Both the position numbers and the translations under genes were made by a program. The notes below the pieces were generated by a model that was given only the letters and a program-made list of their open reading frames with translations, was not told where the DNA came from and ran no database searches. Below, piece by piece: positions 1-64,000 of a stretch of 64,000 nt of DNA; within the stretch, counting starts at the first letter, position 1, and each line of letters starts with the position of its first letter. The stretch is from Gordonia jinghuaiqii (GTDB taxonomy: Bacteria > Actinomycetota > Actinomycetes > Mycobacteriales > Mycobacteriaceae): contig NZ_CP059491.1 of NCBI RefSeq assembly GCF_014041935.1, forward strand, positions 310,001-374,000, written 5' to 3'.

Positions 1-1467
1 GTCGCACACCAGCATTCCTGCCGCACAGAAGATCGACGAGTCGCGCGGCGTGATGAGCACCGGGATCTCGAGCTCATGTGCGATGGCCGCGGCGTGCACA
101 GGTCCGGCTCCACCGGCGACGACGATGGGAAAGTCGCGGGGATCGAGCCCACGGCGAACCGTGATGTCGCGGACGCCGGTCGCCATCGATACGTTGACGA
201 TCTCGTAGACGCCGGCGGCCGCCTCGAGCACCGACAGGCCCAGGGGCTCGGCGACGTCACGGCGGATGGCGTCTTCGGATGCCTTGCGGTCCAGCGACAT
301 CTGCCCGTTGAGGAAGCTCTCCGGGTCGAGGTAGCCGAGCACCACGTCGGCGTCGGTGGTGGTCGCACGCGTGCCGCCGCGTCCGTAGCAGGCCGGACCC
401 GGTGCAGCCCCGGCACTCTGCGGTCCGACGCTGAGGAGTCCGCCTTCGTCCACCGAGGCGATGGAACCGCCGCCCGCGCCGATCGTGTGGATGTCCACGG
501 CGGGCAACGCGATCGACCAGCGGTCGATCTCACCGTCGGTCATGATCAGCGGCTTGCCGCCCTTGACGACCGCGGCGTCGAAGCTGGTGCCGCCCATGTC
601 GACGGTGATGCATGAGTCCCAGCCGTGCTCGTCGACGACGAGCAAACCCGAGGTGGGTCCGGACGCGGGGCCGGACAGCAACGAGAGTGCTGCGCGCTTG
701 GCGAGCTCGTCCGGGGTCGCGACGCCGCCGTTGGACTGCATCATGAGCAGGATGCCGCCGAACTCCACCGTGTCCAGGATGCCGGTCAGGGTCGACAGGT
801 AACGGCTGATGATCGGTCCCGCATACGAATTCAGGACCGCGGCACTGGACCGCTCGTAGTAGCGTGCCTGTCCCAGCAGCTCGGCCGACTCGGTGATGTA
901 GATGTCGCCGAGCTCCTCGCGAAGCAGCTCCGCGGCTCGCTGCTCGTGACCGGGATTCGCATGGGAGTGCATGAACGACACGGCGATCGACTCGACGCCG
1001 GCGTCACGCAGGGTCGCGGCGGCCGAGCGGACGTCCTCCTCGGAGAGCGCGGTGACCTCTTTGCCCTGGTAGTCGATGCGTCCGGCAACCGGGAGACGAA
1101 GAGCGCGTGGGGTGATCGGTTCCGGTTGTGCGAGTCGATTGTCGTAGGGCTCCTCGCGGGTGCCGTGACGCATCGGCAGCACGTCGCGAAAGCCCTCGGT
1201 CACCAGCATCGCGGTCTTGGGGCCGCGCCGGGTGAGCAGAGCGTTGGTCGTGACGGTGGTGCCGTGCACGATCAGGCCGATGCGGGCGACGAACTCCTGG
1301 AGGGGGAGCCCTTCGATCTCGGCGAGTTCGGTGAGGCCGTTGAGCACTGCCTGGGGCGGATCGGAGGGGACCGAGCTGGTCTTGTGGATACGGCGACGGC
1401 CGTCGGGATAGATGAGGAGGAAGTCGGTGAAGGTGCCGCCGACGTCGATTCCGATACGAATACTCAC
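1..1467 (-). CDS. hyuA: Hydantoinase/oxoprolinase subunit A (HyuA), partial
   Basis: ATP-dependent subunit of the hydantoinase/5-oxoprolinase/acetone-carboxylase superfamily. It works with HyuB, encoded just upstream, on cyclic imides or as part of a ketone carboxylase. The GTG start at 1467 opens directly into the N-terminal nucleotide-binding signature IGIDVGGTFTDF. Further in the frame are VHGTTVTTNALLTRRG, DMGGTSFDAAVV and AGGAGPVHA, all typical of HyuA. The frame stays open to the left edge, giving 489 codons of a family usually near 680-700 residues, so the C-terminus lies outside the window. It starts 85 bases after the hyuB stop and is probably co-transcribed with it. The substrate cannot be told from sequence alone: hydantoin, 5-oxoproline and acetone/acetophenone carboxylases share this architecture. 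Confidence 0.9.
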   Translation of the reverse strand, partial: MSIRIGIDVGGTFTDFLLIYPDGRRRIHKTSSVPSDPPQAVLNGLTELAEIEGLPLQEFVARIGLIVHGTTVTTNALLTRRGPKTAMLVTEGFRDVLPMRHGTREEPYDNRLAQPEPITPRALRLPVAGRIDYQGKEVTALSEEDVRSAAATLRDAGVESIAVSFMHSHANPGHEQRAAELLREELGDIYITESAELLGQARYYERSSAAVLNSYAGPIISRYLSTLTGILDTVEFGGILLMMQSNGGVATPDELAKRAALSLLSGPASGPTSGLLVVDEHGWDSCITVDMGGTSFDAAVVKGGKPLIMTDGEIDRWSIALPAVDIHTIGAGGGSIASVDEGGLLSVGPQSAGAAPGPACYGRGGTRATTTDADVVLGYLDPESFLNGQMSLDRKASEDAIRRDVAEPLGLSVLEAAAGVYEIVNVSMATGVRDITVRRGLDPRDFPIVVAGGAGPVHAAAIAHELEIPVLITPRDSSIFCAAGMLVCD

Positions 1468-1552
1468 AGTTTCCTGCCTGGTGTGGACGGGGCACGGCGC
1501 TCGCGGCGAGACGTGCCGGGGATGAGGAAGTGGGGTACGGGTTTTGCGACGT

Positions 1553-3328
1553 TCAAGCGCGCAGCGACGCTGTCAGCTCCTGATCGATCTCGCCGTCGGT
1601 GGAGATCGCCACGCCGTAATCCTCGCGAGCGCTGTCGGTGGACAGAAGACCCGCGATGACCTCGCTGCGGACCTTCTCCGCCGGCCGCTTCTTCGGGTCG
1701 CCATAACCCGCCCCGCCACCGGCGTTGGAGACGATGCGCGTCCCGGGGACGAGGTCGACGATTTCCTTGGAACCCCAGTTCTTGACGGTGCCGTCGGGGT
1801 ACTCGATGACCAGTTCGTTCAGGCCGGAGTCGTGACCGCCGAACAGGCCGCGTGCCGGGAAGGCGCCCTCGGCGGCCATGTTGTCGGCCAGGGTGACGCC
1901 GATCTGACCCTCACCGTAGGTCCGCCAGGCCGACCGCGTGCCGAGACCGCCGCGGAACTCGCCGGCACCGGCCGAATCCGGCAGGTACTCATGGTATTCG
2001 AGGAAATGGGGGGTGGTCAGTTCGAGCATCTCGGGGTCCGGGGCGCGCATCTGACCTGCGGTACCGGTGAATCCCAGCGCATCCCAACCGTCTTGGCCCT
2101 GAACACCGCCGGGCCCGGTTCGCTGGAACACGGTGAAGGTACCGAAGGGCTCGCCCGTGCGCGGGTCGACGCCGTTGGTCGCCGTGCACATGTACTTGTT
2201 CCAGCCGGCGGTGACGCGGTCGGGCAGGATGTCGGCGAGAGCGAGCATGATGGCCTCGACGATCTCGTCGGACAGTTGGTTGCCGTAGATCGTGGCGGCG
2301 GGGAAGTGGGGGTCGATGATCGAACCCTTGCGGAACTTCGTCACGATCGGCTCGAAAAGTCCCTGGTTGGTGGGGATTCGGATACCGCCGGACGCCATCA
2401 GCATCAGGAACGCGATGCGTACCGCACCCTTGGCGGCGGCGGCCGGCATGTTGGTGATGCCGGGCGCCTGGTCGTCGCTGCCAGAGAAGTCGAACACGAT
2501 CTGTTCGCCTGCGATCTCGATGTCGACGGCGATCTTGTACTTCTTGGTGTTGTCGACGCCGTCAGAGGTCATGAAGCTCTCGCCGTGGTAGTGGCCGTCC
2601 GGCCAGCGACCCACCTCGGCCTCGACCTGCCGACGGGAGCTGTCGAGGATGTAGGCCCAGTGTGATTCGTAGTCGGCGAGACCGTAGCGCGTCATGACCT
2701 CGACGAGGCGGCGGCCGCCGACGGTGCAGCAGCCGATCATCGCGCGGATGTCTTCCATGACGAACTCGAAGCGGATGTTCGCGGACAGGAGATCCCAGAC
2801 GTCCTTGCGCAGCACGCCGGCATCGACGACCTTCAGCGGCGGGATGCGTAGGGCCTCCTGCCAGATGTCGCGGGCGTTGGGGTTGTATCCGCCTGCCGTC
2901 ATGCCGCCGATGTCGGCGAGGTGGCCCTTGGCCGCGGTCCAGCCGATGAGCTGACCCTCGGAGAAGACCGGCATGTAGATTCCGGTGTCGGCGTTCTGGT
3001 TTCCGCCGTGGTAGACGTCGTTGTGGATGATGACGTCGCCCTCGTGGATGTCATCGCCGAAGTACTCGATGATGTACTCGAGTGAGGGATGCGCGCCGAA
3101 TGCGATGATGGCGGCGAACTCGGCCTGCGCGAGGGTGTTTCCCTCACGATCGAAGATGACGGTGACCAGGTCGCCGATCTCGTTGAAGATGGGCGAGCGC
3201 GACGAGCGCATCAGCATGGTCGCCATCTCTTTGGTGATCGAGTCGACCCGGCGCTGCAGTACCGAAGCGGTGATCGGGTCCACGTGGGGTTCGGTGTCGG
3301 TGGTCGAAACGTCAGGGTTCGAAACCAT
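1553..3328 (-). CDS. hyuB: Hydantoinase/oxoprolinase subunit B (HyuB)
   Basis: Second subunit of the HyuA/HyuB enzyme, about 591 residues, a normal length for the family. Typical HyuB stretches are FDREGNTLAQAEFAA, the conserved HNDVYHGGNQNADTG metal-site region and the C-terminal AGGGAGYGDP. The frame is open up to 3442, but the ATG at 3328 is preferred. It has GGAG about nine bases upstream, and the conserved core (DPITASVLQRRVDSI) begins about 16 residues later. It is first of the hyuB-hyuA pair. A 268-base gap with an AT-richer patch separates it from the monooxygenase upstream, so it may have its own promoter. Confidence 0.9.
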   Translation of the reverse strand: MVSNPDVSTTDTEPHVDPITASVLQRRVDSITKEMATMLMRSSRSPIFNEIGDLVTVIFDREGNTLAQAEFAAIIAFGAHPSLEYIIEYFGDDIHEGDVIIHNDVYHGGNQNADTGIYMPVFSEGQLIGWTAAKGHLADIGGMTAGGYNPNARDIWQEALRIPPLKVVDAGVLRKDVWDLLSANIRFEFVMEDIRAMIGCCTVGGRRLVEVMTRYGLADYESHWAYILDSSRRQVEAEVGRWPDGHYHGESFMTSDGVDNTKKYKIAVDIEIAGEQIVFDFSGSDDQAPGITNMPAAAAKGAVRIAFLMLMASGGIRIPTNQGLFEPIVTKFRKGSIIDPHFPAATIYGNQLSDEIVEAIMLALADILPDRVTAGWNKYMCTATNGVDPRTGEPFGTFTVFQRTGPGGVQGQDGWDALGFTGTAGQMRAPDPEMLELTTPHFLEYHEYLPDSAGAGEFRGGLGTRSAWRTYGEGQIGVTLADNMAAEGAFPARGLFGGHDSGLNELVIEYPDGTVKNWGSKEIVDLVPGTRIVSNAGGGAGYGDPKKRPAEKVRSEVIAGLLSTDSAREDYGVAISTDGEIDQELTASLRA

Positions 3329-3596
3329 GGGGTCTCCGTATGTTGTCTCGGATAACTCGGGCGGTATGTCGACGGATGGTCGCCGTGGTGTTCCGATGTG
3401 GGCGGCACAATCGGGAAATATGTTCGGACAGAGGGGGTTCACACCTCATTTGCATACTGTCGCCTCCTGCTCGCCGGCGGTGATGCGTGGGCCGGAGGCG
3501 GCGCCTGTGGTTGAGGTAACAGTAGGGCGAGCGGACCCGGGGAACCACCGCCGGGCACAGGATTCTCCTGTGGCGAATCTGGGGCGTCGGGACTGG

Positions 3597-5084
3597 TCAG
3601 TCCGCACGGGGTTGTTCCAGGGACGCGATGCGCCTGGCCAGCTTGCGACTGACTTTGCGGTACGACCACGGACTGACCGGCGCAAGCCACTGCAAGGCCC
3701 TGGTGAACTTGCCGAGGTTGAGTCCCGCTTCGTCGAGGACCTCGTCGATGTTGTGTAGCGAGAACGGCACGACGTTGGTGCCGCGGGCGTGGTGGCCATC
3801 GGTGCGGGCCTCCATCCAGGCAATGCGTTCGGTGGTGGACGCGCGCATCTGGTCTGCCGTCGGAAGTTTGTGTGCACCAGCCAGATACGATCCGGTCCAC
3901 ACCGCGGCCATCTCCGCCGACAGCGGAGAGAAGAACGACGAGTTGTAGCCGGCGAACGTCAGGTTCGGAACGTCGAGCGGCAAGATGTGGCGGTAGAGCA
4001 GGAAGTTGCCGTCGGCGTCGGTGAGTCGTTGCTGGATCGCGTCGTCGAAGAACGGGACTTCCTGACGAAAACCGGTGCCGCAGATGACCACATCGGCACG
4101 GAGGACCGTGCCGTCGGACAACTCGGCGTACGGCTTGGAGTTCTTCTCCAGGAAGCGCGTGATAGTGCGCCGGCGATGTACGGTGATGGACCCGTCTCGT
4201 ACGCCTTCATAGAACCCTTCGCTCGCCAGGCTGACCGAGGCCTTGGCGATGGTATGGAACGGCTTCTCCGGTACCAGACCGAGCTTTTCGAGACCGAGCT
4301 GGCGGGTGACGACGGCGCCGACGGACTCGGTGAGCCCGTGCGCGATGCGGGAGTTGTTGGCGTGCAGTAGTTTCTCGACGCCGGTCAGCTTCTGGTATGG
4401 GAAGAGACCTTCGCCGAATCGGGTGAGTAGGAGGTACTTGTAGTTGAGGATGCCCGCCACCTTTCGCGGGACCTTCCAGAGGAGGTCTCGTGCGATCAGG
4501 TCGGTCGACTCGGCGACCTCGGCGACCGCCGCCGCCACGTCGCAGGACGACTTGCCGTACCCGACCATCAGCACATGCCGTCCGGCAACCTCGTCGAGCG
4601 AACGCAGATCGCTCGTGCTGATCAGCCGACCACCGGCAGCCTCGAGTTCGGCGACACCCTCGTAGTCCGGTATGACCGGTGTCGAGAAGATGCCGTTGGC
4701 CACGACGACGTGATCGAACTGCTCGGTCTCACCGTTTGCGGTGACGAGCCAGCCGTCCTCGTCGGTGGTCGGTGTGACCTTGGTGATCTCGGTGCCCAGG
4801 CGGAGACATCCGCCGAGCCCGAACCGCTCGACATAGGTCTCGAGGTACTCCTGAACCTGTTCGCTCGCGAGCCATTGCGGGTAGCGCCGCGGCATCTTGA
4901 GTTCGGAGAGATGATAGGTCTGCTTGTTGTTCTGGGTGGTTAGGCCCGGGTAGCGGCGGGTGGAACTCCACACGCCGCCGACGTCGGGGGCCTTCTCGAA
5001 CACGGTGATCTCGTGGCCCAGAGAGCCGAGCACCTTGGCGCTGGACAGGCCGGCGAAACCGGCGCCGATGATCGCGATCTTCAT
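3597..5084 (-). CDS. Flavin-containing monooxygenase (FAD/NADPH)
   Basis: A 495-residue two-dinucleotide-fold oxygenase, soluble, probably oxidising a ketone, sulfide or amine. The FAD-binding GxGxxG is at residues 7-12 (GAGFAG). A second NADP-binding motif of GxGxxS type is near residues 175-180 (GYGKSS), and ATG-like CGTGFR follows in the C-terminal half. The stretch before the second fold, where FMO and Baeyer-Villiger enzymes usually show FxGxxxHxxxW/Y, reads LISTSDLRSL here. This is therefore an atypical member and I would not call it a Baeyer-Villiger enzyme. The start codon lies one base after the stop of the SDR upstream, so the two are translationally coupled and probably act on the same substrate. 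Confidence 0.85.
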   Translation of the reverse strand: MKIAIIGAGFAGLSSAKVLGSLGHEITVFEKAPDVGGVWSSTRRYPGLTTQNNKQTYHLSELKMPRRYPQWLASEQVQEYLETYVERFGLGGCLRLGTEITKVTPTTDEDGWLVTANGETEQFDHVVVANGIFSTPVIPDYEGVAELEAAGGRLISTSDLRSLDEVAGRHVLMVGYGKSSCDVAAAVAEVAESTDLIARDLLWKVPRKVAGILNYKYLLLTRFGEGLFPYQKLTGVEKLLHANNSRIAHGLTESVGAVVTRQLGLEKLGLVPEKPFHTIAKASVSLASEGFYEGVRDGSITVHRRRTITRFLEKNSKPYAELSDGTVLRADVVICGTGFRQEVPFFDDAIQQRLTDADGNFLLYRHILPLDVPNLTFAGYNSSFFSPLSAEMAAVWTGSYLAGAHKLPTADQMRASTTERIAWMEARTDGHHARGTNVVPFSLHNIDEVLDEAGLNLGKFTRALQWLAPVSPWSYRKVSRKLARRIASLEQPRAD

Positions 5085-5085
5085 G

Positions 5086-5871
5086 TCACTCCATCAACTG
5101 GGGAATTGCGGGAACGTATGACTCCGGCCCCATGGCCGAGTAGCCACCGTCTGCTGCCCAGTCGGCGCCGGTGACGACCGAGGCATCGTCGGATGCGAGG
5201 AAGACGACGACCTTGCCGATCTCGGCGGGGTCGGCGACACGACGGGTGAGGTGGAACGGCGCCGCGACGCGGTCGGTCTTGGCGCGGTCGCCCTTGGAGA
5301 GCTCGTCCATGACCTTCGACCAGGTCCAGCCGGGGTTGACGCTGTTGACGCGGATGCCGTGCTCCGCGAGGTCCATCGCCATCGAACGCGTGAGCTGGGC
5401 GACGGCCGCCTTGCTGGCCGGATAGGTCCAGCGTCCGGTCTGGGCGACGTTGCCGGAGACGCTGGAGAAGTTGACGACCGCCGCGTGCGGGCTGCGCGCC
5501 AGGTGCTCGAACGCGTGGCGGACGGTCTCGACCATCGAGACGACGTTCACATCGAGCGCGGTGAGCCATTCCGCGCGCGTCGTGTCGAAGCCGTTGTCGA
5601 GGTATATCGCAGCGAGGTTGACCACGATGTCGATGCCGCCGTGGCTGTCGGCGACCGTGGCGATCGTCCGGGCGAGTGACTCGTCGTCGGTGATGTCGGT
5701 TTCGATGAAAGTGATGGTCGCGGCCTGGGCCGCGGCCTTCTCACCGCCTTCGACGTCGATGTCGGCGACCACGACGGCGGCGCCTGCTGCGGCCAGCTCG
5801 GCGACGACGCCGTGACCCAGCAGGGTGGCGCCACCGGTGACAATCGCGGTTCTTCCGGTCAGATCGGGCAA
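5086..5871 (-). CDS. Short-chain dehydrogenase/reductase
   Basis: NAD(P)-dependent oxidoreductase of the classical SDR family, 261 residues. Visible elements are the N-terminal cofactor motif (TGGATLLGHG), NLAA where NNAG is usual, the catalytic Ser in NFSSVSG, and YPASK with the Tyr-x3-Lys pair. The C-terminus carries the usual GADWAADGGY loop. The frame is open to an ATG at 5973, but a TTG at 5871 is better. It sits about six bases after GGAGG and starts exactly at the conserved PDLTGRTAIVTGG. It is first in a pair with the flavin monooxygenase, which begins one base after its stop. An alcohol/ketone interconversion feeding that oxygenase is a reasonable inference. Confidence 0.85.
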   Translation of the reverse strand: MPDLTGRTAIVTGGATLLGHGVVAELAAAGAAVVVADIDVEGGEKAAAQAATITFIETDITDDESLARTIATVADSHGGIDIVVNLAAIYLDNGFDTTRAEWLTALDVNVVSMVETVRHAFEHLARSPHAAVVNFSSVSGNVAQTGRWTYPASKAAVAQLTRSMAMDLAEHGIRVNSVNPGWTWSKVMDELSKGDRAKTDRVAAPFHLTRRVADPAEIGKVVVFLASDDASVVTGADWAADGGYSAMGPESYVPAIPQLME

Positions 5872-6103
5872 GGGGTCCTCCGGTGTGATGGACGTAACGT
5901 TGACTTCGGTGCCGGGAACGCTATTGCCCGACCTCGCGACGCGAAATGCAGAATGCGCGGATTTCGTCCGCAAAGCGCGTGATGATCGGGCAACGCAGCG
6001 CTAACCGGTCTGTGATGCCGTCTCGCTGGTCAGCGGGTTGTCGGCTCCGGGTCACGGGGTGGTGACGGTCGATGTCCGTGTTTGACGTACCCTTGCTGGT
6101 CAG

Positions 6104-6188
6104 GGAAGCGTGGCAGAGCGGCCGAATGCACTCGCCTTGAAAGCGAGCGTGGGTAAAACCACCGGGGGTTCAAATCCCTCCGCTTCCG
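6104..6188 (+). tRNA. tRNA-Ser (anticodon UGA)
   Basis: Acceptor stem GGAAGCG (6104-6110) pairs with CGCTTCC (6181-6187), discriminator G, and CCA is encoded at 6189-6191. The anticodon stem CTCGC/GCGAG flanks loop CTTGAAA with anticodon TGA at 6138-6140. A long variable arm and the T-loop GGTTCAAATCCC are present, as expected for a class II serine tRNA. Confidence 0.97.
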
Positions 6189-6241
6189 CCAGGTTCGTTG
6201 TGTGGCTTCTCGACGAATGCGTACGTGAGGCGTGACACGGC

Positions 6242-7036
6242 ATGCGGCGTCCTAAGATCTTCGCCGTGCAGTACTCGCGTTTCGTGGCCATCGGCGACAG
6301 TCAGACAGAGGGGCTGGGAGACCCGCACCCGGAGTACGAGTTCCGCGGCTGGGCCGATCGTCTCGCGGACCGGATGGCGTTGCTCAACCCGGATCTGCGG
6401 TACGCGAACCTGGCTGTTCGGGGGAAGCGGACGCGGCAGGTCCTCGAGGATCAGCTCGAGCCGGCGCTCGCACTCGAGCCGGACCTCATCGCCGCACCGC
6501 TCGGTATGAACGATGTGATCGGCCGCTCCCGCCTCGACCAGGTCCGCGCCGACCTCGACACGATCTATCGGCAACTCGCGGGTTCAGGTGCCACGGTCAT
6601 CGTGTCGACCTTCCCGAACATCGTTCGCACCATTCCGTTCGCGGCCCGCAAGGAAGCCCGTTTGATGGAGTTGAACGAGATGAATCGCGAGTTCGCCGCG
6701 ATCTACGACTTCCTCCTCGTCGACCTCCATGCCGGGGCGGTGCTGACCGACCCACGGTCATGGTCGTCGGATCGCCTGCATGCCTCGCCGTTCGGACACG
6801 AGCGTTTCGCCGACGCCGCCGCGCACGCCCTCGGTCTGCCCGACAGCACCCCGGACTGGGGCAGCCCGCTGCCACCCGCTCCGACGCCGCATCCGGTGGC
6901 CGTCCTGGTTCGCGAGACGCGCTGGGCGGTGGAGTTCTTCACGCCGTGGCTGATCCGCAAAATCCGCGGGGTGTCGCTCGGCGACGGGCGTGAGCCGAAG
7001 CGGCCGACGCTGACCCCGATCGTGCGCGATGTCTGA
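6242..7036 (+). CDS. SGNH/GDSL-type hydrolase
   Basis: Predicted cytoplasmic esterase or lipase-like hydrolase of the SGNH family, up to 264 residues. Block I is AIGDSQTEG with the nucleophile Ser. An Asn block reads LGMNDV. The C-terminal Asp/His dyad lies in SSDRLHASPFGH. No signal peptide is visible. The start could be the ATG at 6242 or the GTG at 6266; the conserved region begins shortly after both. The stop overlaps the start of the exonuclease III gene by eight bases, so the two are probably co-transcribed. The substrate is unknown. Confidence 0.85.
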   Translation: MRRPKIFAVQYSRFVAIGDSQTEGLGDPHPEYEFRGWADRLADRMALLNPDLRYANLAVRGKRTRQVLEDQLEPALALEPDLIAAPLGMNDVIGRSRLDQVRADLDTIYRQLAGSGATVIVSTFPNIVRTIPFAARKEARLMELNEMNREFAAIYDFLLVDLHAGAVLTDPRSWSSDRLHASPFGHERFADAAAHALGLPDSTPDWGSPLPPAPTPHPVAVLVRETRWAVEFFTPWLIRKIRGVSLGDGREPKRPTLTPIVRDV

Positions 7037-7910
7037 GGTTGCGGGAGCGGGCTTCACCGTTGCGTCGTTCAACGTCAACGGGATTCGGGCCGCACGCCGA
7101 CGCGGATTCGACGACTGGCTCGTGCGACGGTCGCCGGACGTCGTGGGGCTGCAGGAACTGCGCTGCGGTGCCGACCACGTCGGGAACTTCGACGGTTACG
7201 TCGCATCGGTCGACGTCGGCACGATTCCGGGACGAAACGGAGTGGCGGTGCTGACCCGGCACGAGCCGGCCGCGGTACGTACCTGGATGACGCATCCGCC
7301 CAAGGCCCGGGGGCTCTCGGCGTTCGCAGTCGAGGGGCGCTACGTCGAGGTCGACCTGGCCGACCGGCCCCTGACTGTCGCCAACATCTACCTACCCAAA
7401 GGCGGATTGCCGGCCGAGTTGCAGCGACCCGGATCGATGCGGGAGCCGCCCGACGGTGGCGCCAAATACGCACGTAAGCAACGTTTTCTGGCCGGGTTCG
7501 CCAGGGAACTGCAGCGCAACCGGCTCGCCGCGCGCCGGGCGGGCCGGGAGTTCCTGCTGCTCGGCGACCTCAACGTGGCCCACCTCGAACATGACGTCAC
7601 CAATTGGCGCGCGGCCCGCAAGATGGAGGGCTTCCTCCCTGAGGAGCGTGCCTGGTTCGGCGAGATCACCGGCTCGCGCCGGCTGGTGGACGTGGTGCGC
7701 GCACTCCACGGCGACCGTCCCGGACCGCTGACGTGGTGGAGCTGGGCGGGAGAGTCGTTCGTTAAGGATGTCGGCTGGCGTATCGACCACCAGCTCGCCT
7801 CTCCCGGGCTGGCCCGGCTGGCTCGCGAGGTGACGGTCGACAAGGAGCCATCACCGCACGCCCGGCTCTCCGACCACGCAGCGCTCATCGTCGAGTACGT
7901 GGACCGCTGA
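7029..7910 (+). CDS. xthA: Exodeoxyribonuclease III / AP endonuclease
   Basis: DNA-repair nuclease of the exonuclease III/endonuclease-exonuclease-phosphatase family, 293 residues, close to the usual length. It would cut at abasic sites and remove 3' blocking groups. Visible family motifs are ASFNVNGIRAA (metal-site Asn), VGLQELRC (metal-ligand Glu), LLGDLNVAH (catalytic Asp/Asn), WWSWAG, VGWRIDHQL and the C-terminal LSDHAALIV (catalytic Asp-His). It overlaps the SGNH hydrolase gene by eight bases. It is followed by about 850 bases without a convincing gene. Confidence 0.93.
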   Translation: MSEVAGAGFTVASFNVNGIRAARRRGFDDWLVRRSPDVVGLQELRCGADHVGNFDGYVASVDVGTIPGRNGVAVLTRHEPAAVRTWMTHPPKARGLSAFAVEGRYVEVDLADRPLTVANIYLPKGGLPAELQRPGSMREPPDGGAKYARKQRFLAGFARELQRNRLAARRAGREFLLLGDLNVAHLEHDVTNWRAARKMEGFLPEERAWFGEITGSRRLVDVVRALHGDRPGPLTWWSWAGESFVKDVGWRIDHQLASPGLARLAREVTVDKEPSPHARLSDHAALIVEYVDR

Positions 7911-8763
7911 ATCGTCAACGCCGTGTACGATGGCGCGCGCGTTGATGTCCTGGGCCTCCCAGCCCACGTTCCGCAGCCATAGCTGATCCAATTGTGTTGT
8001 GCAACTGCGTATCCGGTATGCCGACCTGAACGCGATCTGTTCATAGCGAGGTCTGGCCGGGTCGCGTGCGACCGAAACCGGAAGTCGAATTCGCCCGGCC
8101 ATGCCGACACGCAATGGCCGGCGCACATGACCGGCAGATCTGCGCGGAGCGCCGAAATGCACAGCGCTGCACTGACTGTCACGAACCGTCGGTCCTCGTT
8201 TCCCTTCCTGATCGGCGGCGCACTCCTCGAGGAGTCCTGCTGCCGGCATTGGCCGGCGACCGTGGTTGAACCGGGGCGGATCCGACCGTGATGCCGGGTT
8301 TATCAATCACGGATGACTGTTTCGTGCGAGGGCGCGGCGTCCGACTGTCGCGATGCCGTCTCTGCATCGTCCTCGATGCGGGGCAGATCCGCCAGGGTAG
8401 AGGAGATCACGATTGAGAAACTCTGTACCGCAGGTTCATTGGTACTTCTTTACCCACCCATGGTTTACCGATCTCGATCGCGGAGTCAGCGCGTGTCTCA
8501 GCACACGATCGTTCTCCTTTGCACACGAATTACCATGCTGTTCAGCAGATTCGGACAAAATGGTCCATGCGCGTAGCCCGAACAAACGAACGTGGAGTGG
8601 GGGTTGCCGAAAGCCTTGTTGACTCATTCGATCTCCAATACGCTCACGGGCACTCGTCAGGAAATTGGGGGGGCCTTCTTCCGGACGGGATCGGTGAGCT
8701 TCGGTCCGTACGGTCGGTGAGCTTTCGTCGGTTTTCTCGAAGCACTGCACTGGGGAGGAAGCG
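7911..8763 (+). promoter_or_regulatory. Long non-coding leader upstream of the exopolysaccharide operon
   Basis: About 850 bases between xthA and the first polysaccharide gene without a credible coding frame: the open stretches are short and show no family motifs. The part from about 8400 to 8660 is visibly richer in A/T than its surroundings and is the likely location of the promoter. An inverted repeat CCGTGAT (8286-8292) / ATCACGG (8306-8312) encloses a 13-base loop. The length of this leader ahead of a 22-kb operon suggests transcriptional control here. No specific regulator can be named from the sequence. Confidence 0.4.
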
Positions 8764-10278
8764 ATGGCCCGTAGTCAAGCATTCGATGCCGTCGGTCAAC
8801 CGGAACGGCCGGCGTTCCGCCTCGGCGTGGTGTGGCCCGCCCGCGAGCACTCACGGGGATGGCTGAGCCTATATGCAACTCGCCTCGTGTGGTCCGACGC
8901 GCTGTTCGTGCTCGTCGCGGTTCTGCTCGCGCAGCAGATCCGCTTCGGCAGCGACAGCACGCTACAACCCAATGGTGCGTCCGCCATCCCGGCCGGAATC
9001 GTCTCGGTCACTCTTGTTGTCACGTGGATGTTGTCTCTCAAGGTCTTTCAGGCATTCGACAGGAGAATCCTCGGGGCCGGGTCGGTCGAGTACAGCCGCG
9101 TGGTGACATCGTCCTTCGCCGTCTTCGGCGTGTTGGCGATACTCGACCTGTTGTTCAACTTGAACATCGCACGTGGGTTCCTCGCCATCGCATTACCGCT
9201 GGGCACATCGGCGCTTCTCGCGTCCCGTTGGCTGTGGCGACGACATCTCGCCCACCAGCGAACCCGGTCGAAGAATCTCGAGCACATCCTGGTCATCGGC
9301 GGCCGGCGTTCTGCGGTCCCGCTGATGGACCGCTTGATGATCAATCCGAAACTCGGCTATCACGTTGTCGGCGTGTGTGTTCCGATGAAGGAGGGCCGCC
9401 GCGGCGAGATGTCGGTAGGAGAGGCGAAGGTTCCGATCTGGGGATCGTTCGCCGATGTGCGGGAGGCCGTGCAGAAATCCGGCGCCACGACAGTCGCTGT
9501 CACATCGGCCGAGGCGCTCGGACACACCGCGATGCAAGAACTCGCGTGGGATCTGCAGGGTCTGGACGTCGACATGGTGGTGTCGCCGGGGATCCTCGAC
9601 GTGGCCGGTCCGCGGATGATGGTGCGCCCGGTGTCGGGTCTGCCGTTGCTGCACATCGACAAACCCAGTTACGAAGGCGCGAACCGCTTTCGGAAGGCGG
9701 CGTTTGACCTGACCGGTTCGATCTTCATCCTGCTCGCGTTGCTGCCGGCCCTCTCCTTGATCGCAGTGGCCATCAAGCTCGACTCGAGTGGTCCGGTCTT
9801 CTACCGCGCCGACCGCGTGGGTGTCGGCAACGGGCGCTTCCGGATGTGGAAGTTCCGATCGATGGTGAAGGATGCCGACGCACTGAAGGCCGACCTGCGG
9901 AACCTCGACGAGGGTGCAGGTGCGTTGTTCAAGATCCGCGACGACCCGCGGGTGACGCGCGTCGGCAACTTCATCCGGCGCTACAGCCTCGACGAGCTGC
10001 CGCAACTGCTCAACGTCGTGACCGGTGACATGAGTCTGGTTGGACCACGCCCGCCGCTACCCGAGGAAGTCGAGAAATACGACGGCCGGGTGGCGCGGAG
10101 AATGCTGGTCAAGCCGGGGATGACAGGTCTGTGGCAGGTGTCGGGGCGGTCTGATCTGTCCTGGGAGGAGTCGGTGCGACTCGACCTGTCCTACGTCGAG
10201 AACTGGTCGATGATGCAGGATTTCGTGATCTTGTGGCGCACCTTCCGGGCGGTCGTCGCCAAGGAGGGCGCGTACTGA
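8764..10278 (+). CDS. Polyprenyl-phosphate sugar-1-phosphate transferase (WbaP/ExoY-like)
   Basis: Initiating phosphoglycosyltransferase, 504 residues, which moves a sugar-1-phosphate from a nucleotide sugar to undecaprenyl/decaprenyl phosphate at the inner membrane face. The N-terminal half has several hydrophobic segments (about residues 40-165), then a Rossmann-like CoA-binding-type region (ILVIGGRRSAVPL). The C-terminal catalytic domain begins with a membrane helix near residue 320. It carries FRMWKFRSMVKDAD, DELPQLLNVVTGDMSLVGPRP and KPGMTGLWQVSGRS. It is the first gene of the polysaccharide operon. A short direct repeat GGGCGCGTACTG overlaps and follows its stop codon. The sugar (Glc, Gal or other) cannot be assigned. 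Confidence 0.93.
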   Translation: MARSQAFDAVGQPERPAFRLGVVWPAREHSRGWLSLYATRLVWSDALFVLVAVLLAQQIRFGSDSTLQPNGASAIPAGIVSVTLVVTWMLSLKVFQAFDRRILGAGSVEYSRVVTSSFAVFGVLAILDLLFNLNIARGFLAIALPLGTSALLASRWLWRRHLAHQRTRSKNLEHILVIGGRRSAVPLMDRLMINPKLGYHVVGVCVPMKEGRRGEMSVGEAKVPIWGSFADVREAVQKSGATTVAVTSAEALGHTAMQELAWDLQGLDVDMVVSPGILDVAGPRMMVRPVSGLPLLHIDKPSYEGANRFRKAAFDLTGSIFILLALLPALSLIAVAIKLDSSGPVFYRADRVGVGNGRFRMWKFRSMVKDADALKADLRNLDEGAGALFKIRDDPRVTRVGNFIRRYSLDELPQLLNVVTGDMSLVGPRPPLPEEVEKYDGRVARRMLVKPGMTGLWQVSGRSDLSWEESVRLDLSYVENWSMMQDFVILWRTFRAVVAKEGAY

Positions 10279-10379
10279 GGGCGCGTACTGGGGCAGCCCT
10301 GTGCGGCAGCTGTGTGCTCGATCCCGATAGTCCACTCCACCAGAGCATTACGTCTCTCACGACGTGCAGGAGGAAGATC

Positions 10380-11996
10380 ATGTCTGCTGTTTCCGATGTC
10401 GCCGACGTCAATGCCGCTGACTCCGCCGACGCTGACTCCGCCGGCGATGTGGTCGGAGACTTCCTCCGCATTGCCCGAGACGAGGCGAGCGGGATAGCGA
10501 TCGTCCACAACGGGGTGGAGATCACCTATCAGGAGCTCGCGCACCGGGTACGACGCACGGCGCGACGCTACCGGGCCCGCCTGCTCGAGCCCGACGATCG
10601 CGCCGGGTTCATCAGCGTGTTGGTCACCCATCGCCCCGCAGTGGTGGAGCACATGCTCGGTGTGCTCGCGGCCGGCGCCTGCTACTGCCCGATCGATGCG
10701 GCGCTTCCGAGTGCACGACAGCGAGCCCTCGCCGACACGGTCGGCGCCCGTCAGGTCTTCTCATCGGAGCCGATGGTGAAGGACGACACAGCCTTTGGTG
10801 TCGAGTTCATCGGCGATCGGCCGGTTGCCGAGGACGTCGGAAGGCCGGAGTCCTGGGTACCGGCAGGCGATCCGGCGTATGTCTTCTGCACGTCGGGATC
10901 GACCGGCGCGCCCAAGCCGGTGGTGGTGTCGCGACGCGCACTCTCCGCCACGGTCCGGGAGTTGCGCAGGCTCTTCGAGCTGACCGCCGACGATCGCGTG
11001 CTCCAGTTCGCCTCTCTTGCCTGGGACACCTGCCTGGAGGAGATCATGCCGGCGATCACCTGCGGCGCAACCCTCGTGTTCGACGACGCGGCCCACCGGG
11101 GCTCCTTCCCGGCATTCGTCCGGATGCTGGCGGAACAGCGAGTCACCGTGGTGGATCTGCCGACCGCGTTCTGGCATGAGTTGGTGCTCTACCTCCACGA
11201 ACAACGAACCGGGCACGAACAACGAACCGGGCACGAAGAACGAACCGGGCTGCCCACAGGTCTCCGCCTGGTGATCATCGGCGGTGAACGGGTCGATGAG
11301 ACTCGCCTACGGCAGTGGCGCGACCTAGGTCTCGATGACGTCAGGCTGCTCAACACCTACGGGTGCACGGAGACGACGATGATCACCCACGCCGTGCAGT
11401 TGGCAGGCCCGGGTACCGAAGGTGAGATCGCCGTCCCCGGCGCCGAGGCGCCGATAGGACGCAGGCTGCCCCATGTGGTCGATCGGGTCGGCGACGACGG
11501 TGAACTGCTGATCTCGGGTCCGGCGCTGGCGGATGGATATCTGGGGATGCCGGAAGTGACCGCCGACAGCTTTCCTGTCGAAGATCACGGCTCGGGTCGG
11601 GCTCGGTGGTTTCACACCGGGGACATCGTCTCCCTCGGACCCGACGGGATGCTGTACGCGCGGGGGCGTGCCGACGAGCAGCTGAAAGTGCTCGGCGTCC
11701 GGATTCACCCGGCCGAAGTGGAGATGCACCTGAGAACGCACCCGGCGATCGCCGGTGCCGTCGTGGTCGGCGAGCGGCGTCTGGAGCGCACGTCCCTGAT
11801 CGCCTATGTGGTTGTCGTGCAGGACATCACCCCGGCAGACCTCAAACGGTATCTGCGCGATCGGTTACCCAAGCAGTTCGTACCCAGCAGGGTGCGATTC
11901 GTCCCGGCCCTGAGCCACACCGCCAGCGGCAAGGTGGATCGGGCTGGAACCCATCGTGCCGCAACAGAACAGAAGGCGACGGAACACGTCCTATGA
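10380..11996 (+). CDS. Stand-alone NRPS-type adenylation domain
   Basis: Activates an amino acid (or related acid) as acyl-AMP and loads it on a carrier protein. It is about 538 residues with no condensation, carrier or thioesterase domain. The ATG at 10380 follows AGGAGGAAGATC, a very strong ribosome-binding site. Adenylation motifs are in order: A3 CTSGSTGAPKP near residue 166, A4 LAWDTCLEEIM, A5 NTYGCTETT near 325, A7 FHTGDIVSLGPDG, A8 DEQLKVLGVRIHPAEVE near 435, and A10 Lys in TASGKVDRAG near 518. By alignment to other A domains, the Asp that usually contacts the substrate amino group is present in WDT of A4. The gene stop overlaps the carrier-protein start (ATGA). An 18-base repeat present three times inserts HEQRTG units at 11196-11249. 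The partner substrate is unknown; a beta-amino acid from the downstream aminomutase is one possibility. Confidence 0.9.
   Translation: MSAVSDVADVNAADSADADSAGDVVGDFLRIARDEASGIAIVHNGVEITYQELAHRVRRTARRYRARLLEPDDRAGFISVLVTHRPAVVEHMLGVLAAGACYCPIDAALPSARQRALADTVGARQVFSSEPMVKDDTAFGVEFIGDRPVAEDVGRPESWVPAGDPAYVFCTSGSTGAPKPVVVSRRALSATVRELRRLFELTADDRVLQFASLAWDTCLEEIMPAITCGATLVFDDAAHRGSFPAFVRMLAEQRVTVVDLPTAFWHELVLYLHEQRTGHEQRTGHEERTGLPTGLRLVIIGGERVDETRLRQWRDLGLDDVRLLNTYGCTETTMITHAVQLAGPGTEGEIAVPGAEAPIGRRLPHVVDRVGDDGELLISGPALADGYLGMPEVTADSFPVEDHGSGRARWFHTGDIVSLGPDGMLYARGRADEQLKVLGVRIHPAEVEMHLRTHPAIAGAVVVGERRLERTSLIAYVVVVQDITPADLKRYLRDRLPKQFVPSRVRFVPALSHTASGKVDRAGTHRAATEQKATEHVL
11196..11249 (+). repeat. 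Three tandem 18-bp units inside the adenylation-domain gene
   Basis: The unit CACGAACAACGAACCGGG occurs at 11196-11213 and 11214-11231, and with one change at 11232-11249. It is a whole number of codons and encodes HEQRTG, HEQRTG, HEERTG in a surface loop between motifs A4 and A5. Copy number could vary between strains without breaking the frame. Confidence 0.95.
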
Positions 11997-12214
11997 GTGC
12001 TGATCACATCGTCAAGATATTCTGCCGGGTTCTCGATGAAACCGACGTGGAGCCGAGTTCTGACTTCTTCGAGCTCGGCGGAGACTCCCTACTCGCCACC
12101 CGGGTGCTCAGCGCCATCGCGCGCGACTTCGGTGTGGAGCTGACCTGGGAGGACTTCATCGAAAAGCCCACCCCCGAGGGACTGTTCGAACTCGTCCCGG
12201 AGGTAGAGCGATGA
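11993..12214 (+). CDS. Free-standing peptidyl/acyl carrier protein
   Basis: A 73-residue phosphopantetheine carrier. The attachment serine is Ser32 in the classic FFELGGDSLLATR motif, followed by the helix III region of carrier proteins. Its ATG overlaps the stop of the adenylation gene (ATGA). Its own stop overlaps the start of the amine oxidase (ATGA), so the three proteins should be made in step. It presumably receives the amino-acyl group from the adenylation domain and presents it to the oxidase, to an acyltransferase, or to both. It is not the fatty-acid AcpM, which is encoded in a different context and has a different sequence around the serine. Confidence 0.93.
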   Translation: MSADHIVKIFCRVLDETDVEPSSDFFELGGDSLLATRVLSAIARDFGVELTWEDFIEKPTPEGLFELVPEVER

Positions 12215-13578
12215 ACGCGGCGCCGCGTCGAGTGGTCGTCGTCGGGGCGGGGATCGCCGGTTTGACCGCGGCGCGTGAACTGGTTTCGGCGGGCGTCGAG
12301 GTCACCGTCGTGGAGGCCCGCGACCGGGTGGGTGGACGTATCGTCGGTGTGCCGATACTCGACGATGCGGTTGCAGACGGAGGAGCCGCCTATCTCGGCG
12401 ATCGGCATACCGAGTTGCTGGCCCTGGTCCATGAGTTCGGTCTATCGCTCGTCTCCACCGAAATGATCGGTGACAGCGCCTTTCTCATCTCGGCAGAGAG
12501 GACGACGACCGGCAGGAGGGTGCCACCCTTCAATCCGATCGCGCTCGGCGGATTGTTCGACTGCCTGCAAGAAGTCATCGACGGTGTCGATCCGGGCGCG
12601 CCGTGGGAGTCGACGGACGCCGAACGGCTCGACAACCTGACAGCCGACCGCTGGCTCGCCGGGCTACGCCTCCATCCGGATGCCGAGGAGTTCTTCCCCA
12701 TCTTCCTGGGCGAGATGATGGGAGCCGACCCGCACTCGATCTCTGTTCTGCACATGGCGGTGTATCTGCGATCGGGCGGCGGACTGCGCTACCTGAATGC
12801 CTTCGAAGGCGGCGCCCAACGATGGCGGATCGCCGGTGGTTCGCAGCGGCTGTGCGAGGCGATCGCTCTGCGGTTGGGTCCCCGCGTTGTTGTGAACGCA
12901 CCCGTCGTGGCGGTCGTGCAGGATGCGGATGAAGTGGTCGTGCGCTCTGTTTCGGTTGTCGACGGGGCCGAGTCCACGTTCCGTGCCGACCGCGTGATCA
13001 TCGCCGTACCGCCCCGGCTGGCACAGCGAATGGAGTTTCGTCCCGGCCTGTGCGAGCCGAGGGCGACCGAGGCGACGGCCCCCGGGTGCGTGATCAAGGT
13101 GCATCTGGGTTATCCCGCGCCGCTGTGGCGCAGACGGGGACTCTCGGGTTGGTCGGCCAGTACCGACGGGCCGGTCCAGTTCACCGTGGACGACTCACCG
13201 GCCGACGACTCCGTCGGTGTCCTCACCGGTTTCGTCACCGGTGCCGCGGCGCGCACTTTCACCGCGCTGTCCACGACCGAGCAGCGCTCGGCGGTGCTGA
13301 CCCACATCGGTCGACTCTTCCCGGAGTTGCCCGAACCGGCGGGTTTCTCGGTGACGGATTGGCCGGCCGAAGAGTACAGCGAGGGCTGCTACGCAGCTCT
13401 GTTCGGACCCGGCGACTGGCATCAGCTGGGGCCCCACCTGACCACACCGCACGGCCTCGTCCACTGGGCGGGCACCGAGACCTCGCTGGAGTTCTTCGGA
13501 CTCATGGAAGGCGCGATCAGGTCGGGCAAGCGGGCCGCAGCCGAATTGACCCTCGACATGGAAGGTGCGTTGCGATGA
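12211..13578 (+). CDS. Flavin amine oxidase (MAO-like)
   Basis: FAD-dependent amine oxidase of the monoamine/L-amino-acid oxidase superfamily, 455 residues. The FAD dinucleotide motif VVVGAGIAGLTAARE begins near residue 8, followed by VVEARDRVGGRI. The C-terminal FAD contact region reads HWAGTETSLEFFGLMEGAIRSG, as in MAO-type enzymes. No signal peptide or membrane anchor is seen, so it should be cytoplasmic. It is sandwiched by ATGA overlaps between the carrier protein and the radical SAM aminomutase. It may oxidise the free amino acid, the carrier-bound amino acid or an amino sugar; sequence alone does not decide. Confidence 0.9.
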   Translation: MNAAPRRVVVVGAGIAGLTAARELVSAGVEVTVVEARDRVGGRIVGVPILDDAVADGGAAYLGDRHTELLALVHEFGLSLVSTEMIGDSAFLISAERTTTGRRVPPFNPIALGGLFDCLQEVIDGVDPGAPWESTDAERLDNLTADRWLAGLRLHPDAEEFFPIFLGEMMGADPHSISVLHMAVYLRSGGGLRYLNAFEGGAQRWRIAGGSQRLCEAIALRLGPRVVVNAPVVAVVQDADEVVVRSVSVVDGAESTFRADRVIIAVPPRLAQRMEFRPGLCEPRATEATAPGCVIKVHLGYPAPLWRRRGLSGWSASTDGPVQFTVDDSPADDSVGVLTGFVTGAAARTFTALSTTEQRSAVLTHIGRLFPELPEPAGFSVTDWPAEEYSEGCYAALFGPGDWHQLGPHLTTPHGLVHWAGTETSLEFFGLMEGAIRSGKRAAAELTLDMEGALR

Positions 13579-14981
13579 GCGTACTCGGCGAGCATCACAT
13601 CGATCACGACGTCACGGTTGTCGATCAGCCCTACCGCTACGAACGCAGGCTACTGACCGAACCGGACTGGCGCCGGTACCCGGGCTGGGCCGACGTGGGT
13701 GAGCATGACTGGAACAACCCGCAGTGGCAACGCTCCCATTCGGTCAAGAACGTCCTGCAATTGCGTACGGTGCTGGGAGGTTTGCTCGATGAGCGCTTCT
13801 ACGCCGACCTTGTCGCCGACCAGCAGCAACGGGCCACGATGTCGATGCTGGTACCCCCGCAGATGCTCAACACCATCGCGCCGGCGTGGACACCGGGATC
13901 GGGATCTTTCACCGACGCCTTCTACGCGGATCCGATCCGGCGGTACATGGTGCCAGCGCTCAGCGATCGACGATCGGAATGGGGATCACACCCGCATGCA
14001 GAGCGGGATTCGTTGCACGAGAGCGATATGTGGGTCGTCGAGGGTCTGACACATCGGTATCCGACGAAGGTCCTCGCCGAGTTGCTGTCGACGTGCCCGC
14101 AATACTGTGGGCACTGCACCCGAATGGATCTCGTGGGGAATTCGACTCCGACGGTGAACAAGTCGAAACTCGCCCTCCGCCCTGCCGATCGCCAACAGAG
14201 AATGCTCGACTACCTACGTGCCACACCATCGGTCCGCGACGTGGTGGTGTCGGGGGGTGACGTCGCGAATGTTCCGTGGTATCGCCTGGAGTCGTTCGTG
14301 ATGGAGTTGCTGACTATCGATTCGATACGCGATATCCGCTTGGCGACAAAGGCATTGGCGACACTTCCCCAGCATTGGTTGCAGCCCGATGTGGTCGAGG
14401 GTGTCCATCGGGTGGCGAGTACCGCTGCCGCGCGCGGCGTGAACCTCGCGCTACACACGCACATCAATCACGCGAATTCGGTGACCCCGCTGGTTGCGGA
14501 AGCCACTCACGCACTACTCGACGCCGGGCTTCGTGACGTGCGCAATCAGGGCGTGCTCATGCGAGGCGTCAACGCCACCGTGAACGACCTCCTGGATCTG
14601 TGCTTCGCCCTTCAGGGCGAGGCGAACATCCTCCCGTACTACTTCTACATGTGCGACATGATCCCCAATTCCGAGCATTGGCGAACCTCGCTCGCACAGG
14701 CGCAGGATCTACAGCTGGGGATTCTGGGTTACCTGCCAGGCTTCGCCACACCGCGGATCGTCTGCGACGTGCCGTTCGTCGGGAAACGCTGGGTTCATCA
14801 AGCCGTCCATTACGACCGTGAGCTGGGGATCTCGTACTGGACCAAGAACTACCGGACCGCGCTGGATGCAGCCGATGACAAGGCATTGTCGCGCGTCTAC
14901 CCGTTCTTCGACCCCATCGACAGCTTGCCGGTCTCCGGGCAGGAGAAATGGCGCGCTGATACCGAAAGGAAGCCGTCGTGA
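13575..14981 (+). CDS. Lysine 2,3-aminomutase-like radical SAM/PLP enzyme (KamA family)
   Basis: A 468-residue radical SAM aminomutase that would shift an alpha-amino group to the beta position. The [4Fe-4S] motif CxxxCxxC is Cys174, Cys178 and Cys181 (CPQYCGHC). Comparing by eye with clostridial lysine 2,3-aminomutase, the carboxylate-binding Arg (KAM Arg134) is Arg183. The two Asp that hold the lysine side-chain amine (KAM Asp293 and Asp330) are Asp361 and Asp398. The PLP lysine (KAM Lys337, in a GGGGK loop) is Lys404, in a loop one residue shorter (DVPFVGK). SGGD and THINHANSVT blocks also match. A lysine-like substrate, giving beta-lysine, is therefore plausible but not proven. The gene starts within the oxidase stop (ATGA) and ends in a GTGA overlap with the next gene. 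Confidence 0.88.
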   Translation: MSVLGEHHIDHDVTVVDQPYRYERRLLTEPDWRRYPGWADVGEHDWNNPQWQRSHSVKNVLQLRTVLGGLLDERFYADLVADQQQRATMSMLVPPQMLNTIAPAWTPGSGSFTDAFYADPIRRYMVPALSDRRSEWGSHPHAERDSLHESDMWVVEGLTHRYPTKVLAELLSTCPQYCGHCTRMDLVGNSTPTVNKSKLALRPADRQQRMLDYLRATPSVRDVVVSGGDVANVPWYRLESFVMELLTIDSIRDIRLATKALATLPQHWLQPDVVEGVHRVASTAAARGVNLALHTHINHANSVTPLVAEATHALLDAGLRDVRNQGVLMRGVNATVNDLLDLCFALQGEANILPYYFYMCDMIPNSEHWRTSLAQAQDLQLGILGYLPGFATPRIVCDVPFVGKRWVHQAVHYDRELGISYWTKNYRTALDAADDKALSRVYPFFDPIDSLPVSGQEKWRADTERKPS

Positions 14982-15757
14982 ACAAGATCGAGGTGCTCGT
15001 GTGGCTCCTTCCCGCCGGCGCACGGAAGAACCGGTTGCTGCGGACGTTCGGGCACGAGATCGCCCCCACGGCGTGCATCGGACCGGTGCTGGCCATGAAC
15101 GTCGGGCACGTTGTCCTGGGGGACGGCGCACAGATCGGTCCGTTGAACCTCATCCGGTCTCTCCGTCGACTGACCATGGGTGCCGGTGCCACGGTCGGAT
15201 CGTTGAACACCATCTCATGTGCGCCCGAATTCCAGGAACTGCACATAGACGTGGGCGCGCTGGTGATGGGTGACGGCGCGATCATCACGAGCCGGCACTA
15301 CATCGACTGTTCGGGAATCGTCGAGATGGGTGACATGTCAGCCATCGGCGGTCAGCGAACCACGATCCTCAGTCACCAGATCGATCTGCCGATCAACGTC
15401 CAGTCGGCAGGTCTGGTCAGCCTCGGTGAGCGGTCACTGGTTCTGACCAACTGCCTACTGCTGAAAGGCGCTGCACTGCCGCGATACTCGCTGTTGATCG
15501 CGGAGTCGACCCTCAGCAGGTCCCGGAAACTCGATCCACCGCCGGGGATCTACGGAGGCACTCCTGCGGAGTTCATCAGGGCCAACACGGTCGACGACGG
15601 CGAGAGCTGGTTCGAGAGGGTGGAGAGTCCGACGACACGGCTGAGAGTGGACCTCCCTCGCGAGCGCCGCAAGGCCCGGCAACAGGAGAAACCAGAGTCC
15701 GAATCCGCACTGGCCGAGCAGCAATCCCCGCGACTCCTACGAAAGTTGTTCGCATGA
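14978..15757 (+). CDS. Left-handed beta-helix acyltransferase-like protein (first paralogue)
   Basis: A 259-residue protein built largely of hexapeptide-repeat sequence, the left-handed beta-helix fold of acetyl/acyltransferases. A central [11 protein letters not shown] block sits in an LbH run, and the C-terminal [12 protein letters not shown] resembles the end of WbbJ/LacA-type proteins. The GTG start overlaps the aminomutase stop. A homologue lies at the far end of the operon (29665-30606): both share KNRLL...GP/WPVL at the start, ITxRHYLDCSG in the middle and GxYxGxPAxxxR at the end. Its position directly behind the amino-acid cassette makes it a candidate for moving the carrier-bound acyl group to a sugar. 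A plain sugar O-acetyltransferase is the alternative. Confidence 0.8.
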
Positions 15758-16776
15758 AGAAGGCACTCATCACCGGGATCACCGGGCAGGACGGCTCGTA
15801 CCTGGCCGAACTGCTCCTGTCGAAGGGGTATGAAGTCCACGGCCTGATCCGACGCTGCTCGACCTTCAACACCTCCCGGATCGATCACCTCTATCAGGAT
15901 CCGCACGAGCCGGACGCGCGGCTGTTCCTGCACTACGGCGACCTCAGCGACGGCGCACGCCTGGTCACTCTGCTGAGCACGATCGAACCCGACGAGGTCT
16001 ACAACCTCGCTGCGCAATCCCATGTTCGGGTCAGCTTCGACGAACCCGAGCACACCGGGAACACGACCGGCATCGGGTCGATCAGACTGCTGGAAGCCGT
16101 GCGGCAGTCCAAGGTCCAGTGCCGCTACTACCAGGCCTCCAGCTCGGAGATGTTCGGTGCGTCACCCCCGCCCCAGTGCGAGACCACGGTGTTCTACCCG
16201 AGGTCCCCGTACGGGGCGGCGAAGGTCTACTCGTACTGGATCACCCGCAACTACCGCGAGGCGTACGACCTGTTCGCCGTCAACGGAATCCTGTTCAACC
16301 ACGAATCCCCCCGGCGCGGTGAGACATTCGTGACGCGAAAGATCACGCGTGCGGTCGCCCGGATCCAGGCCGGGCTCGAGAGTCACCTGTACTTGGGCAA
16401 CCTCGAGGCGGTGCGTGACTGGGGTTACGCGCCCGAGTACGTCGAAGGTATGTGGCGGATGCTGCAGGCCGACGAACCCTCCGATTACGTTCTTGCGACC
16501 GGACTTTCGTTCACTGTCCGGGATTTCGTGGAAAGAGCGTTCGATCATGCCGGCCTGTGTTGGCAAGACCATGTCCGTTTCGACGACCGATACCTGCGGC
16601 CGACGGAGGTGGACTCGCTGATCGGGGACGCGACCAAAGCTCGCGATCAGCTCGGCTGGAAGGCCGAGGTCGATGCCCCGGAAATCGCCCGGATCATGGT
16701 CGATGCCGACATCGCCGCACTGAGATGTGAAGGCACGTCGTGGATCGATCGTCCGGCGCTCGCGGATTGGAAGTAG
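15754..16776 (+). CDS. gmd: GDP-mannose 4,6-dehydratase
   Basis: Converts GDP-D-mannose to GDP-4-keto-6-deoxymannose, the first step to GDP-L-fucose, using tightly bound NADP. It has 340 residues, the expected length. Family signatures are [19 protein letters not shown] at the N-terminus, the [15 protein letters not shown] region, [12 protein letters not shown], catalytic SSSEMFG, and [12 protein letters not shown] with the Tyr-x3-Lys pair. [15 protein letters not shown] and the [20 protein letters not shown] block follow. The start is in an ATGA overlap with the preceding gene. The GDP-fucose synthase follows four bases after the stop. Confidence 0.97.
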
Positions 16777-16780
16777 CCCG

Positions 16781-17746
16781 ATGGCCGTCTTCACCCCCGC
16801 GCCGCTGGATCGGGACGCGACCGTCTACATCGCCGGACACCGCGGGCTGGTCGGCTCCGCGTTGTGGCGGCAGTTTCAGAGCCAGGGATTCCGAAACCTC
16901 GTCGGTCGAACCAGCAGCGCGCTCGACCTCCGTGACCGGGGGGATACGTTCTCGTTCATACGCGCGGTGCGTCCCGACGTCGTGATCCTCGCCGCGGCAC
17001 GGGTCGGCGGGATAATGGCGAACAGTACCCACCCGGTCGACTTCCTCTCCGAGAACCTGCAGATCCAGCTGAACGTTCTGGATGCCGCTGTCGAACAGCG
17101 GGTTCCACGCCTGCTGTTCCTGGGTTCGTCCTGCATCTACCCGAAGTATGCGGCGCAGCCCATTCGGGAGAATTCCTTGCTCACCGGCCCGCTGGAGCCC
17201 ACCAACGATGCCTACGCGATCGCCAAGATAGCCGGGATACTGCACATCCAGGCGGTTCGCCGTCAGCACGGTCTGCCCTGGATCTCCGCGATGCCGACCA
17301 ACCTCTACGGACCCGGCGACAACTTCTCGTCGACAAATTCCCACGTGCTGCCGGCGCTCATCCGACGATACGACGAGGCCGTCGCGTCAGGATCCGGCCG
17401 GGTGACGAACTGGGGTAGCGGGCGCCCCCGACGTGAGTTCCTCCACGTGGACGACATGGCGCGCGCGTGCCTGTGTCTTCTCGAACGCTACGACGGCCCG
17501 ACGCAGGTGAATGTCGGCGCCGGTCGGGATCAGACGATCGCTCGTATCGCCGAGATGGTGGCCGACGCGGTCGGCTACGACGGCGTCACCGAGTGGGACA
17601 CGAGCAAGCCGGACGGCACTCCTCGGAAGCTGCTGGATGTGTCGCTGCTGAATGGGATCGGCTGGCAGCCGGCCGTATCGATCGAGAGTGGCATCGCCGA
17701 CACCGTGGCCTGGTACCGCGCCAATCTGGCCGGTCTTCGGGTGTAA
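16781..17746 (+). CDS. fcl: GDP-L-fucose synthase
   Basis: Bifunctional epimerase/reductase that turns GDP-4-keto-6-deoxymannose into GDP-L-fucose with NADPH; 321 residues. It shows the NADP motif AGHRGLVGSALWR, the AAARVGGI loop, the SSCIYPKYAAQPI segment with catalytic residues, and the Tyr-x3-Lys pair in DAYAIAKIAG. PTNLYGPGDNFSSTNSHVLPALIRR is diagnostic for this enzyme. The open frame reaches back into gmd, but the ATG at 16781, four bases after the gmd stop, starts just before the conserved region. Together with gmd it predicts fucose (or a fucose-derived sugar) in the polymer. Confidence 0.96.
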   Translation: MAVFTPAPLDRDATVYIAGHRGLVGSALWRQFQSQGFRNLVGRTSSALDLRDRGDTFSFIRAVRPDVVILAAARVGGIMANSTHPVDFLSENLQIQLNVLDAAVEQRVPRLLFLGSSCIYPKYAAQPIRENSLLTGPLEPTNDAYAIAKIAGILHIQAVRRQHGLPWISAMPTNLYGPGDNFSSTNSHVLPALIRRYDEAVASGSGRVTNWGSGRPRREFLHVDDMARACLCLLERYDGPTQVNVGAGRDQTIARIAEMVADAVGYDGVTEWDTSKPDGTPRKLLDVSLLNGIGWQPAVSIESGIADTVAWYRANLAGLRV

Positions 17747-17768
17747 CGGACCGGCGGGGAAGGAACAG

Positions 17769-18341
17769 GTGAGCGCGATGACTGCACGTACCTCAGAGTC
17801 GACATCGGGGCGATTCGCACTGCGGGACTTCCGCGGTGAGGGCTACGACAAAGGCCGCGGTCCCGTGACCCAGGTTGCGTGGTTCATCGTGCGGTCGGTG
17901 CTGATGTGCTGGTGGGTGCCGGCGCGGGCGCGGGTCGCCGTGCTCCGGCTCTTCGGGGCGGACATCGGCGAGCGAGTGCTGATCCGCCACGACGTCCGCA
18001 TCCACTGGCCGTGGAAGCTGTCAGTCGGGGACGACACCTGGATCGGCGAGCAGGCGTGGATCCTCAACTTGGAACCTGTCCGGATCGGCGCCAACACCTG
18101 TATCTCACAGGGTGTTCTGCTGTGTACCGGCAGCCACGATCGCTTCTCGGTATCGTTCGCTTTCGACAACGCTCCCATCACCATCGGCGAATCCGTGTGG
18201 ATCGCCACGCGCGCAACAGTTCTCCGAGGCGTGCGGGTCGGCGACCGCGCCCTGGTGGGTGCGACTGCCCTCGTCACCCACGACGTCGATCGAGACGCGA
18301 TGGTCATCGCTCCGACAGGGAGAGAGGTCGAGAGACCATGA
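17769..18341 (+). CDS. Colanic-acid-type O-acetyltransferase (WcaF-like LbH)
   Basis: A small serine/hexapeptide acetyltransferase, about 190 residues, that would use acetyl-CoA to acetylate a sugar of the repeat unit. The layout (RGEGYDKGR, WFIVRSVL, RLFGADIGERVLIRHDVRIHWPWKLSVGD, ISQGVLLCTGSHD, then VWIATRATVLRGVRVGDRALVGA) is that of WcaF/WcaB-type enzymes. The His of the active site is in TGSHD. GTG at 17769 has AAGGAA just upstream; the ATG at 17778 is an alternative. Its stop overlaps the start of the glycosyltransferase that follows. Co-occurrence with a WcaI-like transferase resembles part of the enteric colanic acid cluster. Confidence 0.88.
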   Translation: MSAMTARTSESTSGRFALRDFRGEGYDKGRGPVTQVAWFIVRSVLMCWWVPARARVAVLRLFGADIGERVLIRHDVRIHWPWKLSVGDDTWIGEQAWILNLEPVRIGANTCISQGVLLCTGSHDRFSVSFAFDNAPITIGESVWIATRATVLRGVRVGDRALVGATALVTHDVDRDAMVIAPTGREVERP

Positions 18342-19651
18342 GAATACTTCTGACCGGTATCAACTACGCACCCGAGGTGACGGGGATCGCGCCCTACACG
18401 ACCGGACTGGCCGAAGGGCTCGCCGAACGCGGCCACCAGGTGGACGTCGTGACGGGCCTGCCGCACTACCCGGAATGGCGGGTCGCCGACGGCTGGGGCT
18501 CCGAATCCGGATCGACATCGACCCGGAACAGTGTGGGAATCAGGCGAATTCACCACCATGTCCCATCGGTTCCGTCGCTCAAGGGCCGACTCAGGATGGA
18601 GGTCAGCTTCGGTCTGCACGCCGTGGCCGCGCGCGCACCGCGTCCCGACCTCGTCCTTGCCGTCACCCCGGCGCTGATCGCGAGCGCCATGGTGATCGCA
18701 CGTGCCCGTGTCCGGGGAGTGCCGGCGGGATTGATCGTCCAGGATCTCTACGGACTCGGCGTACGCGAAACCGGGTCGGCGTTCGGGCCGGCCGCGTCGT
18801 CGGTGAGCCGGTTCGAGGCAACGGTGTTCCGCCGGGCATCCGGGGTGGCGGTGATTCACGACCACTTTCGCGACAGCGTCGTGGAGATGGGCGTCGACAA
18901 AGAGCATGTGACGGTGATCCGCAACTGGTCACACTTCACACCCGCAGGGACGAAGCGTGTGTCGGCGGAGATGTCACGGCGCACCAGGCACGCGTACGGG
19001 TGGCGGGAAGACGAGATCGTCGTCCTGCACGCCGGCAACATGGGCCTCAAGCAGGGACTCGACAATGTCATTGAAGCAGCTCGGCTGGCCGATGCGCGCA
19101 ATCTGCCGGTGCGCTTCGTGCTCGTCGGCGACGGCAACCAGCGCGCCAGGCTTCAGGAGATGGCCGGTGGCGGAGGGCATCTGGACATGATCGATCCGTT
19201 GCCGGAAGAAGAGTTCAGGGCGATCGTCGCTGCTGCTGACCTCCTCCTGGTCAATGAGTTGCCCGGGGTCCGTGAGATGGCCGTTCCGAGCAAACTCACC
19301 ACATACTTCGCGGCCGCCCATCCCGTGATCGGTGCTGTCGACGCGAACGGTGTCACTGCCGGCGAGATCTTCAGTTCGGGTGCCGGCACGGTGGTACCGC
19401 CGGGTGATCCGTGCGCACTGGTGGAGGAGGCATGCCGACTCGGGCATGACGAAGACCAGTGTACGGAGTTCGCCGCATGCGGACCGGCGTACGCGCACAA
19501 GGTGCTGAGTGTGCGGTCGGCGATCGACCAGTATGCGGAGTGGTGCGAGCGGCTGGCGTCTCAGCGCGGACGCGCGTCCGCGTCCGTGGCGTATTCGCCG
19601 GGTGCGCAACAGCCATCCGCTGCAACCGACCCGGCGGGGAGGTGGCTCTGA
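18338..19651 (+). CDS. GT4 glycosyltransferase (WcaI-like)
   Basis: A cytoplasmic-face glycosyltransferase of the GT-B/GT4 type, 437 residues. It opens with MRILLTGINYAPEVTGIAPYT, the characteristic N-terminus of colanic acid transferase WcaI and related enzymes. The acceptor-domain segment TGLPHYPEWR also fits. The donor domain has VVLHAGNMGLKQGLDNVIEAA, FVLVGDGNQR and PSKLTTYFAA. In WcaI the donor is GDP-fucose, so this gene is a reasonable candidate to use the product of gmd and fcl, but that is inference. The start overlaps the previous stop (ATGA) and the stop overlaps the next start (TGATG). A 30-residue low-complexity tail follows the catalytic part. Confidence 0.9.
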   Translation: MRILLTGINYAPEVTGIAPYTTGLAEGLAERGHQVDVVTGLPHYPEWRVADGWGSESGSTSTRNSVGIRRIHHHVPSVPSLKGRLRMEVSFGLHAVAARAPRPDLVLAVTPALIASAMVIARARVRGVPAGLIVQDLYGLGVRETGSAFGPAASSVSRFEATVFRRASGVAVIHDHFRDSVVEMGVDKEHVTVIRNWSHFTPAGTKRVSAEMSRRTRHAYGWREDEIVVLHAGNMGLKQGLDNVIEAARLADARNLPVRFVLVGDGNQRARLQEMAGGGGHLDMIDPLPEEEFRAIVAAADLLLVNELPGVREMAVPSKLTTYFAAAHPVIGAVDANGVTAGEIFSSGAGTVVPPGDPCALVEEACRLGHDEDQCTEFAACGPAYAHKVLSVRSAIDQYAEWCERLASQRGRASASVAYSPGAQQPSAATDPAGRWL

Positions 19652-20829
19652 TGCGTGTTGTTCATGTGGTGACCCTTCTCAGCCCCGATGGTGCGTACGG
19701 CGGCCCGACGCGTGTCGCGCTGAATGTGGCCGAGGAGCTGATCCGACGGGGCGTCGACGTGGAGGTCGCCGCCGGGACGCGAGGTTTCGACCAGCCGCCG
19801 ACTTCTGTCGGCGCCGTGCCTCTACGGCTCTTCGGGGTCGTGTCGGTCCTGCCGAAGGTCGGGTTCGCAGGCCTGGCATCCCCGCGGCAGGTGTGGTGGT
19901 TTGTGCGGTCAGCGCGACGGTTCGACGTGGTGCATGTCCATCTCGCGCGGGATCTTGTGACACCCATCATCGCCGCGATCGCGTTGATCCTGCGCAAGCC
20001 CGTGTTCGTGCAGACGCATGGCATGATCGACGCCTCCGACAGACTGCTGAGCCGGCCGTTCGATCTGTTGCTGATCAGGCCGATCCTGCGACGGGCGCGG
20101 GCGGTGTTCTGCCTGACCGACGACGAGGCTGCCGAAATCGCTGTCGTGGAGCGTGATTCTCGAGTGGTGATCCTCGCCAACGGGGTGCCGGTTCCGCCGC
20201 AGCATCTACGTGCGCGACCGGCGCGGGAGACCCGCCGGTTGAAGGTCCTCTTCCTGGCCCGGCTCCACGAGCGCAAGCGACCGATGCACCTGGTGCGGGC
20301 GGCGCTCGCCCTGCTCGAGACCGACGGTGATGTGGAGCTGGCCCTTGTCGGGCCGGACGAGGGGGAGGGCGAGCAGGTGGTACGCGCGATCCGCGAATCG
20401 GATTTCGCGTCACGGATCACATGGGAAGGTCCGATCGAGCCGTCGAAGACTCTGCCGCGTATGGCCGAGGCCGACGTGTATGTCCTGCCTTCGGTCAACG
20501 AACCGTTTGGGATGACCGTGCTCGAGGCGATGTCGATCGGTCTTCCCGTCGTGGTCACCGACAGTTGCGGGCTCGCCCGGGCAGTGGCGGAGGGGGAGGC
20601 GGGAATCGTCGTCGATGACTCGGTCGAAGCCCTCACTGCCGCAATCGATCGGTACCGGTGCGATCCGGCGCTGGTGGAACGGCACGGTGCCCACGCCCGT
20701 CGTCTGGTCTCGGAGTCGTACTGCATGGCCGATGTCGGAACGGTGCTGATGCGGGAGTATCAGGCGCCGGCGGGTCGGGATCACGGTCATGATGATGCAG
20801 CGAACGCGAATCGAGCAGTGCGATGCTGA
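19651..20829 (+). CDS. GT4 glycosyltransferase
   Basis: Second GT-B glycosyltransferase of the operon, 392 residues. The N-terminus VVHVVTLLSPDGAYGGPTRVA is the glycine-rich donor/acceptor loop. The middle has FVQTHGMID and ILANGVPVPP. The donor site has the EPFGMTVLEAMSIGLPVVVTD block with the Glu-x7-Glu pattern of GT4 retaining enzymes. The start is in a TGATG overlap with the upstream transferase. The donor and acceptor cannot be assigned. The last 20 residues are polar and probably disordered. Confidence 0.92.
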   Translation: MRVVHVVTLLSPDGAYGGPTRVALNVAEELIRRGVDVEVAAGTRGFDQPPTSVGAVPLRLFGVVSVLPKVGFAGLASPRQVWWFVRSARRFDVVHVHLARDLVTPIIAAIALILRKPVFVQTHGMIDASDRLLSRPFDLLLIRPILRRARAVFCLTDDEAAEIAVVERDSRVVILANGVPVPPQHLRARPARETRRLKVLFLARLHERKRPMHLVRAALALLETDGDVELALVGPDEGEGEQVVRAIRESDFASRITWEGPIEPSKTLPRMAEADVYVLPSVNEPFGMTVLEAMSIGLPVVVTDSCGLARAVAEGEAGIVVDDSVEALTAAIDRYRCDPALVERHGAHARRLVSESYCMADVGTVLMREYQAPAGRDHGHDDAANANRAVRC

Positions 20830-21599
20830 TGAAACCGATGTCGCTGAAGAAGGACTCGGCGATCAAGGCGGCGCTCGTGGTGGTGTGTGCCCTGGTCATC
20901 TCGGTTGTCCTGTACGCAGGGCTCGTCCGCAACGATGCAGAGCCGGTGCCCTCCTCCTCGGTGTCGCTCGACTTCACCGCGTTGCCGGATGGCGACCTGC
21001 CAGGAGATTTTGCCGACGGAGCTCCGGCCACCAACTCCAATGACCACGTACCGCCCGCGAGCAGAATGCGAATCGTCGACGGCGCCATGACTTTCACTCC
21101 CACCGAGCCCGGGACCGTCGCGGGATACCTCAGTACTCCCGACCTGCTCAGTCCGGTGACCGGGATGCGAGCGAGATGGGTGTTCCGGCCCGGAAAGGGA
21201 ACGATGGGGGCGATCGCGCTCGTCGTGTCGAAGGGCATCAAGGCCGAACAGTTTCCCCCGCTGACACCGCCGATCTCGATCCACTTGGTGATCACGCCCG
21301 TCAACTGGAACCTCGCCGTGCAGAATCCGAGTCAGGATCAGGGCCTGCAGTATGTCGGGCAGGGCTTCTTGAAGGCCGAGCTCGAGACCGACGGCAAGAC
21401 CGAATACGACGTGGGTGTCCGGATCGATCAGGGCACCGCGACCATCGATCTTCCGGACGGCACTTCGGCAACTGTCAAGGACCCGCGAATCAGCCAGTGG
21501 AGTGGGAACTTCGCGACCTTCGAGGTCTTTGCCAATCATGGTTCCACAGATGCCAACGGGGCCTTCCGAGAGATTTGGGCGGCCTCCGGTGATTCGTAG
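20823..21599 (+). CDS. Membrane-anchored extracytoplasmic protein of unknown function
   Basis: A 258-residue protein with one N-terminal hydrophobic segment (about residues 15-34, AALVVVCALVISVVLYAGL) after a short Lys-rich cytoplasmic end. The rest should lie outside the membrane. The external part is rich in beta-prone segments (VAGYLSTPDLL, MRARWVFRPGKGTMGAIALV, ISIHLVITPVNWNLAV) and looks like a lectin/glucanase-type jelly roll, but no catalytic motif is recognised. It overlaps the upstream transferase by seven bases and the polymerase downstream by eleven. Its place between glycosyltransferase and polymerase genes suggests a role in assembly, export or retention of the polysaccharide. 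Confidence 0.75.
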   Translation: MLMKPMSLKKDSAIKAALVVVCALVISVVLYAGLVRNDAEPVPSSSVSLDFTALPDGDLPGDFADGAPATNSNDHVPPASRMRIVDGAMTFTPTEPGTVAGYLSTPDLLSPVTGMRARWVFRPGKGTMGAIALVVSKGIKAEQFPPLTPPISIHLVITPVNWNLAVQNPSQDQGLQYVGQGFLKAELETDGKTEYDVGVRIDQGTATIDLPDGTSATVKDPRISQWSGNFATFEVFANHGSTDANGAFREIWAASGDS

Positions 21600-23895
21600 A
21601 CGAGCTCTGGGCACACCGAACACGTCCGCGTCGGCACTGCTGGGCATACAGCAGATCTGGGCGGCGCTGACCGTAGTCGTGGCAGTCGCGGCTACGTCCT
21701 GTGCGGGACTCGGCAGCGCCGCGGGTTTTGCGATCCTCGCGACGGTCTACGCGCCCTGGCTGGTGGTCAGCGATGTGCTGAGTTCGACTGCGCGGCAACG
21801 GCGGAGAACTGCATCGCCGACTGATCTGTATGTTGTCGTCGGTCGTGAGGCGCCCCCGGCGTCCATCGCTTCGGTCGGCATCTGCGTATGCGCGCTCGGC
21901 ATCTCGGTGTTTGTCGGGCCGCAGGGCCGCACCATCGGTGACGCGGTGTTCGTGTCGCGGGGCACAACGATCCTGGTGGCCTTGGGGTTTGGCGCGATGG
22001 TGTGGCTGCGAGTGCTCATCCGCGCTCAGAGCGCGACCGGCCGGCAGAACGTCGCCCACAGACTGGCGGCCCTCGTCGTCGGTGTCACGTTTCTGACGTC
22101 GTTGATCTCGACACTCGTTCTCGGCTCTCTCGTCGGGAGCGCCTTCGGTTTCGCCATCGGCGCGCTCCTGGTGGTGATCGGTGGGTATCTCCTGCTGGTC
22201 CCGTGGTCGCCGTCAGAACTGGCCGGTGGCATGCGGCCGGTTGCCGCCCGCCATGACGAACAACGCCATGCGCCGACCGAAGGCGAACCCGAGAGCGACG
22301 CGCCGTCGAAACCCGTCGACGGGTCAGCGGTTCGTCGTGCATATGCAGGTCTGTGCGTCTTCGCCCTGTTCGGCGTTCTGGTTCCCGCCTACGTGATCGT
22401 CAGCGGGCCGGCGAGAGCGGGGGGTCTGTGGCTCCTGTTGGTTCCGGTCGTTCTGGTGGCGGCGATGCGCCTGGCCTGGCTGGTTCGCCGCGGGGAGCGC
22501 CGGCTTCTCGAAATGACCTTCTGGGTGTTCACGTACACGTTCATGGGGCTGGCGCCTCTGGCGCAGATCCGCGATCACTCCTCGCCTGCCACGGTCGCCA
22601 GAGTGTCGTGGGACCTGGTGCCGAGTGCCGCAGGCCTGGTGCTGTTCGGAATCGTTACGTTCCTGATCGGGACCTTCGTCGCGTCACGGGTGACAGCGCG
22701 CCTGTCCACCGCGGCCGATGATGCGGAGAGCTCCTCCGCCGCACCACATGTCTCGGTCTCCTACCGCAAGCTCATCGCACTGTCGGTCGTCACCGTCCTC
22801 GTGAACTTCTACTACTTGGCCAACGTCGGCGTGATCCAGTTCACCAGTAGCCGCGTCGAAGCGGTGCTGGCCTATCGGTCGGTATGGGCCGCCGGATCGA
22901 TCGGGATCCTGATCCTCCCGGCGACGTGCATGAGCCTCCTGGTGACCTGGGTGGCCTGGATGCGGTTTCGACGAGAGATCCGGGCCATGGCGTCGGCAGG
23001 ACATCAGTTCCCCCCGACGATGTGGCGGGTGAGCCTGTTCTTCACCATCGTCCTGGGCCTGCTGCTGGCGAACACCATGAATCCGATCTCGAATGCGCGG
23101 TACCTCTCGGGTACGGCGTTGCTCGCGGCAGCGGTGGCGTTCGGGTTCTTCTCCACCAGCAATCGATTCCGGGTGATGGTCGTGACTTTTGTCCTCGCGT
23201 TCGTGGTGATCTTTCCGCTGGCGGACGCCTTCAGATTCTCCGACTCCGCGGAGTTCAAGGCGAGCGGACCGATGGAGGCGCTGCTGTCGCCCGACTTCGA
23301 TTCATTCGCTCAGGTCAACAACGGACTGCTGGTTGCCGCTCGTGAGGGAGTGGAGCCGGGACGTCAATTCATCGGCGTACTCCTGTGGTGGTTCCCGCGG
23401 TCGTTGTGGCCGGAAAAGCCGTTGGACACCGGGATATACATCGCGAACAACCGCGGATACGCCTTCGGCAACCTCTCGGCACCGTTGTGGGTCGAGTTCC
23501 TCCTGAACGGCGGCTGGATCCTGGTGGCGGCCGGGATGGCGATCCTCGGCTATGTCTGTTACCGGTTCGATTCGGCGATCGATGCGCAGATGCAGCACAC
23601 GGCGATGCCGACGGTGCTCGGTACGATTCTTCCCTTCTACCTCCTGATCCTCCTCAGAGGATCACTGCTGCAAGCGATGTCGTTTCTCAGTTTCATCCTG
23701 ATGTTCGCGTTCATCGTGCGGGCCAAACCCGCCCCGGCCGGCGGGATCTTCAACCGTCGATGGCTGCCCGACTCTCTTCGGTATGCCGATGCCGACATCG
23801 GATCAGTACCCGACTCGCCGACGGGACTCGTGCCGGATCACGCGGTGCCCAGCGCAGCGGGCCATCACCGGGTAGGTCACGTTGTCCGGATATGA
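21589..23895 (+). CDS. O-antigen/exopolysaccharide polymerase (Wzy-like), large
   Basis: Integral membrane protein of about 768 residues with many hydrophobic segments (roughly 14 by eye) and a cytoplasmic or periplasmic linker around residues 215-245 (HDEQRHAPTEGEPESD). Its position among Wzx, Wzz and transferase genes and a long polar loop before the last four helices fit a Wzy/O-antigen-ligase-superfamily polymerase that joins repeat units in the periplasmic space. A WWFPRSLWPEKP segment near the C-terminus recurs in actinobacterial and firmicute polymerases of this kind. GTG at 21589 is chosen because the frame upstream reads through the previous gene. It is longer than the usual 400-500 residues. 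Confidence 0.78.
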   Translation: MIRRRALGTPNTSASALLGIQQIWAALTVVVAVAATSCAGLGSAAGFAILATVYAPWLVVSDVLSSTARQRRRTASPTDLYVVVGREAPPASIASVGICVCALGISVFVGPQGRTIGDAVFVSRGTTILVALGFGAMVWLRVLIRAQSATGRQNVAHRLAALVVGVTFLTSLISTLVLGSLVGSAFGFAIGALLVVIGGYLLLVPWSPSELAGGMRPVAARHDEQRHAPTEGEPESDAPSKPVDGSAVRRAYAGLCVFALFGVLVPAYVIVSGPARAGGLWLLLVPVVLVAAMRLAWLVRRGERRLLEMTFWVFTYTFMGLAPLAQIRDHSSPATVARVSWDLVPSAAGLVLFGIVTFLIGTFVASRVTARLSTAADDAESSSAAPHVSVSYRKLIALSVVTVLVNFYYLANVGVIQFTSSRVEAVLAYRSVWAAGSIGILILPATCMSLLVTWVAWMRFRREIRAMASAGHQFPPTMWRVSLFFTIVLGLLLANTMNPISNARYLSGTALLAAAVAFGFFSTSNRFRVMVVTFVLAFVVIFPLADAFRFSDSAEFKASGPMEALLSPDFDSFAQVNNGLLVAAREGVEPGRQFIGVLLWWFPRSLWPEKPLDTGIYIANNRGYAFGNLSAPLWVEFLLNGGWILVAAGMAILGYVCYRFDSAIDAQMQHTAMPTVLGTILPFYLLILLRGSLLQAMSFLSFILMFAFIVRAKPAPAGGIFNRRWLPDSLRYADADIGSVPDSPTGLVPDHAVPSAAGHHRVGHVVRI

Positions 23896-24664
23896 GGGAA
23901 CGCCCGGCGAGAGCGGACGCCGGCGGCCGAACGCGACGCGAGTCGGCAGGGCAGCGGCGGTGGTGGCGGCGGTGATCGTCGCCTTGGCCTCCGTGACGGG
24001 AGCGTGGATGAGGGTACATGCGCCGGAGCCGCAACAGGATTCGCAAGCCTGGCAGGTTCCCGCGTCGCAATCGGCGCCGACGTTGTTGATAATCGGCGAC
24101 AGCTTCGCCGGCGGTACCGGGAATCCGGAGTTCGACGCATACCCTGCCGTGCTGATGCAGCGCACCGGGTGGCATGTTCGGGTGGATGCGCAAGGCGGAA
24201 CAGGATTTGTGAATCCGGGGGTCAAGAAGACGGTCAGGCTCATCGACCGACTCGAGTCAGATCGCAGAATCCACCGGCCGGATTACATTCTTGTCGACGC
24301 CGGGCGCAATGATCTCGATATGGATCCCACCCGGGTCTCGGCAGCCATCGATGACTACTTCGATCGGATGAAAACTGCGTTCCCGCAAGCGAAAACGGTG
24401 ATAATTCTGCCATCATATCTTACGAGTGAACCGCCATCGAACTACGGACCACTCCGCGATGCGCTGACGAGCAGTGCGGAGAAGATCGAGGCCAAGGTCA
24501 TCGATCCGGTTGCCGAAGAGTGGTATGTCGGCATCGATCTGAATCCTCTGCTCGGACCGGACGGGGTCCATCTCAACGGACCGGGAAACCAGTTCTACGC
24601 CAATAAGATAATCGACCGATTACGTGCTTTCGGATTTCCGGTCGGAAGCGGTGAGGGACACTGA
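23882..24664 (+). CDS. Secreted/anchored SGNH-family esterase or acyltransferase
   Basis: A 260-residue protein starting at TTG (23882), 14 bases before the polymerase stop. One hydrophobic segment (about residues 23-42) would place the rest outside the membrane. The SGNH blocks are clear: GDSFAGG (nucleophile Ser), AQGGTGF (Gly), GRNDLD (Asn) and DGVHLN (Asp-His). Such proteins add or remove O-acyl groups on extracellular sugars. Together with the two LbH families in the operon it suggests the polymer is acylated and edited. Its stop overlaps the next start (TGATG). Confidence 0.82.
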   Translation: MSGYEGTPGESGRRRPNATRVGRAAAVVAAVIVALASVTGAWMRVHAPEPQQDSQAWQVPASQSAPTLLIIGDSFAGGTGNPEFDAYPAVLMQRTGWHVRVDAQGGTGFVNPGVKKTVRLIDRLESDRRIHRPDYILVDAGRNDLDMDPTRVSAAIDDYFDRMKTAFPQAKTVIILPSYLTSEPPSNYGPLRDALTSSAEKIEAKVIDPVAEEWYVGIDLNPLLGPDGVHLNGPGNQFYANKIIDRLRAFGFPVGSGEGH

Positions 24665-25356
24665 TGAACGACTACCAGGAGCTGATGAGATCCCTGCGTG
24701 GTCGCTGGGCGCTCGTCCTCGCCGGAGTGCTGGCCGGAATGTCCCTCGGCGCAGTGTTTTCGATGGTTCAGCCGGTGACCTACGCGGCCACCGCGCGGAT
24801 CTTCATCGCCACGCCGGTGTGGAACGACATGATCGGCGACGGGAGCGCGGCCTCGGGATCGAGTGCTGCGATAGCCAGTCTCACCGGCGGTGACACCAAG
24901 ACCTCATACGGGAACCAGTTCACGCAACAGCGGATGCCGACATACCTGGCTCTCTTGACCACGCCGGCGGTATTGGGACCGGCGGCGGCGAAACTCGAGA
25001 CCACCGAGGCAGACCTGGGTTCACGGGTCACCGGTCGGCTTGTTCCGGAGACCGTCATGCTCGACGTCACGGTGACGTCGGACTCGGCGGCACGAGCTGC
25101 CGACGAGGCCAACGCGACGGCTGCCGGTTACATCGATGTGCTGAGAAGCCTCGAGTCGCCGTCATCGGTGACGGCGGCGGCATCGCCGGTGCAACCGGTG
25201 GTGGTCGCCGGTGCATCGGCGCCCAGCTCCGCGAGTGCACCGAACGTGCTGGTACACGTCGCCGTCGGAGGAACCCTCGGAATGTTGGCCGCCGTGGCGA
25301 TCGCGGTGTCATCGCGACCGCGCCGGCAACAGTGGCGTCGACGGCATTCGCGCTAG
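24664..25356 (+). CDS. Wzz-like chain-length/copolymerase protein without kinase domain
   Basis: A 230-residue protein with two membrane helices, near residues 16-36 and near 198-218, and an external domain between them. This is the topology of polysaccharide copolymerases. The start MNDYQELMRSLRGRW and the first periplasmic strand TYAATARIFIATP are typical of the Wzz family. It has only a few basic residues after the second helix and no kinase. It overlaps the SGNH gene start/stop and is followed 15 bases later by a second Wzz protein. The two probably work as a pair to set chain length. Confidence 0.85.
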   Translation: MNDYQELMRSLRGRWALVLAGVLAGMSLGAVFSMVQPVTYAATARIFIATPVWNDMIGDGSAASGSSAAIASLTGGDTKTSYGNQFTQQRMPTYLALLTTPAVLGPAAAKLETTEADLGSRVTGRLVPETVMLDVTVTSDSAARAADEANATAAGYIDVLRSLESPSSVTAAASPVQPVVVAGASAPSSASAPNVLVHVAVGGTLGMLAAVAIAVSSRPRRQQWRRRHSR

Positions 25357-25371
25357 AGAACGGACGAGAAA

Positions 25372-26679
25372 ATGGAATTCCTGAGGCTCACTTGGTACGT
25401 GATCCGGCGGCGTTGGCCCGTCGTCCTGGTGTCGTTGGCGCTCTGCGTCGTGGCGGGGACGATCTTCTCCAACTCGCAACCCGCGACGTACACGGCATCG
25501 GCCCAGATGTTCTTGCGGGCACCGGATGTGAAGTCATCTGCCAGCGCATACCAGGGTGACCTGTTCTCTCGGCAGCGTGCGCAGACCTACATGAACCTGT
25601 TCTCCAGTGACGATCTGGCCAAATCGGTGATCGACACACTCTCACTTCCGGTCTCCACAACGGAATTGGTGTCCAAGGTCTCCGCGGAGAACATCAAGGA
25701 CACGGTGATCATCGTCGTAACGGCAACCGACCCCGATCCCCAGCAGGCGGCGAACATCGCGAACGGTTATGCCGGTGTGTTCGGCCGCTACGTCGCCAGA
25801 ATGGAGAACGTGGAGTACGACCCCGCCGTCAAACCACTTGTCACGGTGGTCAAGACGGCGAGCGGCGACACCGCGGTCCGGTCGGGGTATTCCACCGGAC
25901 TCGTGATGTCGGTGGCGGTGCTGCTCGCGCTGCTGATCTCGGCGTCGATCGTCTACCTGCTGGAGAGATACGACACCCGGGTGCGGTCGCGACGGCAGAT
26001 CGAGGCATTGGCCGGCGCCCCGGTGATCGCCGTGTTCGACGCCTGGAGCGTGGAGTCGAACTCGGCCGGAGGAGCGCACGGAGCAGCGCACGGGGATGGC
26101 CGCGCACTGGTCGCACGCGCGGAATCGGACGAACCCGCGATCTCTGACACGGCTCGTCGCGCTCTGGTCGGTATTCGTTCTCGGCTCTCGCTGGTGCCGG
26201 AGAGCGAGGTCGGCAAGCGCAGCATCGTCACCGTGTTCGGCGATTCCCACGCAGCTGACAGCTCGCGGGTCACCGAAGTACTCGCGGTCGCATCGGCGTC
26301 GGTGGGCGATGCCACCGTGGTGATCAGGCCGGGCGACTCACCTCCGCCCGAACCGCGGACCTCCGAACCGGTGAATCCTGATGAGGTGCTCGTCTCGTTC
26401 GCGGATTCACGCTTGGAAGCCACCCGCGAGCGCATCGCCGAGATCGGCAAGGAGGTGGACCTGGCCCTCATCGACGCTCCACCGCTGGCGGAGTCGGCCG
26501 GATGCGATATCGCCATCGAGAGCGGCGGTTCCGCGCTGATCGTCGTGCGGCCCGGCAAGACGAGCAAGGTCGCCCTCGCCGAGGCGGCAGCGAAGGTGTC
26601 GACGCTCGGACGACCCGTCCTGGGAGTGGTGGTGACAAGGGCTCATGAGACCTCCACTGTCAACGGTGTCTACATCTGA
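25372..26679 (+). CDS. Wzz copolymerase with degenerate tyrosine-kinase-like domain
   Basis: A 435-residue protein. Residues 1-200 form a Wzz domain (first helix near 15-33, QPATYTASAQMFLRAP, second helix near 178-198 ending LERYDTRVRSRRQIE). The cytoplasmic C-terminal part, about 215-435, looks like a bacterial tyrosine kinase/MinD-type fold. It keeps a Walker B-like VDLALIDAPPLAES and the IVVRPGKTSK strand. The position of Walker A reads VTVFGDSHAADSS with no Gly-x-Gly-Lys-Ser/Thr, and the usual C-terminal tyrosine cluster is absent. It should therefore not hydrolyse ATP. A structural or partner-binding role in chain-length control is inferred. Confidence 0.85.
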   Translation: MEFLRLTWYVIRRRWPVVLVSLALCVVAGTIFSNSQPATYTASAQMFLRAPDVKSSASAYQGDLFSRQRAQTYMNLFSSDDLAKSVIDTLSLPVSTTELVSKVSAENIKDTVIIVVTATDPDPQQAANIANGYAGVFGRYVARMENVEYDPAVKPLVTVVKTASGDTAVRSGYSTGLVMSVAVLLALLISASIVYLLERYDTRVRSRRQIEALAGAPVIAVFDAWSVESNSAGGAHGAAHGDGRALVARAESDEPAISDTARRALVGIRSRLSLVPESEVGKRSIVTVFGDSHAADSSRVTEVLAVASASVGDATVVIRPGDSPPPEPRTSEPVNPDEVLVSFADSRLEATRERIAEIGKEVDLALIDAPPLAESAGCDIAIESGGSALIVVRPGKTSKVALAEAAAKVSTLGRPVLGVVVTRAHETSTVNGVYI

Positions 26680-28204
26680 AGTCCGGACGCACGCCGTCGG
26701 CGGGACGGATGTGCGCAGGAGGACGCCCGCCCGGTCTTCGACCCGGAGAGTTGCTGTGCGGCTCACCATCTCGGCGATCCTGATCACGTCGTCCCTGGCG
26801 GGTTGCCACCGCTCTGTGGAGTCGGCCGTCGACGCACCGTCGGTAGCCACCGAGTACCTCCCGCTCGACCTGCCGGATTCGACAGGGCCGAGGGTGTTCG
26901 CGCATTACATGCCGAACTTTCCGGTGTCGATCGACAACGAGCCGCCCGAGTCGGACTACTACCGCACCGAGTACCTCGATCCGACGGGCGAGGACGGGAT
27001 TCACATGTCCTACGGCGGCTACCTTCGGGACCGGCCACTTCCTCGGAAGCCCTCGAAGCAGGGGAAATGGGCCGAACAGAACGTGGAACTCGAGATATCC
27101 CAGGCCGAATCGGTGGGCATCGACGGTTTCGCCGTCGACGTCATCCTTCCCAGGAGCCGGTCCGACGTCGTGGACGGGATCCTCGCTGCGGCCGGCACGC
27201 CCGGGAGGTTCTCGATCATGCTGACCATGGACATGGGTGGCCCCGTGGCCACGGATCAGCCGATGTCGTCGTTCATCGACGACATCGTGCACTACGCGAA
27301 GATGCCCGCAGCATATCGGTTGTCCGACGGTCGCCTGGTACTCAGTGCGTTTCGTGCGGAGCTGCGACCAGTGGGGTGGTGGAGGCAGGTACTGGAGGGT
27401 TTGTCTGCCCGCGGTGTGTCGGCGGTGTTCTTTCCGATTCTCCTGGATACGAGCGCCAATCTGGAGAAGTTCGCCGCCATCAGTTATGGGATCGGGTCAT
27501 GGGGCGGACGCAGCCCCAACGCGTACTCACTCGACGACACCAGGCGAGGCGCGTGGCCGGATCTGGCCCGACGCAGCCGAGCGCTCGGGTTGAAGATCAT
27601 GTCGCCGGTGGCTTTTCAGGACAACCGGCCCTATGCGCAACTGTACTTCGAGGCGATGAACGGCCTCACGATGCGTTCCGGGTGGGCGGCTGCCGAGGAG
27701 ATCAAACCCGAGATCGTCCAGATCATGACGTGGAACGACTATGCCGAGACCTCGGCTGTCGCACCCTCGTTGCGCCACGGCTACCGGGTCCTCGACATGC
27801 TTGCCTACCACATCGCGAAATTCAAGAGCGGGTCGTCGCCGGCCATTCGCCGAGACGTTGTCTTCGCGACATACCGAACGCAGCGATATCAAGCGGCACC
27901 GTCCTTCTCGCAACCGAAGCTCATGCAACTCAGTGCCGACAGCATGCCGGCACGGAACGAGATCGAGGTGACCGCCTACGGCGTGGAACCGTCGTCCATC
28001 ACGGTCCGCATGGGGTCAGAGGTACGGCACTGCACGGTGTCCAAGGGACTCGACTACTGCACCTTCCCGCTGGGCACGGGCGGCGTGACGATCGAGATGA
28101 CGCGTGACGGCCGCACGGTCGCGACGGCGGGGGGCGGGCCGGCCGTGACGACCTCGCCCTATGTACAAGACCTGCAGTACGTGGCGGTCGGCGGTCTGCG
28201 ATGA
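26645..28204 (+). CDS. GH71-like glycoside hydrolase lipoprotein
   Basis: Predicted exported lipoprotein of up to 519 residues. The ATG at 26645 overlaps the previous gene by 35 bases; GTG at 26711 or 26756 would give a shorter leader. Near residue 42-54 a hydrophobic stretch ends in a lipobox (TSSLAGC), so the mature protein would be anchored through that Cys. The core resembles family GH71 (alpha-1,3-glucanase): RVFAHYMPNFP, an acidic GIDGFAVDVIL strand, and VQIMTWNDYAETS, which matches the family TWNDYGES block. The C-terminal 100 residues form an extra beta-rich module. It may trim, process or release the polymer encoded by this operon. Confidence 0.78.
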   Translation: MRPPLSTVSTSEVRTHAVGGTDVRRRTPARSSTRRVAVRLTISAILITSSLAGCHRSVESAVDAPSVATEYLPLDLPDSTGPRVFAHYMPNFPVSIDNEPPESDYYRTEYLDPTGEDGIHMSYGGYLRDRPLPRKPSKQGKWAEQNVELEISQAESVGIDGFAVDVILPRSRSDVVDGILAAAGTPGRFSIMLTMDMGGPVATDQPMSSFIDDIVHYAKMPAAYRLSDGRLVLSAFRAELRPVGWWRQVLEGLSARGVSAVFFPILLDTSANLEKFAAISYGIGSWGGRSPNAYSLDDTRRGAWPDLARRSRALGLKIMSPVAFQDNRPYAQLYFEAMNGLTMRSGWAAAEEIKPEIVQIMTWNDYAETSAVAPSLRHGYRVLDMLAYHIAKFKSGSSPAIRRDVVFATYRTQRYQAAPSFSQPKLMQLSADSMPARNEIEVTAYGVEPSSITVRMGSEVRHCTVSKGLDYCTFPLGTGGVTIEMTRDGRTVATAGGGPAVTTSPYVQDLQYVAVGGLR

Positions 28205-28310
28205 ATGGGATGATTGATCCGGCTCGCTCCGGCAGACAGTGTAGGCATCACCGGCGGTGCCGTCAGGTGATCCTCCTGCCGACGCCAGGCCCACGGTCCG
28301 CGGCGGGGGC

Positions 28311-29675
28311 ATGCGCATGAAGTTCCAGGGTGCGGCGAGGTCGGCAGCGTCACCGGTCGATCAGCTGTTGTCCAGTGTCAGCAACGGTGTGGTTCTCCTC
28401 GCCATGGCCGCGGTGTCGACCATCGACGACTTCGGAACCCTGTCGCTGCTGTTCACGTTGGCTGCCGCGGCGATCGGCATACTCCGCGGTGCGCTCGGTA
28501 CCCCGTTGCTTCTGTCAGCGGGCGAGGGGACATCGGCGATAAGACACCACGGGCGGCACGCTGTGGTCGCCGCGCTGGTGGCCGGTGTTCTGGGTGCGCC
28601 GGTGCTGCTGGTCGCCGGCGCGGCGCTCGGCCACCCGGCTTTCGGTCTGTTGCTCGCGCTCGCACTGCCGATCATCCTGATGCAGGATACGTTGCGCTAC
28701 TGCGCGATTGCCTTGGGTCGTGCGCATGTCGCGGTTGTCTGGGACGGTCTGTGGTGCGCGGGCAGCGTGGCGGCGCTACTGCTTGCCTGGTGGCATCCGG
28801 TGTGGCTGACTGCGGCCTGGCTACTGGCGGGCTGGGTGGTGTTCGCGGTGGCATCGCTCATCGGCCTCGGCGCGGCACTGCGTGTCGTCCCGGAGTTCTC
28901 GGGTACGTGGCGGTGGGTGCGCGCCGACCTCAGGGGCCGGATCCGGTATGGCGTCGATGCGGGGCTGGAGCAGGTCGCGTTCTTCGCGGTGCTCCTCATC
29001 GGAACAGTGGTCATCGGGAGTTACGCGACCGCCGCGCTTCGGGGGGCCACCGCCGCCCTGGCGCCGGTGGCGATCCTGGGCAGTTCGATTCCACTGCTCG
29101 TCATCCCGGCTGCCATTCGGTCCGGAAAGCAGCCCCGGGAGATCTGGAGATCGCTGACGAAGCTCGCCCTTTTCACCTCGATGTGCTCGGTTGTGGCAGG
29201 ACTGGTTCTTTATCTACTGCCCGCGCATCTGGGTCATCGCGTGCTCGGCGAATCGTTCGACGTGATTCGCGATGTGGTCCTGATCGTCGCGGCGGAGTAC
29301 GCGGCGACCGGATGGCTCCTCGTGATCGGGGTGTACCTCAGGTCGCAGAACAGAAGTGCCGAAGTCGTGCGGCTGAGATCCTTCGCGGTGTGCGCCACAC
29401 TCGTCGGATCGCTTGTCGGTGCGCTCGTGATCGGTTCTCCCGCAGGTCTTGGCGCCTTCTATCTCATCGCCACGATCCTCTCCGTCGGGATGGCGCTGGT
29501 GTGGTTCACACCGTGGAGGGAGAGCCCGTGGCAGTTGGGCCGGGGGAGATCGGGTCTGGGGAAGCTGGCCCGGGAATCGACACAACATGTGACGGCCGCA
29601 CAGGCGCTCGCAGTACGCGCGGGTCCGTCGGGTGCGGTCATTCGAACGAGGGAGGTCGAGAATCATGAAGGGTAA
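28311..29675 (+). CDS. Wzx-like lipid-linked oligosaccharide flippase
   Basis: Polytopic membrane protein, about 454 residues, with some 12 hydrophobic segments and short charged loops, typical of the MATE/MVF/Wzx superfamily. It would flip the lipid-linked repeat unit to the outer membrane leaflet for the Wzy-like polymerase. The ATG at 28311 is preferred because the first hydrophobic segment follows within 20 residues; the frame is open from 28257. It is separated from the GH71 gene by about 100 bases, the largest gap inside the operon after the start of the adenylation gene. Its stop overlaps the final LbH gene by 11 bases. Confidence 0.82.
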   Translation: MRMKFQGAARSAASPVDQLLSSVSNGVVLLAMAAVSTIDDFGTLSLLFTLAAAAIGILRGALGTPLLLSAGEGTSAIRHHGRHAVVAALVAGVLGAPVLLVAGAALGHPAFGLLLALALPIILMQDTLRYCAIALGRAHVAVVWDGLWCAGSVAALLLAWWHPVWLTAAWLLAGWVVFAVASLIGLGAALRVVPEFSGTWRWVRADLRGRIRYGVDAGLEQVAFFAVLLIGTVVIGSYATAALRGATAALAPVAILGSSIPLLVIPAAIRSGKQPREIWRSLTKLALFTSMCSVVAGLVLYLLPAHLGHRVLGESFDVIRDVVLIVAAEYAATGWLLVIGVYLRSQNRSAEVVRLRSFAVCATLVGSLVGALVIGSPAGLGAFYLIATILSVGMALVWFTPWRESPWQLGRGRSGLGKLARESTQHVTAAQALAVRAGPSGAVIRTREVENHEG

Positions 29676-30606
29676 TGGAACTGCGGCGGCTATCGCGGGA
29701 ATCGTCCGGGGGGATCACGATGCTGAGCACGCCCCTGCCGGTCGGGCTGCCGAAATCGACGAGACTCCGCCAGGGGTGGGCAGTGCGATGAGTCGGGTCT
29801 GGCGTGGGATGAAAGCTCTGAGAGATGTTGTGTCCGTCGGAGTGTGGCTTTTTCCTCCGTGCCGTCTCAAGAACAGGCTCTTGAACGCGCTCGGCAATGA
29901 CATCAGCGCGAGCGCGGTGATCTGGCCGGTGCTGGTCCTGTCCTGTGGGCGATTCGAGATCGCCGACGACGTCAGCCTCATGCCGTTCAGTGCCTTTCGA
30001 CGGATGAACCGGGTGGAGGTCGGTCCTCGAAGCATGATCGGGTTGTTCAATTCGATCACCGCATCGCCGGAGTACCAGCGGTTCGACGATCGTGCCGGCA
30101 CGCTGAGGATCGGTGAGTCCGCTGGTATCACCAACCGGCATTATCTTGATTGTTCGGGGCGCATCGAGCTCTCGGACGGGGCGGCGATCGGCGGTATCAG
30201 GTCGATCTTCCAGTCTCACGAACTCGATATCGTGTTGAACCGACCCACGATCGGGACGATCGTCGTCGGCGAGAACAGCCTGACCGGGAGCTCGTGCATC
30301 GTCGCGAAAGGCGTTCACATTCCGAGCAGGTCCTACGTGGGTATGGGTTCGGTGGTGATCCAATCCGCCATCGGCGCGGACGGGCGTCCCGGTCTGTACG
30401 CAGGATCGCCGGCGCGGTGGCGCCGGGAACTCCCGGACTGCGAGTGGTGGCACCGGCGGGACACTCACACGCTTCCGCTCACTCGCCACGATTTCGACAC
30501 GGATTTCGACGACACGGATTTCGGCGGCACGGAGCTCGACAGTACGGATTTGGACAGCACCGGCCCCCGCACCGGAACCGATGCGGACGAGCGATCTGCG
30601 GTCTGA
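29665..30606 (+). CDS. Left-handed beta-helix acyltransferase-like protein (second paralogue)
   Basis: A 313-residue protein starting at the ATG at 29665, which has GGGAGG nine bases upstream. Residues about 70-250 match the LbH protein at 14978-15757: CRLKNRLLNALGNDIS, WPVLVLSCG, ITNRHYLDCSGRIELSDGAAIGG and GLYAGSPARWRRE. It is extended at both ends: about 50 extra N-terminal residues and a 40-residue acidic tail of degenerate FDDTD/LDSTD repeats. It ends the polysaccharide operon. Paralogues at both ends of one operon suggest two acylation reactions on related sugars, or two acyl donors. Confidence 0.82.
   Translation: MKGNGTAAAIAGIVRGDHDAEHAPAGRAAEIDETPPGVGSAMSRVWRGMKALRDVVSVGVWLFPPCRLKNRLLNALGNDISASAVIWPVLVLSCGRFEIADDVSLMPFSAFRRMNRVEVGPRSMIGLFNSITASPEYQRFDDRAGTLRIGESAGITNRHYLDCSGRIELSDGAAIGGIRSIFQSHELDIVLNRPTIGTIVVGENSLTGSSCIVAKGVHIPSRSYVGMGSVVIQSAIGADGRPGLYAGSPARWRRELPDCEWWHRRDTHTLPLTRHDFDTDFDDTDFGGTELDSTDLDSTGPRTGTDADERSAV
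30490..30562 (+). repeat. Degenerate 15-bp repeats coding an acidic Asp/Thr tail
   Basis: Variants of ACGGATTTCGACGAC recur about five times, encoding FDTD, FDDTD, FGGTE, LDSTD, LDSTG. They give the last LbH protein an acidic, probably unstructured tail. Confidence 0.8.
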
Positions 30607-30610
30607 GTTG

Positions 30611-31432
30611 TCACCCCGGTGCGAGCCGACTGAGGTGCTCCCACTTCAGATAGTCGTCGATGCGGGACTGTTCCATCGCCAGGACATGGCCGAAGGACTC
30701 GCTGCCGACGATCAGTCGACGCGGCGGGTCGGGCAGTGCGACCAGTTCCAGGAGCGTCGGGACGACGGTGCTGGGCTCCGGCGACACGTCGTCGCCCCAC
30801 ATCTGCTCCATCTCCGAGCGCAGGTCCCGATACTCCGACATCGGTTCGGTGGTGGTCATGCCGGTTGTGAAGAGGCCGGTGTTGTAACCGCCCATCTGCA
30901 GGATGGTGACCTCGATCCCGAAGCCGGCGACCTCCATGGCCAGTGCTTCGCTGACCGAGTCCAGTGCGGCCTTGCCCGCACCGTAGAACCCGACCGTGGC
31001 CATCCCGACGCCGCTGCCCATCGAGGTGACCTGGAGGATTCGCCCGCCGCCCTGGGCGCGAAGATGCGGGACCACTGCCTGTGCCACCCAGACCGCCCCG
31101 AAGAAGTTGACGTCCAGGTGCGCCCGGATCTGCTCTTCGGTGGCTTCTTCGACCATCCCGTACAGCATCGCGCCGGCATTGTTGACCACGATGTCGAGCC
31201 GGCCGAATGCCGCGACTGCCTGCTCGACGCCGGTGAACACCGCTCGACGATCGGTGACGTCCAACGCCAGCGGGACGAGTCGACCCGGGTGCGCTTCGGC
31301 CAGCCGATCCAGGGGCTCGACGTTGCGGGCCGCCGCGATCACCCGGTCGCCGTTCGCGAGAGCGGCTTCGGTGAACGCCCTGCCCAGGCCCCTCGACGCG
31401 CCGGTGACGAACCACACTCGGGTGTGTGACAT
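30611..31432 (-). CDS. Short-chain dehydrogenase/reductase, TetR-linked
   Basis: Classical SDR of 273 residues: cofactor motif VTGASRGLGRAF, NNAG in VVNNAGAMLYG, catalytic Ser in VTSMGSG and YGAGK with Tyr-x3-Lys. The C-terminal part is longer than in FabG-type enzymes and ends without a conserved tail, as in retinol-dehydrogenase-like SDRs. It is convergent with the polysaccharide operon (four bases between stops). It is divergent from a TetR gene, with two operator-like sites in between, so it is the probable target of that repressor. The substrate is unknown. Confidence 0.88.
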   Translation of the reverse strand: MSHTRVWFVTGASRGLGRAFTEAALANGDRVIAAARNVEPLDRLAEAHPGRLVPLALDVTDRRAVFTGVEQAVAAFGRLDIVVNNAGAMLYGMVEEATEEQIRAHLDVNFFGAVWVAQAVVPHLRAQGGGRILQVTSMGSGVGMATVGFYGAGKAALDSVSEALAMEVAGFGIEVTILQMGGYNTGLFTTGMTTTEPMSEYRDLRSEMEQMWGDDVSPEPSTVVPTLLELVALPDPPRRLIVGSESFGHVLAMEQSRIDDYLKWEHLSRLAPG

Positions 31433-31447
31433 GGATTCCCCTCCACT

Positions 31448-31467
31448 AAACGAGACGATCCGTCTCG
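31448..31467. promoter_or_regulatory. TetR operator, palindrome 1
   Basis: A perfect palindrome CGAGACG-ATC-CGTCTCG lies at 31451-31467, extended on the left to AAACGAGACG (31448-31457). It is 16 bases upstream of the SDR start. The same ten bases occur inverted (CGTCTCGTTT, 31511-31520) next to the TetR gene, which strongly suggests a repressor binding site. Confidence 0.75.
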
Positions 31468-31500
31468 GTAGGGGAACTTACCGCCCTCGGCCCGACTAAT

Positions 31501-31520
31501 CAATACGTTGCGTCTCGTTT
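31501..31520. promoter_or_regulatory. TetR operator, palindrome 2
   Basis: CAATACG-TTG-CGTCTCGTTT: the right half is the exact inverse of AAACGAGACG in palindrome 1, while the left half matches at five of seven positions. The three-base spacer is the same. It lies about 22 bases ahead of the TetR start and would allow autoregulation. Confidence 0.65.
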
Positions 31521-31541
31521 ACTTCTGGCTAGGCTCGACGG

Positions 31542-32150
31542 GTGTCAGAGATGAAGGGTCCGGATCATTCACGCCGCAAGGAACGCTCCCGGCAGGCGAT
31601 CCTCGGGGCGGCCCGGGCGCTGGTTGCCGAGGCGCCGTACGACAAGGTCACGGTCGAGGCGATCGCGGCACGGGCGGGGGTGGGCAAGCAGACGATCTAT
31701 CGTCGATGGCCGTCGAAGAGTGCTGTGGTCCTCGCCGCGGTGCTGGCGCTCAGTGAACACGGTGACGGTCAATCGATTTCGTTGCCGGACAGCGGGGATC
31801 TCGAGGCCGACCTCAAGACGGTCATGCGGGCCACCGTCGCGGAGTTCGCCGATCCCGCCTTCGATCGGTTGATCCGGGCGGTCAACGCCGAGATCGTCAA
31901 CGATGCCGACCTGGCGGCCGAGTACCACGAAAAGCTGGCCGGGCCGCTGGAGGAGGCGAAGCGGGCGCGTCTCCGCAGTGCGCAGCGTGCCGGGCAGCTG
32001 GATTCGGCCGCCGACCTCGACCTCGCTCTCGCGGTTCTCTATGCGCCACTCTTCCAGCGGTGGCTGCACCGAGCGGGTCCACTGACCGATGACTATGCCG
32101 ACGCACTGGTCGACGCGATGTTGAGAGCGTTCGGTCCACAGTCGAAGTGA
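31542..32150 (+). CDS. TetR/AcrR-family repressor
   Basis: A 202-residue transcriptional regulator. The N-terminal DNA-binding domain (about residues 12-60) has RRKERSRQAILGAARALVAE and the helix-turn-helix VEAIAARAGVGKQTIYRRW. The C-terminal ligand-binding domain is all-helical. GTG at 31542 is the listed start; ATG at 31551 is equally possible. It is divergent from the SDR gene with two related palindromes between them, so it very likely represses both that gene and itself. Confidence 0.92.
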   Translation: MSEMKGPDHSRRKERSRQAILGAARALVAEAPYDKVTVEAIAARAGVGKQTIYRRWPSKSAVVLAAVLALSEHGDGQSISLPDSGDLEADLKTVMRATVAEFADPAFDRLIRAVNAEIVNDADLAAEYHEKLAGPLEEAKRARLRSAQRAGQLDSAADLDLALAVLYAPLFQRWLHRAGPLTDDYADALVDAMLRAFGPQSK

Positions 32151-32198
32151 GGGATTCGTATCGGTGTGGCGATGTGTATCCCGCACTCTGTGCCGAGC

Positions 32199-33014
32199 TC
32201 ACGCCACCGTCATCACCGCCTGCAGGTACTCCCACTCCATTCGCCCGTTGGTGATGTACCGGTCAGCGTGGGCGGCGATCGCTGCATCGAGCTCGGCGAC
32301 ACGTGCGGCGTCGTCCCCGATGTTGCGATACGTCATGATCGTCGGTCCGTAATGCGCCTTGAAGAAGTCCCGGAACGCCGCGCCGTCGGTGAAATCATCG
32401 ATTTCCACAGTGGCAGTGGTGAACTGATGGTCGGAGACCCGCTCGCCGAACAGTGATCGCACATGGTCGGCGTCACCCCACAGCGGGCCGGGGCGGGCCC
32501 CGGGGGGAGGCGGCGGCGCGTAGGGCTTCAGCACTCCCAGCAGTTCGCCGATGAAACCCGTCGGCGTCCAGTTGATCAGCCCGATCTGTCCGTCCGGTCG
32601 GACGACGCGGACGAGTTCGTCGGCACACTTCTGGTGGTTCGGTGCGAACATCACGCCCACGCAGGAGGTCGCGACATCGAAGTCGTCGTCGTCGAACGGG
32701 AGGTCCTCGGCGTCTGCGGTGCGCCAGGTGATGCCCAGGTCGCGGTGTCGCGACTCGCCGGTCTCGAGCAGTTCTGGTGTGAGGTCGGTGGCGACGACGT
32801 GCCCACCGGCCTGCGCCGCCGGGACCGCGACGTTACCTGCTCCGGCGGCGACGTCGACCACCTTCTGCTTGGGCTCGATGTGCAGCGCGTCGACGAGACG
32901 TCGACCCAGTGGGGCGATGAGACCGGCGACTGCGGGATAGTCGCCCGACGCCCACAGCTTGCGGTGGCGGGCCTTGATCTCGGCGTCGATCGGGGTGGGT
33001 TGTGTCGTGGTCAT
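32199..33014 (-). CDS. SAM-dependent methyltransferase (class I)
   Basis: Predicted S-adenosylmethionine-dependent methyltransferase of the UbiE/Methyltransf_11 type, 271 residues. Motif I is VVDVAAGAGNVAVPAA, followed by motif post-I VVATDLTPELLE, then ADAEDLPFDDDDFDVATSCVGVMF and RVVRPDGQIGL (motif III). The ATG at 33014 is chosen; the open frame upstream codes Arg-rich nonsense. It is divergent from an HxlR-type regulator with about 258 bases between them, so the two may form a regulatory pair. The acceptor is unknown. Confidence 0.87.
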   Translation of the reverse strand: MTTTQPTPIDAEIKARHRKLWASGDYPAVAGLIAPLGRRLVDALHIEPKQKVVDVAAGAGNVAVPAAQAGGHVVATDLTPELLETGESRHRDLGITWRTADAEDLPFDDDDFDVATSCVGVMFAPNHQKCADELVRVVRPDGQIGLINWTPTGFIGELLGVLKPYAPPPPPGARPGPLWGDADHVRSLFGERVSDHQFTTATVEIDDFTDGAAFRDFFKAHYGPTIMTYRNIGDDAARVAELDAAIAAHADRYITNGRMEWEYLQAVMTVA

Positions 33015-33272
33015 GATGAGGAGTCCTCGTGCTCGTCGTGGTGGCGGGTCGCCGCCCGGCCGACGTGGCCGGACACCCATCAGCATCCGACGGCGCGCAC
33101 CTCGCCTTCCAGACCAGGATCTGTACCGGTGGTGATTCAGATTCTGTACTGGTCTTCGCGCAGTGACAGGTGTGTACTTGGACCACCCGGGTCCTCGGTT
33201 CAACCGCTGTACCCGGATCAACTGCTGTGGGGGGCAGCTGCGTACTCCGAACAGTGACGCTGGGAGGCTGCG

Positions 33273-33947
33273 ATGTCGTCGTATGGACAATTCTGTCCGG
33301 TGGCCAAGTCGATGGAGTTGCTCGATGAGCGCTGGACTATTCTCGTCGTCCGCGAACTCCTCTTGGGCAGTAGGCATTTCAATGAACTTCGACGAGGCGT
33401 TCCCAAGATGTCGCCTGCACTCCTGACCAAGCGGTTACGTGGTCTCGAACGTGCCGGGGTGATCAACCGGAACGTGATCGGCGGTCGTTCGGTGTACACG
33501 CTGACGGACATGGGGGAGGAACTGGCGACCGTGGTGGAAGCGTTGAGCGCGTGGGGTGTCCGGTGGATCGGCGAGCTCGGCGATGCCGACCTGGACCCGC
33601 ATCTGCTCCTGTGGGACATGCACCGCACCGTTCCCGTGGACCGGTGGCCGAGGCGACGCACCATGGTGCAGTTCAGGTTTGACGATGTGGTCGGCAAGGC
33701 GAGCACGTGGTGGCTCGTGGTGGCCGGCGGTGAGGCGCAGGTGTGCGACTTCGACCCCGGCTACGACCTCGACGCCACCGTGTTGACCGATCTGCGAACT
33801 CTGACCGAGGTCTGGCGCGGCGACATCGACTGGCGGTACGCGCTCGGCAGCAATCGCATCGAGATCCAGGCGTCGGCCTCGGTGGCTCGAGACGTGCCGT
33901 CGTGGATCGGGCAGAGCCTGGCGTCGACCGTCACACGACCGGCATGA
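33273..33947 (+). CDS. HxlR-family regulator with C-terminal SCP2-like domain
   Basis: A 224-residue fusion. Residues 1-95 are a winged-helix HxlR/DUF24 domain (CPVAKSMELLDERWTILVVRELLLG, LRRGVPKMSPALLTKRLRGLERAGVI, YTLTDMGEEL) with Cys8 near the N-terminus. Residues about 120-215 resemble an SCP2/sterol-carrier-like domain (VQFRFDDVVGKASTWWLVV, DLRTLTEVWRGD). Such fusions are common in actinobacteria; the carrier-like domain may bind a hydrophobic ligand. It is divergent from the methyltransferase gene and convergent with the DoxX-like gene after 10 bases. Confidence 0.85.
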   Translation: MSSYGQFCPVAKSMELLDERWTILVVRELLLGSRHFNELRRGVPKMSPALLTKRLRGLERAGVINRNVIGGRSVYTLTDMGEELATVVEALSAWGVRWIGELGDADLDPHLLLWDMHRTVPVDRWPRRRTMVQFRFDDVVGKASTWWLVVAGGEAQVCDFDPGYDLDATVLTDLRTLTEVWRGDIDWRYALGSNRIEIQASASVARDVPSWIGQSLASTVTRPA

Positions 33948-33957
33948 GGGTCGGGTC

Positions 33958-35328
33958 TCACCGGAAATACGGCTCTTCCTGAACCCAGTGGAAGCCGCGA
34001 CCGAGCAGTGGCAGGGAGTTCTCGTCGAACCGGTCGAGAACGATGAGGGCCTGCTGTCCGTCGAGGCTCCCGGAAAGGACGAGTCTGTCCTCGGCGGGCC
34101 GCTCGAACCGCAGCGACGCGGCAGGTTCGGCCGACTCCGGCGCGGGTAGCTCGATGATCCCGCGGTCGACGTCGACGACGGCAGGCCGTGTCACCAGATC
34201 GGCGTTCATCTGCTGCACCGTGACGGCCCCGGGCACCTCGAAGACGACCCGGCGCCAACGGTCCTGATCGGTGGTCAGCGGCGGTACCTCGCGCCCGTCC
34301 AGTGAGAACTGCCGTACCTCCCAGATCCCGTACAGTTCGGTCTTCGGCGCCGCCGAGCCGTACTCGTGCCAGCCCGACCAGCTGATCTGCGCGGTGCCGA
34401 GCACCACCCACACGCCGAGCAGGATCTGGACGCGCGTGGACCACCGATTGCGCTCCGGGGTGTCGAACAGCCGCGGTGTCACCGGCGCCGAGGCGGGCCG
34501 TTCCAGTACGAACATCGCGAAGAGGTTTTTGAACTGAGGGGCCAGCAGGATCAACGACAGCAGCACCAGATGTGCGGACAAGATCTTGACCGGCACGTCG
34601 AAGGTCATGTTCAAGATGAAGACCTGCACCATCGCGACGAAGCTGACGAGGACGCCCAGAGTGGTCGTCCGCGTCCAGAACAGCAGGATGCCGCCCAGCA
34701 CCTCGACCCCGCCGAGCAGCATCTCGTAGACGGGTGAACTGCCGACCTGCAGCCACAACACCGACGCCGGACTGAACTCCCCGTAGGGCTGCAGGAGTGC
34801 GGACAGCGACGGCGGCGGCATCTGCGACGGGATGAGCTTGGCGAAGCCGTAGAAGAGCATCTGGCCGCCCAGGCACAACCGGAGGAAGGTCATCCACCAT
34901 GCGCTCAGGCGTGTGTAGCCGGGACGGTTGCGGTCGAGGAACGACCAGACGGCGGTGAGGGCCGCCGCCGCGACGAGGATGCAGAACATCAGGATCCAGA
35001 TCGCGGTCTGGTCGCCGCTGCCCGAATCCATCCGAAGCGTTGCGTCGACGCCGAAGACGTTGTGGCCGACCCAGCTCAACGCCGGTGCGAGAGCGGTCAT
35101 CTGCCAGATGATGGCGTCGTCGGGCAGCAGAGTGCCGAGGATTCCGGTGTAGACGAAGGTGATCTGCGCGAAGATCAGGCAGAACAAGGCGGTGTACAGG
35201 AACAGGAATCGAAAACCGATGCGGTGGAACGCTGTCCACGGTCGAACTGTCCACGGGTCCTCGGCGGCATCGTCGGTGGACTGTGGGTTGTCGGTGGGCA
35301 GTGGGGTGGGCGTTTCGGTGGTGGTCAT
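33958..35328 (-). CDS. DoxX/HTTM-like membrane protein
   Basis: A 456-residue membrane protein with a polar N-terminus of 35 residues, about seven to eight hydrophobic segments to residue 325, and a soluble C-terminal domain of about 120 residues (RRVVFEVPGAVTVQQMNADL ... RGFHWVQEEPYFR). The central TFLRLCLGGQMLFYGFAKLIPSQM with the LGGVEVLGGILLFW segment is typical of DoxX-type proteins. The C-terminal domain resembles sequences found in uncharacterised actinobacterial membrane proteins. The role is unknown. It is transcribed in the same direction as the ABC genes that follow but separated by about 260 bases. Confidence 0.78.
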   Translation of the reverse strand: MTTTETPTPLPTDNPQSTDDAAEDPWTVRPWTAFHRIGFRFLFLYTALFCLIFAQITFVYTGILGTLLPDDAIIWQMTALAPALSWVGHNVFGVDATLRMDSGSGDQTAIWILMFCILVAAAALTAVWSFLDRNRPGYTRLSAWWMTFLRLCLGGQMLFYGFAKLIPSQMPPPSLSALLQPYGEFSPASVLWLQVGSSPVYEMLLGGVEVLGGILLFWTRTTTLGVLVSFVAMVQVFILNMTFDVPVKILSAHLVLLSLILLAPQFKNLFAMFVLERPASAPVTPRLFDTPERNRWSTRVQILLGVWVVLGTAQISWSGWHEYGSAAPKTELYGIWEVRQFSLDGREVPPLTTDQDRWRRVVFEVPGAVTVQQMNADLVTRPAVVDVDRGIIELPAPESAEPAASLRFERPAEDRLVLSGSLDGQQALIVLDRFDENSLPLLGRGFHWVQEEPYFR

Positions 35329-35591
35329 GCTCCAGCCTTCGGTGCGAATTGCCAGGTTTGACCCAACGCTATTGAGGGCCGGGCACCGAGTGCATCGGGG
35401 AGAAGACCGAGTGGACCCCCAACTTTCGAGGGATCCCGGTCAGGGTCGGGTCGGGTGTCAACGCACCCCGATCGACCTCGCCGAGGCGCTCGGGTCGGTG
35501 AGCAGCCTGCGCAAGATCTCCGATCAGCTCGGCTGAGCCACGCAACCGGTCCCCCACGACAGTCGCCGCGGAACGTCCGGTGTGCAGTGGA

Positions 35592-36392
35592 TCAGGCGAT
35601 GTCGCGCCGGAACGTCGTGTACCGGCCGATGACGGCGAAGGCGGCGATGTAGACCAGCATCACCACCGCGCCGGCCCACTGCGGGAGCAGGTCGCCACCG
35701 CCGTCTCCCATCGAGGCGAAGAAGCTCGACCCGATCAGGGCGTCCGCTGCCGAGCCGGGCAGGAACTTCGACACCGACGACGTGACGTCGAACGACGCCA
35801 GGGCGATGCGCGCAATGGGTTCGACGAGCTGGGTGAACGCCAGCAGGATGACAATGGCCGCAACCTGATTGGAGACCACCGCGCCGAAGGCGACACCCAT
35901 CGCCGTCCACAGCACCATCACCAGCATCGACAGCACGATGACCTCGATGGTCGAGCCGTCGGTCAGGAACGCGCCGTCGCCGAGTCCGGCGAGAACCGGC
36001 GCGGCCGTGGCAACCACGGCGAGGGTGCCGAGGATGCCGTACAGCAGGCCCATCGGGATGCCGGCGATCAGCTTGGCCACCAACAGGACTCCGCGCCGTG
36101 GCTCCACCAGAAGGCTGGCGGTGATGGTCTTGTGCCGGAATTCACCGGTCACCGCGAGACTGCCGATCACCAGCGCGAAGACGTACCCGATCGGACTGGT
36201 GAGCGAGTAGATCGAGCGCGCGAGATCAGCACCGACCAGGGTGGTCGGCTGTTCCACTGAACTGTCGGCGGTCATCGAGAAGGCCAGTGCGGCACCGATG
36301 AACCCCAGGTAGGCGATCATCGCGATGAGCAGCACCCACCACATCCTGGTGGAGGTGAACTTGCGGTACTCCGCGATCAGCGCCGCCCTCAC
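35592..36392 (-). CDS. ABC-2 type transporter permease
   Basis: A 266-residue membrane component with about six hydrophobic segments. It starts MRAALIAEYRKFTSTRMWW, the cytoplasmic N-terminus common to ABC-2 permeases of the drug/antibiotic-export type, and has the EFRHKTITASLLVEPRRG cytoplasmic loop. Its start overlaps the stop of the ATPase gene (ATGA), so the two form one exporter. The substrate is not evident. Confidence 0.9.
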   Translation of the reverse strand: MRAALIAEYRKFTSTRMWWVLLIAMIAYLGFIGAALAFSMTADSSVEQPTTLVGADLARSIYSLTSPIGYVFALVIGSLAVTGEFRHKTITASLLVEPRRGVLLVAKLIAGIPMGLLYGILGTLAVVATAAPVLAGLGDGAFLTDGSTIEVIVLSMLVMVLWTAMGVAFGAVVSNQVAAIVILLAFTQLVEPIARIALASFDVTSSVSKFLPGSAADALIGSSFFASMGDGGGDLLPQWAGAVVMLVYIAAFAVIGRYTTFRRDIA

Positions 36393-37366
36393 CGGCCCTC
36401 CTCCCGTGATTCGACGGCGGGGGCCGGGTCGGCCGCCGATGGCCCACCTCCGGGTGCGAGATGGCTGGTCGGTGCATCCGAGGAACTCGTGAGTCGAAGG
36501 AACACGGATTCGAGGTCGGCGCCGACGTCGGCGAGCTGATGGAGTTCGAGACCCGCGGCGAAGGCGGCGGCGCCGACGGTCGCGGCGTCGGCGTCGTGGA
36601 TACGGAATCCGTCATGCGTGTCCTCCAGGCGCCAACCGCGTTCGGTTGCCAGCGCGACGAACGACGCCCGCGCGGGTGTCCGGACCTCGACGGATCGCTC
36701 GGCGAGTGCCTCGAAATCGGTCAGCGTCGACGCCCGGACCAGCTTGCCGCTGCCGATCACGACGACATCGTCGACGGTGCTGCGCACTTCGGCGAGCACG
36801 TGGCTGGACACCAGTACGGTCCGGCCCTCGTGCGCCAGCGAGCGCAACAGCCCGCGGAGCCAGACGATGCCCTGCGGGTCGAGGCCGTTGGCCGGCTCGT
36901 CGAGCAGGATGATCTGCGGGTCGCCGAGCAGTGCGGTGGCCAGTCCGAGCCGTTGACGCATCCCCATCGAGTACCCGCCGACCCGCCGGTCGGCGGCCGG
37001 GGTGAGTCCGACGAAGTCCAGCACGTCGCGGCACCGCGACGTCGGCACCCCCACTTGCGGGGCCAGTGCCTTGAGGTGACCGAGCCCGGTGCGCCCGGGG
37101 TGGAAGCTCGACGCCTCGAGCGCGGCCCCGACGTGTTGGGCGGGACGTGCGATCCGGCGGAACGGACGATCGCCGATGAGGGCGCGGCCCGCCGACGGTT
37201 CGACCAGCCCGAGCAGCATGCGCAGCGTCGTGGTCTTGCCGGAGCCGTTCGGTCCGAGGAAGCCGGTGACGCGACCGGGTGCCACCGTGAACGACAGATC
37301 GTCGACCGCGGTCACCGCACCGAAACGCTTGGTCAGTCCTTCGATCGTGATGGCCGGGGCCTGCAT
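36389..37366 (-). CDS. ABC exporter ATP-binding protein
   Basis: ATPase of a DrrA/CcmA-type exporter, about 325 residues. Walker A is GPNGSGKTT (near residue 38), the Q-loop region follows, the signature is YSMGMRQRLGLA, Walker B is IILLDEPANGLDP and the H-loop is SSHVL. A C-terminal regulatory segment of about 100 residues ends in a Pro/Ala-rich tail. The ATG at 37366 has GAGG five bases upstream and is preferred to the GTG at 37372. It lies eight bases after the CorA-like gene and overlaps the permease start. Confidence 0.93.
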   Translation of the reverse strand: MQAPAITIEGLTKRFGAVTAVDDLSFTVAPGRVTGFLGPNGSGKTTTLRMLLGLVEPSAGRALIGDRPFRRIARPAQHVGAALEASSFHPGRTGLGHLKALAPQVGVPTSRCRDVLDFVGLTPAADRRVGGYSMGMRQRLGLATALLGDPQIILLDEPANGLDPQGIVWLRGLLRSLAHEGRTVLVSSHVLAEVRSTVDDVVVIGSGKLVRASTLTDFEALAERSVEVRTPARASFVALATERGWRLEDTHDGFRIHDADAATVGAAAFAAGLELHQLADVGADLESVFLRLTSSSDAPTSHLAPGGGPSAADPAPAVESREEGR

Positions 37367-37373
37367 CGCCACC

Positions 37374-38498
37374 TCACAACCAGTCGCGGCGTCGGAACGA
37401 GAAGTACAGGGCCACGACCACCACGATGATCAGCAAGATGCTCATGACGAACCCCGAGGTGTTCAGATAGCCGGGGAACGGGACATTTTGGCCGTAGAAG
37501 CCGGTGATGGCGGTGGGCACGGCAATGATGGCCGCCCATGCCGTCAACTTCTTCATCACGGTGTTGAGGCGGGCGTCGGCGAGGGTCAGACTGGTCTCGA
37601 ACACCGTGGTGATCATGTCCCGCAACGATTCTGTCCATTCGGACGCGCGCAGTGCGTGGTCGTAGAGGTCGGAGAAATGCGGGTCGAGCTCGGGTGGCGC
37701 ATTGTTGTCGAAACGACGCCGCTGGATCCCGGCGATCACCTCGCGCATCGGCAGCACCACACGGCGCAGGATGACGAGATCCCTACGCAGATCGTAAGTT
37801 CGGCGCTGAAGGTCGCGGCCGGGGACACGTTCGTCGAACAGCAGTGCCTCGAGGTCCTCGATCTCGTCGTCGAGTCGCTGCACGGCGTCGAAATGTCCGT
37901 CGACGACGACGTCGAGCAGCCCGTGCACGAGCGCGCCCATGCCGTACTGCATCGCACCGCTGTCCGACCAGCGCCGGACCACCTCGTCCATGTCCATGAG
38001 GGAGGTCCGTCGCACTGTGATGAGTGCGTTGCGTTTTACGAAGACGGAGATGCGGTGGAGATCGAACATGCGCGCACGTCGGCCGCCCGACGCGCTGAGC
38101 CCGGTCGGCGTCGCGTCCGGATCGGGCCCGGAGTCACCGGCTGTCGAATCACCGGCTGTTGAATCACCGGCTGTAGAATCACTGTCTCCGTCGTTCAGCG
38201 CGATGGCGTAGACCATGACAAACGTGTGGCCGGCGTAGCTCACCGTCTTCACCCGCTCGGCGGCGGCGACGCTGTCCTCGATCGCGAACGGATCGAGGTC
38301 GAGTTCGGTGGCGAGGCGCGACAGCGTCTCATGGGTCGGGCACTCGAGGTCGGCCCAGATGAGGGTGCCGTCGGCGTCGAGGCAGTCCGAGATCGCCCCC
38401 AGGTCGAACCCGTCCACCGGCTCGCCGTCCCGCCATATCTGACCTCGGACGCGCTCGACGCCGCACGGTTCCGTGGTCTCCGAGAGGGACTCTGTCAT
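37374..38498 (-). CDS. CorA-like divalent metal transporter (variant GQN motif)
   Basis: A 374-residue member of the CorA/ZntB family: a large cytoplasmic N-terminal domain, a long helix, and two C-terminal membrane helices ending in a basic tail (SFRRRDWL). The selectivity motif, usually Gly-Met-Asn at the end of helix 1, reads ITGFYGQNVPFPGY, that is Gly-Gln-Asn. The N-terminal domain carries an inserted run of DSTAG repeats (residues about 107-122), encoded by 15-bp tandem repeats. Ion preference (Mg, Co, Ni or Zn) cannot be stated with the altered motif. The ATG at 38498 is used. Confidence 0.85.
   Translation of the reverse strand: MTESLSETTEPCGVERVRGQIWRDGEPVDGFDLGAISDCLDADGTLIWADLECPTHETLSRLATELDLDPFAIEDSVAAAERVKTVSYAGHTFVMVYAIALNDGDSDSTAGDSTAGDSTAGDSGPDPDATPTGLSASGGRRARMFDLHRISVFVKRNALITVRRTSLMDMDEVVRRWSDSGAMQYGMGALVHGLLDVVVDGHFDAVQRLDDEIEDLEALLFDERVPGRDLQRRTYDLRRDLVILRRVVLPMREVIAGIQRRRFDNNAPPELDPHFSDLYDHALRASEWTESLRDMITTVFETSLTLADARLNTVMKKLTAWAAIIAVPTAITGFYGQNVPFPGYLNTSGFVMSILLIIVVVVALYFSFRRRDWL
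38134..38178 (-). repeat. Three 15-bp tandem repeats in the CorA-like gene
   Basis: TCACCGGCTGTCGAA on the plus strand, with the second and third copies differing at one position (TTGAA, TAGAA). The unit codes DSTAG on the minus strand, so copy changes keep the frame. Confidence 0.93.
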
Positions 38499-38650
38499 GA
38501 GCACATCGTGACACCGCAGACGCGATCCGGTGGTCCGACAGGCAGAGGTGACCGTGACCACCCGAGCGGGTCGCCGGGCGCGGGTAGCATCGATGCCGGT
38601 GTCTGTGGTTCGGCGCGGATGCCGGTTCTCCCAGGTTAAGGCGGCGTGGC

Positions 38651-39886
38651 ATGGTCGACAGCAGCTCCAGAGGGCATCGGGTGATGCCGGCCCGCACGAG
38701 CGAGCAGATCCGTGAGTGGTGCGACCGCTCCGTGGTACCGGGTGAGCGGCGTGAACTGTCCGACACCGCCGCGCTTCTCATCGCCGCCGGCTACCTCACC
38801 CCGGGCGGGCGTGCGATCGTGGTCCGACGGATCTCGACGGGCCGTCCGATGCCGTCGATGCCCGCCGGATTCGGCGATCTGCGCCGCCTGCAGCGCGCCA
38901 TCGTCCAGCTCGAACATCAGCTGTCGAACCCGGTGGTACCGAGTGTGGTGGGTGCGGTGATGCGCAACCGGCTCAACGGGCTCCAGCGTCGCCGGGAGGA
39001 CGCGCGCAAACAGGTCGTGACCGCCAAGGGGGTCTTCGCGTCGGGTACCCGCGCGATTCGTCGCGAACGTCGCGAGAACGTCTACCTCGAAATCGAGGAG
39101 CGGGACCGGTTGTTCTCGGGCCTGCTGTGCACGCCGACCCCCAACGTCAACGCGTCGAGCTATGTTCGACGCGCCGGCACCGCCGCGTTCGACCGGATAG
39201 CCGGCGTCGTCGGGCAGGTCGCCTCGAAATCGGGCAATACGCAGGCCGGGCAGTGGGCGGATCAGTTCCTGTCCGCCGGTGTCCGCGAACCCCAGGCGGG
39301 TGCGCCGCGTGCGGCGGTCTTCGTCGACGGTTACGAGACCCTGCTGTTCATCGCGGGCCACTACTACGACCGCATCCTCAACAATCCGGCGTGGCGTTCG
39401 GACCATTTCGAGGTCCAGCGCACCCAGGTGAACCTGCATGCCGAACTCGCCGAGATCGCGGCCGACGTCATCGGCCTGCGCGCCGTCCGGATCGACCTCG
39501 ACCGTGCGAAACGCAACGGGGGCTTCGACCGCACCTTCGCGGCTCAGATCGACCAGCGTGAGACGACGCTGCGTCCGGTGTGGACCGAGCTCATCGACCG
39601 GGTACAGGCGCTCGGCGAGGTCGCGCACGTGGTCGAATCGGCTGCCGTCGAACTGCAGATCCTCGCCGAGTACAACAAGGCCTCAACCCTCGACGACCGC
39701 ATCGACGCCCTGATCGCGCGGTCGGGAGACCGGGAGATCTCGGTCGACAACGCCAAACGCCTCACCGAGCAGGTCCGCAGCGGTGAGGAGCAGCTCAGGA
39801 TCTACCGGGATGTGTTGCAGGGCAACATCGCCCGGATCTCGCCCGCGGTGCCGCGCGAACTACCGGCCCGGTACGAGCCGTCGTGA
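38651..39886 (+). CDS. Conserved actinobacterial hypothetical protein
   Basis: Not recognised. A 411-residue soluble protein without signal peptide or membrane segment. It is Arg- and Glu-rich and mostly helical by composition, with several likely coiled-coil stretches (about residues 75-135, LQRAIVQLEHQL...LQRRREDARKQV; and 365-390, LTEQVRSGEEQLRIYRDVL). The middle has AAVFVDGYETLLFIAGHYYDR. It reads as a normal actinobacterial protein with codon use like its neighbours. It is divergent from the CorA-like gene (about 150 bases) and its end overlaps the convergent thioesterase gene by 27 bases. Confidence 0.75.
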   Translation: MVDSSSRGHRVMPARTSEQIREWCDRSVVPGERRELSDTAALLIAAGYLTPGGRAIVVRRISTGRPMPSMPAGFGDLRRLQRAIVQLEHQLSNPVVPSVVGAVMRNRLNGLQRRREDARKQVVTAKGVFASGTRAIRRERRENVYLEIEERDRLFSGLLCTPTPNVNASSYVRRAGTAAFDRIAGVVGQVASKSGNTQAGQWADQFLSAGVREPQAGAPRAAVFVDGYETLLFIAGHYYDRILNNPAWRSDHFEVQRTQVNLHAELAEIAADVIGLRAVRIDLDRAKRNGGFDRTFAAQIDQRETTLRPVWTELIDRVQALGEVAHVVESAAVELQILAEYNKASTLDDRIDALIARSGDREISVDNAKRLTEQVRSGEEQLRIYRDVLQGNIARISPAVPRELPARYEPS

Positions 39887-40369
39887 CCACGCGGTGAGAT
39901 AACTCTTCTCCCCGGGCGTGAGTCGCCTCAAGGTGTGCTTCTCGATGTCGACGACGGCCATCTGGGTGCTCGCCACGCAGGCCGGGCGGTCGGCCGGCGC
40001 GGCGTCGGCGCCGCGGATCTCGTACCCGATGGTGAAGTCCACTGAACGAAATGTCTTGATCCACATGCCGATTCGCAGTGGCGAGTCGTCGTGGCGAAGT
40101 TGGGCCTGGTAACGGATGTCGACGTGGACGATCATCGCGCTGGTGATGAGCGGGGCGTAGTCCTCGCCCGCGCTGAGAAGCCACTCGATGCGAGCCTCCT
40201 CCATCAGCGTCACCATCCGGGCGTGATTGATGTGGCCGAAGGCGTCCATGTCCGACCACCGGACCCCGACCTCGGCGACGAAGGCGAATTCCCCGGGGCC
40301 CAGTCCGTCTGTGTCGGGTCCGTCGTGTGTATCGAGGTCTGCAGGCTGAGCGGGCGGTGAGTTCTGCAT
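39860..40369 (-). CDS. Acyl-CoA thioesterase, hot-dog fold (YbgC/FadM-like)
   Basis: Predicted 4-hydroxybenzoyl-CoA-type thioesterase, 169 residues from the ATG at 40369 (the frame is open to 40429). The active-site region VRWSDMDAFGHINHARMVTLMEEARIEW contains the Asp and the His-Ile-Asn-His segment of the family. DIRYQAQLRHDD and TLRRLTPGEKSYL follow. About 30 Pro/Asp-rich residues precede the domain. The 3' end overlaps the convergent hypothetical gene by 27 bases. Confidence 0.88.
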   Translation of the reverse strand: MQNSPPAQPADLDTHDGPDTDGLGPGEFAFVAEVGVRWSDMDAFGHINHARMVTLMEEARIEWLLSAGEDYAPLITSAMIVHVDIRYQAQLRHDDSPLRIGMWIKTFRSVDFTIGYEIRGADAAPADRPACVASTQMAVVDIEKHTLRRLTPGEKSYLTAWSRRLVPGR

Positions 40370-40560
40370 CGTGGACTTTCGCTCGGGGACAGCGACCCGA
40401 CGGTGAGTGGTCGTTGTTGTGACCCTCACACTTCGGTGGGTGACAGGTAGTCTGACAGTCTAGGTGTCCGGCTCGCCGAACCCGTCGGCCGACGCGGACA
40501 CAGCGGGGTGAGATGACTTCCGGTGCGGTCGGGGTGCTGCCGGGTGAGGGAGTTGGCCAG

Positions 40561-41538
40561 ATGTCGAGTCGGTTACTTGCGGGCTTGGTGTGTCTGCTGG
40601 TCACGGCTGTGCTGTCACCGGCCGTCGCGCAGGCCGCTCCCAGTCCGGCCGCACGGATCGCGAAGACGGTCAAACAGAGCGCCCTGCGCACCGACGTCTG
40701 GGTCCAGTCGCCGTCGATGGGCCAGCGCATCAAACTGTCGGTCCTCAGCCCGGCCGGGTCGTCGACACCGCGGTCCACGGTCTACATGCTCGACGGCGCC
40801 GGCAACGAAGGCGACGTCAGCGACTGGATCACCAAAGGTCGCGCGGGCGCCTTCTTCGCCGGCAAGAACGTCAACGTGGTGCTGCCGGCGGGCGGCAAGG
40901 GCACCTTCTACACCGATTGGCAGAAGAAGGACGCCGCGCTCGGCAAGCCGATGTGGGAGACCTTCCTGACCAGGGAACTGCCGCCGCTGATCAACAGCAG
41001 ATTCGACGGTAACGGCAAGAACGCCGTCATCGGGCTGTCGATGGGTGGGCAGGCCGCTTTCGCGCTGGCCATCCGCCACCCGGAGATGTACACGGGCGTC
41101 GCCTCGCTCAGCGGTTGCCCACCGGTGTCCGGTCCGCTCAACGAGGCCTATGTGCGCACCACGGTCGGCCGCGACGGCGGCGACGCCACCAACATGTGGG
41201 GGCCCTTCGGTTCCGCAGGCTGGCGCGCCCACGACCCGAGCCTGCACCTGGACAAGCTGCGCGGCAAGAACCTCTTCATCTCGGCGGGTTCGGGTGCGGT
41301 CGGCCCTCTCGACCTCCAGCGCCGGATCGAGCCGGAGGAAGGTCCCCGCGAGGTGGTGACGGCGTCATCGTCGGCGCTGGAACTCGGTGCCTACCGCTGC
41401 TCACTCGAGTTCGCCATCACCATGCGGGCCGCACGCGTGCCGTACACCGACGGCTTCCGACTCATCGGCACCCACACCTGGGCCTACTGGGAACGCGATC
41501 TGGAAGTGCTCTGGCCGGTCCTCGAGCGGGGACTGTAA
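40561..41538 (+). CDS. Secreted antigen-85-like esterase/mycolyltransferase
   Basis: Exported alpha/beta hydrolase, 325 residues from the ATG at 40561. A signal peptide is clear: LLAGLVCLLVTAVLSPAVAQA, with cleavage probably after AQA. The nucleophile elbow is GLSMGG, preceded by FLTRELPPLINSRF as in the antigen 85/FbpA-C and esterase D group. The catalytic His lies in GTHTWAYWERDL. In mycolic-acid bacteria these enzymes move mycolates to trehalose or arabinogalactan. The conserved WSSFY/fibronectin-binding stretch of true Ag85 is not obvious, so a related esterase is possible. The ORF extends to 40513, but the signal peptide argues for the later start. Confidence 0.87.
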   Translation: MSSRLLAGLVCLLVTAVLSPAVAQAAPSPAARIAKTVKQSALRTDVWVQSPSMGQRIKLSVLSPAGSSTPRSTVYMLDGAGNEGDVSDWITKGRAGAFFAGKNVNVVLPAGGKGTFYTDWQKKDAALGKPMWETFLTRELPPLINSRFDGNGKNAVIGLSMGGQAAFALAIRHPEMYTGVASLSGCPPVSGPLNEAYVRTTVGRDGGDATNMWGPFGSAGWRAHDPSLHLDKLRGKNLFISAGSGAVGPLDLQRRIEPEEGPREVVTASSSALELGAYRCSLEFAITMRAARVPYTDGFRLIGTHTWAYWERDLEVLWPVLERGL

Positions 41539-41629
41539 CCGGAATTCCCGCCGGGCAACCCCGCCGGCCGAGTAGGCCCGAGGGGCTACCCGAGGGCCGC
41601 GATCGAGGCCCCTGGTGACCCGACGCCGC

Positions 41630-42697
41630 TCAACCGCGCGAACCGTCCCAGCTCTCGGCGAAACGCAGGAAGGCGTCGTCTTCGTCGGAGTTGGTGACGG
41701 TGACTCGTACACCGTCACCGGCGAACGGCCGCACGACCACGCCGGCGTCGACGCAGGCCCGCGCGAAGTCCATGCTCGACGCGCCGAGGTCGAGCCAGAC
41801 GAAGTTCGCTTGTGAGTCGGGTACGCGGTACCCCGCGGCGCGTAGCCGCTCGGTGACGCGGGCGCGTTCGGCGACCACCGCGTCGGTGCGCGCCAGGAGT
41901 TCGTCCCCGGCGTCGAGGCTGGCGACCGCGGCGGCCTGGGCGACGCTGCTCACCGAGAACGGCACATGCACCTTGCCGAGCGCGGTGATGATCTCAGGGT
42001 CGGCGACGGCGTAGCCGATGCGGAGACCGGCGAGGCCGTACGCCTTGGAGAAGGTCCGCAGGATCACGAGGTTCGGGAACTCACGACGCAGCTGAAGCGC
42101 GTCGTAGGCCTGGGGCGCGGGCAGACGCTGGTACTCGAAGTACGCCTCGTCGAGCGCGACGATGACGTCCGACGGCACCCGGGTGAGGAACTCGTGGAGG
42201 TCGGCGGCCTCCACGACGGTTCCGGTCGGATTGTTCGGGTTGCAGACGAAGATCAGGCGGGTGCGGTCGGTGACGGCGGCGGCCATGGCGCGCAGATCGT
42301 GGGTGAGGTCGCCGGTCAGCGGCACCTGGACCGGTGTCGCGCCGGCGACGCGCGTCGCGAGCGGATAGGTCTCGAAGGATCGCCAGCCGAACACGACCTC
42401 GTCGCCCCGGCCGCTGGTGATGAGGATCAGGTTCTGGCAGAGGATCACCGACCCGCAGCCCACCTGGATCTCGTCCTCGGTGACGCCGAGTCGTTTGGCG
42501 AGCGAGGCGGTCAGCTCGACCATCCCGTTGTCGGGATAGCGGTTGGCTCCGGCCGCGGCGGCGGTGATCGCGTCGATGACGCTGGGCAGCGGGCCGTCGG
42601 TGACCTCGTTGCTGGCCAGCTTGACCGCACCCGGAAACGTCTTGCCCGGTACGTACACGGGGAGGTCGTCGAGATCGGGGCGGATTCGCAAGCTCAC
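41630..42697 (-). CDS. Histidinol-phosphate/aromatic aminotransferase (HisC/Pat family)
   Basis: PLP-dependent class I/II aminotransferase, 355 residues. PLP-binding features are VCNPNNPTGT, ALDEAYFEY, and the Schiff-base lysine in RTFSKAYGLAGLRIGYA. The C-terminal Arg lies in the GVRVTV strand. The open frame starts at 42814, inside the upstream tRNA region. GTG at 42697 (VSLRIRPDLDDLPVY) is the right start because the HisC family begins at exactly this point. Actinobacteria carry both HisC and the aromatic aminotransferase Pat; without histidine genes nearby, Pat is the more likely role. Confidence 0.9.
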   Translation of the reverse strand: MSLRIRPDLDDLPVYVPGKTFPGAVKLASNEVTDGPLPSVIDAITAAAAGANRYPDNGMVELTASLAKRLGVTEDEIQVGCGSVILCQNLILITSGRGDEVVFGWRSFETYPLATRVAGATPVQVPLTGDLTHDLRAMAAAVTDRTRLIFVCNPNNPTGTVVEAADLHEFLTRVPSDVIVALDEAYFEYQRLPAPQAYDALQLRREFPNLVILRTFSKAYGLAGLRIGYAVADPEIITALGKVHVPFSVSSVAQAAAVASLDAGDELLARTDAVVAERARVTERLRAAGYRVPDSQANFVWLDLGASSMDFARACVDAGVVVRPFAGDGVRVTVTNSDEDDAFLRFAESWDGSRG

Positions 42698-42815
42698 CAG
42701 ACCAATGTAGGCGTACCCCTCGAACGGGCAAAAAGTGGCTCTGACCAAACGGTTTGCTTGTTCGAGCGCAGGGTGTGTAACCTTTCGTCCGGCAGTTCGA
42801 AAGGACTCCGCCACA

Positions 42816-42905
42816 GGAGGCGTGCCAGAGCGGCCGAATGGGACTCACTGCTAATGAGTTGTTCCGCTTAAAACGGAACCGGAGGTTCAAATCCTCTCGC
42901 CTCCG
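42816..42905 (+). tRNA. tRNA-Ser (anticodon GCU)
   Basis: Acceptor GGAGGCG (42816-42822) pairs with CGCCTCC (42898-42904), discriminator G, and CCA is encoded at 42906-42908. The anticodon stem ACTCA/TGAGT encloses CTGCTAA with anticodon GCT at 42850-42852. A long variable arm is present, as in serine tRNAs. Confidence 0.97.
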
Positions 42906-42943
42906 CCACCGCGGTCGGCGACGGCGGTACAACTGAATAGCAC

Positions 42944-43016
42944 GCGCCCGTAGCTCAACGGATAGAGCATCTGACTACGGATCAGAAGGTTAGGGGTTCG
43001 AATCCCTTCGGGCGCA
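42944..43016 (+). tRNA. tRNA-Arg (anticodon ACG)
   Basis: Acceptor GCGCCCG (42944-42950) pairs with CGGGCGC (43009-43015), discriminator A. The anticodon stem TCTGA/TCAGA encloses CTACGGA with anticodon ACG (42977-42979), which is deaminated to ICG in bacteria. CCA is not encoded. It lies 38 bases after the tRNA-Ser and they probably share a transcript. Confidence 0.97.
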
Positions 43017-43020
43017 CTCT

Positions 43021-43060
43021 GAGAACGCCAGGTGAGATCGCATTTCGCCTGGCGTTTTCT
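43021..43060 (+). terminator. Rho-independent terminator after the tRNA pair
   Basis: Stem GAGAACGCCAGG (43021-43032) pairs with CCTGGCGTTTTC (43048-43059), 11 of 12 positions, with a 15-base loop, and the 3' arm runs into TTTTCT. It directly follows tRNA-Arg. Confidence 0.85.
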
Positions 43061-43640
43061 CTATGCCTGTGATCCTGAAGTGAGACATCGGCTCCATCGG
43101 TCGCTCCGGGAACCGGGAAGTGGCAGGGGATCGTGTGTCAATTGCCTCGGCGGGATTGGACTTCCTGCGCAGGCGCTCGTCTACCGACTCAGCTACGTCC
43201 ACGTCCACGGCGCCCGCGGCGTCCTTCCGGTCGGCGGCGGGCATCAGGGGTTGCGCATTGCGCATCACCCGGTGCGAGCTGGCGGTGGCGCGTCTGCTCA
43301 GCGACATCGGGGACCGCCGGGAGTTCGACCGGTACTATTCCTCGGACGTTCGAGCTGCAGGACTGACGTGCTGCTCGAACTCGTCGACTTACGCCGCGGC
43401 GACGCCGATCGGTACTCCGGTGCCGCCGTAACTGGATGAACAGAGGCCGGTGGTACTGCTCGCTCTCCGGGTGGTCGAACGGCTCCCAGCCGGGCGACGC
43501 CCAGATCCGTACGCCTCCTCCGAGTACTCGAACGCGGTGTGAACCAGCACCTATGGTGCGTCGGCGGTGTGCATAGCTGTGAAAATAGCGGCAGCGCAAC
43601 GGATTCAGATCAGAAGTTGCGTACGCCCGCGTCACGCGAA
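43061..43640. other. Gene-free stretch behind the tRNA genes
   Basis: About 580 bases between the tRNA terminator and the terminator of the catabolic cluster. No reading frame with family motifs or a convincing ribosome-binding site is seen on either strand. The open frames are short and look random. I saw no second copy of the tRNA-Arg 3' end that would mark an integrated element. Confidence 0.5.
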
Positions 43641-43670
43641 ACGCCCTCCACCGATCACGGTGGAGGGCGT
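43641..43670 (-). terminator. Hairpin terminator of the CitE-type lyase gene
   Basis: A perfect 13-base inverted repeat ACGCCCTCCACCG / CGGTGGAGGGCGT with a four-base loop (ATCA), 22 bases beyond the stop of the lyase gene on the minus strand. No U-tract follows, as is common in high-GC actinobacteria. Confidence 0.8.
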
Positions 43671-43691
43671 TCGGACGTGCCGGCCCGGCGG

Positions 43692-44588
43692 TCAGGCCGG
43701 AGAGTTGCTGAACTCGGCGGCGTAGGCGAGTACCTCACGAGCGGTCTTGATGTGCGCGTAGTCGACGTGCATGCCCTCGTAGGTGACCGCTGCGCGGCCG
43801 TCGGCGACCGCGGCGTCGAACGCCTCGATCATGCCCTTGTAGAAGGATATCTCGAACTCCGACGGGCTGAAGACCTCGTTGGCCAGCGCGATGTGCGACG
43901 GGTGGATGAGGACCTGGCCGCGGAACCCGATCTCCCGGTTCTGTTCGGAGAAGGCGCGGGCTCCGTCGGGGTCCTGCAGGTCCTGCCAGACACCGACGAG
44001 CGGATGCGTGAGGCCGTTCGACCGAGCTGCCAGGAGTGCTCGGCTGCGTAGGTAGAGGGTCTCGTGGCCGTTGGGGGTGAAGGTGAAGCCGAGCGAGCGG
44101 GAGACGTCCGCGTCGCGTGCGGTGCCGGCCATGAGCGTGGCCACCCGGGGTGATGCAGTGGCGATCTGTTCGCAGGTCGCATACGACTCAGCCGTTTCGA
44201 GCGAGCAGATCAGCTCGATCGTGCCCGGCTCCACGCCGTTGTGTCGTTCGAAGTGGCTGACCAGGGCGTCGACCTTCACAACATCGTTCGCCCCGAACAA
44301 CTTCGGCAGGAACAGGCCGTCCAGGCCGGGTACCGCGACGGCGGCGATGTCATCACCGGTGACGCCGGTGTCCAGCGCATTGACCCGTACGTACAGCCCC
44401 ACGTCGGAACCGGTCGCGCGGACACGGGCGATGGTGTCGGCGGCGCGGGCGCGGCCCTCGTCTTTCAGGTGATCGGGCACGGAATCCTCGAGATCGAGGA
44501 TCAGGCCGTCGGCGCCGGCGGCGATCGCCTTCTCGGCCCATCCCTCGCGGTGGGCGGGAACGAAAAGCAGTGAGCGGAGTGCCTTCAT
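43692..44588 (-). CDS. CitE-type CoA lyase (HpcH/HpaI family)
   Basis: Mg-dependent beta-hydroxyacyl-CoA lyase of the citrate-lyase-beta/malyl-CoA-lyase family, 298 residues. RSLLFVPAHREGWAEKAIAAGADGLILDLEDSVP carries the conserved LDLED metal/CoA segment. ICSLETAES supplies a metal-ligand Glu and GQVLIHPSHIALANEVFSPS is the family C-terminal block. The ATG at 44588 has GGGAG seven bases upstream. Its closest known relatives by eye are actinobacterial citramalyl-/malyl-CoA lyases such as Rv2498c. It follows the SDR gene by 79 bases and belongs to the CoA catabolic cluster. Confidence 0.88.
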   Translation of the reverse strand: MKALRSLLFVPAHREGWAEKAIAAGADGLILDLEDSVPDHLKDEGRARAADTIARVRATGSDVGLYVRVNALDTGVTGDDIAAVAVPGLDGLFLPKLFGANDVVKVDALVSHFERHNGVEPGTIELICSLETAESYATCEQIATASPRVATLMAGTARDADVSRSLGFTFTPNGHETLYLRSRALLAARSNGLTHPLVGVWQDLQDPDGARAFSEQNREIGFRGQVLIHPSHIALANEVFSPSEFEISFYKGMIEAFDAAVADGRAAVTYEGMHVDYAHIKTAREVLAYAAEFSNSPA

Positions 44589-44667
44589 GGTCACTCTCCC
44601 TTCGGTAGGCGTCAGTGAATTGATCAGAACGTGACGTGATCTGGATGTTTCAGCGGCACTGCGTGGC

Positions 44668-45420
44668 TCACATGAAACGTCCGCCGGTGACCTCGAGTAC
44701 GGCCCCGGTCATGTACGCGGACATGTCCGAGGCGAGGAACAGTGCCACCGAGGCGATCTCCTCGACCTCGCCGGCCCGGGCCATCGGGATCTCGCTCATC
44801 TTCTGCTCCCAGGCCTTCTGGGGCATGGCCTCGGTCATCGCGGATCGGACGAGGCCGGGCTGGATGGCGTTCACGCGAACCCCGTGGTGTGCCATCTCTT
44901 TCGCTGCGGCCTTGGTGAGGCCGACGATTCCGGCCTTGGCCGCCGAGTAGTTTGTCTGGCCGACCATCCCCACCTTTCCGGACAGGGATGAGATGTTGAC
45001 GATCGCGCCGCGCTTGGCTTGTCGCATGATCGCCGATGCCTTGCGTGTGCCGTTCCATGTGCCCTTGAGATGGACGCCGATCACCAGGTCGAAATCGGCT
45101 TCGGTCATGGTGCGCATGGTGGCGTCGCGGGTGATGCCGGCATTGTTCACGACCACATCGAGCGATCCGGTCCACGAGACGGTCTCGGACAGCAGGTTGT
45201 CCCAGTCGTCGCTGTCCACCACGTTGGCTCCGACCGCACGGGCCACATCACGCCCGCCCAGCTTCTCTGCTGCGGCGACCGCCGCGTCGACGTCCAGGTC
45301 GCCGATGACGACGCGGGCGCCCGCGTCCACGAATGTCTGGGCGATGGCGAATCCGATTCCTTGTGCGGCGCCGGTGATGACCGCGGTGCGGTTCTCCAGC
45401 GACGCGGGTGCGTGGGGCAT
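44668..45420 (-). CDS. 3-hydroxyacyl-CoA dehydrogenase / 3-oxoacyl-ACP reductase (FabG-like SDR)
   Basis: SDR of 250 residues from the ATG at 45420, which has AAGGA five bases upstream. It carries [25 protein letters not shown], Ser in [10 protein letters not shown], and YSAAK. The FabG-type [14 protein letters not shown] and C-terminal [13 protein letters not shown] are both present. In a CoA cluster the likely reaction is oxidation of a 3-hydroxyacyl-CoA. It is divergent from the first acyl-CoA dehydrogenase gene, with an AT-rich operator-like site between. Confidence 0.88.
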
Positions 45421-45492
45421 GAAGGTCCTTCCGGTGATGCCGATGACGCAATCGCGGCGCATCGATGAGGTGGTACCAGCGAGTGAAGCATG

Positions 45493-45506
45493 TAGAATAT
45501 ATCATC
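45493..45506. promoter_or_regulatory. Candidate GntR site, weak copy
   Basis: TAGAATATATCATC in the divergent SDR / acyl-CoA dehydrogenase promoter. It shares the AATATAT core and nine of 14 positions with the palindromes at 49524 and 58951. It is the weakest of the set and may also contain a -10 element (TAGAAT). Confidence 0.4.
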
Positions 45507-45596
45507 GGTAATGTCCGATACGGTACCTTGTCGCTCCCGCCATGCATGACCGGAGTCGACATGGACGTCCAGCCGACCGTTTCTGAAAGTGACACC

Positions 45597-46799
45597 ATGA
45601 CTATTGCTCCCACCCCGAATGCCCCTCAGGTCGACGACGACGACTTCCGGGCCATGCTCGCGCAGACTCGGTCGTTCGTCCGCACCGTGGTCGTACCGCG
45701 GGAGCAGGAGATCGCCGACACCAACGCGGTTCCCGACGACATCCGCCAGGCGGCCAAGGACATGGGTCTCTTCGGCTACGCCATTCCCCAGGAGTGGGGC
45801 GGCCTCGGCCTGAACCTCGCGCAGGACGCGGAGCTTGCGATGGAGCTCGGCTACACCACCCTGGCCCTGCGCTCGATGTTCGGAACCAACAACGGCATCG
45901 CCGGCCAGGTGCTGGTCAACTTCGGCACCGACGAGCAGAAAGAGCGCTGGCTCGAGGGGATCGCCTCCGGCGCGGTGGTCGCGTCGTTCGCGCTCACCGA
46001 ACCCGGCGCGGGGTCGAATCCCTCGGGGCTGCGGACCAAGGCCGTGCGCGATGGTGACGCGTGGGTGATCAGCGGGGAGAAGCGCTTCATCACCAATGCC
46101 CCGCTCGCGGATTTGTTCGTCGTGTTCGCCCGCACCCGCCCCGCGGACGAGAAGGGTACCGGCATCGCGGTGTTCCTCGTCCCTGCCGACACCGACGGTG
46201 TCAGCGTCGCCGGCAAAGACGCCAAGATGGGGCAGGAGGGTGCATGGACCGCGGATGTGCACTTCAACGACGTACGGGTGCCCGCGACTGCCCTCGTCGG
46301 CGGTAGCGAGGACGTCGGATACAAGGCCGCGATGACCTCATTGGCCCGCGGGAGGGTACACATCGCCGCGCTGTCGGTCGGTCAGGCCCAACGTGCCCTC
46401 GACGAGTCCGTCGCCTACGCGGCGACCGCGACACAGGGCGGAGTCCCGATCGGCGACTTCCAGCTCATCCAGGCGATGCTCGCCGACCAGCAGACCGGAG
46501 TGATGGCCGGTCGGGCTCTCGTGCGCGACGCCGCTCGCGCGTGGGTCGACGAGACCGACCGTCGGGTCGCGCCATCCGTGGCAAAGCTGTACTGCACCGA
46601 GATGGTCGGCAACGTGGCCGATCTCGCGGTCCAGATCCACGGCGGCACCGGCTATATGCGTGAGGTTCCGGTCGAACGGATCTACCGCGACGTGCGTCTG
46701 CTGCGCCTTTACGAGGGCACCAGCGAGATCCAACGGCTCATCATCGGTGGCGGATTGGTCAAACAGGCGCAACGCGCCGCAGGCTCGGCCACTCGATGA
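45597..46799 (+). CDS. Acyl-CoA dehydrogenase 1
   Basis: FAD enzyme that introduces a double bond into an acyl-CoA, passing electrons to ETF; about 400 residues. Family motifs are FALTEPGAGSNPSGL, the middle-domain KMGQEGAWTADV, and the C-terminal QIHGGTGYMREVPVERIYRDVRLLRLYEGTSEIQ. The catalytic Glu is in YEGTSE. The frame opens at 45465. The ATG at 45597 starts a short tail before the conserved domain; 45561 is an alternative with GGAG upstream. A second acyl-CoA dehydrogenase follows 64 bases later. Confidence 0.9.
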   Translation: MTIAPTPNAPQVDDDDFRAMLAQTRSFVRTVVVPREQEIADTNAVPDDIRQAAKDMGLFGYAIPQEWGGLGLNLAQDAELAMELGYTTLALRSMFGTNNGIAGQVLVNFGTDEQKERWLEGIASGAVVASFALTEPGAGSNPSGLRTKAVRDGDAWVISGEKRFITNAPLADLFVVFARTRPADEKGTGIAVFLVPADTDGVSVAGKDAKMGQEGAWTADVHFNDVRVPATALVGGSEDVGYKAAMTSLARGRVHIAALSVGQAQRALDESVAYAATATQGGVPIGDFQLIQAMLADQQTGVMAGRALVRDAARAWVDETDRRVAPSVAKLYCTEMVGNVADLAVQIHGGTGYMREVPVERIYRDVRLLRLYEGTSEIQRLIIGGGLVKQAQRAAGSATR

Positions 46800-46863
46800 G
46801 CTCACCCGAACGGTCCTGAGACCTTTCGTCCCGACAAGCCCCACGACCCACTGGAGGACCTGC

Positions 46864-48054
46864 GTGACCCGCCTCGCCCAAACCCTCGGTCTCACCGAGT
46901 TCCAATCCGACATCCTCGACAACGTCCGAACCTTCGTGGACCGGGAGGTCATTCCGAACGCGCAAGCACTCGAGCACTCGGACACCTACCCCCAGGCGAT
47001 CGTCGACAAGATGCGCGACATGGGGCTGTTCGGCCTGATGATCCCCGAGGAGTACGGCGGCCTGGGGGAGTCGCTCCTCACCTATGCGTTGTGTGTCGAG
47101 GAGCTCGCTCGCGGCTGGATGAGTGTCTCCGGTGTGATCAACACCCACTTCATCGTCGCCTACATGATCCGCCAGCACGGCACCGAAGAACAGAAGCAGT
47201 ACTATCTGCCGAGGATGGCGACCGGCGAGGTCCGCGGCGCCTTCTCGATGTCCGAACCCGAACTCGGCTCGGACGTCGCCGCGATCCGCACCAAGGCGAA
47301 GCGGGAGGGCGACGGCTACGTCATCAACGGCCAGAAGATGTGGCTCACGAACGGCGGTAGTTCCACCCTCGTCGCCGCGTTGGTCCGCACCGACGAGGGT
47401 GCCGACAAGCCGCACAAGAATCTCACCACGTTCCTCGTGGAGAAGCCGGCCGGGTTCGGCGAGGTCGTTCCCGGGGTGACGATCCCGGGCAAGCTGGACA
47501 AGATGGGCTACAAGGGGATCGACACCACCGAGCTGATCTTCGAGAACTACCGGACCTCGGCCGACACGGTCCTCGGCGGGGTGCCCGGGCGCGGGTTCTT
47601 CCAGATGATGGACGGTGTCGAGGTCGGTCGCGTCAACGTGTCCGCCCGCGCGTGCGGCGTCGCGATTCGTTCCTTCGAACTAGCAGCGCGTTACGCCCAG
47701 CAGCGGTTCACCTTCGGCAAGCCGATCGCCGAGCACCAGGCGATTGCGTTCTCGCTCGCTGAGATGGCGACCAAGGTCGAAGCCGCGCACCTGATGATGG
47801 TCAACGCCGCCCGACTGAAGGACTCCGGGGAGCGCAACGACGTCGCGGCCGGGATGGCCAAGTACTTGTGCAGTGAGTACTGCGCGGAGGTCACTCAGGC
47901 GAGCTTCCGCATACACGGCGGCTACGGCTACTCCAAGGAGTACGAGATCGAACGACTCATGCGCGAGGCGCCGTTCCTGCTCATCGGTGAGGGCACCAGT
48001 GAGATCCAGAAGACGATCATCGGCAAGGGTGTGATGCGCGAGTATCGGATCTGA
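46864..48054 (+). CDS. Acyl-CoA dehydrogenase 2
   Basis: A 396-residue acyl-CoA dehydrogenase starting at GTG 46864, seven bases after GGAGG. It shows FSMSEPELGSDVAAI, KLDKMGYKGIDTTEL, RFTFGKPIAEHQAI, and IHGGYGYSKEYEIERLMREAPFLLIGEGTSEIQK, with the catalytic Glu retained in EGTSE. The open frame upstream runs through the end of the first dehydrogenase and is not coding. With the preceding gene it forms a two-gene unit closed by a strong hairpin. Confidence 0.92.
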   Translation: MTRLAQTLGLTEFQSDILDNVRTFVDREVIPNAQALEHSDTYPQAIVDKMRDMGLFGLMIPEEYGGLGESLLTYALCVEELARGWMSVSGVINTHFIVAYMIRQHGTEEQKQYYLPRMATGEVRGAFSMSEPELGSDVAAIRTKAKREGDGYVINGQKMWLTNGGSSTLVAALVRTDEGADKPHKNLTTFLVEKPAGFGEVVPGVTIPGKLDKMGYKGIDTTELIFENYRTSADTVLGGVPGRGFFQMMDGVEVGRVNVSARACGVAIRSFELAARYAQQRFTFGKPIAEHQAIAFSLAEMATKVEAAHLMMVNAARLKDSGERNDVAAGMAKYLCSEYCAEVTQASFRIHGGYGYSKEYEIERLMREAPFLLIGEGTSEIQKTIIGKGVMREYRI

Positions 48055-48065
48055 CCGGCAGATGA

Positions 48066-48102
48066 GACGCCGCACCGTCGAGCTCTGCTCGACGGTGCGG
48101 CG
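48066..48102. terminator. Bidirectional hairpin terminator
   Basis: A perfect 17-base inverted repeat, ACGCCGCACCGTCGAGC / GCTCGACGGTGCGGCGT, with a three-base loop. It lies between the convergent acyl-CoA dehydrogenase 2 (ends 48054) and thiolase (ends 48170) genes and can stop both transcripts. Confidence 0.88.
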
Positions 48103-48169
48103 TGTTCATGAGCGGGCGAGGAGCTCCCGAACAACCTGCGCCGTAAGGGGAGTTCTCACGTAGGGGATC

Positions 48170-49393
48170 TCACATGCGGAGGTTCTCGAAGATTGCCGCG
48201 ATGCCCTGACCGCCGCCGATGCACATCGTCTCGATGCCGTGGCGGGCCTGCCGGCGCTCGAGTTCGCGGAGGAGATTGGCCAGGATGCGTCCGCCGGTGG
48301 CGCCGACCGGGTGGCCGAGCGAGATTCCCGAACCGTTGACGTTGAAGCGCTCCTGCATGTCGGTTGCGCCGAACTTCCACTCACGTGCGCAGGCCAGAAC
48401 CTGGGCGGCGAAGGCTTCGTTGACCTCCACGAGGTCGATGTCGTCGAGCGTGAGAGTGGTTCTGGCGAGTGCCTTCGCGACGGCCGGCACCGGCCCGATC
48501 CCCATCCGGTGCGGTTCCACACCGGCGACCGCCCAGCTCACCAGCCGCGCGAAGGGCTGCAGTCCGAGATGTTCTGCCTTCTCCCTGGTGGTGACGATGA
48601 CTGCCGCGGCGGCATCGTTCTGACCGCAGGCGTTGCCCGCCGTGACGGTGGCCTCGGGGTCGACCTTCGCGCGGATGGGACGCAGGGCGGACAGCGATTC
48701 CGCGGTCACGTCGTGCCGTGGGTGCTCATCGGAACGTACTTCGACGCCAGGTTTTCCGCGCTTTCCCGGTACGGCCACGGGGATCATCTCGGCGTCGAAC
48801 AGGTTGGCATTCTGCGCTCGGATCGCACGCGCGTGCGACTCTGCGGCGTAGAGGTCCTGCTCTTCGCGGCTGATGGAGTACTCGCGGCGCAGGTTCTCGG
48901 CGGTCTCGATCATGCCGCCCTCCACCGGGTAGTTGGCACCACCGGAGTTGGTGCGCGGCTTGGCAAGTCGGTCGTGGAACTCCACGGTGGCACTCTTGGC
49001 TCCCCACCGCATGCCGGTTGAATAGAACTCGGTCTGGCTCATCGACTCGGCGCCGCCGGCGATGATGAGGTCACTCATTCCGGTCTGGATCTGCATCGCC
49101 CCATAGATCACGGCCTGGAGGCCGGACCCGCACCGGCGATCGAGCTGGATGCCCGGGACGGTGACGTCGAGTCCCGCGTCCAGGGCGGCAACGCGACCGA
49201 TCGCGGCCGCCTCGCCGTTGGCGTAGCCCTGGCCGAACACCACGTCGTCGATATCGCTGGAGGTCAACGATGTTCGGGCGAGCAGGCCTTTGAGCACCGT
49301 CGCCGCGAGGGTGGTCACGGGGACGTCGCGGAATGCTCCGCCGAATGCTCCAACAGGGGTACGGACGGGTTCGCAGAGAACTGCTTCACGCAT
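48170..49393 (-). CDS. Acetyl-CoA acyltransferase (thiolase)
   Basis: Degradative thiolase of 407 residues, which cleaves a 3-ketoacyl-CoA with CoA. The acylated Cys is in LDRRCGSGLQAV. Other active-site blocks are NEAFAAQ, SLGHPVGATGGR and the second Cys in CIGGGQGIA. The ATG at 49393 starts at the conserved MREAVLCEPVRTPVGAFGG. It is divergent from the MaoC gene. The 223-base region between holds a near-perfect operator-like palindrome plus a second half-site. Confidence 0.94.
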   Translation of the reverse strand: MREAVLCEPVRTPVGAFGGAFRDVPVTTLAATVLKGLLARTSLTSSDIDDVVFGQGYANGEAAAIGRVAALDAGLDVTVPGIQLDRRCGSGLQAVIYGAMQIQTGMSDLIIAGGAESMSQTEFYSTGMRWGAKSATVEFHDRLAKPRTNSGGANYPVEGGMIETAENLRREYSISREEQDLYAAESHARAIRAQNANLFDAEMIPVAVPGKRGKPGVEVRSDEHPRHDVTAESLSALRPIRAKVDPEATVTAGNACGQNDAAAAVIVTTREKAEHLGLQPFARLVSWAVAGVEPHRMGIGPVPAVAKALARTTLTLDDIDLVEVNEAFAAQVLACAREWKFGATDMQERFNVNGSGISLGHPVGATGGRILANLLRELERRQARHGIETMCIGGGQGIAAIFENLRM

Positions 49394-49466
49394 CGTGGCA
49401 GATCCTTTCCGCGCCAACGGCGCGTTGTTCCGTAACAGGGACCGGGAGGTGTCGGGACCCTTGCGG

Positions 49467-49474
49467 ATATTATG
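49467..49474. promoter_or_regulatory. Candidate GntR half-site in the thiolase/MaoC promoter
   Basis: ATATTATG within TTGCGGATATTATGCATTA matches the right half of the palindrome at 49524-49543 read on the other strand. It is a single half-site and was noted only because of its neighbour. Confidence 0.35.
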
Positions 49475-49523
49475 CATTATTGTTGAAGAGGGCGGCTGCC
49501 TCGAGCATCTCGAACATGATGCT

Positions 49524-49543
49524 TGCACATAATATATTGTGCA
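49524..49543. promoter_or_regulatory. Candidate GntR operator (best palindrome)
   Basis: TGCACATAATATATTGTGCA: arms TGCACA/TGTGCA around an eight-base AT core. It is 74 bases before the MaoC start and 131 before the thiolase start. Almost the same sequence (19 bases, one change) recurs at 58952-58970 before the TRAP genes, and a close relative precedes the GntR gene itself. Confidence 0.7.
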
Positions 49544-49616
49544 GCTATTGTGTGATCCAGCTCGCTTGTCCACCCGGGGCTTCCCCGGGTCTCTCCGTCA
49601 CGAAAGGTCCAGTCAG

Positions 49617-50075
49617 ATGCCGGGTATGTACTTCGAGGAATTCGCGCCGGGAATGGTCATCGATCACGAGGTGCGCCGCACGGTCACCGAGGCGGACAAC
49701 ATTCTGTTCAGCACCATGACCCTGAACATGGCGCCGCTGCACCTCGACGCCGAGTACAGCGCGGGTTCGATCCACGGCCAGCGACTCGTGAACAGCCTGT
49801 TCCTCCTGGGTCTGGTGTCGGGGATCTCCATGCAGAACACCACGTTCGGCACCACCCTGGGCAATCTGGGGTTCGACTCGGTGAAGTTCCCCAAGCCGAC
49901 CTTCCACGGAGACACGATCCGTGTGCAGACCGAGATCGTTGCCGCGCGGGAGTCCAAGAGCCGCAATGATTCCGGGATCGTGACCTTCCGTCACCTGGGC
50001 ATCAACCAGCGCGACGAGGTCGTGTGCGACGCGGTCCGCGTCGGTCTGATGCTCAAGAAGACCGACGACGCCTGA
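49617..50075 (+). CDS. MaoC-family enoyl-CoA hydratase
   Basis: Single hot-dog (R)-specific hydratase of 152 residues. It begins MYFEEFAPGMVIDHEVRRTVTEADN, like mesaconyl-/itaconyl-CoA hydratases and Rv2499c, and contains PLHLDAEYSA and the hydratase-like region GQRLVNSLFLLGL. It would hydrate a (branched or carboxylated) enoyl-CoA. The ATG at 49617 has AAAGG nine bases upstream. It is first of a plus-strand run of seven CoA genes. Pairing with a CitE-type lyase in the same cluster is the pattern of itaconate/leucine-type pathways. Confidence 0.88.
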   Translation: MPGMYFEEFAPGMVIDHEVRRTVTEADNILFSTMTLNMAPLHLDAEYSAGSIHGQRLVNSLFLLGLVSGISMQNTTFGTTLGNLGFDSVKFPKPTFHGDTIRVQTEIVAARESKSRNDSGIVTFRHLGINQRDEVVCDAVRVGLMLKKTDDA

Positions 50076-50135
50076 CGTAGGCGGTGCACGAGCGGATATC
50101 GGGACGATCAGATATCAGGACGAGGAGAGCGCGCA

Positions 50136-52082
50136 ATGGGTGAGGCCCACGGACATGACGAGATGGCGTGGATCCCGTCTGAATCGGTGCGGGAGCGGTC
50201 GAGACTGCTCGCGGCGATGCGGCGATGGGGATTCGGTCAGGACACGTCGGCCTTGCTGGATCTCAACCGGCGCGCGGTTGCCGATCCCGAATGGTTCTGG
50301 CGCGAAGCCGCCGCCGACCTTGGGGTCGACTTCCGCTCGCCGTACCAACAGGTACTCGACGAGTCGGACGGGAAACAGTTCCCGAACTGGTTCACCGGCG
50401 GTCGGATCAACGTGGCAGAGCTGGCCGCGCTCCGCCACGGGAGGGGGGACCTGGCCGGCAAGACAGCCGTCGTCTACGAAGCCGATTCCGGGCTGCGGCG
50501 CGCCCTGACCTACGGCGAGTTGGCAGATGAGGTACAGCGATTCGCCGCTCAACTCGTCGAGCTGGGTGTGCGTCGAGGCGACCGCGTGGTCCTGTTCATG
50601 CCGGTGGTGCCGGAATCGGTGGTGGCGTTTCTCGCCATCGCGATGATCGGCGCCGTGTCGGTTCCGACGTTCAGCGGTTACGCGCCGGATGCGCTCGCGA
50701 CCCGCCTGCAGGATTCCGAGGCAGTGCTGCTGGTCACAGCCGACGGGACGACTCGGCGCGGCAACACCGTGGACATGAAGAGTGTCGCCGACGAGGCGGT
50801 CACCCGGTCGCCCTCCGTCCGGTCGGTGATCGTGATCAGGCACCTCGGTACGCCGGTGCCGATGCAGCCCGGTCGCGACATCTACTACGACGAGTTGCCC
50901 CCGGCTCCGACAGCGGTCCCGACCGTCGACACCGAGTCCAACGAACCGTTGACGATCGTGTACACCTCGGGCACCACCGGTCGCCCCAAGGGAATCGTGC
51001 ACTCGCACGGTGGATTCGCGGTGAAGACCGCAGTCGACTTCGGATACGCGTTCGACGTCCACGCCGAAGACGTCGTGGGGTGGATCACCGATCTGGGGTG
51101 GCTCGTGGGACCGATGCTCATGACGGGGCCGCTGCAACTCGGCGCGACGATCGTGATGATCGAGGGGCTGCCCACTCACCCGACGCCGACTCGCATGTGG
51201 GACATCGTGGTCCGCAACCAGGTGACCGTGCAGGGCATCGCGCCGACCGGTGCGCGTGCGCTCAAGGCAGGCGGTGGCCTGCCGCCGCAGATGCCGAGTC
51301 TGCGATCGTTCGTGTCCACCGGTGAGGCATGGGACGAGCCCACGTGGTGGTGGCTCTTCGACGAGGTCGGAGGCCGGACCCGGCCCATCGTCAACTACAG
51401 CGGCGGGACCGAGGTCGGCGGTGGGATCGTCGTCGGCTATCCCTTCCTGCCGGCAGCCCCCGCGGCGTTCTCGGGCCCGTTGCCCGGTGTGGATGCGACG
51501 GTCCTCGACGAGACCGGGAAGCCGGTGACCCAGGCGATCGGCGAGCTTGCGGTTCGCAACACGTTCCCCGGCATGACGCATGCGTTCTGGCAGGACCGGG
51601 ACCGGTACCTGGAGACTTATTGGGGTACGTGGGAGGGCATCTGGGTGCACGGTGACCTCGCCAGCGTCGACTCCGCCGGAATGTGGCGGATTCACGGAAG
51701 GTCCGACGACACACTCAAATTGTCCGGGCGACGGGTGGGTCCCGCCGAGATCGAGGCTGCCATTCTCCGAGACGAGCGCATCGCCGAAGTGGCCGTCATC
51801 GGGGTCCCGGACGAGGCGCGCGGACAACGCGCGGTGGCCTTCGCGGTGCTGCGCGGCGACGAAGCCGACCACGACGATCTGGCGGCCACCGCGGTCACGA
51901 ACGCCGGAAAGTCTTTTGCCCCAGAGCTGTACGTAGTGCCGACGTTGCCGAAGACGAAGAACGGCAAGATCATGCGCCGCGCGATCCGGTCGCGGTTCAT
52001 GGGGGTGCAGACCGGTGACATGTCATCGCTCGACCCGGCGACGCCGTTGGAAGACATCCCCGTGTACGCGGGCAAAGAGTAG
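50136..52082 (+). CDS. Acyl-CoA synthetase (acetyl/propionyl-type, ANL family)
   Basis: A 648-residue AMP-forming CoA ligase, about the length of acetyl-CoA synthetases. The P-loop is IVYTSGTTGRPKG. Further motifs are NYSGGTEVGGG, WVHGDLASVDSAG, and the hinge/core GRSDDTLKLSGRRVGPAEIE. The catalytic Lys lies near the end in LPKTKNGKIMRR. The N-terminal FRSPYQQVLDESDGKQFPNWFTGG is ACS-like. It activates the carboxylic acid taken up by the pathway; the exact acid cannot be read from sequence. It has GAGGAGA upstream and follows MaoC by 60 bases. Confidence 0.92.
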   Translation: MGEAHGHDEMAWIPSESVRERSRLLAAMRRWGFGQDTSALLDLNRRAVADPEWFWREAAADLGVDFRSPYQQVLDESDGKQFPNWFTGGRINVAELAALRHGRGDLAGKTAVVYEADSGLRRALTYGELADEVQRFAAQLVELGVRRGDRVVLFMPVVPESVVAFLAIAMIGAVSVPTFSGYAPDALATRLQDSEAVLLVTADGTTRRGNTVDMKSVADEAVTRSPSVRSVIVIRHLGTPVPMQPGRDIYYDELPPAPTAVPTVDTESNEPLTIVYTSGTTGRPKGIVHSHGGFAVKTAVDFGYAFDVHAEDVVGWITDLGWLVGPMLMTGPLQLGATIVMIEGLPTHPTPTRMWDIVVRNQVTVQGIAPTGARALKAGGGLPPQMPSLRSFVSTGEAWDEPTWWWLFDEVGGRTRPIVNYSGGTEVGGGIVVGYPFLPAAPAAFSGPLPGVDATVLDETGKPVTQAIGELAVRNTFPGMTHAFWQDRDRYLETYWGTWEGIWVHGDLASVDSAGMWRIHGRSDDTLKLSGRRVGPAEIEAAILRDERIAEVAVIGVPDEARGQRAVAFAVLRGDEADHDDLAATAVTNAGKSFAPELYVVPTLPKTKNGKIMRRAIRSRFMGVQTGDMSSLDPATPLEDIPVYAGKE

Positions 52083-52091
52083 GAGAATCAG

Positions 52092-53249
52092 GTGTCAGAC
52101 ACCGAGAACATCGACATCGTCCGTAATGCCACGCGTGAGCTGGCCCGGAAGTTCGACAACAACTACTGGCTGGACAAGGACAACAAGCACGAATATCCGT
52201 GGGAGTTCGTGAAGGTGTTCGCGGCCGGTGGCTGGCTGGGCGCGATGATCCCCGAGGAGTACGGCGGCATCGGCCTCGGCCTGCAGGAGGCGGCCGTGAT
52301 GATGCATGAGATCGCGGCATCCGGGGCGGGCATGAGTGGCGGCTCGGCCATCCACTTCTACGTCTTCCCGCCCGCGCCGATCGTCCGGTACGGCTCGGAG
52401 GAGATGAAGAAGAAGTACCTGCCGAGCCTGGCTTCGGGGGAGATGCTCATGGCTTTCGGCATCACCGAACCGACCGCCGGTGTCGATACCTCCCGCATCA
52501 AGACGAAGGCCACGAAGGTCGACGGCGGTTGGGTGGTCAACGGCCAGAAGGTGTTCATCACCAACGCCCAGAACGCCCAGCGGATCCTCCTGCTCGCGCG
52601 CACGTCACCGCGTGATGACGCCAAGCCGCTGGCAGGCATGACCCTGTTCTGTGCCGAGATGGATCGGTCGAAACTCACGATCCGTGAGATCGACAAGCTC
52701 GGCCGCGCCGCCATCGACACCAACGAGCTGTTCATCGACAACCTGTTCGTGGCCGACGAAGACGTGGTGGGCGAGGTCGGCAAGGGCTTCTACTACATCA
52801 TCGACGGGCTGAACCCGGAGCGGATCTGCGTCGCGATGGAGGGGATCGGGCTCGGGCGCGCGGGGCTGGAGATCGGCACCGAGTACGCGAAGAACCGGGT
52901 GGTGTTCGATCGCCCGATCGGCAAGAACCAGGCGGTGGCCCACCCCCTGGCCGATTCGTGGATCCGACTCGAGGCGGCCGAGCGGATGGCGATGCACGCT
53001 GCTCGTCTCTTCGACGAGAAGCAGGACTGCGGCCGGGAAGCCGCGGCCGCGAAGTACCTCGGCGCCGAGGCGGGATTCGACGCCTGCGACCGCGCGTTCT
53101 CGACCCTCGGCGGTTACGCCTACGCGAAGGAGTACCACATCGAGCGACTGTGGCGTGAGGTGCGACTGCTGCGTAACGCGCCGTTCTCCCAGGAGATGGT
53201 GCGCAACTACGTGTCCCAGCAGGTCCTCGGCCTGCCCCGCTCGTACTGA
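52092..53249 (+). CDS. Acyl-CoA dehydrogenase 3 (non-EGTSE type)
   Basis: A 385-residue acyl-CoA dehydrogenase starting at GTG 52092, six bases after AGGAG and ten bases from the ligase stop. It has FGITEPTAGVDTSRI, KLGRAAIDTNELF and GGYAYAKEYHIERLWREVRLL. The usual C-terminal YEGTSE with the catalytic Glu is replaced by RNAPFSQEMVRNYV. This belongs to a subgroup in which the base must come from elsewhere (as in isovaleryl-CoA dehydrogenase). Its substrate may therefore be branched. Confidence 0.9.
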   Translation: MSDTENIDIVRNATRELARKFDNNYWLDKDNKHEYPWEFVKVFAAGGWLGAMIPEEYGGIGLGLQEAAVMMHEIAASGAGMSGGSAIHFYVFPPAPIVRYGSEEMKKKYLPSLASGEMLMAFGITEPTAGVDTSRIKTKATKVDGGWVVNGQKVFITNAQNAQRILLLARTSPRDDAKPLAGMTLFCAEMDRSKLTIREIDKLGRAAIDTNELFIDNLFVADEDVVGEVGKGFYYIIDGLNPERICVAMEGIGLGRAGLEIGTEYAKNRVVFDRPIGKNQAVAHPLADSWIRLEAAERMAMHAARLFDEKQDCGREAAAAKYLGAEAGFDACDRAFSTLGGYAYAKEYHIERLWREVRLLRNAPFSQEMVRNYVSQQVLGLPRSY

Positions 53250-53282
53250 GCCACGTCTGCGATTTGCACAGGAAGGAAATCG

Positions 53283-54404
53283 ATGACCGGACCGCTGGCG
53301 GGTGTCAGGGTGCTGGTGCTGGCAGGTATGGGACCGGTGCCGTACGTGTCGATGCTGTTGGCCGACATGGGTGCTCACGTCGTGAGGGTCGTGCGGCCGC
53401 CGAACCGGGCGGCGCGTGCGCTCAGCCAGACCGATGCGCTGACCGACGAGCTCGACATCGTGAACCGGGGTGTCGAGTCGGTGGCCCTGGACCTCAAGAG
53501 TTCGGACGGACGCGACAGCGTGATGCGTCTTGCCTCGACCGCCGATGCCTTCATCGAAGGCTATCGACCCGGGGTCGCCGAGCGACTCGGATTGGGCCCC
53601 GAGGTCCTGACCGAGCGAAATGAGCGGCTGGTGTACGTCCGGTTGACCGGCTACGGCCAGCACGGCCCGCGGTCCTCGGACGCCGGGCACGACATCAATT
53701 ATGTCGCCCAGTCGGGGGCGCTGCACGCGATGGCCCGCAAGGGCGAGGCACCCCGGCCGCCCATCAACCTGCTCGGCGACTATGCGGGCGGCGGCGCGCT
53801 GGGAGCGTTCGGTCTGGTCTGCGCACTCGTTTCGGCAGGGCGCACGGGCAAGGGGCAGGTGCTCGACGCCGCGATGGTCGACGGTGTGGCCGTCTTGACC
53901 GCGAAGCTCCACGGGCTGCGCGCCGCCGGAATCTATTCAGACGACGCCGGAACCAACTTCCTGGATTCGGGCGCGCCGTTCTATGACACCTACCGTTGTG
54001 CCGACGGGGGTCATCTCGCGGTCGGGGCACTGGAACCGGACTTCTACCGCGAGTTCGTGACACGCCTCGGCGTCGACCTCTCCGACTGGCCGGATCAGAA
54101 CGACCAGTCGCAGTGGCCGCGCCTCCGCGGTCTCATCGCCGATGCGATCGCGAAACGCCCCCGCGCGGAATGGGCGCAGGTCTACGACGGGACCGACGCG
54201 TGCGCCACGCCCGTCCTGACCTTCGACGAGGCGGCCGCCGATCCGCACAACCGAGAGCGCGGCGTGTACGAGAACGTCGACGGTGTGCTGCATCCGGTCC
54301 CGATGCCGCGATTCAGCAGGACGCCGGCGCGCGCACCGAGTGCTCCCCGGGTCGGGACCGTCGACTTCGACGATGTGCTGAGCCGCTGGGACATCGAGAA
54401 CTGA
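53283..54404 (+). CDS. CaiB/BaiF-type CoA transferase 1
   Basis: Family III CoA transferase, 373 residues, which moves CoA between carboxylic acids through an aspartyl-CoA intermediate. The active-site Asp lies in INLLGDYAGGGALG. It shows PLAGVRVLVLAGMGPVPYVSMLLADMGAHVVRV at the start, the LDLKSSDG loop and the TGYGQHGP segment. AGGAAGGAA precedes its ATG. It is the first of three such transferases within 4.4 kb. Confidence 0.92.
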   Translation: MTGPLAGVRVLVLAGMGPVPYVSMLLADMGAHVVRVVRPPNRAARALSQTDALTDELDIVNRGVESVALDLKSSDGRDSVMRLASTADAFIEGYRPGVAERLGLGPEVLTERNERLVYVRLTGYGQHGPRSSDAGHDINYVAQSGALHAMARKGEAPRPPINLLGDYAGGGALGAFGLVCALVSAGRTGKGQVLDAAMVDGVAVLTAKLHGLRAAGIYSDDAGTNFLDSGAPFYDTYRCADGGHLAVGALEPDFYREFVTRLGVDLSDWPDQNDQSQWPRLRGLIADAIAKRPRAEWAQVYDGTDACATPVLTFDEAAADPHNRERGVYENVDGVLHPVPMPRFSRTPARAPSAPRVGTVDFDDVLSRWDIEN

Positions 54405-54449
54405 CCGAACCGCGACAGGTGTCGCATCGAACTCTCTGAGGAAGGAATC

Positions 54450-55244
54450 ATGGGGACCAGTTACGAGGACTTCACGGCGCTGAAGATCGATCGTCCTGAG
54501 ACGGGGATTGTCCGCATCATGTTCGACGGGCCGAACCTGAATGCGGTCGGGCCGGAGACGCACCGTGAGTTGGCCGACATCTGGCCGGTCATCGGGCTCG
54601 ACGAGTCGGTCCGAGCCGTCGTGATCCGCGGTGCGGGGGAGAAGGCGTTCTCGGCAGGTGGGAGCTTCGATCTCATCGAGTCGATGATCGGTGACCACAG
54701 CCAGCGGACCCGGATCATGCGCGAGGCAAGGGATCTCGTGCGCAACATCATCGAGGTTCCGCAACCGATCATCTCCGCCATCAACGGCCCCGCGGCAGGC
54801 GCTGGGCTGGTGGCGGCTCTGCTCGCCGACATCTCCGTGGCCGGACGACGCACCAAGATCGTGGACGGACACGTGCGATTGGGGGTTGCGGCAGGTGACC
54901 ACGCGGCGATCTGCTGGCCACTGCTCACCAGCATGGCGAAGGCCAAGTACCACCTGCTCACCAACGAGGTGCTGACCGGCGAGGAAGCCGAGCGGATCGG
55001 GATGGTGTCGTTGTGCGTCGACGACGACCAGGTCCAGGACCGGGCGATGGAGATCGCCCGAAAGCTTGCTGCGGGTTCACGCTCGGGAATCCAGGGTTCG
55101 AAGATGGCCCTCAACGGCTGGTACCGGCAGGCCATGCCGATCTTCGACGCTTCCCTCGGCCTCGAGTTCTACGGATTCGGCGGCCCGGACGTCGTCGAAG
55201 GTGTTGCGTCGCACCGCGAGAAGCGAGAGCCGGAGTTCCCGTGA
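54450..55244 (+). CDS. Enoyl-CoA hydratase/isomerase-family protein (crotonase fold)
   Basis: A 264-residue crotonase superfamily member with the oxyanion-hole blocks [11 protein letters not shown] and [18 protein letters not shown]. Aligned by eye to rat crotonase, the two catalytic glutamates are not present: the first position falls in GHVRLGV (His) and the second in AKAKYHLL (Tyr). Hydration is therefore not assured; another crotonase reaction is possible. It has GAGGAAGGAA upstream and its stop overlaps the next start (GTGA). Confidence 0.88.
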
Positions 55245-56413
55245 ACACACGACGAGATCGAGGACCGCTCGACGGCGTCACAGTGGTGGCCCTCGAACAG
55301 GCCATCTCCGCGCCGCTGTGCACACGCCATCTGGCCGACCTCGGCGCGCGGGTGATCAAGGTCGAGGCGCCCGGTTCCGGCGACACCACGCGAAGCTACG
55401 ACTCGGTGGTCGGCGGGATGTCGGCACACTTCACCTGGTTGAACCACGGAAAAGAGTCGGCCGCACTGGATCTCAAGTCCGCCTCGGACCTGGCCACGTT
55501 CGGCGCGATGCTCGACGCCGCGGATGTGTTCGTCAGCAACCTGACACCCGGTGCACTCGACCGGCTGGGGCTCGGCGTCGCCGAACTGGCACGCAGGCCG
55601 AAGCTGATCTCGGTGGACATCTCGGGATACGGGCAGGGCGGCGCCTTCGATCACAAACGCGCCTACGACCTGCTCATCCAGTCCGAGAGCGGGTCGTGCA
55701 GCATCACCGGCACACCCGGCAACCCCTCAAAACCGGGAATTCCGGTGGCGGACATCGCCACCGGCCTGTACGCCTACTCTGCGGTGCTCGCGGCGCTGTA
55801 CGACCGTGAACGCACCGGCAACGGCGGCCGTATCCCGATCGCGATGCTCGATGTCGCTGCCGAGATGATGGGCTTCGCACTGAATCAGGTTCTTCACGGT
55901 GCTCCGGAGCCGGTACCCGTGGGGATGGGCTCGCCGATGGTCGCGCCGTACGGCGCGTACACCACCGCGGACGGGCGTACCGCCGTGCTGGGTACGACCA
56001 GCGACCGTGAGTGGCGGCGACTGGCGACGATGATCGGCCGTCCGGAACTGGCTGACGAACCGCGATACGCGCACAACGACGATCGTGTAGAGGTGCGTGC
56101 GGAACTCGACGGCATCGTCGGCGCATGGTGTTCGTCCAGGACCCTCGAGGAGATCCGTTCCGCCGCAGACGACGCCGGAATCGGCAACGCCCAGCTCAAC
56201 ACGGTCCGTGACCTGGCTGATCATCCTCAGCTCCGCGACCGGGGTAGATGGCGAGACGTCGGAACCCCGTCGGGACCGGTGCCGGCACTCCGACCACCGG
56301 CACTTGCCCAGGATTGGCCGGTCCGAAACGGGTCGGTGCCCGCACTCGGAGAGCACACCGATGCGATCCGCGACGAGTTCGGTGCAGCCCGGATTTCGGC
56401 AAACGTAGACTGA
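55241..56413 (+). CDS. CaiB/BaiF-type CoA transferase 2
   Basis: Family III CoA transferase of about 390 residues, GTG start at 55241 overlapping the crotonase stop. It has [35 protein letters not shown], the DLKSASD loop, [10 protein letters not shown], and the putative catalytic Asp in [13 protein letters not shown]. The upstream part of the open frame is antisense-like Arg-rich sequence and is not used. Overlap with the crotonase implies the two act in one step sequence. Confidence 0.92.
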
Positions 56414-56436
56414 CCTGACGGACAAGCGAGGCCATC

Positions 56437-57612
56437 ATGCAGCACAAACCACTCGAGGGTATTCGCATCCTCGAACTCGGTGGGTACATCTCCCTCCCCT
56501 ACGGAACATCGATCCTCTGCGCGCTCGGTGCCGAGGTCGTCAAGCTCGAGCGACCGGTGCATGGCGAGGACTTTCGCAGGCAGGCCAACGACACGAGCCC
56601 CTACTTCCGCCAGTACAACACGGGAAAGCGCAGTGTCTCAGTCGATCTGAAGTCCGAGGCCGGTGTCGACTTCGTGAAGAAGCTGGTGCCGAACTTCGAT
56701 GTCGTGCTGGAGAACATGCGTCCCGGCAAGGTCGTCGGGTTGGGACTGGGACCCGACGCCTGCCGTGCCCTGCGGTCCGACGTCGTATACGGATCGGTCA
56801 CCGGATTCGGTGCGTCGGGACCGCTGGCCGACCGGCCTGCGTACGACACGATCGGTCAGGCGTTCGGCGGGCTCTACTCGCTCTTCGGTGACCAGGGCCG
56901 CCCACAGTTGGCGGGCGGTATCAGCGCCGACCTCGTCACGGGTCTGACCTGTGCCATGGGGGTTCTGGCCGCGCTCGTCGGCCGGCTGAGAACCGGACGT
57001 TCGCAGCACTTGGAGACCTCGATCATGGAGGCGGTGAGCACCCTCACCATCGACGGCATCACGCAGGCGTTCGAGCTGGGACAGGACCCGACGCGCACCA
57101 GTCGGCATCCGCAGGCGCAGAACTTCTGCGTTCCGACGTCGTCCGGCGAGTTCCTGGCGATCCACCTGTCGTCGTCGCAGAAGTTCTGGGCCTCGTTGTG
57201 CCGCGCGATCGGACGCGTCGACCTGACCGAGGACGAGCGCTTCGCAACCTACGCCGCGCGCGTCGTCAACTTCTCCGACCTGGTGCCGATCGTCGAGGCC
57301 CGGTTCGCCGAACATCCGAATGACTACTGGCAGAAGCTCCTCACCGAGGAGGACGTTCCCTTTGCTCCGGTCCTCACGATGTCGGGATATCTCGAGAACG
57401 AACAGGTCGAACACCTGAACCTCATCGACCGCGAACCCGACGGTCTGGCTCTTGTCCGTCCGCCGTGGTCCTTCGACGGCGAACGTCCGGAACGGACGGG
57501 GCGCGCCCCGCGGGTCGGCGCGGATACACGCGAGATCGCGCTCGAGGTGCTCTCCGACGATCAGGTCGACGACCTGTTGTCGCGCGGCGTTCTCTACGCC
57601 GACGAAGCCTGA
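56437..57612 (+). CDS. CaiB/BaiF-type CoA transferase 3
   Basis: Third family III CoA transferase, 391 residues. N-terminal PLEGIRILELGGYISLPYGTSILCALGAEVVKLE, the VDLKSEAG loop, GSVTGFGASG, and Asp in GGISADLVTGLTC match the family. It starts 23 bases after the second transferase. It is followed within 30 bases by a dead CitE-like gene that keeps a ribosome-binding site, so the operon once extended further. Confidence 0.92.
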   Translation: MQHKPLEGIRILELGGYISLPYGTSILCALGAEVVKLERPVHGEDFRRQANDTSPYFRQYNTGKRSVSVDLKSEAGVDFVKKLVPNFDVVLENMRPGKVVGLGLGPDACRALRSDVVYGSVTGFGASGPLADRPAYDTIGQAFGGLYSLFGDQGRPQLAGGISADLVTGLTCAMGVLAALVGRLRTGRSQHLETSIMEAVSTLTIDGITQAFELGQDPTRTSRHPQAQNFCVPTSSGEFLAIHLSSSQKFWASLCRAIGRVDLTEDERFATYAARVVNFSDLVPIVEARFAEHPNDYWQKLLTEEDVPFAPVLTMSGYLENEQVEHLNLIDREPDGLALVRPPWSFDGERPERTGRAPRVGADTREIALEVLSDDQVDDLLSRGVLYADEA

Positions 57613-57639
57613 CTACCGACGTCGTCCCGAAGGAGGACC

Positions 57640-57849
57640 GTGAAGCCGTATCGTTCCATGCTGTTCGTCAAATGACACAAGGCGTCCTGGGCCGCCACGG
57701 GTCTCGCGTCCGGCGCGGACGCCCTGGTCCTTGACCTCGAGGATCGGTTCCCGCCGGGGACGAGGAAGAGGCCAGGGGGTGTTGTCGCGTCCCCCATCGA
57801 TCGCCTGCGGACCGCCGGCGCAGGGGCCGACCTCTGGGTACGTCGCTGC
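57640..57849 (+). pseudogene. Remnant of a CitE-type lyase with in-frame stop
   Basis: A GTG at 57640, with AAGGAGG three bases upstream, opens a frame coding VKPYRSMLFVK and then TGA at 57673. The same frame continues HKASWAATGLASGADALVLDLEDRF and, further on, AGADLWVRR. This matches the start of the intact lyase at 43692-44588 (RSLLFVPAHREGWAEKAIAAGADGLILDLEDSVP ... DVGLYVRV). The rest of the gene (about 230 residues) is missing. Most likely a decayed duplicate that was once the last gene of the CoA operon. Confidence 0.75.
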
Positions 57850-57856
57850 CACAGCG

Positions 57857-57873
57857 GTTGGTATATTATGTCG
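57857..57873. promoter_or_regulatory. Candidate GntR autoregulatory site
   Basis: GTTGGTATATTATGTCG; on the other strand CGACATAATATACCAAC shares the CATAATATA core with the sites at 49524 and 58951. It lies about 32 bases before the GntR start. Confidence 0.6.
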
Positions 57874-57904
57874 AAACCAGAAACTCTAAGAACGGTGCGA
57901 CCCG

Positions 57905-58597
57905 ATGGCCTTGCACGACCGCTCGAAGCGACAGCAGCTTCCTGAAGAGGTCGCAACGTATGTCCGCGAGATGATCATCTCCGGAGAGGCGCGCGCCGGG
58001 GAGTTCCTGCGAATCGAGCGGATCGCCGACGCTGTGGGAGTGAGCACGACCCCGGTGCGTGAGGGACTCCTGATGCTGCGCAGCGAAGGCTTTGTCGAGA
58101 TGGTGCCACGACGCGGTTTCGTCGTCGCGCCGTTCACGAAGCAGGATGTCCGCGACCTCTTCTGGGCGCAGGCGCAGCTGGCCGGGGAGCTGACCGCTCG
58201 GGCGGCGAAGAACCTGACTCCCGCCCAGCTCGACGCGCTGGAGGCGATCCTCATCTCGCTCGAGAAGGCGATCGAGGCCGACGACAAAGACAAGATCGCA
58301 CAGCTGGGTCACTCCTTCCATCGCGAGATCAATCTTGCGGCGGAGTCCCCGCGACTGGCCAGGCTGCTGCAGACCGTGACAACCAATCTTCCCAATCGCT
58401 TCTACGCGACGATCGAAGGCCACGTCACCACCACTCGGGAGGAGCATCCGGCGATCCTCGAGGCCCTGCGCAAGCGCTCGTCCAAGAAGGCGAGGCAGCT
58501 GATGGAGGCTCACATCCTCGACGGCGCCGACCATCTCATCGAGCTACTCGACGAGCGCGGGCTCTGGAGCGGCCAGCAAGACGTCGAGGCGGGTTAG
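57905..58597 (+). CDS. GntR/FCD-family transcriptional regulator
   Basis: A 230-residue regulator. Residues 9-75 are the GntR winged helix (EEVATYVREMIISGEARAGEFLRIERIADAVGVSTTPVREGLLMLRSEGFVEMVPRRGFVV). Residues 85-220 are an FCD effector domain with the helical His-rich metal pattern (SFHREINLAAESPRL; HILDGADHL). FCD regulators usually bind carboxylic acids. Four similar AT-rich palindromes lie before this gene, the TRAP genes, the thiolase/MaoC pair and possibly the first acyl-CoA dehydrogenase. It is probably the local regulator of the whole catabolic cluster. Confidence 0.92.
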   Translation: MALHDRSKRQQLPEEVATYVREMIISGEARAGEFLRIERIADAVGVSTTPVREGLLMLRSEGFVEMVPRRGFVVAPFTKQDVRDLFWAQAQLAGELTARAAKNLTPAQLDALEAILISLEKAIEADDKDKIAQLGHSFHREINLAAESPRLARLLQTVTTNLPNRFYATIEGHVTTTREEHPAILEALRKRSSKKARQLMEAHILDGADHLIELLDERGLWSGQQDVEAG

Positions 58598-58723
58598 TCC
58601 GGCAACCCGTTGCACTCTGGCTGCGCGCTCGGTGCCCGATGTCTGTGTTCTGGTCCGCCTGGGAACGAATCGGTTCGGTCATCCAGATCGCTTCGCGGCC
58701 CGTGCTCGTGCGGGCGAGATCTG

Positions 58724-58810
58724 GTGGGCGTGGGCGATCTGACGAGTCGTCGCCGTCCGCAGGAGGTGCGCGTGGCCGGCGGCTCCTATGGCGCTTTCGT
58801 CACCAATATG
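58724..58810 (+). pseudogene. Possible remnant of an S9-type peptidase
   Basis: The frame codes VGVGDLTSRRRPQEVRV followed by AGGSYGAFVTNM. GGSYGxxxTN is the nucleophile block of S9 prolyl-oligopeptidase-type enzymes, and a basic stretch ending in Arg-Val before it is also usual. Nothing before or after it matches. It may be chance. Confidence 0.25.
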
Positions 58811-58950
58811 ACTTCAGCACAGAACAACTCATGCGCGTCGCGTCGGTCCCACCCGGCGGCCTGGTGTGTTGCGTCGGGTAACGGCGCCTTGTCCGGGGGC
58901 AACGACGGAATTGTGTCCAGATGCATCTCGCCGTTGACGAAGTAGTCTCG

Positions 58951-58970
58951 CTCACATAATATATCGTGCA
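58951..58970. promoter_or_regulatory. Candidate GntR operator before the TRAP genes
   Basis: CTCACATAATATATCGTGCA, one base different over its last 18 from the palindrome at 49524-49543. It sits 107 bases before the TTG start of the DctP-like gene and is the only AT-rich element there. Confidence 0.65.
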
Positions 58971-59076
58971 GAAACATTACGCATGGTGCGCGACGTCCTA
59001 GGTGACCGGCACTCAGCGGCGGCACCAATCGAGATGCCGGGTTTCACTCACGTTCTTGTCAACAAAGGGGACCCCC

Positions 59077-60123
59077 TTGCTCAAACATTGGAAATCGCTT
59101 GCCGCGGTGGCGATCCTCGTCGCGACGGTCGCCGGCTGCAGCGCGCGGGCTACCGGTCCATCCGACGTGACCCTTGTCTTCTCCGACGGATTCTCGTCCA
59201 CCCACCCGGTCGGGCGTGGCGGCGCGCAACCATTCCTGCAATACCTCGAGGACCACGGGCCCGGTGTCGGTCTCGACGTCGAGTACTTCGGCGCGGGACA
59301 GTTGGGAAAGCAGAGGGATGCTCTGCATCTTCTGCGGTCGCAGGCCGTGGACATCACGCCGGTCTTTCCCTCCTACCATGCGAACTCGATCCCGATGTCG
59401 AGTGTCAGCGAACTACCCGGGCTGATCGACGATCCGTGCGCAGGGATCAACGCGCTTCTACCGATGGTGGAAGAGGGCGGCACTCTCTACGAGTCGGAGT
59501 TCAAGGACCAGGGTGTCCTGCCGTTGTGGGGAGTGTTGATCCCCGGGTATGAGGTCCTGACCGCCGACCGGCGCGTGTCGACGCCCGACGACATGGACGG
59601 GTTGATGATCAGGTCGCCGGGGGGTGTCGGCGACCGGATCATCAGCGCCCTCGGGGCTGCGCCCGTATCGCTTGCGAACACCGACCTCTACGAAGGGGTT
59701 GCTCGCAAGACTGTTTCCGGCGCAATGCTCTCGATATTGAGTGTGCCGTCGTACAGCCTCGAAGAGGTGTTGAGCTACTCGACGCGAGGCGCCAAGTTGA
59801 GTGCGACGACGATTCTCTACAGCATCAGCGACGCCCTGTGGCACACCCTCACACGTGACCAGCAGGATGTTCTGCGGGCCGCGTCGATGGCCGCGCAAGC
59901 GGGTGCGTGCACCGAGGTCCTTGATGCCAATGACGCTGCGGTGGCGAAGATCCGAGAGGCCGGCGTCAAGTTCACCGAGGTCGAGGGAAAGCTGGCGCAG
60001 CAATGGACCGACGCGCTGGCGCCGGTTCGTGACGAGTGGGTGGACGACCTCGCCTCCGTCGGCTTGCCCGCAACCGAGGTTCTGGACGAGTTCGAACGGC
60101 GTCTGGCAAAGGAGTCGCAATGA
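59077..60123 (+). CDS. TRAP transporter solute-binding lipoprotein (DctP-like)
   Basis: Extracytoplasmic binding protein of a tripartite ATP-independent periplasmic transporter, 348 residues. The TTG at 59077 lies six bases after AAAGGGG and is followed by a signal peptide ending in a lipobox (ATVAGCS), so it would be tethered to the membrane. The middle VSTPDDMDGLMIRSPGG, with the Arg that usually salt-bridges the ligand carboxylate, is typical of DctP. The length fits the family. Its stop overlaps the DctQ start (ATGA). The open frame further upstream is not used. The ligand is presumably an organic acid. Confidence 0.92.
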   Translation: MLKHWKSLAAVAILVATVAGCSARATGPSDVTLVFSDGFSSTHPVGRGGAQPFLQYLEDHGPGVGLDVEYFGAGQLGKQRDALHLLRSQAVDITPVFPSYHANSIPMSSVSELPGLIDDPCAGINALLPMVEEGGTLYESEFKDQGVLPLWGVLIPGYEVLTADRRVSTPDDMDGLMIRSPGGVGDRIISALGAAPVSLANTDLYEGVARKTVSGAMLSILSVPSYSLEEVLSYSTRGAKLSATTILYSISDALWHTLTRDQQDVLRAASMAAQAGACTEVLDANDAAVAKIREAGVKFTEVEGKLAQQWTDALAPVRDEWVDDLASVGLPATEVLDEFERRLAKESQ

Positions 60124-60842
60124 CCGAGTTTCTTGTCCACCGAACCCTTCGGAGTTCGGCAACGCCCACGAACGTGGGCTACCTGACCGAGGAGCATCCC
60201 CGACTCGACCGGTTGCAGAACGGGATCTCGGCGATCTGCGCGGTCCTCGCCGGTGCGTCGATCCTGGCGATCGTCGTCCTGACGCTCGTGGAGGCCCTGT
60301 CTCGAACGGCGTTCTCGAGCCCCCTCGGCTGGTCGGTGGGGTTCATCGAGCAGTACCTGCTCACCGCCACCGCGTTCTTCGGCATCGTGACCGCTTACCG
60401 GAGCGGCGCCCACGTCGCCGTGGTGAGCGTGTACAACAAGCTGGGGGAGCGCGCGCGCAAGGTCTGTCTGATCGTCTCGCATTCGGTGGTCATCATCGGG
60501 ATGCTCGCCATCGGGCTCGCGGGTCTCGATGCCACGATCTTCGCGATCACCAGTGGTGAAGGTCCGGTTCCCGGTTCATCTGAGATCCCGCTGCCGAGCT
60601 GGGTGTGGCGTTCGATCGTCCCGATCGCCATGGCGATGGGTCTGGTCGTCGTGATCATCGACCTCTATCGAGAGTTGTTCTCGCCGTGGGACCTTCCGGC
60701 CACCCACTACGACTCCGGTGACGCTGTGGACAGCGCCCTCGAAGAGGCGGGCGTGGTGTCGCCGAACGAGCTGTCGGATCCGGACGAGTCAGCTGACCCC
60801 CGGAAGCATGATCCCCGGAAGCCTCAGGAGGAGATCCGATGA
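60120..60842 (+). CDS. TRAP transporter small permease (DctQ-like)
   Basis: A 240-residue membrane protein with four hydrophobic segments (near residues 40-60, 80-100, 120-142 and 160-185). This is the topology of the small TRAP subunit. The segment WSVGFIEQYLLTATAFFGIVTAYRSGAHVAV contains the family E(Q/E)YLL block. The C-terminal 50 residues are acidic and unstructured, longer than usual. It overlaps DctP and DctM by ATGA on both sides. Confidence 0.9.
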   Translation: MTEFLVHRTLRSSATPTNVGYLTEEHPRLDRLQNGISAICAVLAGASILAIVVLTLVEALSRTAFSSPLGWSVGFIEQYLLTATAFFGIVTAYRSGAHVAVVSVYNKLGERARKVCLIVSHSVVIIGMLAIGLAGLDATIFAITSGEGPVPGSSEIPLPSWVWRSIVPIAMAMGLVVVIIDLYRELFSPWDLPATHYDSGDAVDSALEEAGVVSPNELSDPDESADPRKHDPRKPQEEIR

Positions 60843-62128
60843 TTGCACTGCTCCTACTCGTCATACTGATCGGCCTCATCATCATCCGGGTCCCGGTGTC
60901 GTTCGCGATCATGGCGGCAGGCCTCGTCGGGCTGGTCGTCATGTCCGGGGGCCAGCTCGGCGCGGTGAACGGAATCATGGAAGTGATTCCGGTGAGTTCT
61001 GTTCAGACTCTGTCGCTCTCGGCGATCCCGTTGTTCATTCTGATGGCCCATTTCATGCTGATGTCTGGGCTCATGGACTCCTTGTTCGACGCGGGGCGTA
61101 CGTTCTTCGGCCGAACTCCGGGCGGCACGGGAATTGCGTCGACGCTTGCGGGAGTCGGCTTCTCGGCGGTCTCGGGATCGTCGACGGCGGCCGCCGCGAC
61201 CCTGGCGAAGACCACGAGCACCAGGATGATCGAGGAAGGCTATCGCCCCACGACGGCGACCGGAATCGTCGCGTCGGTGGGCACACTGGCCGGGATGATC
61301 CCGCCCAGCATCATCCTCGTCTTCTATGCGGTGACAGCGGAAGCCAACGTCGGTGACCTGATCATCGCGGGAATCGTCCCCGGTCTCATCATCGCGGCTG
61401 CGTTGATGATCACCATGTTCATCCCGATCCTCTTCGATCCATCCAGTGTTCCTGCGGGGCAACCATCTCCGGTGTCGGAGAAGCTGAAGAAGATCGTGCC
61501 GGCGCTGCCCATCGCCATCATCTTCGCCGTGGTGGTCGGGGCAATCTATTTCGGTCTCGCGACACCGACGGAATCGGCCGCCATCGGCTGTCTGGCCGCC
61601 TTCCTCCTCGTCGTCGCACGGCGACGTGGAACCTGGCAGGGTTTCGTCGATGCGCTCATCGAAACCGTGAAGACCAGTGCCATGATCTTCGCGATCGTGA
61701 TTGCCGCCCACGTGTTCGGGCACGCTTTCACCGAGACCAAGGTCGCCGAACGTCTTCTCGAGTGGGTGGGGGAGCTCGGCGTACCCTCGCTCGTCATCAT
61801 GGGCATGCTTCTTCTGATGTACCTTGTGCTCGGATTCTTCATGGATCAGGTCGCGATCATCGCCCTCACGGTCCCGATCGTCCTCCCGCTCGTGGAGTCC
61901 CTGGGTTACGACGCGGTGTGGTTCGGTATCTTCGTCGTGCTCATGGGTGAGATCGGCCTGATCACGCCGCCGTTGGGTCTCAACGTCTTCGTGGTCGCGA
62001 GGGCTGCGGGACGGGATACCGTCGAGGTCTTCCGGGGCTCGGCGCCGTACGCCGGGGCGATGGTGGTCGTGGCGATCGTGTTCGTCCTGTGGCCCGAACT
62101 GGTTCTCTGGTTGCCGAATCTGATGTGA
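60839..62128 (+). CDS. TRAP transporter large permease (DctM-like)
   Basis: A 429-residue membrane protein with about 12 hydrophobic segments. Recognisable family stretches are AIPLFILMAHFMLMSGLMD, GVGFSAVSGSSTAAAATLAK, VGTLAGMIPPSIILVFYAV, ATPTESAAIGCLAAF, and the C-terminal GLITPPLGLNVFVV. It is the ion-coupled channel of the importer. The gene ends 26 bases before the convergent helD gene. Confidence 0.94.
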   Translation: MIALLLLVILIGLIIIRVPVSFAIMAAGLVGLVVMSGGQLGAVNGIMEVIPVSSVQTLSLSAIPLFILMAHFMLMSGLMDSLFDAGRTFFGRTPGGTGIASTLAGVGFSAVSGSSTAAAATLAKTTSTRMIEEGYRPTTATGIVASVGTLAGMIPPSIILVFYAVTAEANVGDLIIAGIVPGLIIAAALMITMFIPILFDPSSVPAGQPSPVSEKLKKIVPALPIAIIFAVVVGAIYFGLATPTESAAIGCLAAFLLVVARRRGTWQGFVDALIETVKTSAMIFAIVIAAHVFGHAFTETKVAERLLEWVGELGVPSLVIMGMLLLMYLVLGFFMDQVAIIALTVPIVLPLVESLGYDAVWFGIFVVLMGEIGLITPPLGLNVFVVARAAGRDTVEVFRGSAPYAGAMVVVAIVFVLWPELVLWLPNLM

Positions 62129-62139
62129 CGCGGCGGCAC

Positions 62140-62170
62140 CCGTGGGTCCGGCATCACCGCGGACCCACGG
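62140..62170. terminator. Hairpin between convergent dctM and helD
   Basis: An 11-base perfect inverted repeat, CCGTGGGTCCG / CGGACCCACGG, with a nine-base loop. It overlaps the last codons and stop of helD (62154) and follows dctM by 11 bases, so it can end both transcripts. Confidence 0.75.
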
Positions 62171-64000
62171 TGCCGTCGTCGAGGACCAGCCGCTGCGTCG
62201 CGCGTGTCATCGCCACGTACCGGTCGACGGCGCCTTCGATGCCGCGACCGAACGACTGCGGGGCGACGAGCACCACGAGATCGAATTCGAGTCCCTTGGC
62301 GAGGGTCGGGGTCAAGGAGCGGACGCGGTCGTTTCCCGTGAAACCAGGCTCGCCGATGACGCACGCGGTCCCCTCCGGGTTGCCCGCCGCCCACTCGTCG
62401 ACGATCGCGTCGAGATCGGACCGCTGTCCGTACCGGACCGCGATCCCCGTACTCCTGACCGACGTCGGCACGTTCGCGTCCGGCAGCGCGGTCCGGATGA
62501 CGGGCTCGGCCACCGCCATGATCTCTTCGGGTGTCCGGTAGTTGATCGTCAGTCCGGCAAGGGTGACGTCGTCGAAGCCGATGCGTCGGAGCCGTTCCGC
62601 CCATGACTCGGTGAATCCGTGACGTGCCTGAGCGCGATCGCCGACGACGGTGAAACTCTTCGACGGGCAGCGACTCAGCAGCATTCGCCACTGCGCGTCG
62701 GTCAGCTCCTGCGCTTCGTCGACGATGATGTGCGCGAACGGCCCGGCGAGCCGGTCGGGTCCGGCAGCCTCGACCACCGCACCGTCGTCGAGGGTGTTGC
62801 GCAGGTCTTCGCCGCGGAGCATGGTCATCAGCCCCTCGCCGTCATCGTGCACCTCCGCGGCGATCAGGTCCTCGACGACCTGGTCCATCCGCTCGTGCTC
62901 GGCGCCGAGGGTGACGCGCTGCCGCTGCCGGAGGGCAGAGGCCCGTGGGTCCCCGATTCGACGGTGAGCGGCGTCCAGGATCGGCAGGTCGGCGTCGGTC
63001 CAGGCGTCGGTGGTCTCACGCTGCAGTGTGCGTATCTCGCCGGGTGTCAGCCATGGTGCGCACATGCGCAGATAGGCGGGCACCGACCACAGGTCGCCGA
63101 CGATGTCGGTGGCGTCGAGCGTGGGCCACGCTCGCGAGAATGCCGTCGTGAGGTCCTCGTTGGTCGCCAGGGCCCGTCGTAGCGGTTCGAGTGGCACATC
63201 GTCGTCGTGCCTGGAGGCGATGATCGACACCAGCTCCTCCCACACCTCGTCGCGGCCGTCGTTGTGCGGGGTGCCCGGCTCCGGGAGGTCGAAGGCCTCT
63301 GCCCAGTCGGTCGGCGTGAGAGTGACCTCTGCCCAGGGGGTTTCGACGACGAGACGGGTTGCCGGGGGTTGTTCGTAGAAGCGCACGGCCGGTTCGACCG
63401 CGTCGACCATCCGCGCGGAGGACTTGAGCCGCGCGACGGCTGTATCGGTTTCGGGTGTCGCCGAATCACTTTCGACGACGAGGTCGGGCAGAGTGCAGGT
63501 CTGCACGCTCTCCTCGCCCAGGCTCGGCAATACGTCGGCGACATAGGACAGGTAGGGCCGGTGCGGCCCGACCACGAGCAGTCCGCCGCGATTGCCGGCC
63601 AGTCGCGGGTCGGCGTAGACCAGATAGGCCGCACGGTGCAGTGCCACCACCGTCTTGCCCGTCCCGGGGCCACCGTCGACCACCAGTGCGCCGTGCGAAC
63701 CGGCGCGGATGATCGCGTCCTGGTCGGCGGCGATGGTGCCCAACACATCTCGCATGCGTGCGGACCGGCTCGCCCCCAGGTCGGCGATGAAGGCCGACTG
63801 CTCGTCGAGCGCCGCATGCCGGGCGAGGGTCGCCGGGTCGTCGACGAACACCTCGTCCCAGTAGTCGGTGATCCGTCCCCTGGTCCAGCGGTAGCGGCGC
63901 CGGCTCAGGAGGCCCATGGGTTCACGGTGCGTCGCGGCGAAGAACGGCGCGGCGAGCGGTGTGCGCCAGTCGACCAGCATGGTCGCGCCCTCGGGGTCGG
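62154..64000 (-). CDS. helD: HelD-like UvrD/Rep-family RNA polymerase-associated ATPase, partial
   Basis: Superfamily 1 motor protein that binds and recycles RNA polymerase in Gram-positive bacteria. At least 615 residues are in the window. The ATG at 63980 is not the start, since the frame stays open to the right edge and family members have about 100-150 more N-terminal residues. Walker A is VVDGGPGTGKTVVALHRAAYL. Walker B is HIIVDEAQELTDAQWRML. Other motifs are TVVGDRAQARHGF, AGLTINYRTPEEIM and the final VDRYVAMTRATQRL. Lengthy low-similarity stretches between the motor halves are usual. Actinobacterial HelD (class II) lacks the canonical DNA-helicase domains. Confidence 0.9.
   Translation of the reverse strand, partial: DPEGATMLVDWRTPLAAPFFAATHREPMGLLSRRRYRWTRGRITDYWDEVFVDDPATLARHAALDEQSAFIADLGASRSARMRDVLGTIAADQDAIIRAGSHGALVVDGGPGTGKTVVALHRAAYLVYADPRLAGNRGGLLVVGPHRPYLSYVADVLPSLGEESVQTCTLPDLVVESDSATPETDTAVARLKSSARMVDAVEPAVRFYEQPPATRLVVETPWAEVTLTPTDWAEAFDLPEPGTPHNDGRDEVWEELVSIIASRHDDDVPLEPLRRALATNEDLTTAFSRAWPTLDATDIVGDLWSVPAYLRMCAPWLTPGEIRTLQRETTDAWTDADLPILDAAHRRIGDPRASALRQRQRVTLGAEHERMDQVVEDLIAAEVHDDGEGLMTMLRGEDLRNTLDDGAVVEAAGPDRLAGPFAHIIVDEAQELTDAQWRMLLSRCPSKSFTVVGDRAQARHGFTESWAERLRRIGFDDVTLAGLTINYRTPEEIMAVAEPVIRTALPDANVPTSVRSTGIAVRYGQRSDLDAIVDEWAAGNPEGTACVIGEPGFTGNDRVRSLTPTLAKGLEFDLVVLVAPQSFGRGIEGAVDRYVAMTRATQRLVLDDGTVGPR

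What the first reader, a model, noticed from the sequence alone, without database searches (positions are those of the whole stretch)
10380..15757. Amino-acid making and activating cassette inside a fucose exopolysaccharide operon
Five genes (adenylation domain, free carrier protein, flavin amine oxidase, lysine-2,3-aminomutase-like radical SAM enzyme, LbH acyltransferase-like protein) lie head to tail with ATGA/GTGA overlaps, between the initiating sugar transferase and gmd/fcl. Each family is known, but I know of no described exopolysaccharide pathway with this set. There is no condensation or thioesterase domain, so the loaded acyl group must leave to something outside a peptide line. The simplest inference is that a beta-amino acid, or an oxidised derivative, is attached to a sugar hydroxyl or amine of the repeat unit. 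The overlaps predict stoichiometric expression. I did not search for relatives, and the linkage to sugar is unproven.
Basis: partly seen in the sequence, partly recalled or inferred. Interest (0 to 1): 0.8.

Follow-up and report, generated by a model that had tools for sequence, protein, structure and literature searches.

The report
Probable beta-lysine cassette in exopolysaccharide operon
A soil-type bacterium appears to make the unusual amino acid beta-lysine, load it on a carrier protein, oxidise it and hand it to a secreted sugar polymer, a use so far known to us only from antibiotics such as streptothricin; the last step, attachment to the sugar, is inferred and not shown.

Summary
The five genes are there as described (10380-15757), overlapping by ATGA or GTGA, inside a 19-gene fucose exopolysaccharide operon (8764-30606) without condensation or thioesterase domains. 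Relatives sharpen and partly correct the reading. Four genes (A, T, amine oxidase OX, aminomutase KAM) form the core: in that order in 16 of 19 Mycobacteriaceae loci compared; the other three genomes carry the missing A or OX elsewhere. KAM keeps every tested lysine 2,3-aminomutase residue (79 of 79); 39 of 66 outside relatives sit beside lysine 5,6-aminomutase genes. The A-domain code (DTEDIGTMIK; DTED[VI]GT[ML][VI]K in all 17) resembles two A domains of a streptothricin-type cluster, whose KAM is 65% identical. So the amino acid is most likely beta-lysine. The fifth gene, LBH, is not core: 14 loci have a weakly GNAT-like gene instead, 5 an LbH gene, none both. But those five are exactly the gmd (fucose) loci, so LBH may follow the polymer type; a transferase matched to its acceptor would look the same. 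OX is putrescine-oxidase-like and is fused to T in one relative. Transfer to sugar, and what OX makes, remain inferred. Nine completed paper searches showed no description.

The parts
8764..10278 (+). initiating polyprenyl glycosylphosphotransferase of the EPS operon
   Evidence: Pfam Bac_transf 7.6e-67, NCBIfam EPS_sugtrans above cut-off
10380..11996 (+). stand-alone adenylation (A) domain, predicted to activate beta-lysine
   Evidence: specificity code DTEDIGTMIK, 17 of 17 cassette A domains compared fit DTED[VI]GT[ML][VI]K
11993..12214 (+). free carrier protein (T), Ser32 of GGDSL
   Evidence: Pfam PP-binding; Ser position
12211..13578 (+). flavin amine oxidase (OX), MAO/putrescine-oxidase-like, Cys393 at the covalent-FAD position
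13575..14981 (+). lysine 2,3-aminomutase (KAM)
14978..15757 (+). LbH acyltransferase-like protein LBH1, candidate transferase from carrier to sugar
   Evidence: invariant H107, D110, H133, D136
15754..16776 (+). GDP-mannose 4,6-dehydratase (gmd)
   Evidence: NCBIfam gmd above cut-off
16781..17746 (+). GDP-L-fucose synthase (fcl)
   Evidence: NCBIfam GDPFucSynFcl 419 bits, below cut-off 500
17778..18341 (+). WcaF-like acetyltransferase
   Evidence: 177 bits, cut-off 192
18338..20829 (+). two family-4 glycosyltransferases
   Evidence: Pfam
21679..23895 (+). probable Wzy-like polymerase (16 hydrophobic segments, no Pfam match)
   Evidence: assignment by inspection
24664..26679 (+). two Wzz-like chain-length proteins
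   Evidence: Pfam Wzz 6.9e-5 (23.5 bits, just below cut-off 25.5) and 5.2e-6 (27.1 bits, above it)
28311..29675 (+). probable Wzx-like flippase (12 hydrophobic segments, no Pfam match)
   Evidence: assignment by inspection
29665..30606 (+). second LbH protein LBH2, paralogue of LBH1 (32% identity)

Best explanation
The cassette decorates the exopolysaccharide with a beta-lysine-derived acyl group. KAM turns L-lysine into L-beta-lysine (supported by residues and relatives). The A domain adenylates beta-lysine and loads it as a thioester on the free carrier T (supported by the specificity code and the KAM partnership; not assayed). OX, a monoamine/putrescine-oxidase-type flavoenzyme, oxidises the loaded group, most plausibly at the C6 amine, giving an aldehyde that would close onto the C3 amine as a 1-pyrroline (inferred). 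LBH1, or in other polymer types a GNAT-like protein, moves the acyl group from the carrier to a sugar of the repeat unit before flipping and polymerisation (inferred from position, from mutual exclusion, and from the precedent of LbH acyltransferases that use carrier-protein thioesters, LpxA and LpxD, recalled).
For: KAM: Cys triad plus R134, D293, D330 and K337 equivalents of C. subterminale aminomutase kept in 79 of 79 rows (roles recalled). Of 66 outside loci with KAM at 69-73% identity, 39 have lysine 5,6-aminomutase (KamD) genes in the flanks and 32 have KamD, KamE, KAL and KDD all together; one representative of each is above its NCBIfam cut-off. Streptothricin-type cluster: KAM 65% identical, A domains 37% and 41% identical with codes DTENVGTLVK and DTEVVGTLVK. 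A code conserved in 17 of 17 compared. A-T-OX-KAM order in 16 of 19; the missing A or OX lies elsewhere in the other three genomes. OX at E<=1e-120 in 6 of 381 family genomes, all six KAM-positive. A and OX of four outside clusters form one group each, but the three KAMs found there fall at three separate places among outside KAMs. T and OX are one open frame in L105. Close LBH1 and the GNAT-like gene exclude each other in 8 of 8 genomes. Representative neighbours tested are a family-2 glycosyltransferase, polysaccharide deacetylase, GH39- and GH16-type proteins, polysaccharide lyase and a GlmS-type protein.
Against: No biochemical or structural proof of any step. The five LbH loci are exactly the five with gmd, so LBH may simply belong to the fucose polymer; this lowers its weight as a carrier-to-sugar transferase. 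The GNAT-like call rests on a Pfam match below the cut-off (17.4 bits against 20.7), and its model was unusable (pLDDT 46); the LBH1 model (64.8) gave no Foldseek match at E<=0.001. In 27 of 66 outside loci, all 16 Amycolatopsis among them, no KamD or KamE was in the flanks. No amino-sugar gene was recognised in this operon, so the acceptor would be a hydroxyl unless GlcN enters otherwise. Some kin of A-T-OX-KAM lie beside polyketide genes. OX has Leu431 for MAO Tyr435 and lacks the Glu324 equivalent of putrescine oxidase (Phe here, Ser in the other 19 rows). The T-OX fusion is one case in an 82% complete assembly and could be a sequence error. L003 has only a 34% LbH relative.
Confidence: 0.5

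Rival explanations
1. The cassette makes a free small molecule (an antibiotic, signal or siderophore-like compound) from beta-lysine and only happens to sit in polysaccharide loci.
For: Related A-T-OX-KAM sets with an extra AMP-ligase lie beside polyketide synthase genes (by inspection) in L099 and L106; in L105 and L107 no PKS was seen. The closest named A domains examined are in a streptothricin-type cluster. PKS/NRPS-like genes (by inspection) lie near KAM in L011 and L094.
Against: Mycobacteriaceae cassettes sit with different polysaccharide genes; in this operon no NRPS or PKS domain beyond A and T and no drug exporter was recognised.
Confidence: 0.2
2. Beta-lysine is loaded and oxidised as proposed, but LBH1 is an ordinary sugar O-acetyltransferase that belongs to the fucose polymer, and the transferase is another gene or the A domain itself, as ORF19 does in streptothricin.
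For: The LbH loci are exactly the gmd loci, 5 of 5. WcaF-like and other LbH proteins of EPS operons are mostly acetyltransferases (recalled); two more LbH paralogues exist in this genome. A stand-alone A domain can extend a beta-lysine chain (PMC9606270, passages).
Against: In 401 family genomes LBH1 at 66% or more occurs only in the three gmd-type cassette genomes, the next match being 49%. Of the 17 LBH1 relatives listed on contigs over 20 kb (the window's own included), 12 share a contig length with the KAM or A lists, and one more (277842) is the L008 contig.
Confidence: 0.3
3. KAM plus GNAT or LBH makes an N-acetyl-beta-lysine osmolyte (AblA/AblB logic) and A-T-OX serve something else.
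For: KAM with a GNAT is the known AblA/AblB pair (recalled); 14 of 19 loci have KAM-GNAT-like neighbours.
Against: The GNAT-like protein matches no NCBIfam model at E<=0.001, AblB included (one representative); all 19 KAM loci or their genomes also carry A and OX.
Confidence: 0.08
4. OX acts first, on free lysine, beta-lysine or a diamine, and the A domain activates the oxidised (cyclic) acid rather than beta-lysine.
For: OX is closest in the PDB to monoamine oxidase 8p84 and putrescine oxidase, which act on free amines (recalled).
Against: The A code matches A domains of a cluster type whose product carries beta-lysine; T-OX fusion in L105.
Confidence: 0.2

Closest known systems
Streptothricin beta-lysine module (KAM, stand-alone A domain ORF19, PCP-C protein ORF18)
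   Same: KAM 65% identical; A domains 37% and 41% identical with near-identical code; beta-lysine on an amino sugar (gulosamine). That the S. globosus cluster is streptothricin-type is my inference from its annotated genes.
   Different: Has a condensation-domain protein and no annotated amine oxidase in the stretch seen; the acceptor is a small sugar, not a polymer repeat unit
Viomycin VioO/VioP (A-PCP for beta-lysine and aminomutase)
   Same: Same pairing (recalled); one cassette A homologue, P0205, is named VioO by its source
   Different: Peptide acceptor, NRPS context; not compared by sequence here
D-alanylation of teichoic acid (DltA/DltC)
   Same: A domain plus free carrier feeding an amino acyl ester of a surface polymer (recalled); DltA model matched at 169 bits
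   Different: Below the DltA cut-off (476); no DltB or DltD recognised; beta-amino acid, oxidase and mutase are added; intracellular transferase proposed
Lincosamide synthetase (LmbC, LmbN carrier domain)
   Same: An NRPS A domain plus a carrier domain joins an amino acid to an amino sugar in an unusual condensation system (PMC4351081, abstract)
   Different: Different amino acid and partners; antibiotic, not polymer
Clusters L099 and L106 (polyketide-type), and kin L105 and L107
   Same: A, T and OX homologous; KAM within 10 kb in L099, L106 and L107
   Different: Carry an extra AMP-ligase of about 570 aa; their KAMs group separately; in L105, an 11-kb contig, no KAM is seen

Membership tests
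Lysine 2,3-aminomutase (KamA) | Radical SAM CxxxCxxC, PLP lysine, carboxylate Arg and two ammonium-binding Asp | tested here: met
   79 of 79 rows keep all seven positions; alignment to 2a5h E 7.6e-43; roles recalled
Lysine 2,3-aminomutase (KamA) | NCBIfam equivalog cut-off TIGR03820 | tested here: not met
   158.7 bits against 525.4, though it is the best-scoring model; this lowers the formal assignment
Lysine 2,3-aminomutase (KamA) | Activity on L-lysine | not testable with these tools
   Indirect: 39 of 66 outside relatives lie near KamD genes
Beta-lysine-activating stand-alone A domain (ORF19/VioO type) | Specificity code like that of beta-lysine A domains | tested here: met
   DTEDIGTMIK against DTENVGTLVK and DTEVVGTLVK in a streptothricin-type cluster; a third A domain there is unlike, DVEEVGVVSK; positions placed by motif, numbering recalled
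Beta-lysine-activating stand-alone A domain (ORF19/VioO type) | Beta-lysine-dependent ATP-PPi exchange | not testable with these tools
   -
Wzx/Wzy-dependent EPS operon | Initiating transferase, glycosyltransferases, Wzz | tested here: met
   (one of two Wzz matches just below the Pfam cut-off)
Wzx/Wzy-dependent EPS operon | Flippase and polymerase families | tested here: inconclusive
   No Pfam match; 12 and 16 hydrophobic segments
Dlt system | DltA cut-off and DltB/DltD partners | tested here: not met
   169 bits against 476; no such partner among the 19 genes by Pfam
Putrescine/monoamine oxidase family | FAD domain, active-site Lys, covalent-FAD Cys and aromatic cage | tested here: inconclusive
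   Family match, Lys296, Cys393 and Tyr394 kept; second cage residue is Leu; PuO Glu324 replaced
AblA/AblB osmolyte pathway | AblB acetyltransferase partner | tested here: not met
   GNAT-like protein of a relative has no NCBIfam match and is absent from this genome at E<=1e-5

The most novel reading that the evidence does not exclude
A new class of bacterial exopolysaccharide whose repeat unit carries an oxidised beta-lysine (1-pyrroline or aldehyde) group, made by a portable four-gene cassette that is combined with different polymers and acceptor-matched transferases; the reactive group would let the matrix cross-link itself or bind amines and surfaces.
Probability: 0.18. Interest if true: 0.82.

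Novelty: new variant of a known kind. Interest (0 to 1): 0.6.

Why it matters
Beta-lysine activation is known to us from a few antibiotics. Finding it as a conserved part of Mycobacteriaceae surface-polysaccharide loci predicts cationic or reactive polymers in environmental relatives of mycobacteria that composition analysis after acid hydrolysis could miss. The LBH and GNAT-like proteins are a testable pair of candidate carrier-protein-to-sugar transferases, and the T-OX pairing points to amine oxidation on a carrier protein.

Tried and rejected
Considered and dropped: glutamate, arginine or EF-P aminomutase for KAM (111.8, 124.9 and 109.3 bits, below the 158.7 of lysine 2,3-aminomutase). DltA-like D-alanyl ligase for A. 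LBH as a fixed member of the cassette. A Pls/PosA-type role for the LbH protein (E 1.4e-4 only).

Led nowhere: GNAT-like structure (pLDDT 46). LBH1 fold search (130 matches at E<=10, none at E<=0.001; the top ones mostly LbH proteins). Paper search for the code string DTEDVGTMVK, which I recalled as a published beta-lysine code: 0 papers. Searches for beta-lysine with polysaccharide and Rhodococcus, aminomutase with exopolysaccharide, beta-lysine with exopolysaccharide or capsule (15 of 2,578 listed), lysine with exopolysaccharide and Mycobacterium (10 of 436 listed), aminomutase with amine oxidase clusters, beta-lysine adenylation (25 of 78 listed), streptothricin stand-alone A domain (12 of 38 listed) and Gordonia fucose EPS: I saw listings; nothing listed described this cassette. 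Two macrolactam papers (PMC11284099, PMC10662134) were looked at by passages; the term lysine has no occurrence in either. The product of the polyketide-type clusters was not identified. A further A-domain match, in G630 (38%), lies in an NRPS-type locus without T, OX or KAM hits (L100). Of eight plasmid records with an A match only the best was examined.

Limits: gene calls in relatives come from my own simple caller, not Prodigal. One search used 118 of the 120 listed A rows, and contig identity was inferred from equal contig length. The homologue searches list 120 rows and depend on shared short words; one search did not list the 33-49% relatives that one search found, apart from one protein at 35%. 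The family searches score only the best few candidates per genome. G390 and G394 are KAM-positive but absent from the 381-genome OX table, probably not drawn; they do carry OX. I take the two 401-genome family draws to be the same set. T was not searched for in G394 and M. aurum; a gap of about 235 bases between the OX and A matches in G394 would fit it. Nine of 66 outside KAMs (L016, L021, L028, L041, L042, L051, L057, L077, L078) are not in the tree.
Full report
What is there. The window lies in a 5.18-Mb single-contig genome. They follow the initiating glycosylphosphotransferase and precede gmd, fcl, a WcaF-like acetyltransferase, two family-4 glycosyltransferases, a Wzy-like and a Wzx-like membrane protein (by inspection), two Wzz-like proteins, an SGNH hydrolase, a GH71-type protein and a second LbH protein. 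None of the 19 genes has a condensation or thioesterase domain by Pfam.

The conserved unit is four genes. With KAM as bait I compared the window and 18 Mycobacteriaceae loci (second copies of the same contig left out). KAM is in 19 of 19, A and T in 17, OX in 16; A-T-OX-KAM stand in that order in 16, one of them (L095) with a short extra ORF called between T and OX. In L011 and L094 A and OX lie about 21 kb from KAM in the same genome; in L015 A and T are in place and OX is on another contig. In 401 family genomes KAM at E<=1e-100 occurs in 8; OX at E<=1e-120 in 6 of 381, all among those 8.

The amino acid. KAM keeps the three cluster cysteines, the Arg134, Asp293 and Asp330 equivalents and the PLP lysine of Clostridium aminomutase in 79 of 79 rows (roles recalled). 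Among 66 outside loci with KAM at 69-73% identity, 39 have KamD (lysine 5,6-aminomutase alpha) within the flanks and 32 have KamD, KamE, KAL and KDD together, for example in Nocardioides and Actinokineospora; the other 27, including all 16 Amycolatopsis, have no KamD or KamE there. One representative of each of the four proteins is above its NCBIfam cut-off. That is a lysine fermentation-type pathway that starts with beta-lysine. The A domain has the code DTEDIGTMIK, and the 17 cassette A domains compared fit DTED[VI]GT[ML][VI]K. A Streptomyces globosus plasmid cluster annotated with capreomycidine synthase, arginine hydroxylase, PIG-L deacetylase and KAM (streptothricin-type, my inference) has two stand-alone A domains with DTENVGTLVK (next to a condensation-domain protein, as ORF19 is to ORF18) and DTEVVGTLVK, and a KAM 65% identical to ours. 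A third A domain there has an unlike code (DVEEVGVVSK). Streptothricins carry beta-lysine on gulosamine (PMC11702664, passages), and ORF19 extends it on carrier-bound beta-lysine (PMC9606270, passages).

Repeated partnership. Homologous A-T-OX sets occur in one same-class genome and three same-order genomes outside the family. Their A and OX each form one group (A 93/93, OX 100/100) apart from the cassette group (A only 79/78, OX 100/100). The three KAMs found there fall at three separate places among the outside KAMs, whereas the 19 cassette KAMs are one clade at 100/100; two of the three have long branches (L107, L099). I infer that A-T-OX and KAM came together more than once, which is easiest to explain if A-T-OX works on beta-lysine. 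In L105 T and OX are one uninterrupted frame, a hint that OX works on the loaded carrier; a sequencing slip is not excluded.

The transferase slot. Right after KAM, 14 of 19 loci have a gene with a weak, below-cut-off GNAT match. The other five, including the window, have an LbH gene in the locus: LBH1-type in four (in L008 about 11 kb from KAM) and a 34% relative in L003. In eight whole genomes the GNAT-like gene is in five and close LBH1 (66% or more) in the other three, never both; the five have no LbH match even at E<=1e-15. On the KAM tree the LbH type needs four changes, at least three forced by supported branches; without L003 it needs three; the scatter is hardly tighter than chance (54 of 500 shuffles as low). 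Against a clean reading: the five LbH loci are exactly the five with gmd, so the whole fucose gene set, LBH included, may have been swapped around the cassette. LBH1 relatives of 59% or more number 31 in the protein search, the window's own included; of 17 on contigs over 20 kb, 12 share the contig length of a listed KAM or A and a thirteenth is the L008 contig. So LBH1 goes with the cassette as well as with gmd. I read LBH1 and the GNAT-like protein as transferases matched to different acceptors; a plain acetyltransferase is the main rival.

The oxidase. OX is closest in the PDB to a monoamine oxidase (8p84) and to putrescine oxidase. It keeps the active-site lysine, a cysteine where MAO binds FAD covalently, and the first cage tyrosine; the second is leucine in all 20 rows. 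Beta-lysine holds a 1,4-diamine as putrescine does, so oxidation at C6 with closure to 1-pyrroline is the simplest chemistry. This step is inference.

Other loci. GNAT-type cassettes lie with a polysaccharide deacetylase (7 loci by clustering), a family-2 glycosyltransferase (7), glycoside hydrolases or a GlmS-type protein (3 of the 4 GlmS loci are of this type), which would fit acylation of an amino sugar there; in the fucose operon no amino-sugar gene was recognised.

Verdict. Observation confirmed; interpretation partly supported and sharpened to beta-lysine. Known kinds of enzyme in what appears to be a new assembly and a new use; nine completed paper searches (open-licence papers, listings only) showed no description. 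Attachment to the polymer is the open step.

Noticed in passing
window 29665-30606; G000:C1:1239296-1239925: Two further LbH paralogues of LBH1 in the same genome, one closing this operon and one far away.
   Followed up: partly
window 11196-11249: An 18-base unit (cacgaacaacgaaccggg) in three copies, the third with one change, inside the A-domain gene, giving HEQRTGHEQRTGHEERTG.
   Followed up: no
L099, L105, L106, L107: Clusters with A, T, OX, an AMP-ligase of about 570 aa distantly like 3-aminoavenalumate diazotase (L106: 357 bits against 975), KAM (not seen in L105), and in L099 and L106 a type I PKS by inspection; product not identified.
   Followed up: partly
39 of the loci L016-L081: Lysine fermentation-type genes (KamA with KamD, mostly also KamE, KAL and KDD) in many actinomycetes such as Nocardioides and Actinokineospora.
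   Followed up: partly
window 26756-28204 and 23960-24664: A GH71-type protein and an Rv0518-like SGNH hydrolase inside the EPS operon, possible trimming or deacylation enzymes.
   Followed up: no
L002, L004, L014, L015: A glmS-like gene directly or nearly upstream of the A gene, suggesting amino-sugar supply for the polymer there.
   Followed up: no
L011, L094: KAM-GNAT-like pair split about 21 kb from A and OX, with PKS/NRPS-like genes (by inspection) and a second, clear GNAT-domain (PF13480) gene nearby.
   Followed up: partly
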